Source of the DNA: Thalassococcus profundi
GTDB taxonomy: Bacteria; Pseudomonadota; Alphaproteobacteria; Rhodobacterales; Rhodobacteraceae
Reading direction: 5' to 3'
NCBI RefSeq assembly: GCF_003344785.1
Contig: NZ_QPMK01000021.1
Coordinates: 26,595 to 74,696 of the forward strand
DNA length: 48,102 nucleotides
In this document: in pieces, positions 1-48,102 of the stretch
Numbering within the stretch: position 1 is the stretch's first letter
Layout of the letters: every line of letters begins with the position of its first letter
Notes under the pieces: model-generated
Told to the model about the DNA's origin: nothing
Databases searched by the model: none
What the model saw: the letters and a program-made list of their open reading frames with translations, nothing else
Made by a program: the position numbers and the translations under genes

Positions 1-22
1 TTATTGGCAAGATGAAGGGACG
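1..22 (+). repeat. dispersed intergenic repeat, copy A (cut by window edge)
   Basis: The window opens with TTATTGGCAAGATGAAGGG, the conserved tail of a repeat found again near 10.66, 17.92, 30.40 and 46.9 kb. The upstream part lies outside the window. It sits just past the 3' end of the cyclo-ligase gene, which is on the opposite strand. Confidence 0.7.
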
Positions 23-30
23 CCCTTGCG

Positions 31-597
31 CTAGAGCGGGCCGGGCGGCTCGAGGATACCGGCTTCGGTCACGATCATGTCGAGCGGTTGGTCGGTGGGC
101 TCCATCGGCAGCGTTTCGGCCTCTTGCGCGGCATAGGCGAAGCCCACGGCGAGCGTCGGACGTTTGGCGCGGAGCCGTTCGAGCGTACGGTCGTAGAAAC
201 CGCCGCCGTAGCCGAGCCGGCCGCCCGCAGCGGTGAAGGCCACCAGCGGGACGATCAGGATCTCGGGTTCGATGAATTCGGGGGCGGCGGGGATCTGCGC
301 GCCGAAGGGACCGTCGACCAGCGTCATGCCGGGCTGCCAAAGCGCGAATTTCAGTGGCAGGCCCGCGCCTTCGATCACCGGAACCGCCACGGGTCCGTGA
401 GCAGCGGCCTCGGCCATGGCCGGACGCGGGTCGATCTCGGTGCGGATCGGCAGGTAGCCCGAGACCGGAACGCCGCGGTAGCCTGCCAGAACGCTCGACA
501 ACAGGCCCGCGCCGGTGCCCGGATCAGCGTCGAACGCGGCCTTGCGCCGGACGAAGGCGGCCTTGCGCGCTGCGGCCTTTTCCGCGTCCAGGCTCAT
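31..597 (-). CDS. 5-formyltetrahydrofolate cyclo-ligase
   Basis: The predicted enzyme (188 aa) converts 5-formyl-THF to 5,10-methenyl-THF using ATP, recycling an inhibitory folate in the cytoplasm. The family signature is the C-terminal glycine-rich segment GYGGGFYDRTL, preceded by the hydrophobic strand ILIVPLVAF. The N-terminus has the Lys/Arg-rich helix (AARKAAFVRRKAAF) typical of the family. I chose the ATG at 597 (MSLDAEKAAARK) because residues upstream of it in the same frame look like random translation. Length matches the usual 180-200 aa. The gene lies 52 bp downstream of mgtE on the same strand and may be co-transcribed with it. Family assignment is from motifs; the pairing with mgtE is positional only. 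Confidence 0.9.
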   Translation of the reverse strand: MSLDAEKAAARKAAFVRRKAAFDADPGTGAGLLSSVLAGYRGVPVSGYLPIRTEIDPRPAMAEAAAHGPVAVPVIEGAGLPLKFALWQPGMTLVDGPFGAQIPAAPEFIEPEILIVPLVAFTAAGGRLGYGGGFYDRTLERLRAKRPTLAVGFAYAAQEAETLPMEPTDQPLDMIVTEAGILEPPGPL

Positions 598-649
598 TGC
601 CGGCCGCCCGCGAAGAGAGGCCGCAAGGGCTCGAGGAGCTGCGGACCGA

Positions 650-2050
650 TCACAGCAGCACCAGCACGGCAAGGCCGAGGAAGGCGAAGAAGCCCACCAC
701 GTCCGTGACCGTGGTCACGAAGGCGCCCGAGGCCAGTGCCGGATCGACGCCGACCTTTTCCAGCAGCACCGGGATCACCGTGCCCGCGAGCCCCGCGATC
801 ACAAGGTTGATGACCATGGCCGCGGCGATCACGTAGCCCAGGGCGGGCGAGCCGAACCACACGAGCCCCACCAGCCCCATGACCACCGCGAAGGCGAGCC
901 CGTTGATCAGCCCCACCATGACCTCGCGCCGGATCACCCGCCAGACGTTCGACCCGGTAAGGTCCTTGGTGGCCAGCGCCCGCACCGCCACGGTGAGGCT
1001 TTGGGTGCCGGCGTTGCCCCCCATCGACGCCACGATCGGCATCAGCACCGCCAGCGCCACCACGGTCGCGATCGCCTCTTCGAACTGCGCGATGACCAGC
1101 GAGGCCAGGACCGCCGTCACGAGGTTCACGGCGAGCCAGGGAAAGCGCTGTTTCGTTGTCTCCAGAACCGAATCCGACAGCGAGCTTTCCTCGCCCACCC
1201 CGGCGAGGCGCAGGATGTCTTCCTCGTGTTCCTCGTCCAGCACCGCCATGGCGTCGTCGATGGTGATGACGCCCACCAGCCGTTCGTTCTCGTCCACGAC
1301 CGGGGCCGAGATCAGGTGGTACTGGTTGAAGGCATAGGCCACCTCGCCCTCGTAGCGGGTCACAGGAATGACATGGAAGGTGTCCGACACGATGGATTTC
1401 AGCATCACTTCGCGGCGCGACGACATCAGCGTGCCCAGCGGCACGTTGCCCACCGGGCGCAGGCGCGGATCGACCAGCACGATGTGGTAGAACTGCTCCG
1501 GCAGGTCCTCGGTGTTGCGCAGGTAGTCGATGGCCTCGCCCACGTTCCAGTGCTCGGGCGCCATCACCACCTCGCGCTGCATCAGGCGGCCGGCGGAATA
1601 TTCCGGGTAGGTCAGCGACTGCTGAACCGCCACCCGGTCGCTGTCTTCGAGCACTTCGAGGATGGCGGTCTGGCGGTCTTCCTCGAGGTCCTCGAGCAGG
1701 TCGACCACGTCGTCGCTGTCGAGCTCGCGCACCGCGTCGGCCAGCACCTCGGGGTTCAGGAGGTTGATCACCTCCTCGCGGATCGATTCGTCGAGTTCGG
1801 TCAGGATCTCGCCGTCGAATTCCTGGCCGTAAAGCTTGATCAGCCGCATCCGGTCGAAAGCGTTGATCTGCTCCAGAAGGTCGGCGATGTCGGCGGCGTG
1901 CAGCGGCTCCATCAGCTCCACGAGCTGATCGCGGTCGCTGATGTCGACGGCATAGAGGATCGCCGCCACCGCCTTGGGATTCAGCGCATAGGCGTCGTCC
2001 TCGTCCTCGCGCGGTTCTTCGGAGACCTGCGATTCGGTGTCTTCGCTCAT
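650..2050 (-). CDS. mgtE: magnesium transporter MgtE
   Basis: This 466-aa protein has the full MgtE layout. An acidic N-terminal superhelical domain (Mg2+-sensing region, about residues 25-130) is followed by a CBS-domain pair (about 135-255, with VGVITIDDAMAVLDEE). A C-terminal membrane domain with about five hydrophobic segments starts near residue 285 (PWLAVNLVTAVLASLV). The MGGNAGTQSL sequence is the conserved MgtE pore-region motif. It is a Mg2+-gated channel in the inner membrane. I chose the ATG at 2050 (MSEDTESQ); the 13 residues upstream are basic and not family-like. No Mg-sensing riboswitch was evident in the 130 bp upstream. Confidence 0.95.
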   Translation of the reverse strand: MSEDTESQVSEEPREDEDDAYALNPKAVAAILYAVDISDRDQLVELMEPLHAADIADLLEQINAFDRMRLIKLYGQEFDGEILTELDESIREEVINLLNPEVLADAVRELDSDDVVDLLEDLEEDRQTAILEVLEDSDRVAVQQSLTYPEYSAGRLMQREVVMAPEHWNVGEAIDYLRNTEDLPEQFYHIVLVDPRLRPVGNVPLGTLMSSRREVMLKSIVSDTFHVIPVTRYEGEVAYAFNQYHLISAPVVDENERLVGVITIDDAMAVLDEEHEEDILRLAGVGEESSLSDSVLETTKQRFPWLAVNLVTAVLASLVIAQFEEAIATVVALAVLMPIVASMGGNAGTQSLTVAVRALATKDLTGSNVWRVIRREVMVGLINGLAFAVVMGLVGLVWFGSPALGYVIAAAMVINLVIAGLAGTVIPVLLEKVGVDPALASGAFVTTVTDVVGFFAFLGLAVLVLL

Positions 2051-2148
2051 GCCGGCCCCCCGTGATTTGCGCTGCGTCGTGCGGACCATAGAAGAAGCAC
2101 CGGACCATGCAACAGGGCTGCGGGCAATTTACCTCTCCGCCATGCTCG

Positions 2149-2169
2149 GCTAATCGCAACGTGATTAGC
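2149..2169. promoter_or_regulatory. inverted repeat upstream of guanine deaminase gene
   Basis: A perfect 7-bp inverted repeat (GCTAATC, 7-nt spacer, GATTAGC) lies 13 bp before the guaD start. Its position between any promoter and the Shine-Dalgarno (GGAG at 2174-2177) would suit a repressor operator. No cognate regulator is adjacent, so function is inferred. Confidence 0.35.
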
Positions 2170-2182
2170 GACGGAGCGTCCC

Positions 2183-3466
2183 ATGCCCGAAAAGACATTG
2201 ATCCTGGGCCAGACCCTGGCGTTCGACGGCGCGCCAGACAGCGCCCGGCACGACAGCCATGGCGGCGTGCTGATCCACGGCGGTATGATCGCGGCGACCG
2301 GCGGCGGGCCCGAGCTGCGCGCCGCGCATCCCGACGCGACGGTGGTCGATTGCGGCGATGCGCTGCTCTCGGCGGGGTTCGTCGATGCCCATGCGCATTA
2401 CCCGCAGACCGCGATGATCGCCAGCTGGGGCAAGCGGCTGATCGACTGGTTGAACACCTACACCTTTCCCGAGGAAATGCGCTTTGCCGACCCCGCCTAC
2501 GCGGCCGAGATCGCCGCGCGCTACCTCGACCTGACCGCCGATCATGGCACGACCACGATCTGTTCCTTTGCCACGATCCATCCCGCAAGCGTCGAGGCGC
2601 TGATGGCGCAGGCGCAGGCGCGCGGGCAGCGGATCTGCACCGGCAAGACCTGCATGGACCGCAACGCGCCCGAGGGCCTGCGCGACACGGCGCGATCGGC
2701 CTATGACGATAGCCGCGCGCTGCTGGAGCGCTGGCACGGGGTGGACCGGCTGTCCTACGTGATCACGCCGCGGTTCTCGCCCACCTCCACGCCGGAACAG
2801 CTCGAGGCGATGGGCGCGCTCTGGTCCGAATATCCGGACTGCCTGATGCAGACTCACCTGAGCGAACAGACCGACGAGATTGCCTGGGTGACGTCATTGT
2901 ACCCGCAGGCCCGCGACTACCTCGACACCTACGAAGCGCACGGGCTCCTGGGCGCGCGCGGGCTTTACGGCCATGCGATCCATCTGGAGCCGCGCGAACG
3001 CGACCGCCTGCGCGAGGTCGGCGCAGCCGTGGTGCATTGCCCGACCTCGAACACCTTCATCGGCTCGGGCCTTTTCGACATGGCCGGTCTGCGGGCGGCG
3101 GGGCAGCGGGTCGGGCTGGCCACGGATACCGGCGGCGGGTCATCCTTTTCGATGCTGCGAACGATGGCCGCCGCCTACGAGATCGGCCAGCTGCGCGGCA
3201 CGCCGCTGCATGCGTCAGAGCTTTGGTGGCTGGCGACGCAAGGCTCTGCGGAGGCGCTGCACCTCGGCGACCGGATCGGTACGCTCGCGCCGGGGATGGA
3301 GGCGGACATCGTCGCGGTCGATCTGGCCTCGACCCCCGCCATCGCGCAGCGGGCGGCGCGTGCGGAGGATCTGTGGGAGGCGCTTTTTCCGACCATCATG
3401 ATGGGCGACGACCGGGCGATCCGGGCGGTCTGGATTGGCGGACGGCAGGTCAAGGGCGACGCCTGA
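2183..3466 (+). CDS. guaD: guanine deaminase
   Basis: This 427-aa amidohydrolase should deaminate guanine to xanthine. Metal-binding and catalytic motifs occur in order: HAHYPQ (about residue 71), QTHLSEQ (about 229), LYGHAIHL (about 262) and the late aspartate in ATDTGGG (about 315). The PQ after HAHY and the HLSEQTDEI segment distinguish GuaD from generic amidohydrolases. The start at 2183 has GGAG six bases upstream. It converges on the 8-oxoguanine-deaminase-type gene at 3558-4901, so two guanine-type deaminases are neighbours. The likely role is purine salvage and nitrogen acquisition. Confidence 0.93.
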   Translation: MPEKTLILGQTLAFDGAPDSARHDSHGGVLIHGGMIAATGGGPELRAAHPDATVVDCGDALLSAGFVDAHAHYPQTAMIASWGKRLIDWLNTYTFPEEMRFADPAYAAEIAARYLDLTADHGTTTICSFATIHPASVEALMAQAQARGQRICTGKTCMDRNAPEGLRDTARSAYDDSRALLERWHGVDRLSYVITPRFSPTSTPEQLEAMGALWSEYPDCLMQTHLSEQTDEIAWVTSLYPQARDYLDTYEAHGLLGARGLYGHAIHLEPRERDRLREVGAAVVHCPTSNTFIGSGLFDMAGLRAAGQRVGLATDTGGGSSFSMLRTMAAAYEIGQLRGTPLHASELWWLATQGSAEALHLGDRIGTLAPGMEADIVAVDLASTPAIAQRAARAEDLWEALFPTIMMGDDRAIRAVWIGGRQVKGDA

Positions 3467-3531
3467 CAGCGCCTGTCGCCCAACAGCAGCGCAGAATAGT
3501 TAACGATTTTAACCCTTTGATCGTACGGTCA

Positions 3532-3553
3532 GATGTTTCGCCCGCGAAACATC
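3532..3553. terminator. hairpin between convergent deaminase genes
   Basis: Arms GATGTTTCG and CGAAACATC flank the 4-nt loop CCCG. The hairpin begins 4 nt past the stop codon of the minus-strand deaminase and lies between two convergent genes. There is no strong T-run immediately after either arm, so a terminator or 3'-end stabiliser role is inferred from position. Confidence 0.5.
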
Positions 3554-3557
3554 CGCG

Positions 3558-4901
3558 TCACAGCGCCTCGGCCAGTTTGCGCGCCAGGACATTCTGCCGT
3601 TCGATGACCCGCGGCAGGTCGACCGTCACCATCTGCCCGTCGCGCACCACTTGCCGGCCTTCGACCAGCAGGTGCCGCGCCGTCATCGGTCCCGCCAGCA
3701 ACAGCGCCGCCGGGTCCCAGCTGCCAGCCGCTTCGATTCCGCCGACATCCCAAAGCGCGAGGTCCGCGCGCCGGCCCACCGCGATCTGCCCGCAATCGTC
3801 GCGGCCCAGCACCTCGGCCCCGCCGCGCGTGGCGATCCACAGCGCCTCGCGCGCCGACATCGCGTCGGCGCCGCGCGTCACCCGTTGCAGCAACATCGCC
3901 TGCCGCGCCTCGGCCATCAGGTTGCCGGTGTCGTTGCTGGCCGACCCGTCGACACCAAGCCCGACGCGCACGCCCGCATCGCGCATCGCCCGCACCGGCG
4001 CCACGCCGGACCCGAGCCGGCAGTTGGAGCATGGGCAATGCGCCACACCAGTGCGGGTTTTCGCAAAGAGGTCAATCTCTTGTCCATCCAGCTTCACGCA
4101 ATGCGCATGCCAGACATCGGCGCCGGTCCAGCCCAGATCCTCGGCATACTGGCCCGGACGGCAGCCGAACTGCGCCAGCGAATAGGCCACGTCCTCGTCG
4201 TTCTCGGCTAGATGCGTGTGCAGCATCACCCCCTTGTCGCGCGCCAGCAGAGCCGCGTCGCGCATCAGCTCCCGGCTGACCGAAAACGGCGAACAGGGCG
4301 CAACGCCGACGCGGACCATGGCGCCTGCCGACGTGTCGTGAAAGGCGTCGATCACCCGGATGCAATCGTCCAAGATCGCGGCCTCGCCCTCGACCAGCGA
4401 ATCCGGCGGCAGACCGCCGGCCGATTCGCCGATGGACATGGATCCGCGCGTCGGATGAAACCGCAGCCCCACCTCCTGCGCCGCGACGATGGTGTCGTCG
4501 AGCCGCGCGCCGCCCGGATAGAGATACAGGTGGTCCGAGGTCAGCGTGCAGCCCGACAGCGCCAGCTCCGACAGCCCGGTCAGAGCCGAGACATGCATCT
4601 CTTCGGGGCCGAACCGCGCCCAGATCGGGTAGAGCCGCTGCAGCCAGCCGAACAGCAGCGCATCCTGCGCGCCGGGCACCGCCTTGGTCAGGCTCTGGTA
4701 GAGGTGGTGATGGGTGTTGACCAGCCCGGGGGTCACGACGCAATCGGCGGCGTCGATCACCTCGGCCCCCGGCGCGGCAAGACGGGTTCCGATCCCGGCG
4801 ATCACGCCTTCGGACAGGAGTATGTCGGCGCCTTGCAGTTCGCGAGACGAGTCGTCCATCGTCAGGACGCTGCGGGCATTGCGGATCAGGATATCGGACA
4901 T
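3558..4901 (-). CDS. 8-oxoguanine deaminase-type amidohydrolase
   Basis: This 447-aa protein belongs to the AtzB/TrzN/8-oxoguanine deaminase branch of the amidohydrolase superfamily. Visible metal and catalytic motifs are NTHHHLYQ (about residue 65), HTHLAENDED (about 230), HAHCVKL (about 265), AHCPCSNCRLGSG (about 288) and LGVDGSASND (about 318). The doubled Cys segment and GSASND are typical of 8-oxoguanine deaminases, which convert 8-oxoguanine to urate. The ATG at 4901 (MSDILIRNAR) matches the usual N-terminus of the family; 24 upstream residues were discarded. A strong inverted repeat lies immediately upstream. Substrate is inferred from subfamily motifs; isocytosine or a triazine is the main alternative. 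Confidence 0.85.
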   Translation of the reverse strand: MSDILIRNARSVLTMDDSSRELQGADILLSEGVIAGIGTRLAAPGAEVIDAADCVVTPGLVNTHHHLYQSLTKAVPGAQDALLFGWLQRLYPIWARFGPEEMHVSALTGLSELALSGCTLTSDHLYLYPGGARLDDTIVAAQEVGLRFHPTRGSMSIGESAGGLPPDSLVEGEAAILDDCIRVIDAFHDTSAGAMVRVGVAPCSPFSVSRELMRDAALLARDKGVMLHTHLAENDEDVAYSLAQFGCRPGQYAEDLGWTGADVWHAHCVKLDGQEIDLFAKTRTGVAHCPCSNCRLGSGVAPVRAMRDAGVRVGLGVDGSASNDTGNLMAEARQAMLLQRVTRGADAMSAREALWIATRGGAEVLGRDDCGQIAVGRRADLALWDVGGIEAAGSWDPAALLLAGPMTARHLLVEGRQVVRDGQMVTVDLPRVIERQNVLARKLAEAL

Positions 4902-4906
4902 GGCTG

Positions 4907-4938
4907 TTTCACACCTTTGACCCCTTTTCGGTGTGAAA
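4907..4938. promoter_or_regulatory. 9-bp inverted repeat upstream of 8-oxoguanine deaminase
   Basis: Perfect arms TTTCACACC and GGTGTGAAA are separated by 14 nt, and the inner edge is 5 nt from the ATG. It could be a regulator-binding site or a 5' leader hairpin that controls ribosome access. The spacing is long for a simple dimeric repressor. Function is inferred. Confidence 0.45.
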
Positions 4939-5009
4939 ACGCGGACCGGTGACAGAAAAGGGCAAGGACTCACCGGACGGGCAAGGCCTACCCCATTCCG
5001 CGGCGCCTG

Positions 5010-5810
5010 TCAGCCCTTCAGCGCCGCCAGAGCCTCTTGATGCAATGATTCCGTGGCGGCAGCCACGGCGCGACCGCCGTTGTGCACGGGTCCGCCTTCC
5101 CAGTCGGTGACGATGCCGCCCGCGGCTTCGATAATGCCGATGGGTCCCTGAATGTCATAGGCGTTGAGACCGGCCTCGATCACCAGGTCGACATGCCCGA
5201 TGGACAGCAGCGCGTAGGCGTAGCAATCGAGGCCATAGCGGGTGAGTTTCGCCTGGGCCGCCACCCGTTCGAAGGCCGCCCGGTCTTCGGGCGTGCCGAC
5301 CTCGGGGAAGGTGGTGAAGAGCCGCGCCTGATCCAGCCGCGTCACGCCGCTGGTGCGCAGCGTACCGCCGCCGTGTGCGCCGGTCCAGGCCGCCTGCCCC
5401 AGCCCGCCGATGAACCGCTCGCCGATATAGGGCTGGTCCACCACGCCCAGTATCGGACCGGTGGCATCGGCGACCGCGATGAGCACACCCCAGGTGGGGG
5501 TGCCGCAGATGAAGGCGCGGGTGCCGTCGATCGGGTCCAGCACCCAGGTCAGGCCGCTGGTCCCGTCGCGGGTGCCGTATTCCTCGCCCAGGATGGAATC
5601 GTGGGGCCGTTCGCGCGCCAGAACGTCGCGCATGGCGCGTTCGGCGGCGCGGTCGGCCTCGGTCACGGGGTCGAACCCGCCCTGCTGCTTGTTGTCCGTC
5701 GCCAGCGCGGAGGAGCGGAATTTCGGAAGGATCACTGCGCGCGCGGCATCGGCCATGGCCTGCGCCGTGGCGACGAGATGCTGCATCTCGGCCTGGGAAA
5801 GATCGGTCAT
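5010..5810 (-). CDS. hisN: histidinol-phosphatase (inositol monophosphatase family)
   Basis: This 266-aa Mg2+-dependent phosphatase of the IMPase fold should dephosphorylate histidinol phosphate in histidine synthesis. Motifs are ILGEEYGT (about residue 83), VLDPIDGTRAFICGTP (about 94-109) and the C-terminal AYDIQGPIGIIEAAGG (about 215), which replaces the WD..A motif of classical IMPases as seen in HisN-type members. The start was set at the ATG at 5810 (MTDLSQAEMQH). No other his gene is adjacent, which is usual for hisN. Inositol or another sugar phosphate cannot be excluded. Confidence 0.85.
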   Translation of the reverse strand: MTDLSQAEMQHLVATAQAMADAARAVILPKFRSSALATDNKQQGGFDPVTEADRAAERAMRDVLARERPHDSILGEEYGTRDGTSGLTWVLDPIDGTRAFICGTPTWGVLIAVADATGPILGVVDQPYIGERFIGGLGQAAWTGAHGGGTLRTSGVTRLDQARLFTTFPEVGTPEDRAAFERVAAQAKLTRYGLDCYAYALLSIGHVDLVIEAGLNAYDIQGPIGIIEAAGGIVTDWEGGPVHNGGRAVAAATESLHQEALAALKG

Positions 5811-5893
5811 GCGGCTTGGCTCCTGCGCTGTGCCGGGCACAGGTAGGTCAGGCCGGCCGCCGCGGTCAAGCGACAGAGGTCAGGTGCGGGAGA

Positions 5894-6265
5894 TCAGGCG
5901 ACGTCCGACAGGACGCGCGCCAGTTCGAAGAGGCGCCGCCGCTGGTTTTCGGGGATCGCGTAGTAGGACCGCACGAGGTCCAGCGCTTCCTTGTCGCCCA
6001 GCAGATCCGCGGGCACCGCATCGTTGCCATTGGCCTGAACCGGGTTTTCCTCGATCCCTTCAAAGAAAAAGCTGACCGGCACGTCGAGCGCATCGGCAAT
6101 GTCCCAGAGACGGGAGGCGCTGACGCGGTTGGCGCCGGTTTCGTATTTCTGGATTTGCTGGAACTTGATGCCCACCTTTTCCGCCAGTTGTTGTTGGGTC
6201 ATTGCGACCAGCCAACGACGATGACGAATGCGTTTGCCGACATGGACGTCCACAGGGTGAGTCAT
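5894..6265 (-). CDS. XRE-family transcriptional regulator
   Basis: This 123-aa protein has one helix-turn-helix of the Cro/C1 type (about residues 10-65: MTQQQLAEKVGIKFQQIQKY, ending in YETGANRVSASRLWDIA). A short acidic linker and a C-terminal helical tail (YYAIPENQRRRLFELARVL) follow. This architecture is that of the conserved alphaproteobacterial regulator group that includes rhizobial PraR. The ATG at 6265 (MTHPVDVHVG) fits that group. Targets cannot be read from the sequence. The 5' leader contains a small hairpin (CCGGGC-ATC-GCCCGG, 6297-6311). It is divergent from the oxidoreductase gene at 6568. Confidence 0.85.
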   Translation of the reverse strand: MTHPVDVHVGKRIRHRRWLVAMTQQQLAEKVGIKFQQIQKYETGANRVSASRLWDIADALDVPVSFFFEGIEENPVQANGNDAVPADLLGDKEALDLVRSYYAIPENQRRRLFELARVLSDVA

Positions 6266-6567
6266 ATACCTATCCTTCAACTTCTACTCAGCTTTTCCGG
6301 GCATCGCCCGGACATTACCCCGGTGGCAGCCCGAACCTGCTGCCCCATAGCCCTTTGTAATAGCGCCGAAGTTACATCGGAAATCTTTTCATAAGCAAGA
6401 TAATTGATTTCTAGATGCTGGAGTTGGTTAACAAAATGCACTTCAAGGGCGAGTTTGTCTCGGAAATTGCGGCGCTCTTTACGGCTCTGCGTCAGGTTGC
6501 AACTGATCGAGGTCAAGCTACGGTGGCGCAACCGCACTTTCGTGAAATTCGTCGCAAGGAGATTTCG
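6266..6567. other. divergent intergenic region between XRE regulator and oxidoreductase
   Basis: About 300 bp, clearly more AT-rich than its surroundings, especially 6350-6450. It must hold both divergent promoters. A hairpin (6297-6311) lies in the regulator leader, and an AAGGAG Shine-Dalgarno lies near 6556-6561 ahead of the oxidoreductase ATG. In-frame extension of the oxidoreductase up to 6415 is possible but does not look protein-like. Confidence 0.5.
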
Positions 6568-7530
6568 ATGCGCGCCTACCAGGTGACAGACCATGACCAG
6601 CCCGCCGCCCTGGCCGACCTGCCGCGCCCCAGCCCCGGCCCCGGCGAGGTTCTGGTCCGGATCAGGGCCTGCGGTCTGAACTTTGCCGACCTGCTGATGC
6701 AGAATGGTAAGTACCAGGAAACGCCGCCCCTGCCCTTCACCCTCGGGATGGAGGTGGCCGGAGAGGTGGTCGAGACCGGCGCAGAGGTCACGCGATTCGC
6801 GCCAGGCGACCGGGTCGCGGTCTTTGGCGGCCAGGGCGGTCTGGCGGAGTTCGGCGTGTTCGATGCGGCGCGGGCGGTCAAACTGCCCGAGGGCATGGAT
6901 GCGGTGGCGGCGGCGGCGTTCCAGATCGCCTATGGCACCAGCCACCTGGCGCTCGACCACCGCGCGCGGCTGGCCGAGGGCGAAACGCTGCTGGTGCTTG
7001 GGGCGGCGGGCGGTGTCGGCCTGACCGCGGTGGAGATCGGCAAGGTCATGGGCGCGCGGGTCATCGCCTGCGCCCGCGGCGCCGACAAGCTCGAGGCGGC
7101 GCGCGCCGCCGGAGCCGATCACCTGATCGACGCCAAGACCGACGACATCCGCGCCGCGGTGCGCGATCTGGGCGGCGCCGACGTGGTCTATGACCCGGTG
7201 GGCGGCGAACAGTTCACCGCCGCCTTCCGCGCCTGCAACCCCGAGGCGCGTTACCTGGCCATCGGCTTTGCCAGCGGCGACGTGCCGCAGATCAAGGCCA
7301 ATCACCTGCTGGTCAAGAACATCTCGGTGCTGGGCCTCTACTGGGGGGGCTACCTGTCGTTCCGTCCCGAGGTGCTGACCGGCAGCCTGGCCACGCTGCT
7401 GGAGTGGTATGCCGCGGGCAAGATCACGCCGCATGTGAGCCACGTGCTACCGCTCGAGGACGCGGCCGAGGGGCTGGAACTGCTGCGCAGCCGCGCCTCG
7501 ACCGGGAAGGTGGTCATCACCATCGACTGA
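6568..7530 (+). CDS. NADPH:quinone oxidoreductase family protein (zinc-independent MDR)
   Basis: This 320-aa medium-chain dehydrogenase/reductase resembles the quinone oxidoreductase subgroup. The N-terminal GroES-like domain contains RACGLNFADLLMQNGKYQ and PFTLGMEVAGEV. The nucleotide-binding domain has LVLGAAGGVGLTAVEIGKVMGA (about residues 142-163). No catalytic or structural zinc cysteine cluster is present, matching zinc-independent members. The start at 6568 (MRAYQVTDHD) has AAGGAG upstream and is preferred to a 51-residue extension. The likely role is NADPH-dependent reduction of quinones or enones; the exact substrate is unknown. Confidence 0.88.
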   Translation: MRAYQVTDHDQPAALADLPRPSPGPGEVLVRIRACGLNFADLLMQNGKYQETPPLPFTLGMEVAGEVVETGAEVTRFAPGDRVAVFGGQGGLAEFGVFDAARAVKLPEGMDAVAAAAFQIAYGTSHLALDHRARLAEGETLLVLGAAGGVGLTAVEIGKVMGARVIACARGADKLEAARAAGADHLIDAKTDDIRAAVRDLGGADVVYDPVGGEQFTAAFRACNPEARYLAIGFASGDVPQIKANHLLVKNISVLGLYWGGYLSFRPEVLTGSLATLLEWYAAGKITPHVSHVLPLEDAAEGLELLRSRASTGKVVITID

Positions 7531-7602
7531 GGACGGGTCGAGGCCGGCGGGCGTCGATCATCTTTTGGCGGGCCGCAACCGCGCGTCGCGTCCTGGCGCT
7601 GC

Positions 7603-8445
7603 TCAGAGCGCCGCGAACCCGCCGCGCACCATGTCCGCCAGCGCCTGCACCGGCTCGCCCTTGGCGGGCTCCACGTGCAGGTTGATCTTCATCGTCCCGA
7701 GATCGGGCAGCGCATCGCCCACGTCGATCGCCGCCAGCTGCGGCGGTGCATGCCCTTCGAGCAGCGCCACCACGCCCAGGTCGGCGCTGACCGTGGCCTC
7801 GATGCTGCGGTCGCTGTCGGAATCGATCACCTGGAACCACGGCACGCCCGCCGCCTCGAGCCGCCGGATCACCGTCGAGCGGAAAGCGCAGATCCGCGCC
7901 TGGGCATAGGGCAGCGGGCGCTGTTTCCAGGCGGTGCCGCCCGGCGCCCCGTGCCAACGCAGCGGGGTTTCGTCGAGCGTCTCGCCATGGCTCCGCTCTT
8001 CGGTGGTGAGGATCAGGTCGACCTCGCCGCGGTTGAACATCTGCAAAAGCCTGATGGTGTTCGACGTGGTGAGATGCACCTGCATCCGCGGATAGGCGGC
8101 ATGGAATTTCTGCAGCACCCGCGGCACCACCGGGTACAGGATATCCTCGGGCACGCCGAAATGAATCTCGCCTTCGTAGGCCTGGTCGGTCAGCCGCGCG
8201 TAGATCTCGTCGTTCATCTCGACCATCCGGCGGGCATAGGTGAGCAGCTGGTCGCCCGCCGCCGTCAGCGTGACGCCACGGCCCGAGCGGTCCAGCAATT
8301 GCAGACCCAGCGACTCCTCCAGCCGCTTGAGCTGCATCGACACCGCCGACTGGGTGAGATTGAGCAAGCCCGAGGCGCGGGTCACCCCGCCGGACTGCGC
8401 GACGGCGAGGAAAGACCGAAGGGTGGTGATATCGAGATTTCGCAT
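7603..8445 (-). CDS. LysR-family transcriptional regulator
   Basis: This 280-aa protein has an N-terminal winged helix (LRSFLAVAQSGGVTRASGLL, LTQSAVSMQLKRLEESLG; residues about 8-60) and a periplasmic-binding-protein-like effector domain from about residue 90. It starts 81 bp from the divergent DUF1127 gene frame, so that gene is a candidate target. A 7-bp inverted repeat (CATCACG, CTC, CGTGATG; 8447-8463) abuts the start codon and could serve autoregulation. Effector unknown. Confidence 0.88.
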   Translation of the reverse strand: MRNLDITTLRSFLAVAQSGGVTRASGLLNLTQSAVSMQLKRLEESLGLQLLDRSGRGVTLTAAGDQLLTYARRMVEMNDEIYARLTDQAYEGEIHFGVPEDILYPVVPRVLQKFHAAYPRMQVHLTTSNTIRLLQMFNRGEVDLILTTEERSHGETLDETPLRWHGAPGGTAWKQRPLPYAQARICAFRSTVIRRLEAAGVPWFQVIDSDSDRSIEATVSADLGVVALLEGHAPPQLAAIDVGDALPDLGTMKINLHVEPAKGEPVQALADMVRGGFAAL

Positions 8446-8567
8446 TCATCACGCTCCGTGATGCAGATGGTCACTATCATTCGTTTCCGAAATACAACTC
8501 GGTAACGTATATATCAACAGACAATATGACAAACACGCCATTCATCACAAAATCCGAAGGAACCGGC

Positions 8568-8780
8568 ATGACCCTTTCGCAGATTTCCCGCCTCATCGCT
8601 CCGACCCCCCGTTTCGGCCTTCTGTCGCGCCTGCGGCAGTTGCGCGCAGTTGCACGCCAGCGCCGGGCGCTCGCCGCCCTCGACGCCAGCCGGCTGCGCG
8701 ACCTCGGCCTGAGCGCCGAAGACGCCCGGATCGAAGCGACACGCCCTTTCTGGGACGTCCCGACGACCTGGCGCGACTGA
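8568..8780 (+). CDS. DUF1127 domain-containing small protein
   Basis: This 70-aa basic protein carries the DUF1127 (YjiS-like) signature in its C-terminal half: an Arg-rich helix followed by LAALDASRLRDLGLSAEDA and RPFWD. Members are abundant small alphaproteobacterial proteins linked to RNA turnover and to phosphate or carbon adaptation. I chose the ATG at 8568 because GAAGGA sits 6-11 bases upstream. An earlier in-frame ATG at 8526 would add 14 residues and has a weaker Shine-Dalgarno. It is divergent from the LysR gene. Confidence 0.82.
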   Translation: MTLSQISRLIAPTPRFGLLSRLRQLRAVARQRRALAALDASRLRDLGLSAEDARIEATRPFWDVPTTWRD

Positions 8781-8863
8781 CCGGGCCGCGCGCCGAGTCT
8801 CCGGGCTTCGCTGCCGCGCGTCCGGGAAACATGTCGTTTCCGACCGAAACGCTCCGGAAAAGC

Positions 8864-8892
8864 TTGAAAAGCGGTGTCCCTCTGCCAATATC
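8864..8892 (+). promoter_or_regulatory. putative promoter for the Bax inhibitor-1 family gene
   Basis: TTGAAA (8864-8869) and AATATC (8887-8892) are separated by 17 bp, 50 bp upstream of the start codon in the only intergenic stretch before this gene. The match is to the vegetative sigma-70 consensus. Confidence 0.4.
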
Positions 8893-8941
8893 TGCCCCAT
8901 AGGCCGTATAACCGGCCAACATGTTCAATTCGGAGGCTTCA

Positions 8942-9682
8942 ATGGCTGAGTACAACACGATGCGGACGACCGCTGCAGGCGCCCGCACCGCCCAGATCGA
9001 TGAGGGTCTGCGCACACATATGAACAAGGTCTACAGCACCATGTCCATTGGTATGCTGCTGACCTTTGCCGTGGCATGGGCCGTGGGCACCAGCCCGGAA
9101 CTGCTGGCGGTCTTCCGCGATCCTGCGACCCTGCAACCCAACATCCTGGGCTGGATCGTGATGTTCGCGCCGCTGATCATGGTCTTTGCCTTCGGCGCCG
9201 CTATCAACCGCCTGTCCGTGGCCGGCGCGCAGACATTCTTTTACGTCTTCGCCGCCGTCATGGGCCTGTCGCTGTCGTGGATCTTCGTGGCCTTCACCGG
9301 CTTTTCGATCGCGCAGGTGTTCCTCGTGACCTCGATCGCCTTCGCCGGCCTGTCCCTCTGGGGCTACACCACGAAAAAGGACCTGAGCGGCTGGGGCACC
9401 TTCCTGCTGATGGGCGTGATCGGCCTTGTCGTGGCGTCGATCGTCAACATCTTCCTTGGCTCGCCCGCGATCATGTTCGCGATCTCGATCCTGGGTGTGC
9501 TGATCTTCGCGGGTCTCACCGCCTATGACACCCAGTCGATCAAGAACGAGTACATCGAACACGCCCGCCACGGCGACAGCGAATGGCTGGGCAAGTCGGC
9601 GATCATGGGCGCGCTGCGTCTGTACCTCGACTTCATCAACATGTTCATGTTCCTGCTGCAACTGTTCGGCAATCGCGAATAA
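8942..9682 (+). CDS. Bax inhibitor-1/YccA family membrane protein
   Basis: This 246-aa integral membrane protein has about seven hydrophobic segments from residue 30 onward. It carries TMBIM-family features: GLTAYDTQSIK near residue 200 and a terminal segment ALRLYLDFINMFMFLLQLFG. Bacterial members include YccA, an FtsH inhibitor, and pH-gated Ca2+ leak proteins. The ATG at 8942 follows GGAGGC; the seven residues in frame upstream were left out. It ends just before a strong intrinsic terminator. The physiological role is inferred only at family level. Confidence 0.92.
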   Translation: MAEYNTMRTTAAGARTAQIDEGLRTHMNKVYSTMSIGMLLTFAVAWAVGTSPELLAVFRDPATLQPNILGWIVMFAPLIMVFAFGAAINRLSVAGAQTFFYVFAAVMGLSLSWIFVAFTGFSIAQVFLVTSIAFAGLSLWGYTTKKDLSGWGTFLLMGVIGLVVASIVNIFLGSPAIMFAISILGVLIFAGLTAYDTQSIKNEYIEHARHGDSEWLGKSAIMGALRLYLDFINMFMFLLQLFGNRE

Positions 9683-9708
9683 ACGCAGCAGCGACACGAC
9701 ACAGACGG

Positions 9709-9735
9709 GGGCCGGTCATTGCGACCGGCCCTTTT
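9709..9735 (+). terminator. intrinsic terminator of Bax inhibitor-1 gene
   Basis: A 9-bp GC-rich stem (GGGCCGGTC / GACCGGCCC) with a 5-nt loop is followed by TTTT, 26 bp past the stop codon. Confidence 0.88.
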
Positions 9736-9861
9736 GCATTCGGCGGGTCAGGCAACAGGCAGGCCAGGCAAGCGGATCAAGTGACGAGTGACCGTGCCGG
9801 ACCCCAAAGCTTACTGCCGGAGGCTGGCCTGCCCTCAGGATACCGAAGGACCCGTGCAAAG

Positions 9862-9898
9862 AAAAACGCCGCGCAGACCTTGCGGTCCGCACGGCGTT
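9862..9898 (-). terminator. intrinsic terminator of rpmG
   Basis: Read on the minus strand, ACGCCGTGCGGACC pairs with GGTCTGCGCGGCGT across a GCAA tetraloop, followed by a T-run. It lies 27 bp past the L33 stop codon. One T-G pair sits inside the stem. Confidence 0.88.
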
Positions 9899-9924
9899 CA
9901 CTGTCCCTCGAGCGGAAGGCGATC

Positions 9925-10092
9925 TTACTTGATCTTGCCTTCCTTGTACTCGACATGCTTGCGCACGACGGGGTCGTATTTCTTGACCGACATTTTTTCC
10001 GTCATCGTGCGAGCGTTCTTCTTGGTCACGTAGAAGTGGCCGGTGCCTGCGGTCGAATTCAGGCGGATCTTGATGGTGGTTGGCTTCGCCAT
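9925..10092 (-). CDS. rpmG: 50S ribosomal protein L33
   Basis: This 55-aa protein reads [20 protein letters not shown], continuing [20 protein letters not shown] and ending [10 protein letters not shown]. That is the standard alphaproteobacterial L33 without the zinc-binding cysteines (a C-minus form). It is part of the large ribosomal subunit near the E site. Translation was read directly from 10092 down to the TAA at 9925-9927. It is monocistronic, with its own promoter-like sequence and terminator, next to rnpB. A C-minus L33 is consistent with zinc-independent ribosomes. Confidence 0.96.
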
Positions 10093-10145
10093 GGGTCGTC
10101 TCCTGCACCGGGCGCGGATCGGCCCGTGAAATCACTGAACCCCGG

Positions 10146-10173
10146 CTTTTACGCATCCCGCGCCGCGAGTCAA
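10146..10173 (-). promoter_or_regulatory. putative rpmG promoter
   Basis: On the minus strand TTGACT (10173-10168) and TAAAAG (10151-10146) are 16 bp apart. The start site would be about 45 nt upstream of the L33 ATG. It lies between the 3' end of rnpB and rpmG. Confidence 0.45.
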
Positions 10174-10204
10174 CCGGGCCGGGTCAAGATATTCGGCAAG
10201 CCAT

Positions 10205-10605
10205 GCGCGCGGAGGGCCTGTAAGCCGGATTCTGTACCCCGATAGGGGCGATGACCATTCCTCTGGGCGACGCATCGCTGCGCCGCTCAAGCTGCCAACC
10301 CGGACCCCTCGGGCTGAAGCGGCCCTGCGGCGATATCCCCGAAGGGATCAGCCCCGCGCGGGGTCCCTATTTGGCATTGCTCCCGGTGGGGCTTGCCATC
10401 ACCGGTCCTGTTGCCAGGCCCGTGGTGGGCTCTTACCCCACCGTTTCACCCTTACCCCGGCCAAGGCCGGGGCGGTCTGTTCTCTGTGGCGCTGTCCGTC
10501 AGGTTGCCCTGCCCGGGCGTTACCCGGCACCGTTGCTTCAGGGAGTCCGGACTTTCCTCGACGAGGATCGCAATCCCCGCCGCGGCCATCCGGCCCTCCG
10601 CGCGC
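10205..10605 (-). ncRNA. rnpB: RNase P RNA component (class A)
   Basis: This is the catalytic RNA that trims tRNA 5' leaders. The minus strand carries the universally conserved 5' block GAGGAAAGTCCGGAC, a central region with ACGGTGCCGGGTAACGCCCG, and the 3' block ACAGAATCCGGCTTACAGG. Ends were placed from the P1 helix. The outermost 14 nt (10205-10218 and 10592-10605; GCGCGCGGAGGGCC and its exact complement) pair perfectly, giving a 401-nt RNA. A well-placed promoter lies 5 nt beyond the 5' end. No protein frame across it is credible. Confidence 0.95.
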
Positions 10606-10610
10606 CCCAG

Positions 10611-10639
10611 CGCATAAGCCGCACCGTTGCCGCGGTCAA
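10611..10639 (-). promoter_or_regulatory. rnpB promoter
   Basis: On the minus strand TTGACC (10639-10634) and TATGCG (10616-10611) have exactly 17 bp between them. The predicted start coincides with the first base of the P1 helix at 10605. This agreement of two independent signals makes the assignment fairly firm. Confidence 0.7.
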
Positions 10640-10656
10640 TGCTCCGATCCGGCTTA

Positions 10657-10684
10657 ATCTTGCTTATAAACTCCCGCCGGAGGC
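10657..10684 (-). repeat. dispersed intergenic repeat, copy E (diverged)
   Basis: The minus strand reads GCCTCCGGCGGGAGTTTAT then AAGCAAGAT. It differs at two positions from the same stretch of copy D at 46871. It lies upstream of the rnpB promoter. Confidence 0.65.
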
Positions 10685-10811
10685 TCCTGTCGCAGCCGTT
10701 CTCTTGATACCGGCTCCGGCGCGTTACGCCCGCAACGCACCCCCGAGGACGCAGGCCGCCAGGCCAAGGACGAGACATCCCGTGCGCGCCCTGCGGGCGC
10801 GCACCGCCGGA

Positions 10812-11579
10812 TCAGCGCAGGACGTAGGGCTGGCGCAGCCAATCGCGCAAGGCGCCGGTCGTCTCTTCGGGGGCCTCGAGCGTCGGCAGATGGCCGGCGT
10901 CCTCGATGACCCGCAGCAGCGCGTGGGGTATCAGTTCGGCCATGAAGGCATGGCGCTTGAGCGGCATCAGCGTGTCCTGCGCCCCGCAAAGCACCAGCGC
11001 CGGCACCCGGCAGCGGCGCAGCGTGCCCTGCTGGTCGCGCCGCCGCTGCAGCGCACGGGCCTGGCGGACCAGCGCCTCGGGCCCGAGGTCCTGTCCCATC
11101 TGCGCCAGCAGCGCCGCGAGCCGTGCCCGCTGCGGCCCCGGCGCCAGCGCGCTTGCGGGCACCAGCGCCTGCAACACCTCGGCCAGCCGTCCGGCGCGGG
11201 CGCCGACGATCTGCGGTTCGCGCGCCGCGGCTTCCTGCGGGGTATCCGCCAGCGCATGGGTCGAGATCAGCGCGATCCGCGTCACCCGCTCGGGCGCGCG
11301 GCGCAGGATCTCCATCGCCACCATCGCGCCCAGCCCGTGTCCCGCCAGCGCGCATTTGGACGGCAGTTGATCCAGCAAAGTCGAGGCCGTTTCCTCCAGC
11401 CGTTCGCCCAGCGCCGTGGGCGCCACCAAGACCGAGGTTTCGCGCGACAGTGCCTCGATCTGCGGCGCGAACAGGCGTGCGTCGCACATCAGGCCCGGCA
11501 GCAGCACCAGCGGCTCCGCGATCCGCGTCCGGGCGCCGCCGGGCGGTGTGGGTTTCGGGACGGACCTGTCAGACATCAT
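10812..11579 (-). CDS. alpha/beta-fold hydrolase lacking the usual nucleophile
   Basis: This 255-aa protein has the alpha/beta hydrolase layout: the strand PLVLLPGLMCDARLF with an oxyanion-type PGL, an acid in LVLCGAQDTLMP (about residue 205) and a histidine in EDAGHLPTLEAPEE (about 232). The nucleophile elbow, however, reads AGHGLGAM, so the serine expected in GxSxG is Gly82 (codon GGG). Catalysis by the standard triad is therefore not expected. It may be a pseudo-enzyme, a binding protein or a member using another mechanism. The first two codons are both ATG; either start is possible. It is transcribed toward rnpB. Confidence 0.85.
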   Translation of the reverse strand: MMSDRSVPKPTPPGGARTRIAEPLVLLPGLMCDARLFAPQIEALSRETSVLVAPTALGERLEETASTLLDQLPSKCALAGHGLGAMVAMEILRRAPERVTRIALISTHALADTPQEAAAREPQIVGARAGRLAEVLQALVPASALAPGPQRARLAALLAQMGQDLGPEALVRQARALQRRRDQQGTLRRCRVPALVLCGAQDTLMPLKRHAFMAELIPHALLRVIEDAGHLPTLEAPEETTGALRDWLRQPYVLR

Positions 11580-11664
11580 TGCGTGTACTGCCCTTCACGC
11601 GAGGCGCTTTTACGCCGTTTTCCTCAGCCTATCAGAAGCATGGGCCTTGGAAAGCCCGGAGGCC

Positions 11665-12291
11665 TCACTGCGCGGAAACAGGCCGCCCGCGTGGTTTTCG
11701 CGCCAGCAGGACGGAGTGGTAATCGCAGGTCGGATCCTCGGGCACGAAGGTTTCGACCGGCGCGCCGGCGGCGGCGAGGATCGCGCGATAGTCCTCGGCG
11801 TCCAGAGACGCGTGGTAGACCGGCGCGCCCTCCACGGTGCCGGTCACCTCGCCCGCCTTCGGTCCGACGCTCAGCAACAGCCGCCCGCCGGGCGCCAGAC
11901 GCGCGGCGATGCGGGGCAGCGCCGCACGCTGTTCGGACGGCGTCAGGTGAAAGAAGGAATCCCAGCCGATGATCGCCTCGAAGGCCGTGCCCAGCGACAG
12001 CGCGCGCATGTCCGCCTCGACCCAGGCCGCCTGCGGAAACCGCGCCCGGCAGATCGCCAGCATCGCGGGTGCGAAATCGGCGCCGGTCACGGCAAAGCCG
12101 CGCGCGATCAGGTGGGCCGCGATCGGCTCCCCTGCGCCGCAGCCCAGGTCGAGCACCGCGCCGCCCGGCGCCACCTCCGCCACAGCCCGGTCGATCCAGG
12201 ACCTTTCGAAGAAGCTGCGGTTGCGCCGCGCGTCCCAGCCCGCCGCAGCGCGCTCGTAGACGTCCCTCGTGGTGTCGGACAGTGGCGGCAT
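11665..12291 (-). CDS. class I SAM-dependent methyltransferase
   Basis: This 208-aa protein has the Rossmann-like methyltransferase core. Motif I is VLDLGCGAGEPIAAHLIARG (about residues 47-66), followed by an acidic residue after beta 2 (VTGADFAP), a WVEADMRAL segment and LAPGGRLLLSVG. The ATG at 12291 (MPPLSDTTRD) was chosen because upstream residues look random. It is 16 bp downstream of the SnoaL-like gene and probably in the same transcript. The substrate is unknown. The sequence resembles small-molecule methyltransferases more than tRNA or rRNA enzymes. Confidence 0.87.
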   Translation of the reverse strand: MPPLSDTTRDVYERAAAGWDARRNRSFFERSWIDRAVAEVAPGGAVLDLGCGAGEPIAAHLIARGFAVTGADFAPAMLAICRARFPQAAWVEADMRALSLGTAFEAIIGWDSFFHLTPSEQRAALPRIAARLAPGGRLLLSVGPKAGEVTGTVEGAPVYHASLDAEDYRAILAAAGAPVETFVPEDPTCDYHSVLLARKPRGRPVSAQ

Positions 12292-12307
12292 GGTGCCCTC
12301 CTGCGGA

Positions 12308-13270
12308 TCAGCCTGTGGCCCGCAGAACCTGCATCCAGACCGCCGCCTCGTCAATCAGCGTCCATTCGCGCCGCACCCCGCCCGGCCCCAGTTCGGCGTG
12401 GCTCATGCCCATCACATGCACCTCGGCCCCCGAGGGCGCGCCGAACAGGCCCCAGCCGTCGTGCCGCCCGTCCAGCGACCAGCGTAGCGCCGCGCGCGGC
12501 GGCATCAGCGGCGCCTCGATCCCGATGCTGTGATGCAGGGTGAAGGTGGCCGAGGGAAAGGCGGACCGCAGCCCCATCCAGAACGCCTCGGCCGCGCCGT
12601 GGCCATGACCGCCGCGGCCCCCGGCATAGTCGACCTGGCAGGCGCGGTCGTACTGGTCGGCGATAACCGCGATGTCGGCGGCGACGATGCGCTCGAGGAT
12701 GCCGGCAAAGGCCGCGCCCCAGCGGTTGTCGTTGCCGCGCCCGGTGTAGGGCCCCGGCGCGTCGACTTCGGGCCGGAGCGGCTGACTGGCCGGATCGCAG
12801 AGCGGCAGGCGCGCGCGGGCCCAGTCGCGCGCCTCTCCACCCAGTTGCCGGATCACCCCGCCGGTGTCACAGATCCGCCATTCGTCGCTGATCCGGCTGT
12901 CCTTGGCATAGCTTTCGACCATCTCGCGCCAGAGCACGCGCTTGCCCGTCGGCGGCCCCCAGATACCCGGCCCGGTGTGCACGGCGCGCGACAGCACCCG
13001 CTGCGCGCCGAGATAGCCGCGCGCCGCGTCGCCGCACCACACCATGTCTTCGGTCATCAGCATCCGGTCCGGCATGGCGGCCAGGTCGGCCAACGCCACC
13101 GCCGCCACCTCGCCCGCGCCGAAGCTGATGCCGTCGCCGCGCCGCTGGATCGTTTCGGGGTGGTAGAACCGCCCCACCCCCGCCGCCAGGCCGCGCTGCT
13201 GCCAGACCGCATCGGTCACGCCTTCGAGGAATTCGCCGAAATCCCGGTAGCTGGGATCGAAAGTCTTCAT
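12308..13270 (-). CDS. SnoaL-like / NTF2-like domain protein
   Basis: This 320-aa protein appears to contain two SnoaL-like (NTF2-fold) halves. The first is about residues 10-130 (FYHPETIQRRGDGISFGAGEV) and the second about 180-315 (RIVAADIAVIADQYDRACQV, then FTLHHSIGIEAPLMPPRAAL). The family includes polyketide cyclases and many ester-cyclase-like proteins of unknown role. The ATG at 13270 (MKTFDPSYRDF) was chosen over a TTG 39 nt upstream. It is followed closely by the methyltransferase gene, suggesting small-molecule metabolism. Substrate unknown. Confidence 0.72.
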   Translation of the reverse strand: MKTFDPSYRDFGEFLEGVTDAVWQQRGLAAGVGRFYHPETIQRRGDGISFGAGEVAAVALADLAAMPDRMLMTEDMVWCGDAARGYLGAQRVLSRAVHTGPGIWGPPTGKRVLWREMVESYAKDSRISDEWRICDTGGVIRQLGGEARDWARARLPLCDPASQPLRPEVDAPGPYTGRGNDNRWGAAFAGILERIVAADIAVIADQYDRACQVDYAGGRGGHGHGAAEAFWMGLRSAFPSATFTLHHSIGIEAPLMPPRAALRWSLDGRHDGWGLFGAPSGAEVHVMGMSHAELGPGGVRREWTLIDEAAVWMQVLRATG

Positions 13271-13340
13271 GCCCGCACCTTTGTCGCCCCGGGTAAGGTT
13301 CATGGACAAAGCGTTAGCGATACATGGTTAACGAATGGTG

Positions 13341-13967
13341 TCAGGGATGCGGAATCCCGCGGAACGGCGGAAAGTCCGCATAGCGCGCGGCGCGCTCCTG
13401 CGGCGGCTCGGCGGGCTTTGCCCCCGCCTTCAGCAAGGTGCCTTTCGGCGCGATGTAGCTATCGATGCGCCGCCGCGGCGCGGGCCGCCAGCTGAGGTTG
13501 AAGGCGCAGAGCTTGGGAAAGAACCAGACCTCGGAATAGTCGAGGTGATCGTGCAGCCACCAGGCCAGGTCGCGCCAGTCGCGGCCCGCCGCATAGCGGT
13601 CCGCGAACCACGGGATCACCACCGTCGCCCCGGCGACGGGACGGTCGGGCAGGTCCCAGATGTGACATTCCAGCGGATAATCGTTGCGCGCGCAATTCAG
13701 CCCATGTGTGTTGCCATAGGCGTTGAGCGTGGCGGAGCGATAACCCGACCGAATGGCGATGCGCCCGAAGGTTTCCTGCAACGGGTCGAGCAGCACGGCG
13801 CAGAACCGCCGCCCGCGGTCGATGGCGAGATCGGGGTCGTCGGGAATGTTCCGGATCGCATGAAAATTGCCGATCTCGGAATAGAGGAAATCGCGCATGT
13901 AAAAATGCGTCGACAGGCGCACGCGGCCCAGCGTCTCGAGGCTCCACATGCTCTGCGGGCGTCTCAT
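13341..13967 (-). CDS. peptidase M15-like protein
   Basis: This 208-aa protein resembles M15-type D-Ala-D-Ala peptidase folds. The segment RIAIRSGYRSATLN (about residues 69-82) matches the M15 SGYRS..N motif, and ECHIWD (about 99-104) is close to the H..(G.A)xD zinc-ligand block. The usual second histidine near the C-terminus is not obvious in YSEVWFFPKLCAFNLSW, so activity is uncertain. No signal peptide is seen. The start codon overlaps the stop of the VOC gene by 4 nt (ATGA), indicating translational coupling at the end of a four-gene operon. Confidence 0.55.
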   Translation of the reverse strand: MRRPQSMWSLETLGRVRLSTHFYMRDFLYSEIGNFHAIRNIPDDPDLAIDRGRRFCAVLLDPLQETFGRIAIRSGYRSATLNAYGNTHGLNCARNDYPLECHIWDLPDRPVAGATVVIPWFADRYAAGRDWRDLAWWLHDHLDYSEVWFFPKLCAFNLSWRPAPRRRIDSYIAPKGTLLKAGAKPAEPPQERAARYADFPPFRGIPHP

Positions 13968-14419
13968 GCCTCCGGCGCGCCGTACCCGTCCCAGCGGAAC
14001 GCGCCTTCGGGCGACAGCGGCGAAAACGGGTTCCAGGCCAGTTCCCAGACATGGCCGTCGGGATCGGCGAAATAGGCGATATGCCCGCCCCAGAACACGT
14101 CATGCGCGGGTTTCAGAACCCGCGCGCCCGCAGCTTCGGCCTTGGCCAGCACGTCGGCCACCTCGGCCTTGTCGCGCAGGTTGCAGGCAAGGGTCGCGGC
14201 CCCGGTGCCCAGGTCCGCCACTTCCAGCCCCATGTCGCGGGCAAGGTCCTCCAGGGGATACAGCCCGAGGCTCTGGCCCAGCAGGTCGAAGACCACGATC
14301 CCGTCGGGCGTGTCCACCTGCCGCCAGCCCAGCGCTTCGTAAAAGGCCGTGGCGCGCGCCAGGTCGCGCACGCCGAGGGTGATCAGGCTCACGCGTTGGT
14401 CGAGGGGGGCGTCGGTCAT
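13964..14419 (-). CDS. VOC-family (glyoxalase/dioxygenase fold) protein
   Basis: This 151-aa protein has two beta-alpha-beta-beta-beta halves of the vicinal oxygen chelate fold. It opens with LITLGVRDLARATAFYEALG and closes with HIAYFADPDGHVWELAWNP. The final Glu of DPDGHVWELAWN is a typical metal ligand; the first-strand ligand position is less clear. Members include glyoxalase I, dioxygenases and resistance proteins, so the substrate is open. It overlaps both neighbours by 4 nt. Confidence 0.85.
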   Translation of the reverse strand: MTDAPLDQRVSLITLGVRDLARATAFYEALGWRQVDTPDGIVVFDLLGQSLGLYPLEDLARDMGLEVADLGTGAATLACNLRDKAEVADVLAKAEAAGARVLKPAHDVFWGGHIAYFADPDGHVWELAWNPFSPLSPEGAFRWDGYGAPEA

Positions 14420-15387
14420 GGCAGGGTCTCCATCCAGTCGAGAATCCGCTGCGTCAGCGGATCGGTCAGGCCGGGCGACAGGATGTCCCCGGCAATGACG
14501 TGGTGCGACGGGTCGTCGCCCGGCCCCACGGTGACGCTCTGCACGGTGGCCTCGGCTCCCCAGGCGCCCGCCACCGCGCGCGTCGCCGACGCGTCCACCA
14601 CCGCGTCCTCGTCCGAGAACAGGAACAGCGCCGGAACCGTCTGCGCGGCATGATCCATCTCGCGGGCATAAGCCACTGCGGCCCCCATCGGGAACACCGC
14701 CCGGGTCGGATAGGAGGTGGTCCAGTAGCGTGCGTGCCGGTCGTTTTCGGGCGCGAAACTGCGCGTCTCTCCGGCGACCAGCGGCCCCCACCATTCCACG
14801 GCGGGCCAGGTGAGGATCACCGCCGCCGTGTTGCGGACGCGGTAGTTGGGCGACAGGAACACCATGCCCGCCACCCCCTGTGCCATCTGCGGGTCCCGCG
14901 CCGCGATGGTGGCCAGCGTCGCGCCGGTCGAGGTGGCGATGATCAGAACGCGGTCGCCGATGGCCCGGCCCACCGCCAGCGCCTCGGCCACGTCGGCCAT
15001 CCAGTCGCCGACCTGCGGCTCGGCCAGCGCCGCCCCGTCGCGACCATGCCCGGCCAACCGCGTGAACATCAGGTTCGCGCCCAACGCCTCTGCCACCCGG
15101 TCCGGCAGCGGGCGGATTTCCTCGGAGGTGGCCGAAAACCCGTGCAGGTAGACCACGGCCCAGTCGGTGCGGGTCTCGGGCGCCCCGGCCCAGAGCACGC
15201 GCTTTTCCGTGCCCGGGGTGATGCCCGGCACCGGCGCCTCCTGAGCGGCGAGATAGGCATCGATGCCCCCGTCGAGGCGGCTTTCGTCGAACACCACGCC
15301 GACCGCCACCGGCTCGCGCGGGCCGAAAAGCCACAGCGCCCCAAGACCCGCCGCCAGCAGCACCAGCGCCGAGAGCGCGATCTTCAC
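14416..15387 (-). CDS. membrane-anchored alpha/beta hydrolase
   Basis: This 323-aa protein begins with a signal-anchor (residues 1-21, KIALSALVLLAAGLGALWLF). The hydrolase domain has VVYLHGFSATSEEI (about 78), nucleophile elbow IATSTGAT (about 150, Ser in an ATSTG variant of GxSxG), an acid in FLFSDEDAVVD (about 262) and a histidine in DPSHHVIAG (about 296). It probably acts in the periplasm as an esterase or lipase-like enzyme. The start is GTG at 15387 and overlaps the preceding gene's stop by 4 nt (GTGA). It is the second gene of a four-gene minus-strand operon. Confidence 0.83.
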   Translation of the reverse strand: MKIALSALVLLAAGLGALWLFGPREPVAVGVVFDESRLDGGIDAYLAAQEAPVPGITPGTEKRVLWAGAPETRTDWAVVYLHGFSATSEEIRPLPDRVAEALGANLMFTRLAGHGRDGAALAEPQVGDWMADVAEALAVGRAIGDRVLIIATSTGATLATIAARDPQMAQGVAGMVFLSPNYRVRNTAAVILTWPAVEWWGPLVAGETRSFAPENDRHARYWTTSYPTRAVFPMGAAVAYAREMDHAAQTVPALFLFSDEDAVVDASATRAVAGAWGAEATVQSVTVGPGDDPSHHVIAGDILSPGLTDPLTQRILDWMETLP

Positions 15388-16127
15388 GGGGCGACCTCGC
15401 GCACCGCCGCCTCGATCAGCGTCAGGCAGGCGGGGTCGGAGAACCGGTGATCTGCGCCTTTCACGAATTGCAGCCGCACGTCCGGCCCGTCGATATGATC
15501 GAGAAGCGCCAGCGCGGTGGCGCGAGTCACCGCCGTGTCCTCGGTCCCCTGCATCAGCCGCACGGGGAACGGCATCGGCAGAGGCGCGCGCAGCACCAGG
15601 TTCTGCCGCCCGTCCTCGATCAGCCGCCGGGTGACGACGTAGGGATCGCCGTAATCCGAAGGCAGCTCGACCGCGCCGTCGTCCATGATCCGCGACCGCT
15701 GCGCGGCGTCGAACCCGGCCCAGAAGCCGTCCTCGGTGAAATCCGGCGCCGCGGCGATGCCGACGAAGCCCGCGACCTGCGCCCCCATGCGCCGCGCCAG
15801 CAGGCAGCCGATCCAGCCGCCCATGGACGACCCCACCAGCACCACGGGCCCCGTGCAGACGGCGCGCACCACCGTCTCCGCATCCGCCGCCCAGTCGCCG
15901 ATGGCGCCTTCCTCGAACACGCCTCCGGACGCCCCGTGCCCGGAATAGTCGAGCCGCAGGAAGGCCCTCCCCTGCGCCTCGGCCCAGGCTTCGAGATGCA
16001 CCGCCTTGGTGCCCTGCATGTCGGACTTGTAGCCCGACAGGAACACAATTACCGGCCCGCGCCCGGGCGTGAAGGCATAGGCCAGCCGCCGCCCGCCCGG
16101 GCCTTCCAAGTACTCAACTTCCGCCAT
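15384..16127 (-). CDS. alpha/beta hydrolase (ABHD10-like thioesterase type)
   Basis: This 247-aa cytoplasmic hydrolase has FLSGYKSDMQGTKA (oxyanion region, about 31-44), nucleophile elbow VGSSMGGW (Ser about 99), an acid in MQGTEDTAV (about 197) and a histidine in KGADHRFSDP (about 228). The SGYKSDM...KA...DYSGHGASGG pattern is typical of the ABHD10/palmitoyl-thioesterase-like group. The ATG at 16127 has a strong Shine-Dalgarno (AAGGAGGTG). It is the first gene of a chain coupled by 4-nt overlaps: this hydrolase, the anchored hydrolase, the VOC protein, the M15-like protein. Confidence 0.85.
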   Translation of the reverse strand: MAEVEYLEGPGGRRLAYAFTPGRGPVIVFLSGYKSDMQGTKAVHLEAWAEAQGRAFLRLDYSGHGASGGVFEEGAIGDWAADAETVVRAVCTGPVVLVGSSMGGWIGCLLARRMGAQVAGFVGIAAAPDFTEDGFWAGFDAAQRSRIMDDGAVELPSDYGDPYVVTRRLIEDGRQNLVLRAPLPMPFPVRLMQGTEDTAVTRATALALLDHIDGPDVRLQFVKGADHRFSDPACLTLIEAAVREVAP

Positions 16128-16201
16128 GCGCACCTCCTTGTCCCGCACTCTGCCAATCCAGCGCGTCGGTGGCCAGCCCCGTTGCCCGCCGTTTTCTCCG
16201 G

Positions 16202-16251
16202 TTTCCAAATACCTCGGGGGAGGCGCCAAAGGCGACGGGGGCAGCGCCCCC
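16202..16251 (-). repeat. modular intergenic repeat, copy F (variant tail)
   Basis: On the minus strand a hairpin (GGGGGC, GCT, GCCCCC; 16251-16237) is followed by a spacer and then CCCCCGAGGTATTTGGAAA (16220-16202). Layout and hairpin core match copies B and C, but arms and tail differ. It lies between two divergent genes. Confidence 0.55.
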
Positions 16252-16280
16252 ACACCGCGTCTCCATACAAAAATAAGTTA

Positions 16281-16322
16281 CCATATTGTCACGTGACTAT
16301 GGAATCACATATAAGGCCTTAT
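16281..16322 (+). promoter_or_regulatory. promoter and operator of the ArsR-AHSA1 gene
   Basis: CCATA..GTCAC / GTGAC.TATGG (16281-16302) is a near-perfect dyad with a central 10-bp palindrome, GTCACGTGAC. It overlaps a -35-like TTGTCA (16286-16291). TATAAG (16310-16315) follows at 18 bp, which predicts transcription starting at or next to the ATG (16321). A second perfect palindrome, ATAAGGCCTTAT, spans the start codon (16311-16322). Autoregulation by the encoded ArsR domain is inferred. Confidence 0.55.
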
Positions 16323-17073
16323 GGACGCGATCTTCAAAGCTCTCAACGACCCGGCCCGCCGTGCCCTGCTGGACAGCCTCCGGCAGACGGACGGGCAGAC
16401 ACTCACCGACCTGTGCGAGCAGCTGGACATGACACGGTTCGGGGTGATGAAGCATCTCAAGATGCTCGAGGACGCCCGGTTGATCGTCACGCGCAAGGCG
16501 GGACGGTTCAAATACCACTACCTCAACGCCCTGCCACTGCAGGAGCTGGTCGACCGCTGGGTCCACCCCTTCCTGCGGCCTCAGGCCCGGGCGCTGAGCC
16601 ACCTCAAGGCAACCCTTGAAGGACAGACCATGACCAGACCCGATTTCACGATGACCACGTTCATCGACTGCACCCACGACGCCCTGTGGGAGGCATTGAC
16701 CCGCGGCGAGCTGATCGCGCTATACCATTTCGCCTGTGATACCGTTCGGGGCGACATGCAGGCCCCCGGCGACAGCGTCGCCTATCTCTATCCGCACGGC
16801 GCGCCGATGCTGTCGAACCGGGTGATCTCGATCACCCCCAAGTCGCGGATCGAAATGGCCTTCGAACCCGGCTGGGGCGGCGACCGGACCCCCTCGCGCT
16901 GTGTCTACCTCGTGGAAGCGACCGCCAGCGGCATGAAGCTCACCGTGGAACATGACGACCTGCCCGCCACGCAGACCGGCGTGGCCGACGGCTGGGCGCG
17001 GTTCCTGGCGGGCGTCAAGACCTGGCTGGAAACCGGCAAAACCCACCGCTTTGCGCCGGAGATGGCCGGATGA
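16321..17073 (+). CDS. ArsR-type HTH fused to an AHSA1/SRPBCC domain
   Basis: This 250-aa protein combines two modules. Residues about 1-90 are an ArsR winged helix (ALNDPARRALLDSLRQTDG, LTDLCEQLDMTRFGVMKHLK, RKAGRFKYHYLN), without an obvious metal-binding Cys pair. Residues about 104-248 are an SRPBCC/AHSA1 ligand-binding domain (FIDCTHDALWEALT to GVADGWARFLAGVKTWLETG). The second domain is a close paralogue of the next gene. An in-frame ATG at 16630 has AAGGA six bases upstream and aligns with the N-terminus of that paralogue, so an AHSA1-only product is possible. No Shine-Dalgarno precedes the main start; the promoter position suggests a leaderless mRNA. It is probably an autoregulated repressor with a fused ligand sensor. 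Confidence 0.87.
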   Translation: MDAIFKALNDPARRALLDSLRQTDGQTLTDLCEQLDMTRFGVMKHLKMLEDARLIVTRKAGRFKYHYLNALPLQELVDRWVHPFLRPQARALSHLKATLEGQTMTRPDFTMTTFIDCTHDALWEALTRGELIALYHFACDTVRGDMQAPGDSVAYLYPHGAPMLSNRVISITPKSRIEMAFEPGWGGDRTPSRCVYLVEATASGMKLTVEHDDLPATQTGVADGWARFLAGVKTWLETGKTHRFAPEMAG

Positions 17074-17528
17074 GCACGAAACCAGACTTCATCCTGCAGA
17101 CCTTCATCCGCTGCACGCAAGCGGCGCTCTGGGAAGCACTGACCGATGTCGATCAGATGAACGCCTACCACTTCATCGCCCGCGACATCCGCTGGGACGG
17201 CGACACACTGGTGATGGATGCGGCGGACGGCAGCCCGATGTTCCGCAACCGCACGATCCGGGCCGAGCCGATGCACCGGATCGAAGCGACCTTCGCGCCG
17301 CAATGGGACGATACGCCGCCATCGCGATCGGTCTTCCTGATCGCCTGCGAAGGCGACCACTGCCGCCTGACCGTAGAGCACTATGGCCTGCATCACCCGG
17401 TGGCGACCAACGGCGTCGCCGACGGCTGGGCGCGGTGGGCGGCCGGGCTCAAGACCTGGCTGGAGACCGGCCAGAGCCACCGCTTTGCAGAGGAGACGAC
17501 GGCAGGAGCCAAGAACGCACCTGGCTGA
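17070..17528 (+). CDS. AHSA1/SRPBCC domain protein
   Basis: This 152-aa START-like (SRPBCC) protein overlaps the preceding gene by 4 nt (ATGA). It shares TFI.CT..ALWEALT and GVADGWAR...G.KTWLETG..HRF with the C-terminal half of that gene, showing local duplication. AHSA1-type proteins bind hydrophobic small molecules in a deep cavity. The last dozen residues (AEETTAGAKNAPG) have no counterpart in the paralogue, and the C-terminal coding sequence overlaps the remnant of a MAPEG gene. The C-terminus may therefore have been altered by the decay of that gene. Confidence 0.86.
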   Translation: MSTKPDFILQTFIRCTQAALWEALTDVDQMNAYHFIARDIRWDGDTLVMDAADGSPMFRNRTIRAEPMHRIEATFAPQWDDTPPSRSVFLIACEGDHCRLTVEHYGLHHPVATNGVADGWARWAAGLKTWLETGQSHRFAEETTAGAKNAPG

Positions 17529-17907
17529 CCCGCACCGCGATCCTCGCGGCGTCGCTGCGGGTTCCCTGCATCGTCGGCGTCAACAGGCACCCCGCCGCCG
17601 ACGCCTTCGCCCGGTCCGCGCCCCTGACCGACTGTCCGGCCTGGGTGCACCGGGAGCATCTGAACCTCTTGGAACAGGCGATGCCCTTCGCGGTGGTGGT
17701 GATCTTCGCGCATCTCGCGGGCGGGACCAACGCGATCACGGTCTGGGCCAGCGCCGCCGCCTTCCGGCTGCGCCTGGCCCATGCGGCCGGCATGATTTCG
17801 GACATGGCCGGATGCCGCTGCACCCGCTGATCGTCACCGCCGGCCGGCTTTGCATCCCGGCCATCGCCGCCGCGGTCCTGACCGCCTGGAACGACGCGGG
17901 GCGGTGA
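17513..17907 (+). pseudogene. decayed MAPEG-family membrane protein gene
   Basis: From 17513, frame 2 reads WLTRTAILAASLRVPCIVGV, then AWVHREHLNLLEQAMPFAVV and FAHLAGGTNAITVWASAAAF. This is the hallmark of MAPEG proteins (ER/NAHxN..E motif and hydrophobic helices). The frame stops at 17828-17830. After a shift around the GCCGGATG near 17810 the C-terminal helix continues as PLHPLIVTAGRLCIPAIAAA to a stop at 17905-17907. No start codon is present in frame near the beginning. Charged residues occur where family members have aromatic ones (LRVP, AGRL), and the usual RAHRAHxN seems shortened. These signs indicate a recent pseudogene. Family identity is firm; the number of lesions is my reading. 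Confidence 0.72.
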
Positions 17908-17916
17908 CAGCCACCG

Positions 17917-17990
17917 CCCCTTCATCTTGCCGATAAACCTCCGGAGAGCACGAGAGGCAGCGCCTCTCGTACCGCCTCCGCGGAGGCGGT
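17917..17990 (-). repeat. modular intergenic repeat, copy B, with adjacent palindrome
   Basis: On the minus strand a perfect 20-bp palindrome with half site ACCGCCTCCG (17990-17971) is followed by a hairpin (ACGAGAGGC, GCT, GCCTCTCGT; 17970-17950), then GCTCTCCGGAGG and the tail TTTATCGGCAAGATGAAGGG. It lies between the MAPEG remnant and the convergent MFS gene. The palindrome touches the MFS stop codon. It is almost identical to copy C at 30.4 kb over about 55 bp. Confidence 0.75.
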
Positions 17991-19237
17991 CACCCCCGCT
18001 CCACCTCGCGCAACCGGAGCGCCATGATCCCGCCCGCCGCACTCAGAACCGCGAAGCCCAGAAGCGCCGCCACCGGCCCGACAAAGCTCAGCGCCCCGCC
18101 GATCAGACCGGTCACCAGCAGCAGCACGCCGATGGCGGTGTTGGCCAGCGCCGCGTAGGTCGACCGCGCATCCTCGGGCGCCATGTCGACAAGGTAGGTC
18201 GACCGCCCGCTGCGCACGCCCTGGTAGGCGATCATCAACACGAAGAGAATCGCCGGGATCACGCCGTAGACCGAGGCCCACCCCAGAAGCGCCGCCGCAA
18301 CCGCCGCCAGCATCGCCACTGCGCCGGAAAGGCCAGACAGCATCAGCACCCGGCGCGACGACACGTCCGACAGCCGCCCCCAGACATAGGAGCTGACAAA
18401 GGCCGCCGCCGCCGAGGCCAGCACCAGCGCGCCGAGCCGCGACAGCGCGCCCTCGCCGCCCTCGAGCAGCACCAGGTAGGGCGGGGCCAGCGCTGTGGCG
18501 GTGAGCAGACCGCGCACCGCGATGAACCAGCGGAACTGCGCATCCTCGCGCAACGGCGTGAAATCCAGACCTTCCCGCGCCTCGGGCTCCGACGGCTTTT
18601 CCCGCAGCGTCGAGAACACCGCCGCGGCGCAGAACCACAGCGCCGCCGCGAGGCCGATGGCGACGATCAGCGCCGGCGTGTTCTGCACCAGCCCCGACAT
18701 CAGCAAGAGCGCGAAGACCAGCACCGCGATGGACGCCACCGACCCCGCCACGCCCTTGACCGACCCGCGCCGGGTCTTGGGGATGGTCTTGCCGAGAATG
18801 TCCTTGTAGCTGACCGAGGCGCAGGCCCGCGACACCGCGAGAACCGCCAGCGCCGCGACGATGGCGAGCCCCGCGGCCCAGCCTTCCAGCGTCAGCGCGA
18901 AGAGACAGATGGCGGCCGCCGCGAGGCCCTGCCCGAGGCAGCCGGTGATCCAGGCCCATTTGCGATGCCGCATGCTCTCGACCCAGCCCGCCAGGAACAG
19001 CTGCGGCAGCAGCGCCCCGGCTTCGCGCACCGGCACCAGCGCGCCCACCAGCACGGCGGGGGCGCCAAGGCCGTTCATCAGCCAGCTCAGCACCAGTTTC
19101 GGGTCAATGAGACCGTCCGCCACCTTGGTCATCGACAGCGACACCATGTGCCGCGCGCCGTTGCGCGCCTCGGTCCGGGTCGCCTCGCCGTCGTCGTCGG
19201 TCAGCGTGCCGTAAAGTTCGGTGTTCAGATCTGTCAT
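17990..19237 (-). CDS. MFS transporter
   Basis: This 415-aa integral membrane protein has 10-12 hydrophobic segments. A basic cytoplasmic loop between helices 2 and 3 (ESMRHRKWAW), a long central loop with charged residues (TLREKPSEPEAREGLDFTPL) and a second-half loop VWGRLSDVSSRRVLML (a motif A-like G..SD..SRR) place it in the major facilitator superfamily. A hydrophilic 30-residue N-terminus precedes the first helix. The substrate cannot be inferred from sequence. It is divergent from thrS with a short intergenic gap. Confidence 0.87.
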   Translation of the reverse strand: MTDLNTELYGTLTDDDGEATRTEARNGARHMVSLSMTKVADGLIDPKLVLSWLMNGLGAPAVLVGALVPVREAGALLPQLFLAGWVESMRHRKWAWITGCLGQGLAAAAICLFALTLEGWAAGLAIVAALAVLAVSRACASVSYKDILGKTIPKTRRGSVKGVAGSVASIAVLVFALLLMSGLVQNTPALIVAIGLAAALWFCAAAVFSTLREKPSEPEAREGLDFTPLREDAQFRWFIAVRGLLTATALAPPYLVLLEGGEGALSRLGALVLASAAAAFVSSYVWGRLSDVSSRRVLMLSGLSGAVAMLAAVAAALLGWASVYGVIPAILFVLMIAYQGVRSGRSTYLVDMAPEDARSTYAALANTAIGVLLLVTGLIGGALSFVGPVAALLGFAVLSAAGGIMALRLREVERG

Positions 19238-19289
19238 GCGGCCGCCGCCCTTCGTGTTGTCCCTGCGAATCCCCCGCCAACGCCCTTGC

Positions 19290-19318
19290 TTGACAGCCGG
19301 TTCCGCTGTTGCGACATA
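19290..19318 (+). promoter_or_regulatory. putative thrS promoter
   Basis: A perfect -35 TTGACA (19290-19295) is followed after 17 bp by GACATA (19313-19318), about 60 bp before the thrS ATG. The -10 match is poor. No T-box-like leader is visible. Confidence 0.5.
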
Positions 19319-19380
19319 GGGCGCGCATCATAACCCGCAACCGGGCGTTCCGTGGGCGCCAAACCGACGAGGAGGCCGAC

Positions 19381-21366
19381 ATGGCCCAGATCTCCCTGAC
19401 TTTTCCCGATGGCAACGCGCGTGAGTACGACGCTGGCGTGACCCCTGCCGAGGTCGCCGAGTCGATCTCCAGGTCGCTGTCGAAAAAGGCGATTTCCGCC
19501 ACCGTCGATGGCCGGCACTGGGACCTGCAATGGCCGATCGAGGCCGACGCCGGCATCGCCATCAACACCATGGCCGACCGCGCCCCGGCGCTGGAACTGG
19601 TGCGCCACGACCTCGCGCATATCATGGCCCGCGCCGTGCAGGAGATCTGGCCCGACGTGAAGGTCACCATCGGCCCGGTGATCGAGAACGGCTGGTATTA
19701 CGACTTCGACCGCGCCGAACCCTTCACCCCCGAGGACCTGGGCGCCATCGAAAAGAAGATGAAAGAGATCATCAACAAGCGCGACCCGGTCCGCACCGAG
19801 GTCTGGGAGCGCGATGTTGCGATCAAGTATTACGAGGACCGCGGCGAGCCCTACAAGGTCGAGCTGATCGAGGCGATTCCGGGCGACGAGCCGCTGCGCA
19901 TGTACTGGCACGGCGACTGGCAGGACCTGTGCCGCGGCCCGCACCTGCAACACACCGGTCAGGTCCCGGCGGATGCCTTCAAGCTGATGTCGGTGGCCGG
20001 CGCCTACTGGCGCGGCGACAGCAGCCGCGCGATGTTGCAGCGTATCTACGGCGTGGCCTTTCCGAACAAGGAAGAGCTCAAGGCCCATCTGCACATGCTG
20101 GAAGAGGCCGCCAAGCGCGACCACCGCAAACTGGGCCGCGAAATGGATCTCTTTCACATGCAGGAGGAAGCGCCCGGCCAGGTCTTCTGGCACCCGAACG
20201 GCTGGACGATCTACACCACACTGCAGGACTACATGCGCCGCAAGCAGCGCGCCGGCGGGTACAAGGAGATCAACACGCCGCAGGTCGTGGACCGCAAGCT
20301 GTGGGAGAAATCCGGCCACTGGGACAAGTACCAGCACCACATGTTCATCGTCGAAGTCGACGAGTCCCGCGACGGCGAGGAGGACGACGCCAGCGTCAAG
20401 AACAAGGCCGAGACGCGGATCAACGCATTGAAGCCGATGAACTGTCCCTGCCACGTGCAGGTCTACAACCAGGGCCTCAAGTCCTACCGCGACCTGCCCC
20501 TGCGGCTGGCCGAATTCGGATCCTGCAACCGGTTCGAACCCTCGGGCGCGCTGCACGGCATCATGCGGGTGCGCGGCTTCACCCAGGACGACGCGCATAT
20601 CTTCTGCACCGAAGAGCAGATCCAGCAGGAATGCGCCCGCTTCATCGAGTTCACCGCCGACATCTACCGCGAACTGGGCTTCGATAGCTTCGAGATCGCC
20701 TTTGCCACCCGCCCCGAAAAGCGCGTCGGCACCGAGGAAAGCTGGGATTACGTCGAGGGCGCGCTCGAGAACGCGATCAAGGCCGTGGGCCGCGACTACA
20801 GGCTGGAGCCGGGCGACGGCGCCTTCTACGGCCCCAAGCTCGACTTCTACCTGACCGATGCGATCGGCCGGGTCTGGCAATGCGGCACCTTCCAGGTCGA
20901 CCCCAACCTTCCCGAGCGGCTCGACGCAAATTACATCGCCGCCGACGGGGCCAAGCACCGGCCTTTCATGCTGCACCGCGCGACGCTGGGCAGCTTCGAG
21001 CGGTTCATCGGCATCCTGATCGAGAACTGGGAAGGCAAGCTGCCGTTCTGGCTGGCGCCGCGGCAGGTCGTCGTGGCCTCGATCATCTCGGAGGCGGATG
21101 ACTACGTACACGAGGTCGTGGCGGCGCTGACCGCCGCGGGCGTGCGCGCCGAAGCCGATGTCCGCAACGAGAAGATCAACTACAAGGTCCGCGAACATTC
21201 GGTCGGCAAGGTGCCGGTGATCCTGGCCGTGGGCGCACGCGAGGTCGAGGAACGCACCGCTACCCTGCGCCGCCTTGGCGAAAAGCAGACCAGCGTCGTG
21301 GCGCTGGAGGAGCTGGTGCGCGACCTCGCGGCGGAGGCGACCCCGCCCGACTTGCGCGGCGCATGA
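19381..21366 (+). CDS. thrS: threonyl-tRNA synthetase
   Basis: This 661-aa class II synthetase has the full domain order. A TGS domain spans about residues 1-62. The editing domain has HDLAH (His76, His80) and DLCRGPHL (Cys184, His188) as zinc/hydrolytic residues. The catalytic core contains MNCPCH (zinc Cys about 355), [13 protein letters not shown] and the motif 3 region [22 protein letters not shown]-terminal anticodon-binding domain follows. The insert [20 protein letters not shown] within the core is typical of alphaproteobacterial ThrRS. The ATG at 19381 is preceded by GAGGAGG. It overlaps the next gene by 4 nt. Confidence 0.98.
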
Positions 21367-21878
21367 TCGGGCCGGACGCCACCGGGCTCCTCGCTGCCGA
21401 GCGCTACCTTCGGTTCCACGACCTGGAGGCGGGACCGTCCTTCGATGCGGTCACGCTCTGGGTCGACGGCGCCGAGGTGTCGGAGCGCGAGGAAATGGCC
21501 GGCACCGGCGACCCGGAGGTCGACCGCATCCTCGGCCCGATGCATGCGATCGAAACCGGCGCGGGCTGCCTGCGCTACGAGATCACATTCGAGAACTGCG
21601 TGGCCTATGGCTGGCGGGACGAAAGTTACGTGGTGCCCGAAGCGGACGAGGATGTCTCGACCATGCTACGGCGCTACGACCGGTCGGCCTATCTCGATTA
21701 CATCACCGCCAGCACATTCGCCGCCGACGCCGCGCCCTTTCCGCTGCAGCATTTCGCGCTGGTGACGCTGGACGCGGTGATCGACGTGGTCTGCGCGGAC
21801 GCCCCGCGCGTGCGCGCGCAGATGCTGGGGCCGGACGATCCCGGCCCGAAACCGGGCCAACCGCGCGATTTCGTCTGA
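21363..21878 (+). CDS. conserved-looking protein of unknown function, coupled to thrS
   Basis: This 171-aa acidic, soluble protein has no signal peptide or membrane segment. Its start overlaps the thrS stop by 4 nt (ATGA), so it is likely translated by coupling. It contains several aromatic/acidic blocks ([36 protein letters not shown]) but no motif I recognise. Codon use and GC match the neighbours, which supports a real gene. A link to translation or tRNA charging is only positional. Confidence 0.75.
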
Positions 21879-22206
21879 GCCGGGTCGTGTAACAGCGCTC
21901 ACGTCTCGCGAGAGTGGCCCAGGTGCCGCACCGCAGCGACCAGCGCGCCGCTGTAACATTCCAGCGCTGGACCCCTTCGAAACCTTTCAGCCCCCCGTCA
22001 CGAGGCGCGCGGTTTTCCCGTGAAATCAAAACTCTGGTTGGCAGAGGTGTTTCACACGCCCCTGACGGGGGCTGACGCACGCGTGATGCACGCGGGCGTG
22101 AATGGTGCGGATTTCCGGCCTGGGTCAATCTGTCGCTGTCACCGGGATGCTCCCGGGCAGACAGGGTCGACAGACCATCCAATTCACCCAAGAGGAAACT
22201 CATCCG
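21879..22206. other. intergenic region upstream of bufferin operon
   Basis: About 330 bp without a convincing gene. It should contain the bufA promoter. Visible elements are two GTAACA words (near 21890 and 21953), of which the second is followed 19 nt later by CGAA, loosely like an ECF-sigma promoter. A CCGGGA-TGC-TCCCGG hairpin at 22142-22156 would fall in the leader. The bufA Shine-Dalgarno (GAGGAAA) is just before 22200. The operator is not identified. Confidence 0.45.
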
Positions 22207-22506
22207 ATGTCCAACACCATGAAAACCGCAGCCATCATCGGCGCCGTCGCCGCGTCCTTTGCCGCCACCGGCGTGCAGGCACAGGAGCAGGAAAAGTGCT
22301 TCGGCGTCAGCCTTGCCGGCGAAAACGACTGCGCCGCGGGCCCCGGCACCACCTGCGCCGGCACCTCCAAGGTCGACTACCAGGGCAACGCCTGGACGCT
22401 GGTCGAGGCAGGCACCTGCACCGAGATCGAACTGCCGGAAATGGCCGACGGATCGGACCGCATGGGATCGCTTGAAGCGCTCGACCGCGACCTGCCGCAG
22501 GGCTGA
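22207..22506 (+). CDS. bufA1: bufferin precursor peptide (DUF2282 family)
   Basis: This 99-aa protein has a clear signal peptide (residues 1-25, cleavage after GVQA). The short mature part has four cysteines (Cys31, 42, 50, 71) arranged as [28 protein letters not shown] and EAGTCTEI. This matches the DUF2282/BufA1 group of periplasmic RiPPs. In that group an MNIO enzyme converts cysteines into copper-binding heterocycles, buffering copper. The three following genes encode the expected maturase, partner and DoxX protein. The ATG at 22207 has GAGGAAA upstream. Which cysteines are modified cannot be read from sequence. Confidence 0.88.
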
Positions 22507-22513
22507 AATGCGC

Positions 22514-22543
22514 GGCGGGGTGCGGCTCGCGCCGCGCCCCGCC
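22514..22543 (+). terminator. stable hairpin between bufA and bufB
   Basis: GGCGGGGTGCGGC (22514-22526) pairs with GCCGCGCCCCGCC (22531-22543) over a TCGC loop, with one T-G pair. It begins 7 nt past the bufA stop. No T-run follows, so it is more likely a partial terminator or 3'-end protector that makes precursor mRNA outnumber enzyme mRNA. Confidence 0.6.
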
Positions 22544-22567
22544 ACCCTTATCCGCAAGAGGTGACCG

Positions 22568-23428
22568 ATGTTCGACCTGACCGCCCCCGACCGTCTGCCC
22601 GCCGCCCCCGGCGTCGGCTTCAAGGCGCAGCATTTCGCCGAGATCACCCGTGACGCCGGGCCCGTGCGCTGGCTCGAGATCCACGCCGAGAACTACATGG
22701 GCGACGGCGGACGCCCCCTAGCGCAGCTGCGCCATCTTGCAGAGCGCTTTCCGATTTCCGTGCATGGCGTGGGCCTGTCGATCGGCGGCGAAGGCCGCCT
22801 CGATCCCGATCACCTCGCCCGGCTCAGAAAGCTTTGCGACTGGCTGCAGCCGGCGAGCTTTTCCGAACACCTGGCCTGGTCCACCCACGACAGCCACTTC
22901 CTGAACGACCTGTTGCCGCTGCCCTACACGCAAGCCACGCTGACCCGCGTCGCCGATCACATCGACGCGGTGCAGGAGGCGCTCGGCCGGCCGATGCTGC
23001 TGGAAAACCCCTCGAGCTACCTCGCCTTCGCGGAGTCGACGCTGAGCGAGACCGAATTCCTGGCCGAGGTCGCGCGCCGTACCGGCTGCGGCCTGCTGCT
23101 CGACGTCAACAACGTCTTCGTCTCGGCCACGAACCTTGGCTACGCGCCGCGGGACTATATCGACGCCTTCCCGCTGGAACGGGTCGGGGAAATCCACCTG
23201 GGCGGCCATGACGACGACCACGACGACCACGGCGCGCCGCTCTTGATCGACAGCCACGGACGCGAAGTGGCGGATCCGGTCTGGGCGCTTCTGGAGTACA
23301 CCCTCGCGCGGTCCGGTCCGCGGCCGCTTCTGGTCGAATGGGACACCGACGTGCCCGCCTGGCCGGTCCTGGCCGAAGAGGCCCGCAGGGCCGAGGAGGC
23401 GCTGTGCCGCGCCACGCTGCCCGCATGA
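22568..23428 (+). CDS. bufB: MNIO-family (DUF692) bufferin maturase
   Basis: This 286-aa protein is a TIM-barrel multinuclear non-heme iron-dependent oxidative enzyme. Candidate iron ligands lie at strand ends: EIHAENYMG (about 37-45), SEHLAW (about 99-104), LENPSSYL (about 145-152), [16 protein letters not shown] (about 177-192), GEIHLGGHD (about 207-215) and DSHGREV (about 228-234). MNIO enzymes of buf operons convert precursor cysteines to copper-binding groups. A His/Asp-rich stretch ([11 protein letters not shown], about 212-222) is notable. A Shine-Dalgarno AAGAGGTG precedes the ATG. It overlaps bufC by 4 nt. Confidence 0.92.
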
Positions 23429-24162
23429 CCGTCCAGTCCGCCTTTCGAGCCGCGCTTCTGGACGCGGACCGGGATGTGCCCTCCGGGCTGACCGACGGCG
23501 CGGGCCGGCCGGCGGGCCGCCGCTTCGCGGTCTACCGCAACAACGTCGCGGTCTCGCTGCGCGAGGCGCTGGAAACCGGCTTTCCGGTGGTCGCAAAGCT
23601 GCTGGGTCCGGAAAATTTCCACATGGTCGCGGGCGTCCACCTGCGCGCCGCGCCGCCCCGCTCGCCGCTGATGATGCAGTTCGGCGCCGATTTTCCCGCC
23701 TTCCTCGACAGTTTCCCTCCTCTGGCCCGCCTGCCCTATCTCGGCGACGTGGCGCGGATCGAACTGGCCCTGCGCCGCGCCTACAACGCCGCCGATGCCG
23801 CGCCGGTCGATCCCGCGCGTCTGAGCCGCCTCGGCGAAGACCGGCTGCACACCGCGCGCCTGTCACTCGCCCCGGCAGTGTCGGTGATTTGCTCGCCCTG
23901 GCCGATCTTCGCCATCTGGGCCCGCAACAGACGCCCCGGCAGTCCGAAACCCATCCCCGGCGCGCAGGACGTGGTGATCCTCCGCCCCGCCTTCGATCCC
24001 GAACCGCACCTGCTGCCCCCGGGTGGCGGCGCCTTCGTCGCGGCGCTGCTGACCGGCGCGCCGCTGGCCCGGTCCATCGACGCCGCAGGCAACGGGTTCG
24101 ACCTTTCCGCAGCCCTGTCGCTGCTTCTGGCGCAGGGCGCGATCACCGATATCCAACCCTGA
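23425..24162 (+). CDS. bufC: BufC-type partner protein (DUF2063 domain)
   Basis: This 245-aa soluble protein has the DUF2063 N-terminal helical domain with [20 protein letters not shown] and [17 protein letters not shown] (about residues 27-65). A C-terminal region likely to act in precursor recognition ([20 protein letters not shown]) follows. In buf systems this protein recruits the precursor to the MNIO enzyme. Start and stop are coupled to bufB by an ATGA overlap. Some annotation pipelines call this family putative DNA-binding; the operon context argues for the RiPP role. Confidence 0.87.
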
Positions 24163-24173
24163 AAGGCCTTGTC

Positions 24174-24749
24174 ATGGACCGCATTCTCGACCTGCACGAC
24201 CGTGCTTTTGCCGCCGTTGAGGCCCATGCCGGCGCCCTCGTCCCGCTGCTGGCGCGAGGCGTCTTCGCCGCCACGCTGCTGGTCTATTTCTGGAGATCCG
24301 CGGCGACCAAGCTCGGCGACGGCGTCTTCGGCTTTCTGTCGCCTTCGACCGGCGCCTATGCGCAGATCTTCCCCAAGGCCTTCGAGGCGGTGGGCTACGA
24401 TGCCTCGCAACTGACGGTGTTTCACTGGGCCGTCGCGGTGGCCGGCACCTGGGCGGAATTCCTGCTGCCGCTGCTGATCGTGCTGGGTCTCTTCACCCGG
24501 CTGAGCGCGCTCGGCATGATCGGCTTCATCGCGGTGCAGAGCCTCACCGATCTCTACGGCCACGGCGGCATCGCCCATGCAGAAACGCTGGGCGCCTGGT
24601 TCGACGCGGCCCCCGACGGCGTGATCCTGGACCAGCGGGCCTTCTGGGTGTTCACCCTGTCGGTTCTGATGATCCGCGGCGCCGGCGCCCTGTCTCTGGA
24701 CGCCGCCCTGCACCGCCAGTTACGCGGCGCACCCGAGGCCGCACGATGA
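24174..24749 (+). CDS. bufD: BufD-type DoxX-family membrane protein
   Basis: This 191-aa inner-membrane protein has about four hydrophobic helices (ALVPLLARGVFAATLLVYFW, FLLPLLIVLGLFTRLSALGM and others) and the DoxX-like layout. DoxX proteins commonly end bufferin and other MNIO operons, perhaps acting in redox handling or precursor export; this is inferred. It begins 11 bp after bufC and is followed by a tRNA gene on the opposite strand. Confidence 0.85.
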   Translation: MDRILDLHDRAFAAVEAHAGALVPLLARGVFAATLLVYFWRSAATKLGDGVFGFLSPSTGAYAQIFPKAFEAVGYDASQLTVFHWAVAVAGTWAEFLLPLLIVLGLFTRLSALGMIGFIAVQSLTDLYGHGGIAHAETLGAWFDAAPDGVILDQRAFWVFTLSVLMIRGAGALSLDAALHRQLRGAPEAAR

Positions 24750-24761
24750 TGTGCCGAAAGC

Positions 24762-24838
24762 TGGCGATCCCTGAAGGACTCGAACCCTCAACCTGCTGAT
24801 TAGAAGTCAGCTGCTCTATCCAGTTGAGCTAAGGGACC
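24762..24838 (-). tRNA. tRNA-Arg (anticodon TCT)
   Basis: The minus strand folds as a standard cloverleaf. Acceptor GGTCCCT pairs with AGGGATC (one G-U). The D arm is GCTCAACTGGATAGAGC. The anticodon stem CTGAC / loop TTCTAAT has anticodon TCT, which reads AGA. The T arm is GAGGGTTCGAGTCCTTC. The discriminator G is followed by an encoded CCA. The fold was done by eye. Confidence 0.95.
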
Positions 24839-24895
24839 GCTGTTGCGGGTTCTGCCCGGTTTCGCCCGGCGAGGCAAGACACCTGCGGACCCCGG

Positions 24896-25363
24896 TCACA
24901 GCCGTCGCGTCATGAACACGCTCAACGGGTCGGGGCGGTAGTGGGCGAAGGGCGGGCACGGCACGAAGCCCGCGCTTTCGTAGAGCCGCCGCGCCGCGGC
25001 AAAGCCCGGCTCCGCGCCGGTTTCGAGCCAGGCGCTATCAGCCCCCGCGCGCCGCGCTTCGTGAAGCAGCCCCTCCAGCAGGCGCCGCCCGAGCCCCTGC
25101 CCGCGTGCGGCTTCGGCCGTGTGCATGCTCTTCAGCTCGACCGCCCCCGGGCCGATGGTCTCGAAAGCGCCGATGGCCTGCACTGCGCCTTCGGCGTCTC
25201 GCAGCACGAAAATCTGCGCCCCCGAGGCGGTCAGTTCCTCGGCGGTCTTGACGTGGCAGCTGTCCGGCGGGGTCTGTGCGCGCATCAGCGCGTGATGCGC
25301 GGCCAGCAGGTCCGCGACGCCAGCATCCTGCGCGGCGGCGCGGACCAGCGGCGCCTCGGTCAA
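24896..25363 (-). CDS. GNAT-family N-acetyltransferase
   Basis: This 155-aa protein has the GNAT core. Motif A is [20 protein letters not shown] (Q/RxxGxG/A for acetyl-CoA), and the C-terminal [20 protein letters not shown] is the YE.AGF segment. No ATG is available at the family-like start. I propose TTG at 25363, which overlaps the stop of the preceding complex I-related gene as TTGA, implying translational coupling. An internal ATG (MRAQTPP) would remove the first strand and helix. Substrate unknown. Confidence 0.8.
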
Positions 25364-25671
25364 TGGGTCCAGGCGCCCCGGCGGTCGACGGCGAAATTCT
25401 CGGCGTAGCCGCGGGGACGCACGTTCGCCTTGCGCTTTTTCGGTTCGATCACCTGGGCGTCGATGCCATGATCCTTGGCGTATTCCACCGCGGCGTCGCG
25501 GGTGTCGAAGCGCAGCCGCACCTGGCTTTGGGTGTCGGACGACGATGTCCAGCCCATCAGCGGGTCGATTTCGCGGGCGCTGTCCGGGGCGAAGTCCAGA
25601 ACCCAGTGATGGGTCTTGGCCTGCCCGGAGGACATGGCGGTTCGGCTCGGTTGGTAGATACGCGCGCGCAT
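25360..25671 (-). CDS. NDUFS4-like ETC complex I accessory subunit
   Basis: This 103-aa protein matches the family of NADH dehydrogenase accessory subunits homologous to mitochondrial NDUFS4. Its features are [19 protein letters not shown] at the start, [20 protein letters not shown], and the C-terminal [19 protein letters not shown]. It is characteristic of alphaproteobacteria and sits at the complex I hydrophilic arm. The ATG at 25671 fits the family length; the longer upstream frame is not family-like. It stands apart from the nuo operon, as is usual. Confidence 0.92.
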
Positions 25672-25886
25672 GCAGCAGACTCCTGTTTCCTCTGCGGCGC
25701 AGTATCGTGAATTCGCAGCCTGCCCGCAACGTGCGATTTGCCGCGATTTTCGACATCCGCTCCCGATCTGCCGGTTGCGCCGCACGTGCGCCGGGTCGTC
25801 CACCGTCCACCGAGCTCGGGATCATCTTGCGCGGACACGCCCGCTGCGGGCATCCTTTCGGATATTGCGCGGATGCAGGTGTCGCC

Positions 25887-26741
25887 ATGTCAGATGACCA
25901 AAGCCTCAGAGACCGGGTTCTTGTCCTCGAAAGCCGGCTGATCGAATTGAAGGACCGGATCGAAAAGCCCCCCAAGCCGCCGCTGTGGAAGCGGATCGTG
26001 AGTTGGGAGATGCTCAGGAACCTGATGGTCGTCGTCGGCATTCCGGCCGCGGGCTGGGGCGCCTATACGGTGCTGGACGAACAGCTGATCAGCCAGAAGG
26101 CGCTGGAACGCCAGGCCCGCCTGTCCATCGCCAGCGCCGAACTGGCGGAATTGCAGAGCTTCAACGAAGGCGTCTTCATCCAGCAGGCGCAGGACAACGA
26201 CCGCGTGGCCTTTGCCAAGACCGAGGCGCAGCGCGGCCGGGTCGAACGGCTGACGAAGAACCTCGTGGCCTTCTGGCAGGACTACCCCGAAGAGCTGACC
26301 CGGTCGGAAAAGACCACGCTGGCCGAGGCGCTGCTGGGCCTGCAACAGACCGATACGGCGCTGGCGGTGGCGAACACGGTGGACGAGACCGCCATGGGGC
26401 CGATCTGGCAGGGCGACATGGACCTGCTGCGCGGGCGCATCCTTTTCGCCCGTGGCCCGGCGCAGGACCCGGACGCTGCCCGCGACGCGCTGCGTGCCGC
26501 GCTGGCCCATGCGGAAACGCATCCCGACGACGGTGTCCGCCTTGGTTTGATGGAAAAGTATGCGGCCGTCCGCCTCCAGAACGAGATCTGGCTCGACACC
26601 CGCTGCTCCGACGTGGTGCCGATCGCCGATTTCCTGCAAACCCTGGTCGACGACGCCGACCCCGAGGGCGGTGTGGACGAGGTGCGCGAGGTGACGCTGC
26701 GCGTGCTCGACGCCCACGCGCGGCAGTGCCCGGACAGCTGA
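25887..26741 (+). CDS. membrane-anchored protein of unknown function
   Basis: This 284-aa protein has a short coiled-coil-like N-terminus (LRDRVLVLESRLIELKDRIE, residues 7-26) and a single membrane segment near residues 48-65 (MVVVGIPAAGWGAYTVL). A mainly helical C-terminal region rich in Ala/Glu/Asp with TPR-like spacing (AEALLGLQQTDTALAVANTV, ARDALRAALAHAETHPDDG) follows. No enzyme motif is visible. A role as a scaffold is inferred. It is divergent from the NDUFS4-like gene and upstream of uvrB, from which it is separated by 72 bp. The ATG at 25887 lacks a strong Shine-Dalgarno. Confidence 0.75.
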   Translation: MSDDQSLRDRVLVLESRLIELKDRIEKPPKPPLWKRIVSWEMLRNLMVVVGIPAAGWGAYTVLDEQLISQKALERQARLSIASAELAELQSFNEGVFIQQAQDNDRVAFAKTEAQRGRVERLTKNLVAFWQDYPEELTRSEKTTLAEALLGLQQTDTALAVANTVDETAMGPIWQGDMDLLRGRILFARGPAQDPDAARDALRAALAHAETHPDDGVRLGLMEKYAAVRLQNEIWLDTRCSDVVPIADFLQTLVDDADPEGGVDEVREVTLRVLDAHARQCPDS

Positions 26742-26813
26742 TCGCCAAGACCGGCCCGCGCCGCCTTGCATCTTGGCCCGCGCATGACAAATAAGAGGAC
26801 AAGGAGGCGCCCC

Positions 26814-29021
26814 ATGCCCTATGCCCATTCCGACAAGTCCGAAACGACGCCCGTCCTGATGCACGCGCCCGCGCCGGACGTGAAGACCCGCGAAAAGCTC
26901 GAAGGCGGCATCCGCTTTCGCATGGCGACCGAATTCGAACCGGCAGGCGACCAACCCACCGCGATCAAGGAGCTGGCGCAGGGCGTCCTGGACGGCGAAC
27001 GCGACCAGGTGCTGCTTGGGGCCACAGGCACCGGCAAGACCTTCACAATGGCCAAGATCATCGAGGAAACCCAGCGCCCGGCGATCATCCTCGCCCCCAA
27101 CAAGACGCTGGCGGCGCAGCTTTACGGCGAATTCAAGGGGTTCTTTCCCGACAACGCGGTCGAGTATTTCGTCAGCTATTACGACTACTACCAGCCCGAG
27201 GCCTACGTGGCGCGGTCGGACACCTATATCGAGAAGGAATCGCAGATCAACGAACAGATCGACCGGATGCGCCACTCGGCCACCCGGGCGCTTCTGGAGC
27301 GCGACGACGTGATCATCGTCGCCTCGGTCTCGTGCATCTACGGCATCGGGTCGGTGGAAACCTACGGCGCGATGACGCAGGATCTGCATGTTGGACAGGA
27401 ATACGACCAGCGCAAGGTCATGGCGGACCTCGTGGCGCAGCAGTACCGCCGCAACGACCAGGCCTTCCAGCGCGGCAGTTTCCGGGTGCGCGGCGACAGC
27501 CTCGAGATCTTTCCCGCCCACCTCGAGGACCGCGCGTGGAAGCTGAGCTTTTTCGGGGAAGAGCTTGAGGCGATTACCGAATTCGATCCGCTGACCGGCG
27601 AGAAGACCGGCAGTTTCGACCGCATCCGGGTCTATGCCAACAGCCATTACGTGACGCCGAAGCCGACGATGCAGCAGGCGGTCATCCAGATCAAGAAAGA
27701 GCTGCGCCAGCGGCTCGACCAGCTTGTCGGCGAAGGCAAGCTGCTGGAGGCGCAGCGGCTGGAGCAGCGCACCAATTTCGACATCGAGATGCTGGAGGCC
27801 ACCGGCGTCTGCAACGGGATCGAGAACTATTCGCGCTACCTGACGGGCCGCGCGCCCGGCGAACCGCCGCCCACCCTGTTCGAATTCATCCCCGACAATG
27901 CCATCGTCTTCGCGGACGAGAGCCACGTCTCGGTTCCGCAGATCGGCGGCATGTACAAGGGCGACTACCGGCGCAAGTTCACCCTGGCCGAACACGGTTT
28001 CCGCCTGCCGTCCTGCATGGACAACCGCCCCCTCAAGTTCGAGGAATGGAACGCGATGCGGCCGCAGTCGGTCTTCGTATCCGCCACGCCCGCGGCCTGG
28101 GAGATGGAACAGACCGGCGGCGTCTTCACCGAACAGGTGATCCGCCCCACCGGCCTTCTGGACCCGCAGGTGGAAATCCGCCCGGTGGAGATGCAGGTGG
28201 ACGATCTTCTGGACGAGGTGCGCAAGGTCGCGGCCGACGGTTACCGGACGCTCTGCACCACGCTGACCAAGCGCATGGCCGAGGATCTGACGGAATACAT
28301 GCACGAACAGGGCATCCGGGTGCGCTACATGCATTCCGACATCGATACCATTGAAAGAATTGAAATTCTGCGCGACCTGCGCCTTGGCGCCTTCGACGTG
28401 CTGATCGGCATCAACCTGCTGCGCGAGGGTCTCGACATTCCCGAATGCGGGCTGGTGGCCATTCTGGATGCGGACAAGGAAGGCTTCCTGCGCTCGGAGA
28501 CCTCGCTGATCCAGACCATCGGCCGGGCGGCGCGGAATGCCGAGGGCCGCGTCATCATGTATGCCGACCGGATTACCGGGTCGATGGAACGCGCGCTGGC
28601 CGAGACCAACCGCCGCCGCGAAAAGCAGATCGCCTATAACGAGGAGCACGGCATCACGCCCGCGACGATCAAGAAGAACGTCGATGACATTCTGCAGGGC
28701 CTCTACAAGGGCGACGTCGACATGAACCGCGTCACCGCCAAGGTCGACAAGGCTCACGGCGGCAACCTGCAGGCGGTGCTGGACGGGCTGCGCACCGACA
28801 TGCGCAAGGCCGCCGAGAACCTCGAGTTCGAGGAGGCCGCGCGCCTGCGCGACGAGGTCAAGCGGCTGGAGGCGGTGGACCTTGCCGTCGCCGACGACCC
28901 TCTGGCACGTCAGTCGGCCATCGACGCGGCGACGGAGGCCGCGACCAAGGCCTCGGGCCGGTCCACGGCGGGACGTGGCGGGATGCGCGGCGGCAATGTG
29001 CAGCGGCGGAAGAAGCGGTAG
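26814..29021 (+). CDS. uvrB: excinuclease ABC subunit UvrB
   Basis: This 735-aa helicase-like subunit of the UvrABC nucleotide-excision repair complex has all landmarks. Walker A is GATGTGKT (about 69-76), the beta-hairpin region is [11 protein letters not shown], and Walker B appears as [36 protein letters not shown] and TIGRAARN (motif VI) follow. A C-terminal UVR domain ([18 protein letters not shown]) contacts UvrC. The ATG at 26814 was chosen because AAGGAGG lies 7-13 bases upstream; an earlier ATG at 26784 lacks this. The tail is Arg/Lys-rich (QRRKKR). Confidence 0.98.
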
Positions 29022-29216
29022 GAATCAGAGTGTCGGGAAACTCCTGAGCCCGAGATTGTCCAAGGTCTCCGGCGATGCGCGCGACGGGGGGCAGAGCTTC
29101 GCAAAGCGCCGCGCAACACCGTACTCGCGTCAAGGTTCCTTCACGGCGAAAAAACATTTCCGGGAACGGATGTCACGATCCCGTGCGTTGTCCTGCCAGA
29201 ACAAAGGAGACGCACA

Positions 29217-29402
29217 ATGGAATATGGACTTCTGGGGCTCATCGTCCTCATCGCCGACATCTACGCGATCTACAACGTCTTTACCTCCGGGGCCTCGACC
29301 CTGGCGAAAGTCCTGTGGATCCTCGCCATCCTGATCCTGCCGGTGCTTGGCTTCATCGCCTGGCTGGTGGCTGGCCCCCGTGGCGGTTCGGTGCGCGTCT
29401 GA
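29217..29402 (+). CDS. small membrane protein (PLDc_N-like)
   Basis: This 61-aa hydrophobic protein has two predicted membrane helices (residues about 3-23 and 30-52), ending VAGPRGGSVRV. The pattern GLIVLIADIYAIYNVFTSG with VLWILAILILPVLGFIAWLV is that of the stand-alone PLDc_N domain found before cardiolipin-synthase-like enzymes and as small solo proteins. The function of solo forms is unknown. An AAAGGAG Shine-Dalgarno precedes the ATG, and a strong terminator follows 30 bp after the stop. Confidence 0.82.
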   Translation: MEYGLLGLIVLIADIYAIYNVFTSGASTLAKVLWILAILILPVLGFIAWLVAGPRGGSVRV

Positions 29403-29431
29403 GCGCAACCCGGATCACGGAGAAGATGTTC

Positions 29432-29459
29432 AGCGCGGGCCTTCGGGTCCGCGCTTTTT
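29432..29459 (+). terminator. intrinsic terminator after small membrane protein gene
   Basis: AGCGCGGGCC pairs with GGTCCGCGCT around a TTCG tetraloop and is followed by a T-run. One G-T pair sits in the stem. Confidence 0.88.
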
Positions 29460-29625
29460 CGTGCCGGAAGGGGCCATCGGAGGAAGTTTTTCAGTCACCC
29501 CGTCATTCCCCTTGCGCGACTCATGCGCTGGCCTCATATGCGCGCAATCCGGGCGTGAGGCTCCGTCCGGCGGCTGCAGGGGCGAGCACGCCCCGAGAGC
29601 GCCCTCCTCTTCATGAGACACGTAC

Positions 29626-29880
29626 ATGCGTTCGCTGATCGCCGCGGCCCTGCTGGCCGTAACCGCCGTTCCCGCCTTCGCCGACAGCACCCAGGGCACC
29701 GTCCTGGCCTACGACCGCGTCGCCAACGTGATCGTGCTCGAGGACAAGACCGTCTGGTCGCTCGAGACCCTGAAGACCGTGCCCGAAGGCCTCAAGGCCG
29801 GCGACACGGTCGAGATCAACTTCACCTCCAACGCCGATAACGGCTGGGGCAGGATCAACGCGGTCACCATCAAGGGCTGA
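29626..29880 (+). CDS. small periplasmic protein (DUF1344-like)
   Basis: This 84-aa protein has a signal peptide (about residues 1-19, cleaved after AFA). The mature domain is short and beta-rich: GTVLAYDRVANVIVLEDKTV, then LKAGDTVEINF. The pattern of a one-residue-per-turn beta barrel ending in a GD.V.I.F strand resembles DUF1344 proteins. Function unknown. GC and codon use match neighbours. Confidence 0.75.
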   Translation: MRSLIAAALLAVTAVPAFADSTQGTVLAYDRVANVIVLEDKTVWSLETLKTVPEGLKAGDTVEINFTSNADNGWGRINAVTIKG

Positions 29881-29961
29881 GGCGGCGCGGACCGTGTCAC
29901 GACCCCGAGAGCGGCGCGATTTCGCACTGCCCTCGGGGCGGTTACGGGATAGACTGCCGAC

Positions 29962-30348
29962 ATGATCCGGTCCTTCAGCCTTTGCGCCCTTCTGGCCCTC
30001 GGCGCCTGCGCCACGCCGCGTGAGCAATGCGAATCCGACGCCGCCGCGCCCTATCGCGCGGCGCTGTCCGAGCAGGCGGACAACGCCCGCGACCTGGCCC
30101 GCGGCTATGTCTTCAAGACCCGGTTCGAGGAGCGGGTCCGGCGGCGCGCCTGCCCGATCCCGGGCGGCGGCTTCTATCCCTGTTTCGAACGCGATCTGCA
30201 GCCGGTGACCCGCAAGGCGCCGATCGACGCTCCGGCTCTGCGGGCACGGCAGGCGGAGCTGGCACGGATCCTGCCCCAGCTGCGCAAGACCGCCGGGCGG
30301 GACGTGGCGCAATGCCGGGCGCTTTATCCGGTCGAAGAGGCGGGGTGA
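29962..30348 (+). CDS. small putative lipoprotein of unknown function
   Basis: This 128-aa protein begins with a lipoprotein signal (RSFSLCALLALGAC, lipobox LGAC with Cys15). The mature region contains four further cysteines (EQCES, RRACPIPGG, YPCFERD, AQCRAL), which could form two disulfides in the periplasm. The rest is helical and Arg-rich. I do not recognise a family. It faces the hemerythrin cluster, with a repeat between them. Confidence 0.72.
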   Translation: MIRSFSLCALLALGACATPREQCESDAAAPYRAALSEQADNARDLARGYVFKTRFEERVRRRACPIPGGGFYPCFERDLQPVTRKAPIDAPALRARQAELARILPQLRKTAGRDVAQCRALYPVEEAG

Positions 30349-30370
30349 GGCGTTCTGGATGCCAGCGGCA

Positions 30371-30425
30371 TACGAGAGGCGCTGCCTCTCGTGCTCTCCG
30401 GAGTTTATCGGCAAGATGAAGGGGC
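30371..30425 (+). repeat. modular intergenic repeat, copy C
   Basis: TACGAGAGGC, GCT, GCCTCTCGT forms a 9-bp hairpin, followed by GCTCTCCGGAG and TTTATCGGCAAGATGAAGGG. It matches the reverse complement of copy B (17.9 kb) with a single 1-nt deletion over about 55 bp. It lies between convergent genes. Confidence 0.78.
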
Positions 30426-30553
30426 GCGCGGGTTCGGCGGATCGACACATCCTGAAGCGTCCGGGTTAAACCCGCAGCACGGAATGCGGCCTGAAACCAA
30501 AGGTTTCAACACGTCGAGTGATGCATCTTGTTTCAAGCTGAACGCAAAACGCT

Positions 30554-30619
30554 CTAGATCAGCGGCACGAAGGGCACGCCGCAGCCGGACAGCAGGGTCA
30601 GGAATATCAGCGCTCTCAT
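30554..30619 (-). CDS. 21-residue putative lipoprotein coupled to hemerythrin gene
   Basis: Starting at the ATG at 30619, which overlaps the hemerythrin stop by 4 nt (ATGA), the frame reads MRALIFLTLLSGCGVPFVPL plus Ile, then TAG at 30556-30554. The product has a hydrophobic signal and a lipobox LSGC, so the mature lipidated peptide would be only about nine residues. It is too short for ordinary gene finders. The overlap and the lipobox argue that it is real; conservation has not been tested here. Confidence 0.6.
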   Translation of the reverse strand: MRALIFLTLLSGCGVPFVPLI

Positions 30620-31176
30620 TGCAGGCCCTCCGGTCCGTGTTTGAGGATGACCGGAACGATCAGGTCCTCTTCATCCTCAAGGTGTCGGTTCAGCATATGC
30701 TGGAAGGACATCAATTCCGAGTGGAAATCGCCCGACTCGCCGGTGTCCTGCAGCACCGCGTTGGCGCTGTCGGTGAAGCGGTTCAGCAGCCCGTCCATGG
30801 CGTGGTGATCCTTGTCGAGGATGCCGAAGCCGCGTAGCAGGGTCGGCTCCAGCCCGCTGAGCACCGGGAAGTAGTGGTGATCCTCGATCTGGTGGTGGCC
30901 GTGCAGCTGGCTGACCAGCATGCCGCCGTAGCGCGCGAGGCGCGGCTTGTACTGCGCGGGGTCGATGCGGCCGTCGACGGCGGCCTCGGCATCCTCCCGC
31001 AGCAGGGAGCCCAGCTTGCGGAACATCAGGTGCCGTTCCAGCCAGAACTGCACCAGTCCCGCGAAATTCGGATGCGCCTCCCACCGGTCGCGCGGGAAGG
31101 CGTCGAGCAATTCCAGCAGCGCCTCGGGGATGCGGTCGCGCTTGGCGAGATCGAGATCGTCGGACAGGTCGGTCAT
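30616..31176 (-). CDS. hemerythrin domain-containing protein
   Basis: This 186-aa four-helix-bundle protein has the histidine/acidic ligands of the HHE family: LERHLMFRKL (about 48), LHGHHQIEDHHYFPVL (about 91-106), DKDHHAMDGLL (about 121) and a C-terminal FQHMLNRHLEDEEDLIVPVI (about 158-177) with HxxxE-type spacing. The di-iron site likely binds O2 or NO in the cytoplasm. It is followed by the coupled 21-aa lipoprotein frame and preceded by a UspA gene, suggesting a stress-related cluster. Confidence 0.88.
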   Translation of the reverse strand: MTDLSDDLDLAKRDRIPEALLELLDAFPRDRWEAHPNFAGLVQFWLERHLMFRKLGSLLREDAEAAVDGRIDPAQYKPRLARYGGMLVSQLHGHHQIEDHHYFPVLSGLEPTLLRGFGILDKDHHAMDGLLNRFTDSANAVLQDTGESGDFHSELMSFQHMLNRHLEDEEDLIVPVILKHGPEGLQ

Positions 31177-31222
31177 GGGTCACCTCTGCCGCGCCACATG
31201 GCACAGGCAGAGGCGATGTCAA

Positions 31223-31630
31223 TCACCGAAGCACATGCACCGCGGCGGGGGCGTGGCGGGTGATCTGCGTCGCGGTCGACCCGAGCACGAGGTCCTGCAT
31301 TCCAGGTCGGTGCGAGGCGATGACGATCAGGTCGGTCTCGTGCTCGCGGGCGTATTCGAGGATCGAGCGGCCGGAATGGCCGTGGATCAGCACACCCCTG
31401 GCATTGGGCAGCGTGGCGGCGAGGTCCTTGAGCTGCGCCTCGATCGCATCGCCGGCGGTCTTCATGAAATCGTCGCTGAGGTAGCGCATGGCGTAGCCGG
31501 GCACATCTTCCATCACGTGCATCACCGTGATGCGGCCATCGGGGGTCGCCAGCGTGCGGGCCACCTCAAGCGCCTTCTGGATGCGGGCGTCGTCGTCGAA
31601 GAGAACGGGAACGAGGATGTTGGAATACAT
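31223..31630 (-). CDS. universal stress protein, UspA family
   Basis: This 135-aa protein has a single Usp domain. It shows the N-terminal strand MYSNILVPVLFDDD, a central VLIHGHSGRSILEYAREHET and the ATP-binding-type signature SHRPGMQDLVLGSTATQITR (G2xG9xGS/T pattern). It is a cytoplasmic stress-adaptation protein, probably nucleotide-binding. It lies upstream of the hemerythrin gene on the same strand, 46 bp apart. Confidence 0.92.
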   Translation of the reverse strand: MYSNILVPVLFDDDARIQKALEVARTLATPDGRITVMHVMEDVPGYAMRYLSDDFMKTAGDAIEAQLKDLAATLPNARGVLIHGHSGRSILEYAREHETDLIVIASHRPGMQDLVLGSTATQITRHAPAAVHVLR

Positions 31631-31709
31631 GCGAAGTCTCCTGTGTCGCGTGTGTACAGGGTGCAGCGGTGCAAGGCGGCGCGCCTTGATCCAGATCAGC
31701 CGGGCGCGG

Positions 31710-32552
31710 TCAGAGGTTCGGTTCGCCCTGCAGCCCCAGCAGCTTGCGGAAGCCGGTCCAGTAGCCCGGCAGGCGCGGCGGCTCTGCCAGGCCCGCCAGC
31801 GCCTCGGCCCGCCAGCGCGGCATCCGGCGCTCGGCGAAGTCGCGGCCCCAGTCGAGGTAGCCCTGCACGCCCTCGGGCCGCAGGCGGCAGGCCGACCCCA
31901 CCAGCCCCACCAGCGTTTCGGGCGGCGAATACCATTCGTCCTGGATGCCGGTGACGCGCCCCTGCATCAGCGGGCCGACCCAGCGCATCAGCGCCTTGTC
32001 GGAGAATTGCAGCAGCATCTTCCCCATCTCGGCGCGGCTGTAATGGATCAGCGGCGGGAAGGTGTCGAAGAATACCGCCTTGCCGTCGACGATGGCGAAG
32101 TTGCGGATCGAGGGGTGAAAGCCGATGCGGGTGTCGAACCGGTCGGCGGCGGTCCAGAAGGTGGCGATCACGTCGCCCGCCGCCTCCATCATCGTCAGGG
32201 TCTCGGGCAATGGCCGGCTTTGCATCAGCGGACGCATCATGCTGTCCTGCGGCAGCGCCTCCTGCAGGATCACCGGGACGCGGGCGCCGTCGATATCAAG
32301 AAGCAGGAACTCGGTCTCGGGCAACGGCACGCCGGCGTCACGCAGGGCGGCGGCATAGTCGTCATGCGCCGCCGCCAGCCGGTCCAGAGCCGCCGGGTCG
32401 CGCAGGCCGCGGTAGACCTTGATCACGCGGTCGGCGAACGGCCCCTCCGCGGGCCGGAAGGGTGCGCAGAAATAGCCGAGCCTGGAGATCGGCTGCCCGC
32501 GCGTGGCGCTGTCGGCGCGGATGAGGTCGCGCAGGGCGTCGAGGTCGGTCAT
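31710..32552 (-). CDS. kinase-like-fold protein of unknown function
   Basis: This 280-aa soluble protein shows features reminiscent of an aminoglycoside-phosphotransferase or kinase-like fold. A Lys lies in a strand (DRVIKVYRG, about residue 46). A segment GFHPSIRNFAIVDGKAVFFD (about 138-157) resembles the catalytic loop plus DFG-like aspartate (H..N.....FFDTFPP). The canonical HxD is not exact, so activity is unproven. I chose the ATG at 32552 because GGAG lies nearby upstream; an ATG at 32573 would add seven residues. It may be DUF6206-like. It follows the ParA gene with a 68-bp gap. Confidence 0.55.
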   Translation of the reverse strand: MTDLDALRDLIRADSATRGQPISRLGYFCAPFRPAEGPFADRVIKVYRGLRDPAALDRLAAAHDDYAAALRDAGVPLPETEFLLLDIDGARVPVILQEALPQDSMMRPLMQSRPLPETLTMMEAAGDVIATFWTAADRFDTRIGFHPSIRNFAIVDGKAVFFDTFPPLIHYSRAEMGKMLLQFSDKALMRWVGPLMQGRVTGIQDEWYSPPETLVGLVGSACRLRPEGVQGYLDWGRDFAERRMPRWRAEALAGLAEPPRLPGYWTGFRKLLGLQGEPNL

Positions 32553-32620
32553 GCGGGTCTCCGGTGTGGCCATGCCGCCGGTCTACCGCGCCCGGCGCGC
32601 GGTGAAAAGCCGCGCCGCGG

Positions 32621-33262
32621 TCAGAGGTCGGCGAGAATCCCCGCCACCTCTTCGGCCAGGGCATCGACCTCGGCGCGGGCGGGCGTCTTGGGGCCTTCGG
32701 CAGCGCCGCGGCCGCGGCCCAGCGCCTCGGCATAGATCACGCGGTTGGCGAGTTGCGTGTCGGCGATGCGGGCGGACAGCTTGCCCGCGGCCTCGGCCAC
32801 GTCGGCGGCAAGGCGGGTGCCGGCGCGGGCGCGGTTGATGACCACCAGCGCCTCCTTGTCCTCTCGGCGGGCGAGGTCGAGCACGCCTTCCGTCGCCCAG
32901 AGGTCCACGTGGCTCATCGAGACCGGCACGATCACCAGGTCGGCGGCGCGCAGCGCGGGGCGCAGGTCGCTGTCGGCCTTGGGCGGGGTGTCGACGATCA
33001 CCACGTCGTGGCCATCGGCCAGCTTGCGGCATTCGTAGGTGATGCCCCAGGCGCTGGAGGTGGCGAAGTCGAGGTTCTCGACCAAGGCTTCGTCGGTTTC
33101 CAGCCGGGTCATGAACCAGCGGCCCAGGCTGCCCTGCGGGTCGATGTCGACAAGCGCCACCCGTTTGCCCTGGCGCAGGAACCCGATGGCCAGGTTGGCC
33201 GTGAGCGTGGTCTTGCCCGACCCGCCCTTTTGCTGGGCCACGGTGATGATCGCCCCTGCCAT
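32621..33262 (-). CDS. ParA-family ATPase
   Basis: This 213-aa protein has the deviant Walker A QQKGGSGKTTLTANLA (about residues 8-23), the A' motif VALVDIDPQGSLGRW, Walker B DVVIVDTPP (about 83-91) and switch-like INRARAGTRLAADV. ParA proteins form ATP-dependent gradients on the nucleoid to position cargo such as plasmids or protein clusters. No ParB gene or centromere-like repeat is adjacent, so it is more likely a chromosomal positioning protein than a partition system. The ATG at 33262 (MAGAIITVAQ) fits the family. Confidence 0.9.
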   Translation of the reverse strand: MAGAIITVAQQKGGSGKTTLTANLAIGFLRQGKRVALVDIDPQGSLGRWFMTRLETDEALVENLDFATSSAWGITYECRKLADGHDVVIVDTPPKADSDLRPALRAADLVIVPVSMSHVDLWATEGVLDLARREDKEALVVINRARAGTRLAADVAEAAGKLSARIADTQLANRVIYAEALGRGRGAAEGPKTPARAEVDALAEEVAGILADL

Positions 33263-33404
33263 GTGCGGCGCCCCCTGATTCTCTGCGCGTCTGCGATGCA
33301 TTCTGTCCGCACGGCACCGGAAAGGCCATGGCCGCCCTGCGCCCGGTGCGCGTTAAGCGGGCATTAACCAAGGTTTCGACAAGCTTGCAGGCAGAGGTGA
33401 CCGC

Positions 33405-34097
33405 ATGAGCCATGACCTTTCTGCCCTCTGCCCCCTGCCCCTGCTGCTGGGTCTGGCGACGCTCTGCGCTGGCGAGGCCGCCGCCGGGGCCTGGCCGCGG
33501 CCCGCAGGACAGGGGTTCTTTGCCACCGATGCGCGGCTGTCCTGGCCCCGCGTCATCGGACCCGAAGTGCAGCCGCCGGGCAAATACTACACCGGCTACC
33601 TTGAATACGGGCTGACGGACCGGATCACCGCCGGGCTGGACCTGGGCCGGTCGGTGTCTGGCAACGGCAAGACCGTCGGGTTCCTGCGGGTTCCGCTGAC
33701 GCGGCCAGAGGCGACGCTCAAGGTTTCGGTCGAACTGGGCCTGGGCAGGATCGACGGCGCACCGGTGATCCGGCCCGGCCTCTCGATCGGGCGCGGTTTC
33801 TCCTGGGGCGATGCCAGCGGCTGGCTGGCGGTGGACAGCCTGGCCGAGATCGGCACGTCCACCGGCCAGCTGGATGCGAAGATCGACATGACCTTCGGCG
33901 TAACGATGCCGAACGACTGGAAATATCTTCTGCAACTGCAGACCGGCGCGCCCTACGGCGATCCGGTCTTCGCCCGGCTGGCGCCCTCGGTGGTGATCCC
34001 CATCGGGCCGGATCGCTATGTCGACATCGGCGGGCATCTCGGCCTGACCGGAGACAACACCTACGGACTCAAGCTGGGGGTCTGGCAAAAGTTCTGA
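33405..34097 (+). CDS. predicted secreted beta-rich protein
   Basis: This 230-aa protein has a signal peptide (LPLLLGLATLCAGEAAAG, about residues 11-28). The remainder alternates short amphipathic beta strands with glycines (YYTGYLEYGLTDRITAGLDL, TFGVTMPNDWKYLLQLQTGA) and ends in Phe (LGVWQKF). That pattern fits an outer-membrane beta-barrel. No known family motif is visible. It is divergent from parA. Confidence 0.75.
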   Translation: MSHDLSALCPLPLLLGLATLCAGEAAAGAWPRPAGQGFFATDARLSWPRVIGPEVQPPGKYYTGYLEYGLTDRITAGLDLGRSVSGNGKTVGFLRVPLTRPEATLKVSVELGLGRIDGAPVIRPGLSIGRGFSWGDASGWLAVDSLAEIGTSTGQLDAKIDMTFGVTMPNDWKYLLQLQTGAPYGDPVFARLAPSVVIPIGPDRYVDIGGHLGLTGDNTYGLKLGVWQKF

Positions 34098-34136
34098 GGG
34101 CTTTTTCCCGGCACAACGCCGGGCTAGGCTGCCGTC

Positions 34137-34634
34137 ATGACGGACCCCATACGCCCCACGGACGACGCGGCGCGCCGGATGGCGCGCGAGATCATCGACA
34201 GCGCCCGGTTCGGGGCGTTGGCCGTCACCGATCCCGAGACCGGCGCGCCGATGGTCAGCCGCATCGCGTCGGTCCCGGGACCGGACGGCGCACCGCTGAG
34301 CCTGGTGTCGGACCTGTCACACCACACCCGCGCGCTGGTGGCCAACCCGGTCTGCGCCCTGCTGCTGGGAGAGCCGGGCGGCAAGGGCGACCCGCTGACC
34401 CATCCGCGGCTGAGCCTGCAGGCCCGCGCGGCCTTTGTCCGGCAGGGCGACGATGACCATGCCGCGCTGGCGGCGCATTACCTGGCGCTCTATCCCAAGG
34501 CCAAGCTCTACATCGGGTTCGGCGATTTCGCCCTCGTCCGGTTCACACCGACCGGTGCGCATCTCAACGGCGGGTTCGGCAAGGCCTTCGTGCTGACACC
34601 CGAGGACCTGCGTCCGGAGCGTGCTGCGGGCTGA
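34137..34634 (+). CDS. HugZ-like / pyridoxamine 5'-phosphate oxidase-fold protein
   Basis: This 165-aa split beta-barrel protein matches the HugZ and PPOx-related group (FGALAVTDPETGAPMVSRIA, LSLVSDLSHHTRALVANPVC, HPRLSLQARAAF, KLYIGFGDFALVRFTPTGAH). Such proteins bind flavin or heme; HugZ degrades heme. The short form lacks the C-terminal DUF2470 domain seen in longer relatives. Cofactor and activity are therefore open. Confidence 0.87.
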   Translation: MTDPIRPTDDAARRMAREIIDSARFGALAVTDPETGAPMVSRIASVPGPDGAPLSLVSDLSHHTRALVANPVCALLLGEPGGKGDPLTHPRLSLQARAAFVRQGDDDHAALAAHYLALYPKAKLYIGFGDFALVRFTPTGAHLNGGFGKAFVLTPEDLRPERAAG

Positions 34635-34653
34635 GAGGGTCGGTGCCCGCCGG

Positions 34654-35028
34654 TCAGATCAGGCCGCGCCAGCGCAGGACGGCCAGCACCAGCACGAAGA
34701 GCAACAGCAGGTTGAACACCAGCGCGCCGAGCATCCCCAGCAGCCGCCCGCGGCGCTGATCGCGCGCATCGATGCCTTTCAGATGCGCCTCGGCCCGCTG
34801 CGCCGCCGCCAGCACGTCTTCGCGGTCGGTTTGCCGCGCGAGCCTTGGCACCTGCATGGCAAAGACCGCGCGCGACACCGCTTCGAGATCGCGCCGCACC
34901 GCGACGGGCAGGCGCCGCCCGGCCTTGGCCGCGCGCTGCGCGAGGTCGCCGCGGCGCAGGCCGAGCTTGTCCTCTAGCAGGGCCTTTAGACGGTCGACGC
35001 TGTCGGAGATGGCTCGGTCCTGGGTCAT
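34654..35028 (-). CDS. small tail-anchored protein of unknown function
   Basis: This 124-aa protein has a basic, helical cytoplasmic region (LKALLEDKLGLRRGDLAQRA, LEAVSRAVFAMQVPRLARQT) and a single C-terminal membrane helix (about residues 97-117, LLGMLGALVFNLLLLFVLVL). The tail ends WRGLI. It is convergent with the HugZ-like gene and divergent from the hydrolase. No recognised family. Confidence 0.72.
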   Translation of the reverse strand: MTQDRAISDSVDRLKALLEDKLGLRRGDLAQRAAKAGRRLPVAVRRDLEAVSRAVFAMQVPRLARQTDREDVLAAAQRAEAHLKGIDARDQRRGRLLGMLGALVFNLLLLFVLVLAVLRWRGLI

Positions 35029-35157
35029 GGCTCCTTGCTAGCGCGGCGCTGTCTGCGGCAAAAGCCGAAAACCGCAGGGCACCGCCCCCGTGGCTTGCCA
35101 AAACCGCTCAAATCCTGTCCAAGCACAGGCAAAGGTCCAGTTTCCGGGAGCGCCCGA

Positions 35158-35928
35158 ATGCTCAACACCCTCCGCCACGGCACGCCGCAGGACGGCACGG
35201 ATCCCCTGGTCATCGTGCACGGACTCTTTGGCTCGGCCCGCAACTGGGGTGTGATCGCCAAGCGGCTGTCGGATGCGCGCGAGGTGATCGCGGTGGACCA
35301 GCGCAACCACGGCGACAGCGCCTGGCAGGACAGCCACGGGTACGAGGAGATGGCCGCGGACCTCGCCGAGGTCATCGCCGCCAATGGCGGACGGGCGGAT
35401 GTGCTGGGGCATTCCATGGGCGGCAAGGCGGCGATGACGCTGGCGCTGACGCAACCCGAGATGGTCGGGCGGCTGATCGTGGCGGATATCGCGCCGGTCG
35501 CCTATGGCCACACGCAGATGCAGTTCATCGACGCGATGCGCGCGGTGGACCTGAGCGGCATCGAAAAGCGCAGCGACGCGGCAAAGCAACTGGCCGCGCA
35601 TGTGGACGATCCCGCCCTGCACAGCTTTTTCACCCAGTCGCTGGACGTCGCCGGAAAACGCTGGAAGCTGAACCTCGACGTGCTGGCCGCCGAGATGGAC
35701 AAGATCCTCGGGTTTCCCGATCTGTCCGGGCCCTTCGACGGGCCGACGCTGTTCCTGTCCGGCGGCGCCTCGGACTACGTGACCCGCGATCACCGCCCGG
35801 CGATCCGGGCACTGTTCCCGAAGGCGCGCTTTGCCAGCCTGCCGGGCGCCGGCCATTGGCTGCATGCCGAGCGCCCGCGCGATTTCGAAGCCTCGGTGCG
35901 CGCCTTCCTCGACCTGACGGACGGCTGA
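35158..35928 (+). CDS. alpha/beta hydrolase, YbfF-type esterase
   Basis: This 256-aa hydrolase has the canonical triad. The oxyanion motif is VIVHGLFGSARNWG (about 18-31), the nucleophile elbow is DVLGHSMGGKAAM (Ser about 84), the acid is in FLSGGASDYV (about 203) and the histidine is in GAGHWLHAERP (about 230). The GLFGSARNW start and DQRNHGDSAW segment are typical of YbfF. The ATG at 35158 follows GGGAG. Expected activity is esterase or thioesterase on short acyl groups. Confidence 0.9.
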   Translation: MLNTLRHGTPQDGTDPLVIVHGLFGSARNWGVIAKRLSDAREVIAVDQRNHGDSAWQDSHGYEEMAADLAEVIAANGGRADVLGHSMGGKAAMTLALTQPEMVGRLIVADIAPVAYGHTQMQFIDAMRAVDLSGIEKRSDAAKQLAAHVDDPALHSFFTQSLDVAGKRWKLNLDVLAAEMDKILGFPDLSGPFDGPTLFLSGGASDYVTRDHRPAIRALFPKARFASLPGAGHWLHAERPRDFEASVRAFLDLTDG

Positions 35929-36087
35929 TCAGGGCGACCGCCGCTTTCCCGCGAAAGGTCAGGCGACGGCGTAGATTTCAGATTTCGAAAGAATGGCATC
36001 CGATCTTGCGAATATGCGGTGTCATGCTTGCCTAAGCCGCGGGCGCGGCGTTTCTGGGGACAAAGGAGCCCCGCCATGCCCGACGCC

Positions 36088-37050
36088 TCAGCCTCCGAGC
36101 ACCCGCAACTGGCCGTCGAGCCAGGGCAGTTGCCGCAGCGCCGGCGCGATCACCAGCTCCTGCACCAGGCTCCGCACCGACCGGGCCACGCCCTGCGGCA
36201 CCTCGTCGGCAAAATCCGCCCCGGCAAAGAGCGAGATGGTGCGCGAAAACGGCTTGAACGGCAATTCGTGCGCCTCGATCTCGTCGTGGAACCGGCCCGC
36301 GCGCATGTAGCCCAGCGGCGTGGTGATGGTCCAGCCGACGCCGCGCGCCACCAGCGTCATCAGCGACAGATGCGTGCCGATCTCGAACCGGTCGGCAAAG
36401 CTCAGTTTGAGCCGCGCCAGATGCGCCTCGACCTGCCGACCAATGAACTGGTCGCGGTCGTGGCGCAGGAACGGCAGGCCATGCATCAGCGCCTCGGCCG
36501 ATCCGGCCCGGTCCAGCGCGCCGCGCGGTGTGACCAGCATGAAAGGGTCGCGCACCAGTGGAAACTCCAGTACGCCGTCCAGCGCCTGCCCGCCGCTGGC
36601 CGCCACCGCGATGTCGAGCTTTCGGGCCTTCATCGCCGCGCTGATCTCGTGGCTCGGCGCACTCACCAGCTTGAAGTGGCAGCGGCTCATGCTCTCGGCG
36701 AGGATCGTCACCAGCCGTGGCGTCAGGTCGTTCTCGAAATCGTCGATCATGCCCAGCGTGAGCCGGCTGAGATGCGCCAGGTCCATCACCGTCAGTTCCG
36801 ACTGCGCCTGCCGCAGAAGCGCCAGCACCTCCCGGCTGCGCGCCAGGAAGGTGCGGCCGGCGGGCGTCAGTGTCATCGGGCGGCGGCCGTGATCGACCAG
36901 GTCCGCCCCCAGCGCCGCCTCGAGGTTGCGCATCTGCTGGCTGACCGCGGGCTGGCTGAGCCCCGTCGCCTCTGCCGCCTGCGCCACCGACCCGCTGGCC
37001 GCCAACGCCTCGAACACCTCGAGCCCGCGCAGGGTCACGCCTTTCAACAC
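36088..37050 (-). CDS. LysR-family transcriptional regulator
   Basis: This 320-aa regulator has the N-terminal HTH (LEVFEALAASGSVAQAAEAT, LSQPAVSQQMRNLEAALGAD) and an effector domain from about residue 90. It starts at GTG 37050 with TTG as the second codon. It is divergent from the HisD/HpsN-type dehydrogenase with an 80-bp gap, so that gene is the natural target. The effector may be a substrate of the dehydrogenase. Confidence 0.88.
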   Translation of the reverse strand: MLKGVTLRGLEVFEALAASGSVAQAAEATGLSQPAVSQQMRNLEAALGADLVDHGRRPMTLTPAGRTFLARSREVLALLRQAQSELTVMDLAHLSRLTLGMIDDFENDLTPRLVTILAESMSRCHFKLVSAPSHEISAAMKARKLDIAVAASGGQALDGVLEFPLVRDPFMLVTPRGALDRAGSAEALMHGLPFLRHDRDQFIGRQVEAHLARLKLSFADRFEIGTHLSLMTLVARGVGWTITTPLGYMRAGRFHDEIEAHELPFKPFSRTISLFAGADFADEVPQGVARSVRSLVQELVIAPALRQLPWLDGQLRVLGG

Positions 37051-37130
37051 AATGGTCCCCCGTCACGGCCCGCTACATTCACCTTTTGTGAAACTGTGCG
37101 GCCCGCCCGTCAACCGTTCCGGAGCCGTCC

Positions 37131-38399
37131 ATGCCCATCGCGCATCTGAAACCCGCCCCCGGCCTGCCGCCGATGACCAGCCGCGACACAGCCGATACCG
37201 TGCAGATCATGCTCGCCCGCATCGCCACAGAAGGCCGCGCGGCGGTCGAGGACTATGCCGCGCGGCTCGACGGCTGGACCGGAGAGATCGTGGTGCCGAC
37301 CGCCGAGCTTGAAGCCGCCGAGGACCGCATCGATCCCGCCCTGCGCGACGCGATCCGCTATGCCCATGCCAACATCCGCGCCTTTGCCGAGGCCCAGCGC
37401 GCGTCGATCACCGAATTCGAGACCGAGCTGCGCCCCGGCCTGACCTGCGGCCAGCGCCTCCTGCCCGTGGGCTGCGCCGGGGCCTACGTGCCGGGCGGGC
37501 GCTATGCGCATATCGCCTCGGCCCTGATGACGATCACCACAGCACGGGCGGCGGGGGTGCCGCGGGTCATCGCCTGTTCGCCGCCGCGGGCCGAGGCGCC
37601 GGGCATCCCGCCCGCGATCCTTTACGCCATGCACCTTGCTGGCGCAGACACGGTGCTGAACCTCGGTGGCGTGCAGGCGGTCGCGGCGCTGGCACAGGGG
37701 CATTACGGCCCCGCGGCGGATATTCTCGTCGGCCCCGGAAACGCCTTCGTCGCCGAGGCGAAGCGGCAGCTTTTCGGGCGTACCGGCATCGACATGGTGG
37801 CGGGACCGACGGATTCGATGGTGATCGCCGATGCCACTGCCGATCCGGCGTTGGTGGCGCTGGACCTCGCCGGGCAGGCCGAACACGGCGCCAATTCACC
37901 GGTCTGGCTGGTCACCGACTGCCCCGCCCTCGCCGAAGCCGTTGCCACGGCGATGCCCGCGACCCTAGGCCGCCTGCCGCAGCCCAACCGTGACGCCGCC
38001 TCTGCCGCCTGGGACGCGCTGGGAGAGATCATCCTGTGTGAGACCCGAGAGGAGATGGCGCGCTTTGCCGATACCACCGGGCCGGAGCACCTGCACGTGC
38101 AGGCCCACGATCTGGACTGGTGGCTGGCGCGGCTCGCGTCCTACGGCTCGCTGTTCCTGGGGGCCGAGACGACGGTGGCCTTCGGCGACAAGGCGGCGGG
38201 GCCGAACCACGTGCTGCCCACCTCGGGTGCCGCGCGCTATACCGGCGGGCTGTCGGTGCACAAGTTCCTCAAGACCGTGACCTGGCAGCGGGCCACGGCG
38301 GATGCCCTGCCCGACCTCGCCCGCGCCACCGCCGTCATCAGCCGGGCCGAGGGCATGGAGGGTCACGCGCTCACCGCCGATGCGCGGCTGCCGCGCTGA
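37131..38399 (+). CDS. HisD-superfamily dehydrogenase (sulfopropanediol dehydrogenase HpsN-like)
   Basis: This 422-aa NAD-dependent dehydrogenase of the histidinol dehydrogenase family has CAGAYVPGGRYAHIASALMT (about residues 112-131), the ILVGPGNAFVAEAKRQLFG segment, AGPTDSMVIADATADP (about 225) and QAEHGANSPVWLV (about 250). It also has GPNHVLPTSGAARYTGGLSV (about 363-382). The substitutions around the active site, with HG after QAE, are those of HpsN-type enzymes acting on 2,3-dihydroxypropane-1-sulfonate rather than biosynthetic HisD. No transporter or HpsO/P gene is adjacent, so the substrate remains uncertain. A divergent LysR gene is probably its regulator. Confidence 0.82.
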   Translation: MPIAHLKPAPGLPPMTSRDTADTVQIMLARIATEGRAAVEDYAARLDGWTGEIVVPTAELEAAEDRIDPALRDAIRYAHANIRAFAEAQRASITEFETELRPGLTCGQRLLPVGCAGAYVPGGRYAHIASALMTITTARAAGVPRVIACSPPRAEAPGIPPAILYAMHLAGADTVLNLGGVQAVAALAQGHYGPAADILVGPGNAFVAEAKRQLFGRTGIDMVAGPTDSMVIADATADPALVALDLAGQAEHGANSPVWLVTDCPALAEAVATAMPATLGRLPQPNRDAASAAWDALGEIILCETREEMARFADTTGPEHLHVQAHDLDWWLARLASYGSLFLGAETTVAFGDKAAGPNHVLPTSGAARYTGGLSVHKFLKTVTWQRATADALPDLARATAVISRAEGMEGHALTADARLPR

Positions 38400-38744
38400 T
38401 CAACTGTAGGCGCGGCAAAGCTGTTCGGAGCGGTCCGCATAGCCGCGGTAACGCAGCCAGAACGCCTCGTCGCGCGGGTTGTCGGACTGGCGCATCACCT
38501 GCGCGCGATGCGGGTCGTCGTAGAAGCTGACGGCCATACGCTGGTCCGCGCCGCTCAGATCCTGGTTCGCCACGGTCTGGATGCAGCCGCAGAGCGCCTC
38601 GTTGCGGGCCTTGCGTTCGCTCGCCATGCAGGCCCGCGCGATGGGCCCACCCGACAGGCGCATGACCTGCGCCGGTTCCGATTGCCGCTGCCCGCCACAG
38701 GCCGTGAGAAGGCCCAAAGATGCCAGTATCGCCAAAACTCTCAT
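38400..38744 (-). CDS. small putative lipoprotein with conserved cysteines
   Basis: This 114-aa protein starts with a lipoprotein signal (RVLAILASLGLLTACGGQ, lipobox LTAC, Cys19). The mature part has ARACMASERKARNEALCGCI (a CxC pair) and a C-terminal DRSEQLCRAYS. The family is common in Rhodobacteraceae, where pipelines sometimes give it an unsupported transporter name. Function unknown. It is immediately convergent with the dehydrogenase gene (adjacent stops). Confidence 0.75.
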   Translation of the reverse strand: MRVLAILASLGLLTACGGQRQSEPAQVMRLSGGPIARACMASERKARNEALCGCIQTVANQDLSGADQRMAVSFYDDPHRAQVMRQSDNPRDEAFWLRYRGYADRSEQLCRAYS

Positions 38745-39005
38745 ATCACCGCCTCGATCCCTGGACCCCGCCGGAGGTTCGCCCCCCGTGTCACCGGCCC
38801 TCATTGCCTGCGCGCAGAGTGCCACCAAGCGCCGCGATGATCAATTCACGAAAACCTCAGGGGGGTCTGGCACCACGCCGGAGACCTGTCCCACCGCGCC
38901 GGACCGCGGGTGGGCGTATCGCGCCCGCCCGTGGGGGCGGTCAGGCGCGGTATCGCGGGCGTGCCCGCGTTACGGGGGAAGATATTTCAGGCCGTTCGGC
39001 TTTGT

Positions 39006-39033
39006 GTAGGGTGAGTTTTCAACCCACCACTAC
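39006..39033. repeat. GTAGGGTG-type inverted repeat, copy 1
   Basis: GTAGGGTGAGTT and AACCCACCACTAC form an imperfect inverted repeat around TTC. Its right edge overlaps the stop codon of the low-GC gene. Similar copies lie at 42374 and 43164. Confidence 0.7.
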
Positions 39034-40160
39034 CCGCCCGCAATTGCCTTGGCCAACTCCGTGGCAAGTCTTGAAATCCGCTGGAGTCCGTCAGGGGTCG
39101 CGAGGTACGCGGCGCCAACCGGCCCCGCCCATTTTGCCGTCGATCTGAGCGCCGTGTCGCCAAGCTCTGCACAATAGGCCGCGATTTTCAGCGACGCCGA
39201 CCAAAGAGCGTTTGCAATACCCAGAAGAACGGAAGCCGACGGATCGGGCTTTGCAATCTCGTCCTCCAGCGCTTCGACCTGCTGCCATACCAAAGTGATT
39301 TCCCGGCGAACAACCTGCGCTTCTTCCTCCACTGCCTCGGGCGGTTGGTTGTGCAGCCGGTTCGGGGCTGTTTCGGTCGCTTGAGCAGAGTTCAGTTGCG
39401 CCTTGAGCGCCACTATCTCTTGTTTCAACTCGTGGATCAATTCGATCCGCGCGATTTCCCGTGCCAACGTCACAACCCCTGCGTCCCAGACCCGGTTCGG
39501 GATCGAAGCGACGTCTCGCTGCAAATCAGGATGAAGGTGCGACCCGTAAAGCGCACCACGATACCATCTGCGCCAGAACCCCCAGCCATCGTCTTTCCCG
39601 TCCTCGCCTCCCGGAAACCGCGCCAAGAGCGGTCCGACGTCCTCATGCGGCCCGGTGCCCGGCCACAGCGACGTTTCACCAAGTGGCTGGTCGGTCTCCG
39701 AGACCAGCGCGATGTCCTTTAAAAGTGCCGAGGTGGGCTCGTTTTCCTCCAGCACCGACGCTTCCCATTGCGCGCTCATCCCGATGGACTGACGCGCGCC
39801 CGGATTTATCGCCCCGATGCAGTTCCAAACGCATTCGACCCGATGCGCCGCGTCGCGGTCCAACAGCTCTACCGGTCGGATATCATAGTCGAAGGTGTGC
39901 TCATGTCGGACCAGGAAATCATGAGGAAAGTCGTACGGGAATACGCTGTATGCAGAGGTTGTGGAGGATACCTCGACGCTCAGAAGCTGCCTCAAGGCCG
40001 CCAATGCGACAGCCTCAAATCGCGGCACGTTCTCTGCCGCCCAGAAAAACGGCAAAACCCGCAGGGCGCAGCGCGCTCCGAGTTGTTGACGCACCGTCTC
40101 CGTCAGGTGAGACGTCTCGAAATCAAGATCGTCAAATTCGCGCACGTTTATCCCATACAT
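39030..40160 (-). CDS. low-GC orphan protein of unknown function with HNQPPE motif
   Basis: This 376-aa protein has no signal peptide. Its coding sequence is visibly poorer in G+C than the flanks (a sample line is near 53 percent against well over 60 around it), suggesting recent transfer. Residues about 215-376 contain a charged helical stretch (ALKAQLNSAQATETAPNRL), the motif HNQPPE, a second helix-rich part (VVRREITLVWQQVEALEDEI) and an Ala/Gly-rich C-terminus (KWAGPVGAAYLATPDGLQRI). HN.PPE motifs recur in uncharacterised phage- and defence-associated alphaproteobacterial proteins (from memory, unverified). The N-terminal 200 residues match nothing I know. I chose the ATG at 40160. Confidence 0.72.
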   Translation of the reverse strand: MYGINVREFDDLDFETSHLTETVRQQLGARCALRVLPFFWAAENVPRFEAVALAALRQLLSVEVSSTTSAYSVFPYDFPHDFLVRHEHTFDYDIRPVELLDRDAAHRVECVWNCIGAINPGARQSIGMSAQWEASVLEENEPTSALLKDIALVSETDQPLGETSLWPGTGPHEDVGPLLARFPGGEDGKDDGWGFWRRWYRGALYGSHLHPDLQRDVASIPNRVWDAGVVTLAREIARIELIHELKQEIVALKAQLNSAQATETAPNRLHNQPPEAVEEEAQVVRREITLVWQQVEALEDEIAKPDPSASVLLGIANALWSASLKIAAYCAELGDTALRSTAKWAGPVGAAYLATPDGLQRISRLATELAKAIAGG

Positions 40161-40187
40161 CCGGCATTTACAGAACCACAACCCACC

Positions 40188-40216
40188 TTGACCGCCCCCC
40201 GAAACCGCATCATATC
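40188..40216 (+). promoter_or_regulatory. putative lepA promoter
   Basis: TTGACC (40188-40193) and CATATC (40211-40216) are 17 bp apart. The predicted start site (about 40223-40225) coincides with the lepA ATG at 40225, so a leaderless or nearly leaderless mRNA is expected. No Shine-Dalgarno is visible. Confidence 0.5.
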
Positions 40217-40224
40217 CTCGCAGC

Positions 40225-42027
40225 ATGACCCCCATCTCGCGCATCCGCAACTTCTCCATCGTCGCCCATATCGACCACGGGAAATCCACCCTGGCCGACC
40301 GGCTGATCCAGTCCACCAACACCGTCTCCGAACGGGAGATGAAGGAGCAGCTGCTCGACAGCATGGACATCGAGCGCGAGCGCGGCATCACCATCAAGGC
40401 CAACACCGTCCGCATCGAATACATCGCGCAGGACGGCGAAAAGTACATCCTCAACCTGATCGACACGCCCGGGCATGTCGACTTCGCCTACGAGGTCTCC
40501 CGCTCCATGCGCGCGGTCGAAGGCTCGCTGCTGGTGGTGGACGCGACGCAGGGCGTCGAGGCGCAGACCCTGGCCAATGTCTACACCGCCATCGACGCCG
40601 ATCACGAGATCGTCCCGGTGCTGAACAAGATCGACCTGCCCGCGGCCGAGGTCGACCGCGTCAAGGAACAGATCGAGGATGTCATCGGCATCGACGCATC
40701 GGAGTCCTGCCTCATCTCCGCCAAGACCGGCCTCGGCGTGCCCGACGTGCTCGAGGCGATCGTCAACCGCCTGCCCCCGCCCCATGGCGGCGATGCAGAG
40801 GCTCCGCTCAAGGCGATGCTGGTGGACAGCAAGTACGACCCCTACCTCGGCGTCGTGGTCATCGTCCGCGTCATCGACGGTGTGCTGAAGAAGGGCCAGC
40901 GCATCAAGATGATGAAAACCGGCGGCACCTACGACATCGACCGGATCGGCGTCTACCGCCCGGCGATGCAGGAGGTGAAGGAGCTGGGTCCGGGCGAGAT
41001 CGGCTATATCACCGCGCAGATCAAGCAGGTCCGCGACACCCGCGTCGGCGACACCATCACCACCGAGAAGAAGGGCACCGACACGCCGTTGCCGGGCTTC
41101 AAGCCGTCGATCCCGGTGGTGTTCTGCGGCCTCTTCCCGGTCGATGCCAACGATTTCGAGGACATGCGCGACGCCATCGAGAAGCTGGCGCTGAACGACG
41201 CGAGCTTCACCTACGAGATGGAGACCTCGGCCGCACTCGGCTTCGGCTTCCGCTGCGGGTTCCTGGGGCTGCTACACCTCGAGGTGGTCCGCGACCGGCT
41301 GGAGAGGGAATACAACATCGACCTCATCACCACGGCGCCGTCGGTGATCTACGACATCTACCTCAAGGACGGCGAGCGCATCCAGCTGCACAACCCCGCC
41401 GACATGCCCGACCCCTCCAAGGTCGACCATATCGAGGAGCCGCGGATCAAGGCGACCGTGCTGGTGCCCGACGACTACCTCGGCGACGTGCTCAAGCTCT
41501 GCCAGGACCGCCGCGGCATCCAGCTCGACCTCACCTATGCCGGGTCGCGCGCCATGGTGGTCTACGACCTGCCGCTGAACGAGGTGGTCTTCGACTTCTA
41601 CGATCGGCTGAAATCGGTGACCAAGGGCTATGCCTCCTTCGACTACCAGATGATCGGCTACCGCGAGGACAACCTCGTGAAGATGCAGATCCTGGTGAAC
41701 GATGAACCGGTGGACGCGCTCTCCACGATGGTCCACCGCGAACGCGCCGAGATGCGCGGCCGCGCGATGTGCGAAAAGCTCAAGGACCTGATCCCGCGCC
41801 ACATGTTCAAGATCCCGATCCAGGCGGCCATCGGCGGCAAGGTCATCGCCCGCGAGACCCTCGCCGCGCTGCGCAAGGACGTGACGGCGAAATGCTACGG
41901 CGGGGATGCGTCGCGGAAGAAGAAGCTGCTGGAGAAGCAGAAGGCCGGCAAGAAGAAAATGCGCCAGTTCGGGAAGGTCGAGATCCCGCAGGAGGCGTTT
42001 ATTTCCGCTCTGAAAATGGACGGCTGA
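40225..42027 (+). CDS. lepA: elongation factor 4 (LepA)
   Basis: This 600-aa translational GTPase has G1 [10 protein letters not shown] (about 13-22), G2 [11 protein letters not shown]3 DTPGHVDF (about 81-88), G4 NKID (about 135) and G5 SAKTG. A beta-barrel domain, two alpha-beta domains and the LepA-specific C-terminal region ([20 protein letters not shown], with the final [20 protein letters not shown]) follow. It back-translocates stalled ribosomes and aids ribosome biogenesis. Full length for the family. Two hairpins sit around its stop codon. Confidence 0.98.
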
Positions 42028-42042
42028 AAGCCGGCCATTTTC
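42012..42042 (+). terminator. hairpin spanning the lepA stop codon
   Basis: GAAAATGG-A-CGGCT pairs with AGCCG-G-CCATTTTC around a GAA loop, giving 13 bp with one mismatch. It includes the stop codon and has no T-run, so it may act as an mRNA 3'-end structure rather than a classical terminator. Confidence 0.5.
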
Positions 42043-42049
42043 AGGGCGC

Positions 42050-42091
42050 GTGGGCGAAAGCGTGTTTTCCTTGGAAAACATGCGTGCCCAC
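42050..42091. other. second hairpin downstream of lepA
   Basis: Outer arms GTGGGC / GCCCAC and inner arms TGTTTTCC / GGAAAACA (2-nt gap TT) form an interrupted stem immediately after the first hairpin. No T-run follows. Confidence 0.5.
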
Positions 42092-42373
42092 ACGGTAGCC
42101 ACGTCTTAGACACCGGATGTGTTTTACATTCTATGAAATCCATCATTCCCCTTGAGGTTACGGCCTCAAAGCCAGACCGCGGGCTGGCGATCCGACCTCT
42201 CCGCGAAGCACTTTATCCGAGCCACATCCGCACGCCCTCCGAACGACGCACCCAGCCCAGCCAAATCGCCAGACCGGGGGGCGGTCTGGCGATGCGCGGC
42301 GGCCACAAGCGGCCTTGACTCCGCGCCGGGACAGGCTCGCACCATCCCCAGACAAACCCAGCCGCCGCACCGC

Positions 42374-42396
42374 GTAGGGTGGGTTCGAACACCACC
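42374..42396. repeat. GTAGGGTG-type repeat, copy 2 (degenerate)
   Basis: GTAGGGTGGGTT then CG and AACACCACC: the right arm has decayed relative to copy 3. Confidence 0.6.
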
Positions 42397-42481
42397 GCCC
42401 ACACCAACGTGACCCCGCACCCCCTGCCCGGCCCCGCGTAGCCCTGCTAAACTCCGCCCAAAACGAGCAGGAGCCCCACAG

Positions 42482-43159
42482 ATGCGCCCGATTCTCCCCG
42501 TCCTTCTCATCCTCGCCGCCTCCGCCGCGAGCGCCGATGTCTGCGACTTCCGCCCCTCCAAGGTGGCGGGCAAGGCTGGTCAGGTGGCGCGCGACACCGC
42601 CGGTACCGTCGCCTCGGTCGCCGCGGACCGCGCGAAAGCCCTCGGCGCCTATACGCTGGAAAGCCCCGTCAGCGGCGCCAGCATGATCGGCACCGGCGTC
42701 AGCAGCGCCACCGCGGCGGGCACCAGCATCGCCACCGGCGCTTCGGGCGCGCTCGGCACCGCGGCGACCATCGCCACGGCGCCGGTGACCATCGCCGTCG
42801 CGGGCGCCACCGCCGTGGCCCTGGGCACCTACGAAGGCGCCTGCTACTTCCGCGCCGAGCGCATCACCGACACCGACGAGATCCTCTACATCGTCAGCAA
42901 CCTCGCCGCCAATTCCGACCCGACAATGTTCTCACTGATCCCGCAGGGCGAAGAATACACCACGCTCAAGGGCAAACCGGCGCTCGCCGGAGAGGCCAAG
43001 ATCCGCGTCGCGGCGCCTGGCGTCGGGCCCTATATCTTCGACGTGGCGGACCTCTACATCTCCGACGGCGTGCTCATGCACCGCGAGACCCTGCGCGACA
43101 CGGTGATCGGCAACGTCGGCCTGCAGGTGGTCGAGGTCGAGGACACGCCCGCCGAGTGA
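42482..43159 (+). CDS. secreted protein with Ala/Gly/Thr-rich hydrophobic region
   Basis: This 225-aa protein has a signal peptide (MRPILPVLLILAASAASA, residues 1-18). Two cysteines follow (DVCDF, EGACYF), with a long small-residue-rich stretch between (VSSATAAGTSIATGASGALG, then IATAPVTIAVAGATAVALGT, about residues 75-118). That stretch could insert in a membrane or form a glycine-zipper-like helix. A mainly beta C-terminal domain follows. No family recognised. AGGAG lies 8 bases before the ATG. Confidence 0.78.
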   Translation: MRPILPVLLILAASAASADVCDFRPSKVAGKAGQVARDTAGTVASVAADRAKALGAYTLESPVSGASMIGTGVSSATAAGTSIATGASGALGTAATIATAPVTIAVAGATAVALGTYEGACYFRAERITDTDEILYIVSNLAANSDPTMFSLIPQGEEYTTLKGKPALAGEAKIRVAAPGVGPYIFDVADLYISDGVLMHRETLRDTVIGNVGLQVVEVEDTPAE

Positions 43160-43163
43160 TACC

Positions 43164-43186
43164 GTAGGGTGGGTTTGCAACCCACC
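43164..43186. repeat. GTAGGGTG-type inverted repeat, copy 3
   Basis: GTAGGGTGGGTT-TGC-AACCCACC, perfect inner arms GGTGGGTT / AACCCACC, between convergent genes. Confidence 0.75.
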
Positions 43187-43192
43187 ATCCGC

Positions 43193-43642
43193 TCAGAGCC
43201 GGTCCAGCAGCCCGTCCGCCGCGCGCTCCACGAGGTCGAGGCACCCGTCGAAATCGCGCGTGTAGTAAGGGTCGGGCACATGGTCCATCCCGGCATCCGG
43301 CGCGTAATCGGTAAAGAGCCGCAGCGCCGCCCCCGTCCCGTCCCGCCGCAGCCGGCGCAGGTCCGCGAGGTTGTCGGCATCCATCGCCACGATCAGGTCG
43401 AACCGGTCGAAATCCGCGCGGCTGACCTGCCGGGCACGCAGGCCCGAGGCGTCGTAGCCGCGGGCGCGCAGGGCCTCCTGCATCGGCGCGTAGGGCGGCG
43501 CGCCGATGTGCCAGTCGCCGGTCCCGGCGCTGTCGAGGTCCAGCGACACGCCCCGGTCGGCGGCCTTGGCGCGGACCACGGCTTCGGCAGAGGGAGAGCG
43601 GCAGATGTTGCCGAGGCAGACAAAGAGGATACGGTGGGTCAT
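43193..43642 (-). CDS. low molecular weight protein-tyrosine phosphatase
   Basis: This 149-aa protein has the N-terminal P-loop ILFVCLGNICRSPSAE (C-x5-R-S, residues about 5-20) and a late Asp-Pro motif VPDPYYTRDF (about 121-130, general acid). These are exact family signatures. It dephosphorylates phosphotyrosine proteins, often in exopolysaccharide control. It is divergent from the sirtuin gene with only 24 bp between start codons, so the promoters must overlap. Confidence 0.93.
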   Translation of the reverse strand: MTHRILFVCLGNICRSPSAEAVVRAKAADRGVSLDLDSAGTGDWHIGAPPYAPMQEALRARGYDASGLRARQVSRADFDRFDLIVAMDADNLADLRRLRRDGTGAALRLFTDYAPDAGMDHVPDPYYTRDFDGCLDLVERAADGLLDRL

Positions 43643-43666
43643 GTTGGCACCATAGGGGCAGATCGC

Positions 43667-44362
43667 ATGACACCAAAGACCGGAATCGTCGTCCTGACCG
43701 GCGCGGGCGTCTCGGCCGAAAGCGGGCTGGGCACCTTCCGCGACACCGACGGCCTCTGGACCCAAGTGAACATCGAGGAGGTGGCAACACCCGAGGCCTT
43801 TGCCCGCGATCCCGCCAAGGTCCACGCCTTCTACAACATGCGCCGGGGCAAGGCGCGGGCAGCAGACCCCAACGCCGCCCATCACGCCCTGGCGCGGCTG
43901 CAGCAGGCGCGGCCCGACACGGTACTGATCACGCAGAATGTCGACGACCTGCATGAACGCGCCGGTGCAGCGCCGATCCACATGCATGGCGCGCTCGCGG
44001 GCGCGCTCTGCCAAGCCTGCGGCCATCGCTGGGCTGCGCCCGAGGTCATGTCCCCGGACGATGCCTGCCCCGGCTGCGCCGCGCGGGCGACCCGGCCCGA
44101 TATCGTCTGGTTCGGAGAGATGCCCTATCACATGGAGCGGATCGCGGAGCATCTGCAGGAATGCGACCTGTTTGTCGCCATCGGCACCTCGGGCGCGGTC
44201 TACCCGGCGGCGGGATTCGGGGCCGAGGCCGCGATGGCGGGCGCGGAAACGCTCGAGATCAACCTCGCCGCCTCGGATGTCACGGACGGTTTCGACCGAC
44301 ATATCGTGGGGCCGGCCACCCAAACGGTGCCCGACTGGGTGGACCGCGTTTTGAACGGTTAG
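43667..44362 (+). CDS. cobB: Sir2-family NAD-dependent protein deacylase
   Basis: This 231-aa sirtuin has GAGVSAESGLGTFRD (NAD binding, about 12-26), TQNVDDLHERAG (about 88-99), the catalytic HMHGAL (about 104-109), and the zinc cysteines CQAC and CPGC. DIVWFGEMPYHMERI follows. A deacetylase-type CobB is typical; the YxxR motif of desuccinylases appears here as AFYNMRR. The gene ends 3 bp into the convergent PCuAC gene. Confidence 0.93.
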   Translation: MTPKTGIVVLTGAGVSAESGLGTFRDTDGLWTQVNIEEVATPEAFARDPAKVHAFYNMRRGKARAADPNAAHHALARLQQARPDTVLITQNVDDLHERAGAAPIHMHGALAGALCQACGHRWAAPEVMSPDDACPGCAARATRPDIVWFGEMPYHMERIAEHLQECDLFVAIGTSGAVYPAAGFGAEAAMAGAETLEINLAASDVTDGFDRHIVGPATQTVPDWVDRVLNG

Positions 44363-44862
44363 TTTCCGTGGGTCATCCCGTCGTGGCCGGATTGATCCAT
44401 CGTACCGTGGTCCATGCTGCCGTGATCCGCGGCGCGTTCCAGGTCAACGGGCACCTCGACCACCTGCTCTCCCGCGCCTTCGAAGGTCAGGGTCAGCATG
44501 ACCGTCTCGCCCTGCTCCAGCGGCCGGGTGAGACCCATCAGCATGACGTGATCGCCGCCGCGGGCAAGTGTGTGGCTGCCGCCCGCGGGGATGACGAACC
44601 CGTCCTCGACCTTGCGCATCTGCATGACGCCATTCTCGGCTTCGATATGGGTGTGCAGTTCGACCCGGTCGGCGGCATCGGAGGCCACGCCGATCAGCCG
44701 GTCGTCCTGCGCGCCGGTGTTTTCCAGCACCATGAAAGCCGCGCCGGTCGGGGCGGTCGGCATGGCGGCGCGGGCATAGGCATCCTGCACCTTGATCTCG
44801 GCGGCGGCAGGCAGGGCGAGGCACAGCGCAAGCGCGCCGGCAGCGGTTCTTTGAAACATCAT
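44359..44862 (-). CDS. periplasmic copper chaperone PCu(A)C family protein
   Basis: This 167-aa protein has a signal peptide (about residues 1-21) and the PCuAC copper-binding pattern. Conserved His/Met lie at ELHTHIEAENGVMQMRKVED (about 68-87) and GGDHVMLMGL (about 102-111). The C-terminus is a flexible His/Met/Asp-rich tail (DHGSMDHGTMDQSGHDGMTH) that adds copper ligands, as in extended PCuAC proteins. PCuAC delivers Cu(I) to cytochrome oxidase CuA. I used the ATG at 44862 (MMFQ) with AGGA upstream; the longer frame upstream is not family-like. It is followed by a Cys-rich gene. Confidence 0.92.
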   Translation of the reverse strand: MMFQRTAAGALALCLALPAAAEIKVQDAYARAAMPTAPTGAAFMVLENTGAQDDRLIGVASDAADRVELHTHIEAENGVMQMRKVEDGFVIPAGGSHTLARGGDHVMLMGLTRPLEQGETVMLTLTFEGAGEQVVEVPVDLERAADHGSMDHGTMDQSGHDGMTHGN

Positions 44863-44899
44863 TCTGGTCGTCCTTTGTTGATCTGAAATTGTGGAAGGA

Positions 44900-45247
44900 T
44901 CAGATCGACAGGGGCGGGCCACGCGCCGTGGCCTGGGTCTCCGGAGGGTCAGCGACCGCGGCATGTTCGGTGTCGTACCAGACCCCGCGCAGGGCCATCG
45001 ACACGGGTGGGAGGGTGGCTGCGTCAGGCAACGCCGCCATCAGCGCCATAACGCAATCGGGGCAGAGATGCGGCGCCTCGACGGGCTGGCCGTTCGCGTC
45101 GACGGAGACCGTTCGCGTCTCGGTTCCGATGCATAGCACCATGATGCCCACCGGCCTGGCCTGGCCGCGCGCCTGCGCCATCTGCACGCTGGTCAGAGCG
45201 ATCAGACAGGCGAGGCAAAGGCTCAGAAATGGGCGCAGGATGGGCAT
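44900..45247 (-). CDS. small exported protein with CPDC motif (DUF2946-like)
   Basis: This 115-aa protein begins with a hydrophobic signal (ILRPFLSLCLACLIALTSVQ). It contains LCIGTETRTV and a C-x2-C (HLCPDCVMAL, about residues 62-71), with a proline-rich tail (VADPPETQATARGPPLSI). The pattern resembles DUF2946-type proteins that sit next to copper genes. It lies 37 bp upstream of the PCuAC gene on the same strand, so it is probably in the same operon. A copper or thiol role is inferred from context only. Confidence 0.7.
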   Translation of the reverse strand: MPILRPFLSLCLACLIALTSVQMAQARGQARPVGIMVLCIGTETRTVSVDANGQPVEAPHLCPDCVMALMAALPDAATLPPVSMALRGVWYDTEHAAVADPPETQATARGPPLSI

Positions 45248-45349
45248 GTCTCCGGATATACCCGTCCCATCCGAAGAGGCAAAGCGACAAAAGGAAACAG
45301 CCCCGGGCCTTGCGGCACGAGGCTGGATCACGTCCGGATCGCGGAAGGT

Positions 45350-45640
45350 TTACGCTTCGGCGGTCTGCGCCTTGGCGATTTCCTTTTTAACCTTCAGCGC
45401 GGTGGCCGACAGGTCGCTGTCCTTGGCTTTCGCCAGGAACTTGTCGAGACCGCCACGGTGATCGACGCTGCGCAGGGCGGAGGCCGAGATGCGCAGCTTG
45501 ATGCCGCGGTTCAGCGCTTCGGACTGCAGCGTCACGTCGTTCAGGTTCGGCAGGAAACGCCGACGGGTCTTGTTGTTGGCATGGCTGACGTTGTTGCCAG
45601 TCATCGGGCCTTTTCCGGTCAGTTCGCACACACGCGACAT
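45350..45640 (-). CDS. rpmB: 50S ribosomal protein L28
   Basis: This 96-aa protein starts [20 protein letters not shown] and has [20 protein letters not shown], the standard alphaproteobacterial L28. It carries a single Cys rather than two zinc CxxC pairs. Start at 45640 and stop TAA at 45352-45350 were read directly. It is part of the large subunit. It lies about 100 bp after the Cys-containing protein gene's start and is not obviously in that operon. Confidence 0.97.
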
Positions 45641-45759
45641 GGGTTCATCCTCGTCTTGTTCGGGCAGGCCCGGGTAACGGCCCAACCAACTGATAAGGGC
45701 GCCGCCTGCGCTGCGCCCGGAATCTCGTTCGCTGTCCATAGGCAAAGGGGCCAGAGGCG

Positions 45760-46764
45760 TCAAGGGCCAATGGCCACCGCTCTGTCGCCGGTGTGCAGAT
45801 ACTCCTGCAAGAGCTGTTCGGCAGCGGCCGCGGCGGTGAGTTCGCCCGCCTCCACCTGCGCCGCAAGTGTCCGCATCGCCCCCCGGACCGGTTCGCGCCG
45901 CAAACGGGCCAGCAGGCCCTCGCGCACCTCGGCTTCGAACCAGTAGCGCGCCTGTTCGGCCCGGCGCCCGGCGAAGTGCCCGGTCTCGCGGCGCCAGTCC
46001 GCCAGCGCCTGCATCTCGTCCCATGCCGCCCCAAGGCCGGACTCTTCGACCGCCGACACGGTCAGCGCCTTGGGAAAGCCCTCGGGATCCTGCGGTCGCT
46101 TGCGCAACAGCCGCAGCGCGCCGCCGTAATCGGCCCGCGTGCGCTGCGCCGTGGCCTTGAGATCGCCATCGGCCTTGTTGATCAGGATGAGGTCGGCGAT
46201 CTCCATGATCCCGCGCTTCACCCCCTGCAACTCGTCGCCGCCCGCCGGAGCCAACAGAAGCAGGAAGAGGTCGGACATCTCGGCGACCACGGTTTCCGAC
46301 TGCCCGACGCCCACCGTCTCGATCAGGATCACGTCGAACCCGGCGGCTTCGCACAGGTCGATCGCCTCGCGCGTGCGCCGGGCCACCCCGCCAAGATGGG
46401 TCTGGCTGGGGGAAGGACGGATGAAGGCCCTCGGCTCGCGGCTCAACCGGTCCATCCGCGTCTTGTCGCCCAGGATCGACCCGCCCGACCGGGCCGAGCT
46501 TGGGTCCACCGCCAACACCGCGACGCGCAGCCCCTGCCCCGTGAGCATCATGCCGAAGGCCTCGATGAAGGTCGACTTGCCTACGCCCGGAGTACCCGAC
46601 AGCCCGATGCGCAGGGCTTCGCGATCGGTATCCTTCACCGCCTCCAGCAAATCGGTCGCGCCGGTCCGATGCTCGGGCTTCTGGCTTTCCACAAGGGTGA
46701 TGGCCCGCGCCAGCGCCCGCCTCTCGCCCGCCTTCAGGCGCTCTGCCAAATCGCTGATGTCCAT
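45760..46764 (-). CDS. meaB: methylmalonyl-CoA mutase-associated GTPase MeaB
   Basis: This 334-aa G3E GTPase has the Walker [18 protein letters not shown] (about 55-71), [20 protein letters not shown] (about 82-101), switch-like [14 protein letters not shown] (about 144-157) and [10 protein letters not shown] (about 190-199). A C-terminal helical dimer arm follows. MeaB protects and loads the B12 cofactor of methylmalonyl-CoA mutase. No mutase gene is in the window. The ATG at 46764 ([10 protein letters not shown]) matches the family. Confidence 0.93.
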
Positions 46765-46870
46765 GACCCGCGGCTCCCTTCGCTTGGCCCCCGTGATGCC
46801 CTTGGTCGGGACGCCTTGTCCAGACCCGGCATCGCACGAGCGGTCGGCGTTTCCCCAAAAGAGCTTTTTG

Positions 46871-46943
46871 CCTCCGGCGGGAGTTTATCGGCAAGATGAA
46901 GCCGGAACCGGTCTGCCCCTTCATCTTGCCAATAAACCTCCGG
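46871..46943. repeat. modular intergenic repeat, copy D, head-to-head pair
   Basis: D1 (+) reads CCTCCGGCGGGAGTTTATC then GGCAAGATGAAG (46871-46901). D2 (minus) reads CCGGAGGTTTATTGGCAAGA then TGAAGGGGC (46943-46916). The two tails face each other across about 15 nt, so together they can form a long hairpin of roughly 18 bp. Confidence 0.75.
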
Positions 46944-46946
46944 GGG

Positions 46947-47012
46947 GTGTGGGGGGCTGGCCCCCCACTTCAACATGCGGTGTGGGGGGCTGGCCCCCCA
47001 CTTCAAGATGCG
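46947..47012. repeat. tandem 33-bp duplication with internal palindrome
   Basis: Two 33-bp units (46947-46979, 46980-47012) differ at one base (CAACATGCG / CAAGATGCG). Each contains the 9-bp arms GTGGGGGGC and GCCCCCCAC with a 2-nt gap. It follows repeat copy D directly and provides the hairpin that copies B and C carry once. Confidence 0.8.
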
Positions 47013-47134
47013 GCGTTGGCGCTGGCCCACCCTTTCACCGATCACAACGGGATCTGCCGGTCCAGGGGGCCCTCCTGCACATGAGGAACGACGCCACCTT
47101 GTCCGCATTCCGGACTTCGCCCATACCTGCGGCC

Positions 47135-48102
47135 ATGACCCGCCTGCCCATCGACGATGCCCTGCCCGACCTTCTGGACGCCCTGCGCGGCGCCGGCCGC
47201 GCCGTGCTGCAGGCACCGCCGGGCGCGGGCAAGACCACGCGTGTGCCGCTGGCGATGCTTGATGCCCAGCTTTGCGACGGCACGATCCTGATGCTGGAGC
47301 CGCGCCGCCTCGCCGCCCGCGCCGCCGCCGAGCGCATGGCGCAGACCCTGGGCGAGGAGGTCGGCCAGACCGTCGGCTACCGCATCCGCGGCGAGGCGAA
47401 GCTGGGCAAGACCACGCGCATCGAAGTGGTGACCGAAGGCATCCTGACCCGCCGGCTGCAATCCGACCCGGAACTGCACGGCGTCGGCGCGGTAATCTTC
47501 GACGAATTCCACGAACGCTCGCTCAATGCCGACCTGGGCCTCGCGCTCTGCCTCGAAGTGGCGGGCGCGCTGCGCCCCGACCTCGTGCTGCTGGCGATGT
47601 CCGCGACCCTCGACGCCGCACCGGTCGCCGCGCTCATGGACGCCCACATCGTCACCTCCGAAGGCCGCAGCTTCCCGGTCACGCCGCACTGGCTCGACGC
47701 GCCTTTGCCCAAGGACACGCGGCTGGAACAGGCCACCGCTGACCTGGTGATCCGCGCCGCGGGCGAAACCGACGGCGGCATCCTCGTCTTCCTGCCCGGC
47801 GAAGGCGAGATCCGCCGCACCGAATCGCTGCTGTCGAAACGCCTGGCCCCCGATCACGTCATCCGGCCGCTTTTCGGCGCCATGGACTTCGCCGCCCAAC
47901 GCGCCGCGATCCGCCCCGAGACCGCGGGCCGCAAGGTGGTGCTGGCCACCGCCATCGCCGAAACCTCGCTCACCATCGAGGACATCCGCGTGGTCGTCGA
48001 TGCCGGCCGCGCCCGGCGGGCGCGCTTCGACCCGGCGGCGGGCATGTCGCGGCTGGTCACAGACCGCGTGACCCGCGCCGAGGCCGCGCAGCGCGCCGGG
48101 CG
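47135..48102 (+). CDS. hrpB: ATP-dependent helicase HrpB (5' part, cut by window end)
   Basis: The visible 322 residues start MTRLPIDDALPDLLDALRGA. Walker A QAPPGAGKTTRVPLAML lies at about 26-42, LEPRRLAARAAAERMA follows, and the DEAH-like box appears as VIFDEFHERS (about 121). MSATLD and the second RecA domain follow (GGILVFLPGEGEIRRTESLL, TAIAETSLTIEDIRVVVDAG). This order is HrpB, a DEAH-box RNA helicase of about 820 aa, so over half is missing. The ATG at 47135 was read directly. Confidence 0.93.
   Translation, partial: MTRLPIDDALPDLLDALRGAGRAVLQAPPGAGKTTRVPLAMLDAQLCDGTILMLEPRRLAARAAAERMAQTLGEEVGQTVGYRIRGEAKLGKTTRIEVVTEGILTRRLQSDPELHGVGAVIFDEFHERSLNADLGLALCLEVAGALRPDLVLLAMSATLDAAPVAALMDAHIVTSEGRSFPVTPHWLDAPLPKDTRLEQATADLVIRAAGETDGGILVFLPGEGEIRRTESLLSKRLAPDHVIRPLFGAMDFAAQRAAIRPETAGRKVVLATAIAETSLTIEDIRVVVDAGRARRARFDPAAGMSRLVTDRVTRAEAAQRAG

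Follow-up and report, generated by a model that had tools for sequence, protein, structure and literature searches.

The window analysed here, a 48,102-nt stretch of the Thalassococcus profundi genome, carries several copies of a repeat whose layout is, from 5′ to 3′, hairpin arm R, hairpin arm Y1, a further run of pyrimidines (Y2), GG(A/G), a T-rich tract of 5 nt (TTTAT or TATTT), 1–4 loose bases and a purine-rich tail. The runs, mostly 4–7 nt long, follow the order R-Y-Y on the transcript strand. Runs of 6–7 nt, a loop of 4–5 and a linker of 3 characterize the GAG class, and runs mostly of 4–5 nt, i.e. below 6, the C-run class; T3 copies have a plain short hairpin, CTCC-GGCG-GGAG, in place of R:Y1 and Y2. 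A window search located TTTATCGGCAAGATGAAG exactly at 17920–17937 (−), 30404–30421 (+) and 46884–46901 (+), with one mismatch at 46919–46936 (−) and with three at 10653–10670 (−), against a chance expectation of 0 in 100 shuffles.

Copy D, of the GAG class (17920–17971, −), consists of R GAGAGG (17963–17968), Y1 CCTCTC (17952–17957), Y2 CTCTCC (17943–17948), GGAGG (17938–17942), TTTATCG (17931–17937) and the tail (17920–17930). An extra free-sequence hairpin, CCGCCTCCGCGGAGGCGG (17972–17989, −), adjoins its 5′ side, behind the stop of gene 17990–19237 (−). Copy E, also of the GAG class (30372–30421, +), has R GAGAGG (30374–30379), Y1 CCTCTC (30385–30390), Y2 CTCTCC (30394–30399), GGAG (30400–30403), TTTAT (30404–30408) and the tail GCAAGATGAAG (30411–30421); sequence reading places an extra hairpin, ATGCCAGCGGCAT, directly 5′ of it (30359–30371, +). 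Copy F1, of the T3 type (46870–46901, +), comprises GCCTCCGGCGGGAG (46870–46883), TTTATCG and the tail (46891–46901), and stands head to head with F2, a C-run copy (46919–46968, −) made up of the hairpin GTGGGGGG-CCAG-CCCCCCAC (46949–46968), a linker A, Y2 CCCCCC (46942–46947), GGAGG (46937–46941), TTTATTG and the tail (46919–46929). F2 lies sense-downstream of gene 47042–47647 (−), and its hairpin is duplicated, without a tail, as GTGGGGGGCCAGCCCCCCAC at 46982–47001 (−). Such head-to-head pairs occur with nearly constant spacing.

The T3-type copy B (10653–10684, −) combines GCCTCCGGCGGGAG (10671–10684), TTTATAA and the tail GCAAGATTAAG with one change (10653–10663), and the window edge cuts a copy at 1–17 (+) down to TTATTG and the tail GCAAGATGAAG (7–17). 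An earlier note on this DNA had proposed a repeated module with a tail, which holds for these copies; its site at 16202 is a related element that really lies at 16207–16254 (−), with the hairpin GTGGGGGC..GCCCCC, a mini hairpin, a last C run (CTCCCCC), GAGG and TATTT, and lacks the tail (site C), and its single site at 46871 comprises the two opposing copies F1 and F2. An Rfam scan of the window at the gathering threshold returned RNase P and one tRNA only, leaving the repeat unmatched.

Most gene contexts given in that note disagree with our gene calls, which in the window come from a home-made caller. Copy D, taken for divergent, lies between the convergent stops 17907 (+) and 17990 (−); copy E, taken for tandem, follows the stop at 30348 (+) and faces that of 30616–31176 (−), and is thus convergent; the F copies, also called divergent, sit between two minus-strand genes, in tandem; and copy B, called convergent, lies between gene 10812–11507 (−) and the RNase P RNA (10205–10601, −). 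Site C, likewise called convergent, is the only site in a divergent gap. Over 1.2 Mb of the genome, the tail occurs in 16 of 93 convergent gaps and in none of 164 divergent ones, so that placement relative to gene ends is non-random, as had been suspected. Of the genome's own copies, 35/46 lie downstream of a sense gene, 7/46 in the opposite orientation behind a tandem gene and none in a divergent position. The corresponding counts in other genera are 61/87 (intergenic, behind a sense gene), 15/87 and 1/87. Measured from the stop codon, own copies have their tail at a median distance of 71 nt (35 values), and copies in other genera have GGAG at 61 nt (61 values). The repeat is thus an element orientation-locked to gene 3′ ends, after stop codons in the sense direction. 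With no tailed copy in any of these divergent gaps, the note's case against a terminator role, built on divergent copies, fails.

Across the 4.78-Mb genome, 150 sites match the tail with ≤3 mismatches, compared with 2 for a reversed control and with the floor of about ten per genome set beforehand, and in gap-based k-mer counts the tail is the top word in the genome's own DNA. A search by hairpin alone yielded 44 own sites; the tail is exact at 38 of them and has a single change at 3. The tail boundary is sharp, information falling from 2.0 to 0.4 bits, and the tail is absent or displaced at 2/23 and 1/10 hairpin sites. It is near-constant within a genome, and the predominant tail differs between genomes. 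We gave up reading AAG-ATG-AAG as a start codon, since AAGAAGAAG is found in other lineages, and likewise a DNA-uptake-sequence reading, since the density, 150 per 4.8 Mb, is too low.

In outline the repeat resembles intrinsic (Rho-independent) terminators, whose GC-rich hairpin and following T-rich tract come after stop codons, often in convergent gaps, and it shares their sense location at gene 3′ ends as given by the gene calls. It differs from them in its short T tract, the conserved block beyond, the third run that tracks the hairpin, and the many copies between close co-directional genes. In four sequences, RNAfold predicts a hairpin that either abuts the T-rich tract or lies 2 nt ahead of it; three of these folds have z scores of −2.3 to −2.5 relative to shuffles, and that of T3 does not stand out from its shuffles (z −0.36; 66/200 equally good). 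A simple terminator scan of 16000–31000 left copies D and E unflagged on their own strand. A distribution complementary to that of canonical terminators was expected and is absent: hairpin-plus-T terminators occur at 5/17 module ends and 48/169 other convergent ends, about equal frequencies in small numbers, so the module is no replacement for them.

We consider the repeat, at a probability of roughly 0.6, to be an orientation-locked 3′-end element of Rhodobacteraceae transcripts that probably takes part in termination. When RNA polymerase runs out of the gene, formation of the hairpin, together with weakening of the hybrid by the T-rich tract, would make some of the transcripts end at the repeat; the hairpin, perhaps with Y2 lodged as a third strand, could then shield the 3′ end so made from exonucleases. 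The tail may serve as a distinct block, recognised either in the RNA or in the DNA downstream by a reader that would co-evolve in each lineage. Since many of the copies separate closely spaced genes that run in the same direction, with the next gene starting <100 nt from the tail in 26 of 42 sense-tandem copies, we favour partial termination or 3′-end stabilisation over a full stop.

As first noticed from the window, the hairpin precedes the tail and its arms differ from copy to copy yet stay paired. The pairing is compensatory: the outer base pair forms in 92/96 elements through four pair types (shuffles: mean 40.3, maximum 56). Y2 equals the G run in length in 89/96 elements (shuffles: mean 37.8, maximum 54). 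Where the arms are mixed, Y2 complements R in parallel orientation in 46/49 elements, and in 146/150 among the matches listed. The pattern is that of a triplex code relative to R, and is consistent with Y2 joining the hairpin as a third strand. The mirror rule has been demonstrated in the GAG class only, since the C-run class offers just two mixed-arm places in 395 genomes: one, in G384 (R GGGAG, Y2 CCTCC), is neither parallel nor antiparallel, and the other, in G443, resembles chance. One listed GAG-type hairpin, in G231 (GAGGAA, Y2 CCTTCT), also fits neither rule.

Alternatively, though with rather low probability, the copies may be ordinary weak intrinsic terminators spread by duplication, with Y2 as an alternative 3′ arm for R and the tail as baggage. 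In the minimum-energy fold of a composite C-run sequence, CCGGGGG indeed pairs with Y2 and GG directly before AG-UAUUU, the one informative C-run element with a mixed arm departs from the mirror, and the genome's own GAG-class copies are nearly identical over about 50 bp, as duplication predicts. The mini hairpin CTC..GAG moreover accounts for the CTC start of GAG-class Y2, but not for the way its positions 4 and 6 track R. Y2 as the antiparallel partner of R is, however, at odds with the mixed arms in searches that left Y2 free, where antiparallel complements number 0/49 and 0/150 among the listed matches, and with the places listed that have asymmetric R4–6, which are parallel in 11/12 and 4/7 (overlapping sets; the remainder fit neither rule). 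The sharply bounded and rarely missing tail is likewise unlike baggage.

We regard as possible, and more tentative than the 3′-end role itself, that selection keeps a real triplex at many Rhodobacteraceae gene ends, which together with the lineage-typical tail and a co-evolving factor would form or guard mRNA 3′ ends; the transcript's Y2, or the R2 of the other strand, would lie along the R:Y1 hairpin. MALAT1 and viral ENE 3′ triple helices are U-rich, eukaryotic or viral structures whose third strand, lodged in the groove, blocks 3′-5′ decay. If its triplex forms, the repeat would similarly have a third strand seated in the groove of a hairpin close to the 3′ end of an RNA; unlike theirs, that strand is C-rich and would depend on protonation of C, or else on the purine motif of the opposite strand.

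Bacterial intrastrand triplexes are described as abundant and stable in vitro, with stable formation in vivo unsupported, in the part of PMC4666352 (Holder et al. 2015) drawn on here. PIT, BoxC and TMECO resemble the repeat as repeated intergenic three-run motifs, a hairpin plus a third run with mirror symmetry, with many copies per genome, some inverted pairs and a patchy occurrence among relatives. Of the classes described above, the GAG class alone combines three runs with a stem of 6–15 nt and loops of 1–6 nt, as defined for such triplexes (PMC4666352). A DNA-level repeat of this kind, whose complementary strand R2-R1-Y would fold and act on polymerases or genome stability rather than through RNA, seems improbable. 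The complementary strand fits the purine-motif class, which according to the same excerpt owes its stability to G-G-C triads (PMC4666352), and mirror symmetry is a signature of a triplex on either strand. TMECO, however, given there as CCCTCNCCC-N3-6-GGGNGAGGG-N3-GGGNGAGGG with 9-nt stems, has its runs in another order, with stems of another length and another sequence, and by reading its pattern does not fit the repeat; that excerpt describes it as free of strand-orientation bias, as inactive as a terminator and as lacking support for a stable triplex in vivo (PMC4666352), whereas the repeat keeps to gene 3′ ends in a fixed orientation and continues into a T-rich tract and a near-constant tail.

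Recurrence across the family, anticipated in the earlier note, was found: the repeat is present in many genera of Rhodobacteraceae, each lineage with its typical tail, and is at chance level outside the family. It seems dispensable, because genomes sharing the GTDB genus are nearly without it; G004 has one GAG-class match, and gap-based k-mer counts over 400 kb of G002 revealed no repeated module. The repeat shares with REP/REPIN sequences its abundance, intergenic position and palindromic build, and its occurrence both singly and as inverted pairs. A mobile element of this type, moved by a RAYT or a similar enzyme and tolerated at gene ends, would account for the many near-identical copies, the regular pairs and the patchy distribution. 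We nevertheless think it very unlikely, given the gene-locked orientation, the compensated arms and the genome-specific predominant tail; Y1_Tnp (PF01797) is absent from 10/12 genomes searched, with weak matches in G247 and G321. Identity as a RAYT/REP element was rejected, as our genome is among those ten.

Literature searches yielded no description of the repeat among the matches listed; of the listed papers that matched its letter strings, none concerned Rhodobacteraceae by title. In the excerpts consulted, R. sphaeroides PNPase-sensitive 3′ ends show no motif in the 15 nt upstream, a result that does not bear on the repeat (PMC7866481), the Rhodobacterales motifs HRC-8-4 and uORFC-8-2 are different from it (PMC8632094), and no motif is given for the UpsM terminator (PMC5089854). 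The repeat is an unrecognised candidate 3′-end signal in a family much used for work on photosynthesis, marine biology and denitrification. It also bears on the question of whether intrastrand triplexes form or act in bacteria: three positions covary by a triplex code in several genera and at a fixed gene location, and, if the triplex reading is true, the repeat would belong to the intrastrand-triplex repeats as one whose three-way covariation shows in the sequences and whose place in gene expression is definite. The tail exemplifies a genome-wide block that hardly varies inside one genome and changes from genome to genome.

Among the further k-mer analyses, sense/antisense counts that mix convergent ends were uninformative, and an unbiased test on 200 kb of G258 and G013 returned few words only. 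A copy in the gap-fba gap reads CCGGGGGGCGCTGCCCCCCGGACCCCCCGGGATATTTCGGCCAGAATGAA. The first reading of the window had overlooked both Y2, with its match to the hairpin, and the tail differences between lineages.

The earlier note had placed a tail, TTTATCGGCAAGATGAAG, at several positions in the window, and a search there recovered 5 matches (≤3 mismatches) against 0 expected. In the whole Thalassococcus profundi genome (4,784,847 bases, 94 contigs) this tail has 150 matches, 68 forward and 82 reverse, with 2 for the reversed-pattern control. In 1.2 Mb extracted from that genome, where genes were called by our own caller, exact GCAAGATGAAG occurs 38 times between genes and once within a gene, and its reversed word 0 times between genes and once within one. 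Copy B in the window lies between the upstream gene and the RNase P RNA (10205-10601, minus strand); a tRNA occupies 24765-24838, also on the minus strand.

The element consists of a hairpin formed by a purine run (R) and a pyrimidine run (Y1), a second pyrimidine run (Y2), GG(A/G), a short T-rich tract, loose bases and the tail, and the T. profundi copies follow three main layouts. The GAG class reads ACGAGAGAC-GCT-GTCTCTCGT-G-CTCTCT-GGAG(G) or GCGAGGGG-CCAG-CCCCTCGC-G-CTCCCC-GGAG; the C-run class reads xxGGGGG-loop-CCCCCxx-A-CCCCC-GGAG(G), in some copies with an extra mini hairpin ahead of the last C run; and the plain short hairpin, T3, reads GCCTCCGGCGGGAG. In most copies, whatever the layout, TTTAT follows the hairpin part, and then come 1-3 weakly conserved bases and GCAAGATGAAG. 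The tail forms a block of its own that hardly varies and may be read as RNA or as DNA. When sites were found by the hairpin only, it was present in exact form at 38 of 44 (GAG 21/23, C-run 9/10, T3 8/11), and the other six comprised three tails with one change, one with a further hairpin before the tail and two without a tail. It has a sharp 3' edge, as information content drops from 2.0 to 0.4 bits directly behind it in an exact-tail alignment of 62 copies, which were chosen by the tail and an upstream TTT, so that those letters are themselves no evidence. Three times in the 1.2 Mb, a hairpin with a GTTTTGC..GCAAAAC-like core is inserted between T-rich tract and tail (strand coordinates: contig C13, 52102, plus strand; C13, 349127, and C1, 177191, both minus strand). 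Such insertions would keep the ends close in RNA, which suggests that the tail may act there. Directly upstream of the constant hairpin, GAG-class copies also carry another hairpin, different each time and often ATCGCCC..GGGCGAT (window 17972-17989 and 30359-30371).

Pairing was assessed in 96 elements with R, Y1 and Y2 of equal length and a 1-nt linker, from 49 sources, T. profundi being one. The search demanded no more than a purine and a pyrimidine run, and 93 of the elements have a Y1 that complements R exactly. Below R, the first base pair is formed in 95/96 (shuffled partners: mean 84.7, maximum 89), and the next one outward, with four pair types, in 92/96 (mean 40.3, maximum 56).

The length of Y2 equals that of the G run in 89/96 elements (shuffled mean 37.8, maximum 54, 0 of 10,000) and, outside T. 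profundi, in 70/75 (mean 30.6, maximum 46); this set of 96 with a measurable G run came from 133 hairpin elements, 124 after mis-parsed outer hairpins were dropped. Of the 49 elements with mixed arms, 46 have a Y2 that is the parallel complement of R, and none has the antiparallel copy. A partly free pattern, with three positions each of R, Y1 and Y2 open to any purine or pyrimidine and the CTC start of Y2 fixed, is present in 34/394 genomes and gives the parallel complement at 100/104 places among the matches listed (≤10 per genome). The 12 listed matches in which R4-6 is not symmetric divide into 11 parallel, 0 antiparallel and 1 neither (R alone changed); the parallel cases include GAGGGA with CTCCCT (G157, three times) and GAGAGG with CTCTCC (T. 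profundi, G169, G232 and G367). With all six Y2 positions free, 67/394 genomes match (control 0), and among the matches listed, from 48 genomes, 146/150 are parallel and 0/150 antiparallel, the four exceptions being one changed Y2, two changes in R alone and, in G231, another hairpin; the seven non-symmetric cases listed are 4 parallel, 0 antiparallel and 3 neither. A seven-base version (CTC start fixed) pairs GAGGGGG with CTCCCCC in 27/27. In 45 genome-by-type rows (types from the partly free pattern plus two from T. profundi; relatedness ignored), R4 tracks Y2-4 (Fisher p 4e-8) and R6 tracks Y2-6 (p 0.005); association is weaker for the crossed pairs, though R6 with Y2-4 retains p 0.01 (R4 with Y2-6, p 0.14).

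Neither Watson-Crick pairing of R with Y2 nor copying of Y1 yields parallel complementarity, which is the code expected of a pyrimidine-motif triplex (transcript strand) or a purine-motif triplex (other strand). Runs of adjacent C+.G-C triads are disfavoured at neutral pH, which points to a purine motif on the other strand or to short-lived contacts. The parallel rule rests on the GAG class; in the C-run class the two rules coincide, and its one informative element fits neither.

The pattern GGR..TWTWT..AAGAWGAAG occurs in 164/296 family genomes, with 0-150 matches per genome, where overlapping matches of one site count separately and a genome with one match may owe it to chance; its reversed control is almost always 0 (maximum 4). 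None of 189 genomes from other families of the class exceeds 6 matches, and the one with 6 has 3 control matches. A contig scan found the element in at least 113 stretches; the matches listed include 80 loci, from genera we take to be Rhodobacteraceae (Roseivivax, Nioella, Defluviimonas, Allgaiera, Mameliella, Roseovarius, Pseudorhodobacter, Gemmobacter and others) and from MAGs classified more broadly, one as Sphingomonadales. Within a genome, a single tail tends to predominate in the matches listed, for patterns that demanded AAGAWGAAG and so missed others such as CCAGAATGAA of C. sphaeroides. It is NGGCAAGATGAAG in T. profundi, GGAGTATTT-NNN-GCAAGATGAAG in G132 (109 matches, all those listed) and NNN-CCAAGATGAAG in G247 (34/34 listed); among the matches listed it is mostly CCAAGATGAAG in G317, CCAAGAAGAAG in G258 and G224, and GGATATTT-NNN-CGAAGATGAAG in G207 and G136, and G066 has mixed tails. 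In G001-G004, of the same GTDB genus, GGAG..CAAGATGAAG has 1-2 matches per genome, mostly one common string that presumably resembles the 5' end of a ribosomal protein gene. G004 has 0 matches of the wider pattern and one GAG-class match, and no repeated module was found in 400 kb of G002. These closest relatives nearly lack the repeat, which is present in other genera of the family, so it seems to be gained or lost as a set.

The window and the 1.2 Mb together hold 46 T. profundi copies at ≤3 mismatches. Of these, 35 follow a gene in sense, 7 are reversed behind a tandem gene, 4 fall within predicted genes (three of them apparently chance matches in coding sequence) and 0 are in divergent positions. 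Counted by tail in gaps of ≥40 bases of the 1.2 Mb, 16/93 convergent and 0/164 divergent gaps are occupied, and of the 386 tandem gaps 16 hold it in sense and 8 in antisense, with 1 counted in both. Divergent gaps make up 58,036 of 185,052 intergenic bases there, so about one third of copies would be expected in them by chance. In other genera (80 named loci, 624,829 bases, our own gene calls), 61 of the 87 exact matches are intergenic and follow a gene in sense; the arrangement is convergent for 32 and tandem for 25, and for 4 the locus has no downstream gene. The remainder comprises 15 matches reversed in tandem gaps, 7 within predicted genes, 3 at locus edges and 1 in a divergent position. 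A tail-less relative in a divergent gap (window 16207-16254) counts against gene-end placement. In 26/42 sense-tandem copies (T. profundi 12/17, others 14/25) the tail is within 100 nt of the start of the following gene; of two annotated cases, one lies between the close co-directional genes gap and fba of Cereibacter sphaeroides and the other between a NuoF-type gene and fdhF, likewise close and co-directional, in Roseinatronobacter.

Placement, orientation, the hairpin at a T-rich tract and the convergent pairs point to 3'-end formation. Partial termination or protection of the 3' end is favoured by the short T tract, by the close co-directional copies and by the finding of no trade-off between the element and canonical terminators in the 1.2 Mb gaps.

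Intrastrand triplex repeats as such are already known: PMC4666352 describes PIT/BoxC and TMECO from enterobacteria, the latter with 3610 occurrences in 262 genomes, a triplex that is stable in vitro but whose stable presence in vivo the data do not support, and neither promoter nor terminator activity. TMECO is without orientation bias (PMC4666352), whereas the Rhodobacteraceae element is locked to gene ends. The main text of that paper has 0 occurrences of Rhodobacter, Alphaproteobacteria, Paracoccus, Roseo-, Ruegeria, Dinoroseobacter, Jannaschia or Sinorhizobium; motifs of this kind may well be present, unnamed, among the 5246 sequences of its database. A literature search, with subscription papers mostly outside its scope, found no published description of the gene-end element. 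Given this and the difference from TMECO in orientation, we take the element as a novel form of such repeats, one that follows the triplex code and is locked to gene ends.

Head-to-head pairs of the element have a near-constant 17-22 nt between both tails, measured by hand (T. profundi contigs C5:90335/90373, C1:72497/72534, C2:116853/116891 and C56:41291/41331; window 46884/46919), which allows both elements of a pair to fold together into a single long hairpin. T3 pairs arranged back to back, at similar spacing, occur in a Pseudorhodobacter MAG (locus L244) and in G247 (C7:455361/455423); the former is an inverted repeat of ~32 bp per arm, tails included, with mismatches only in the loose bases. 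Full elements are also present in 4 of 12 contigs found in a viral collection, IMG/VR (loci L326, L327, L330 and L334), which are perhaps host flanks or proviruses.
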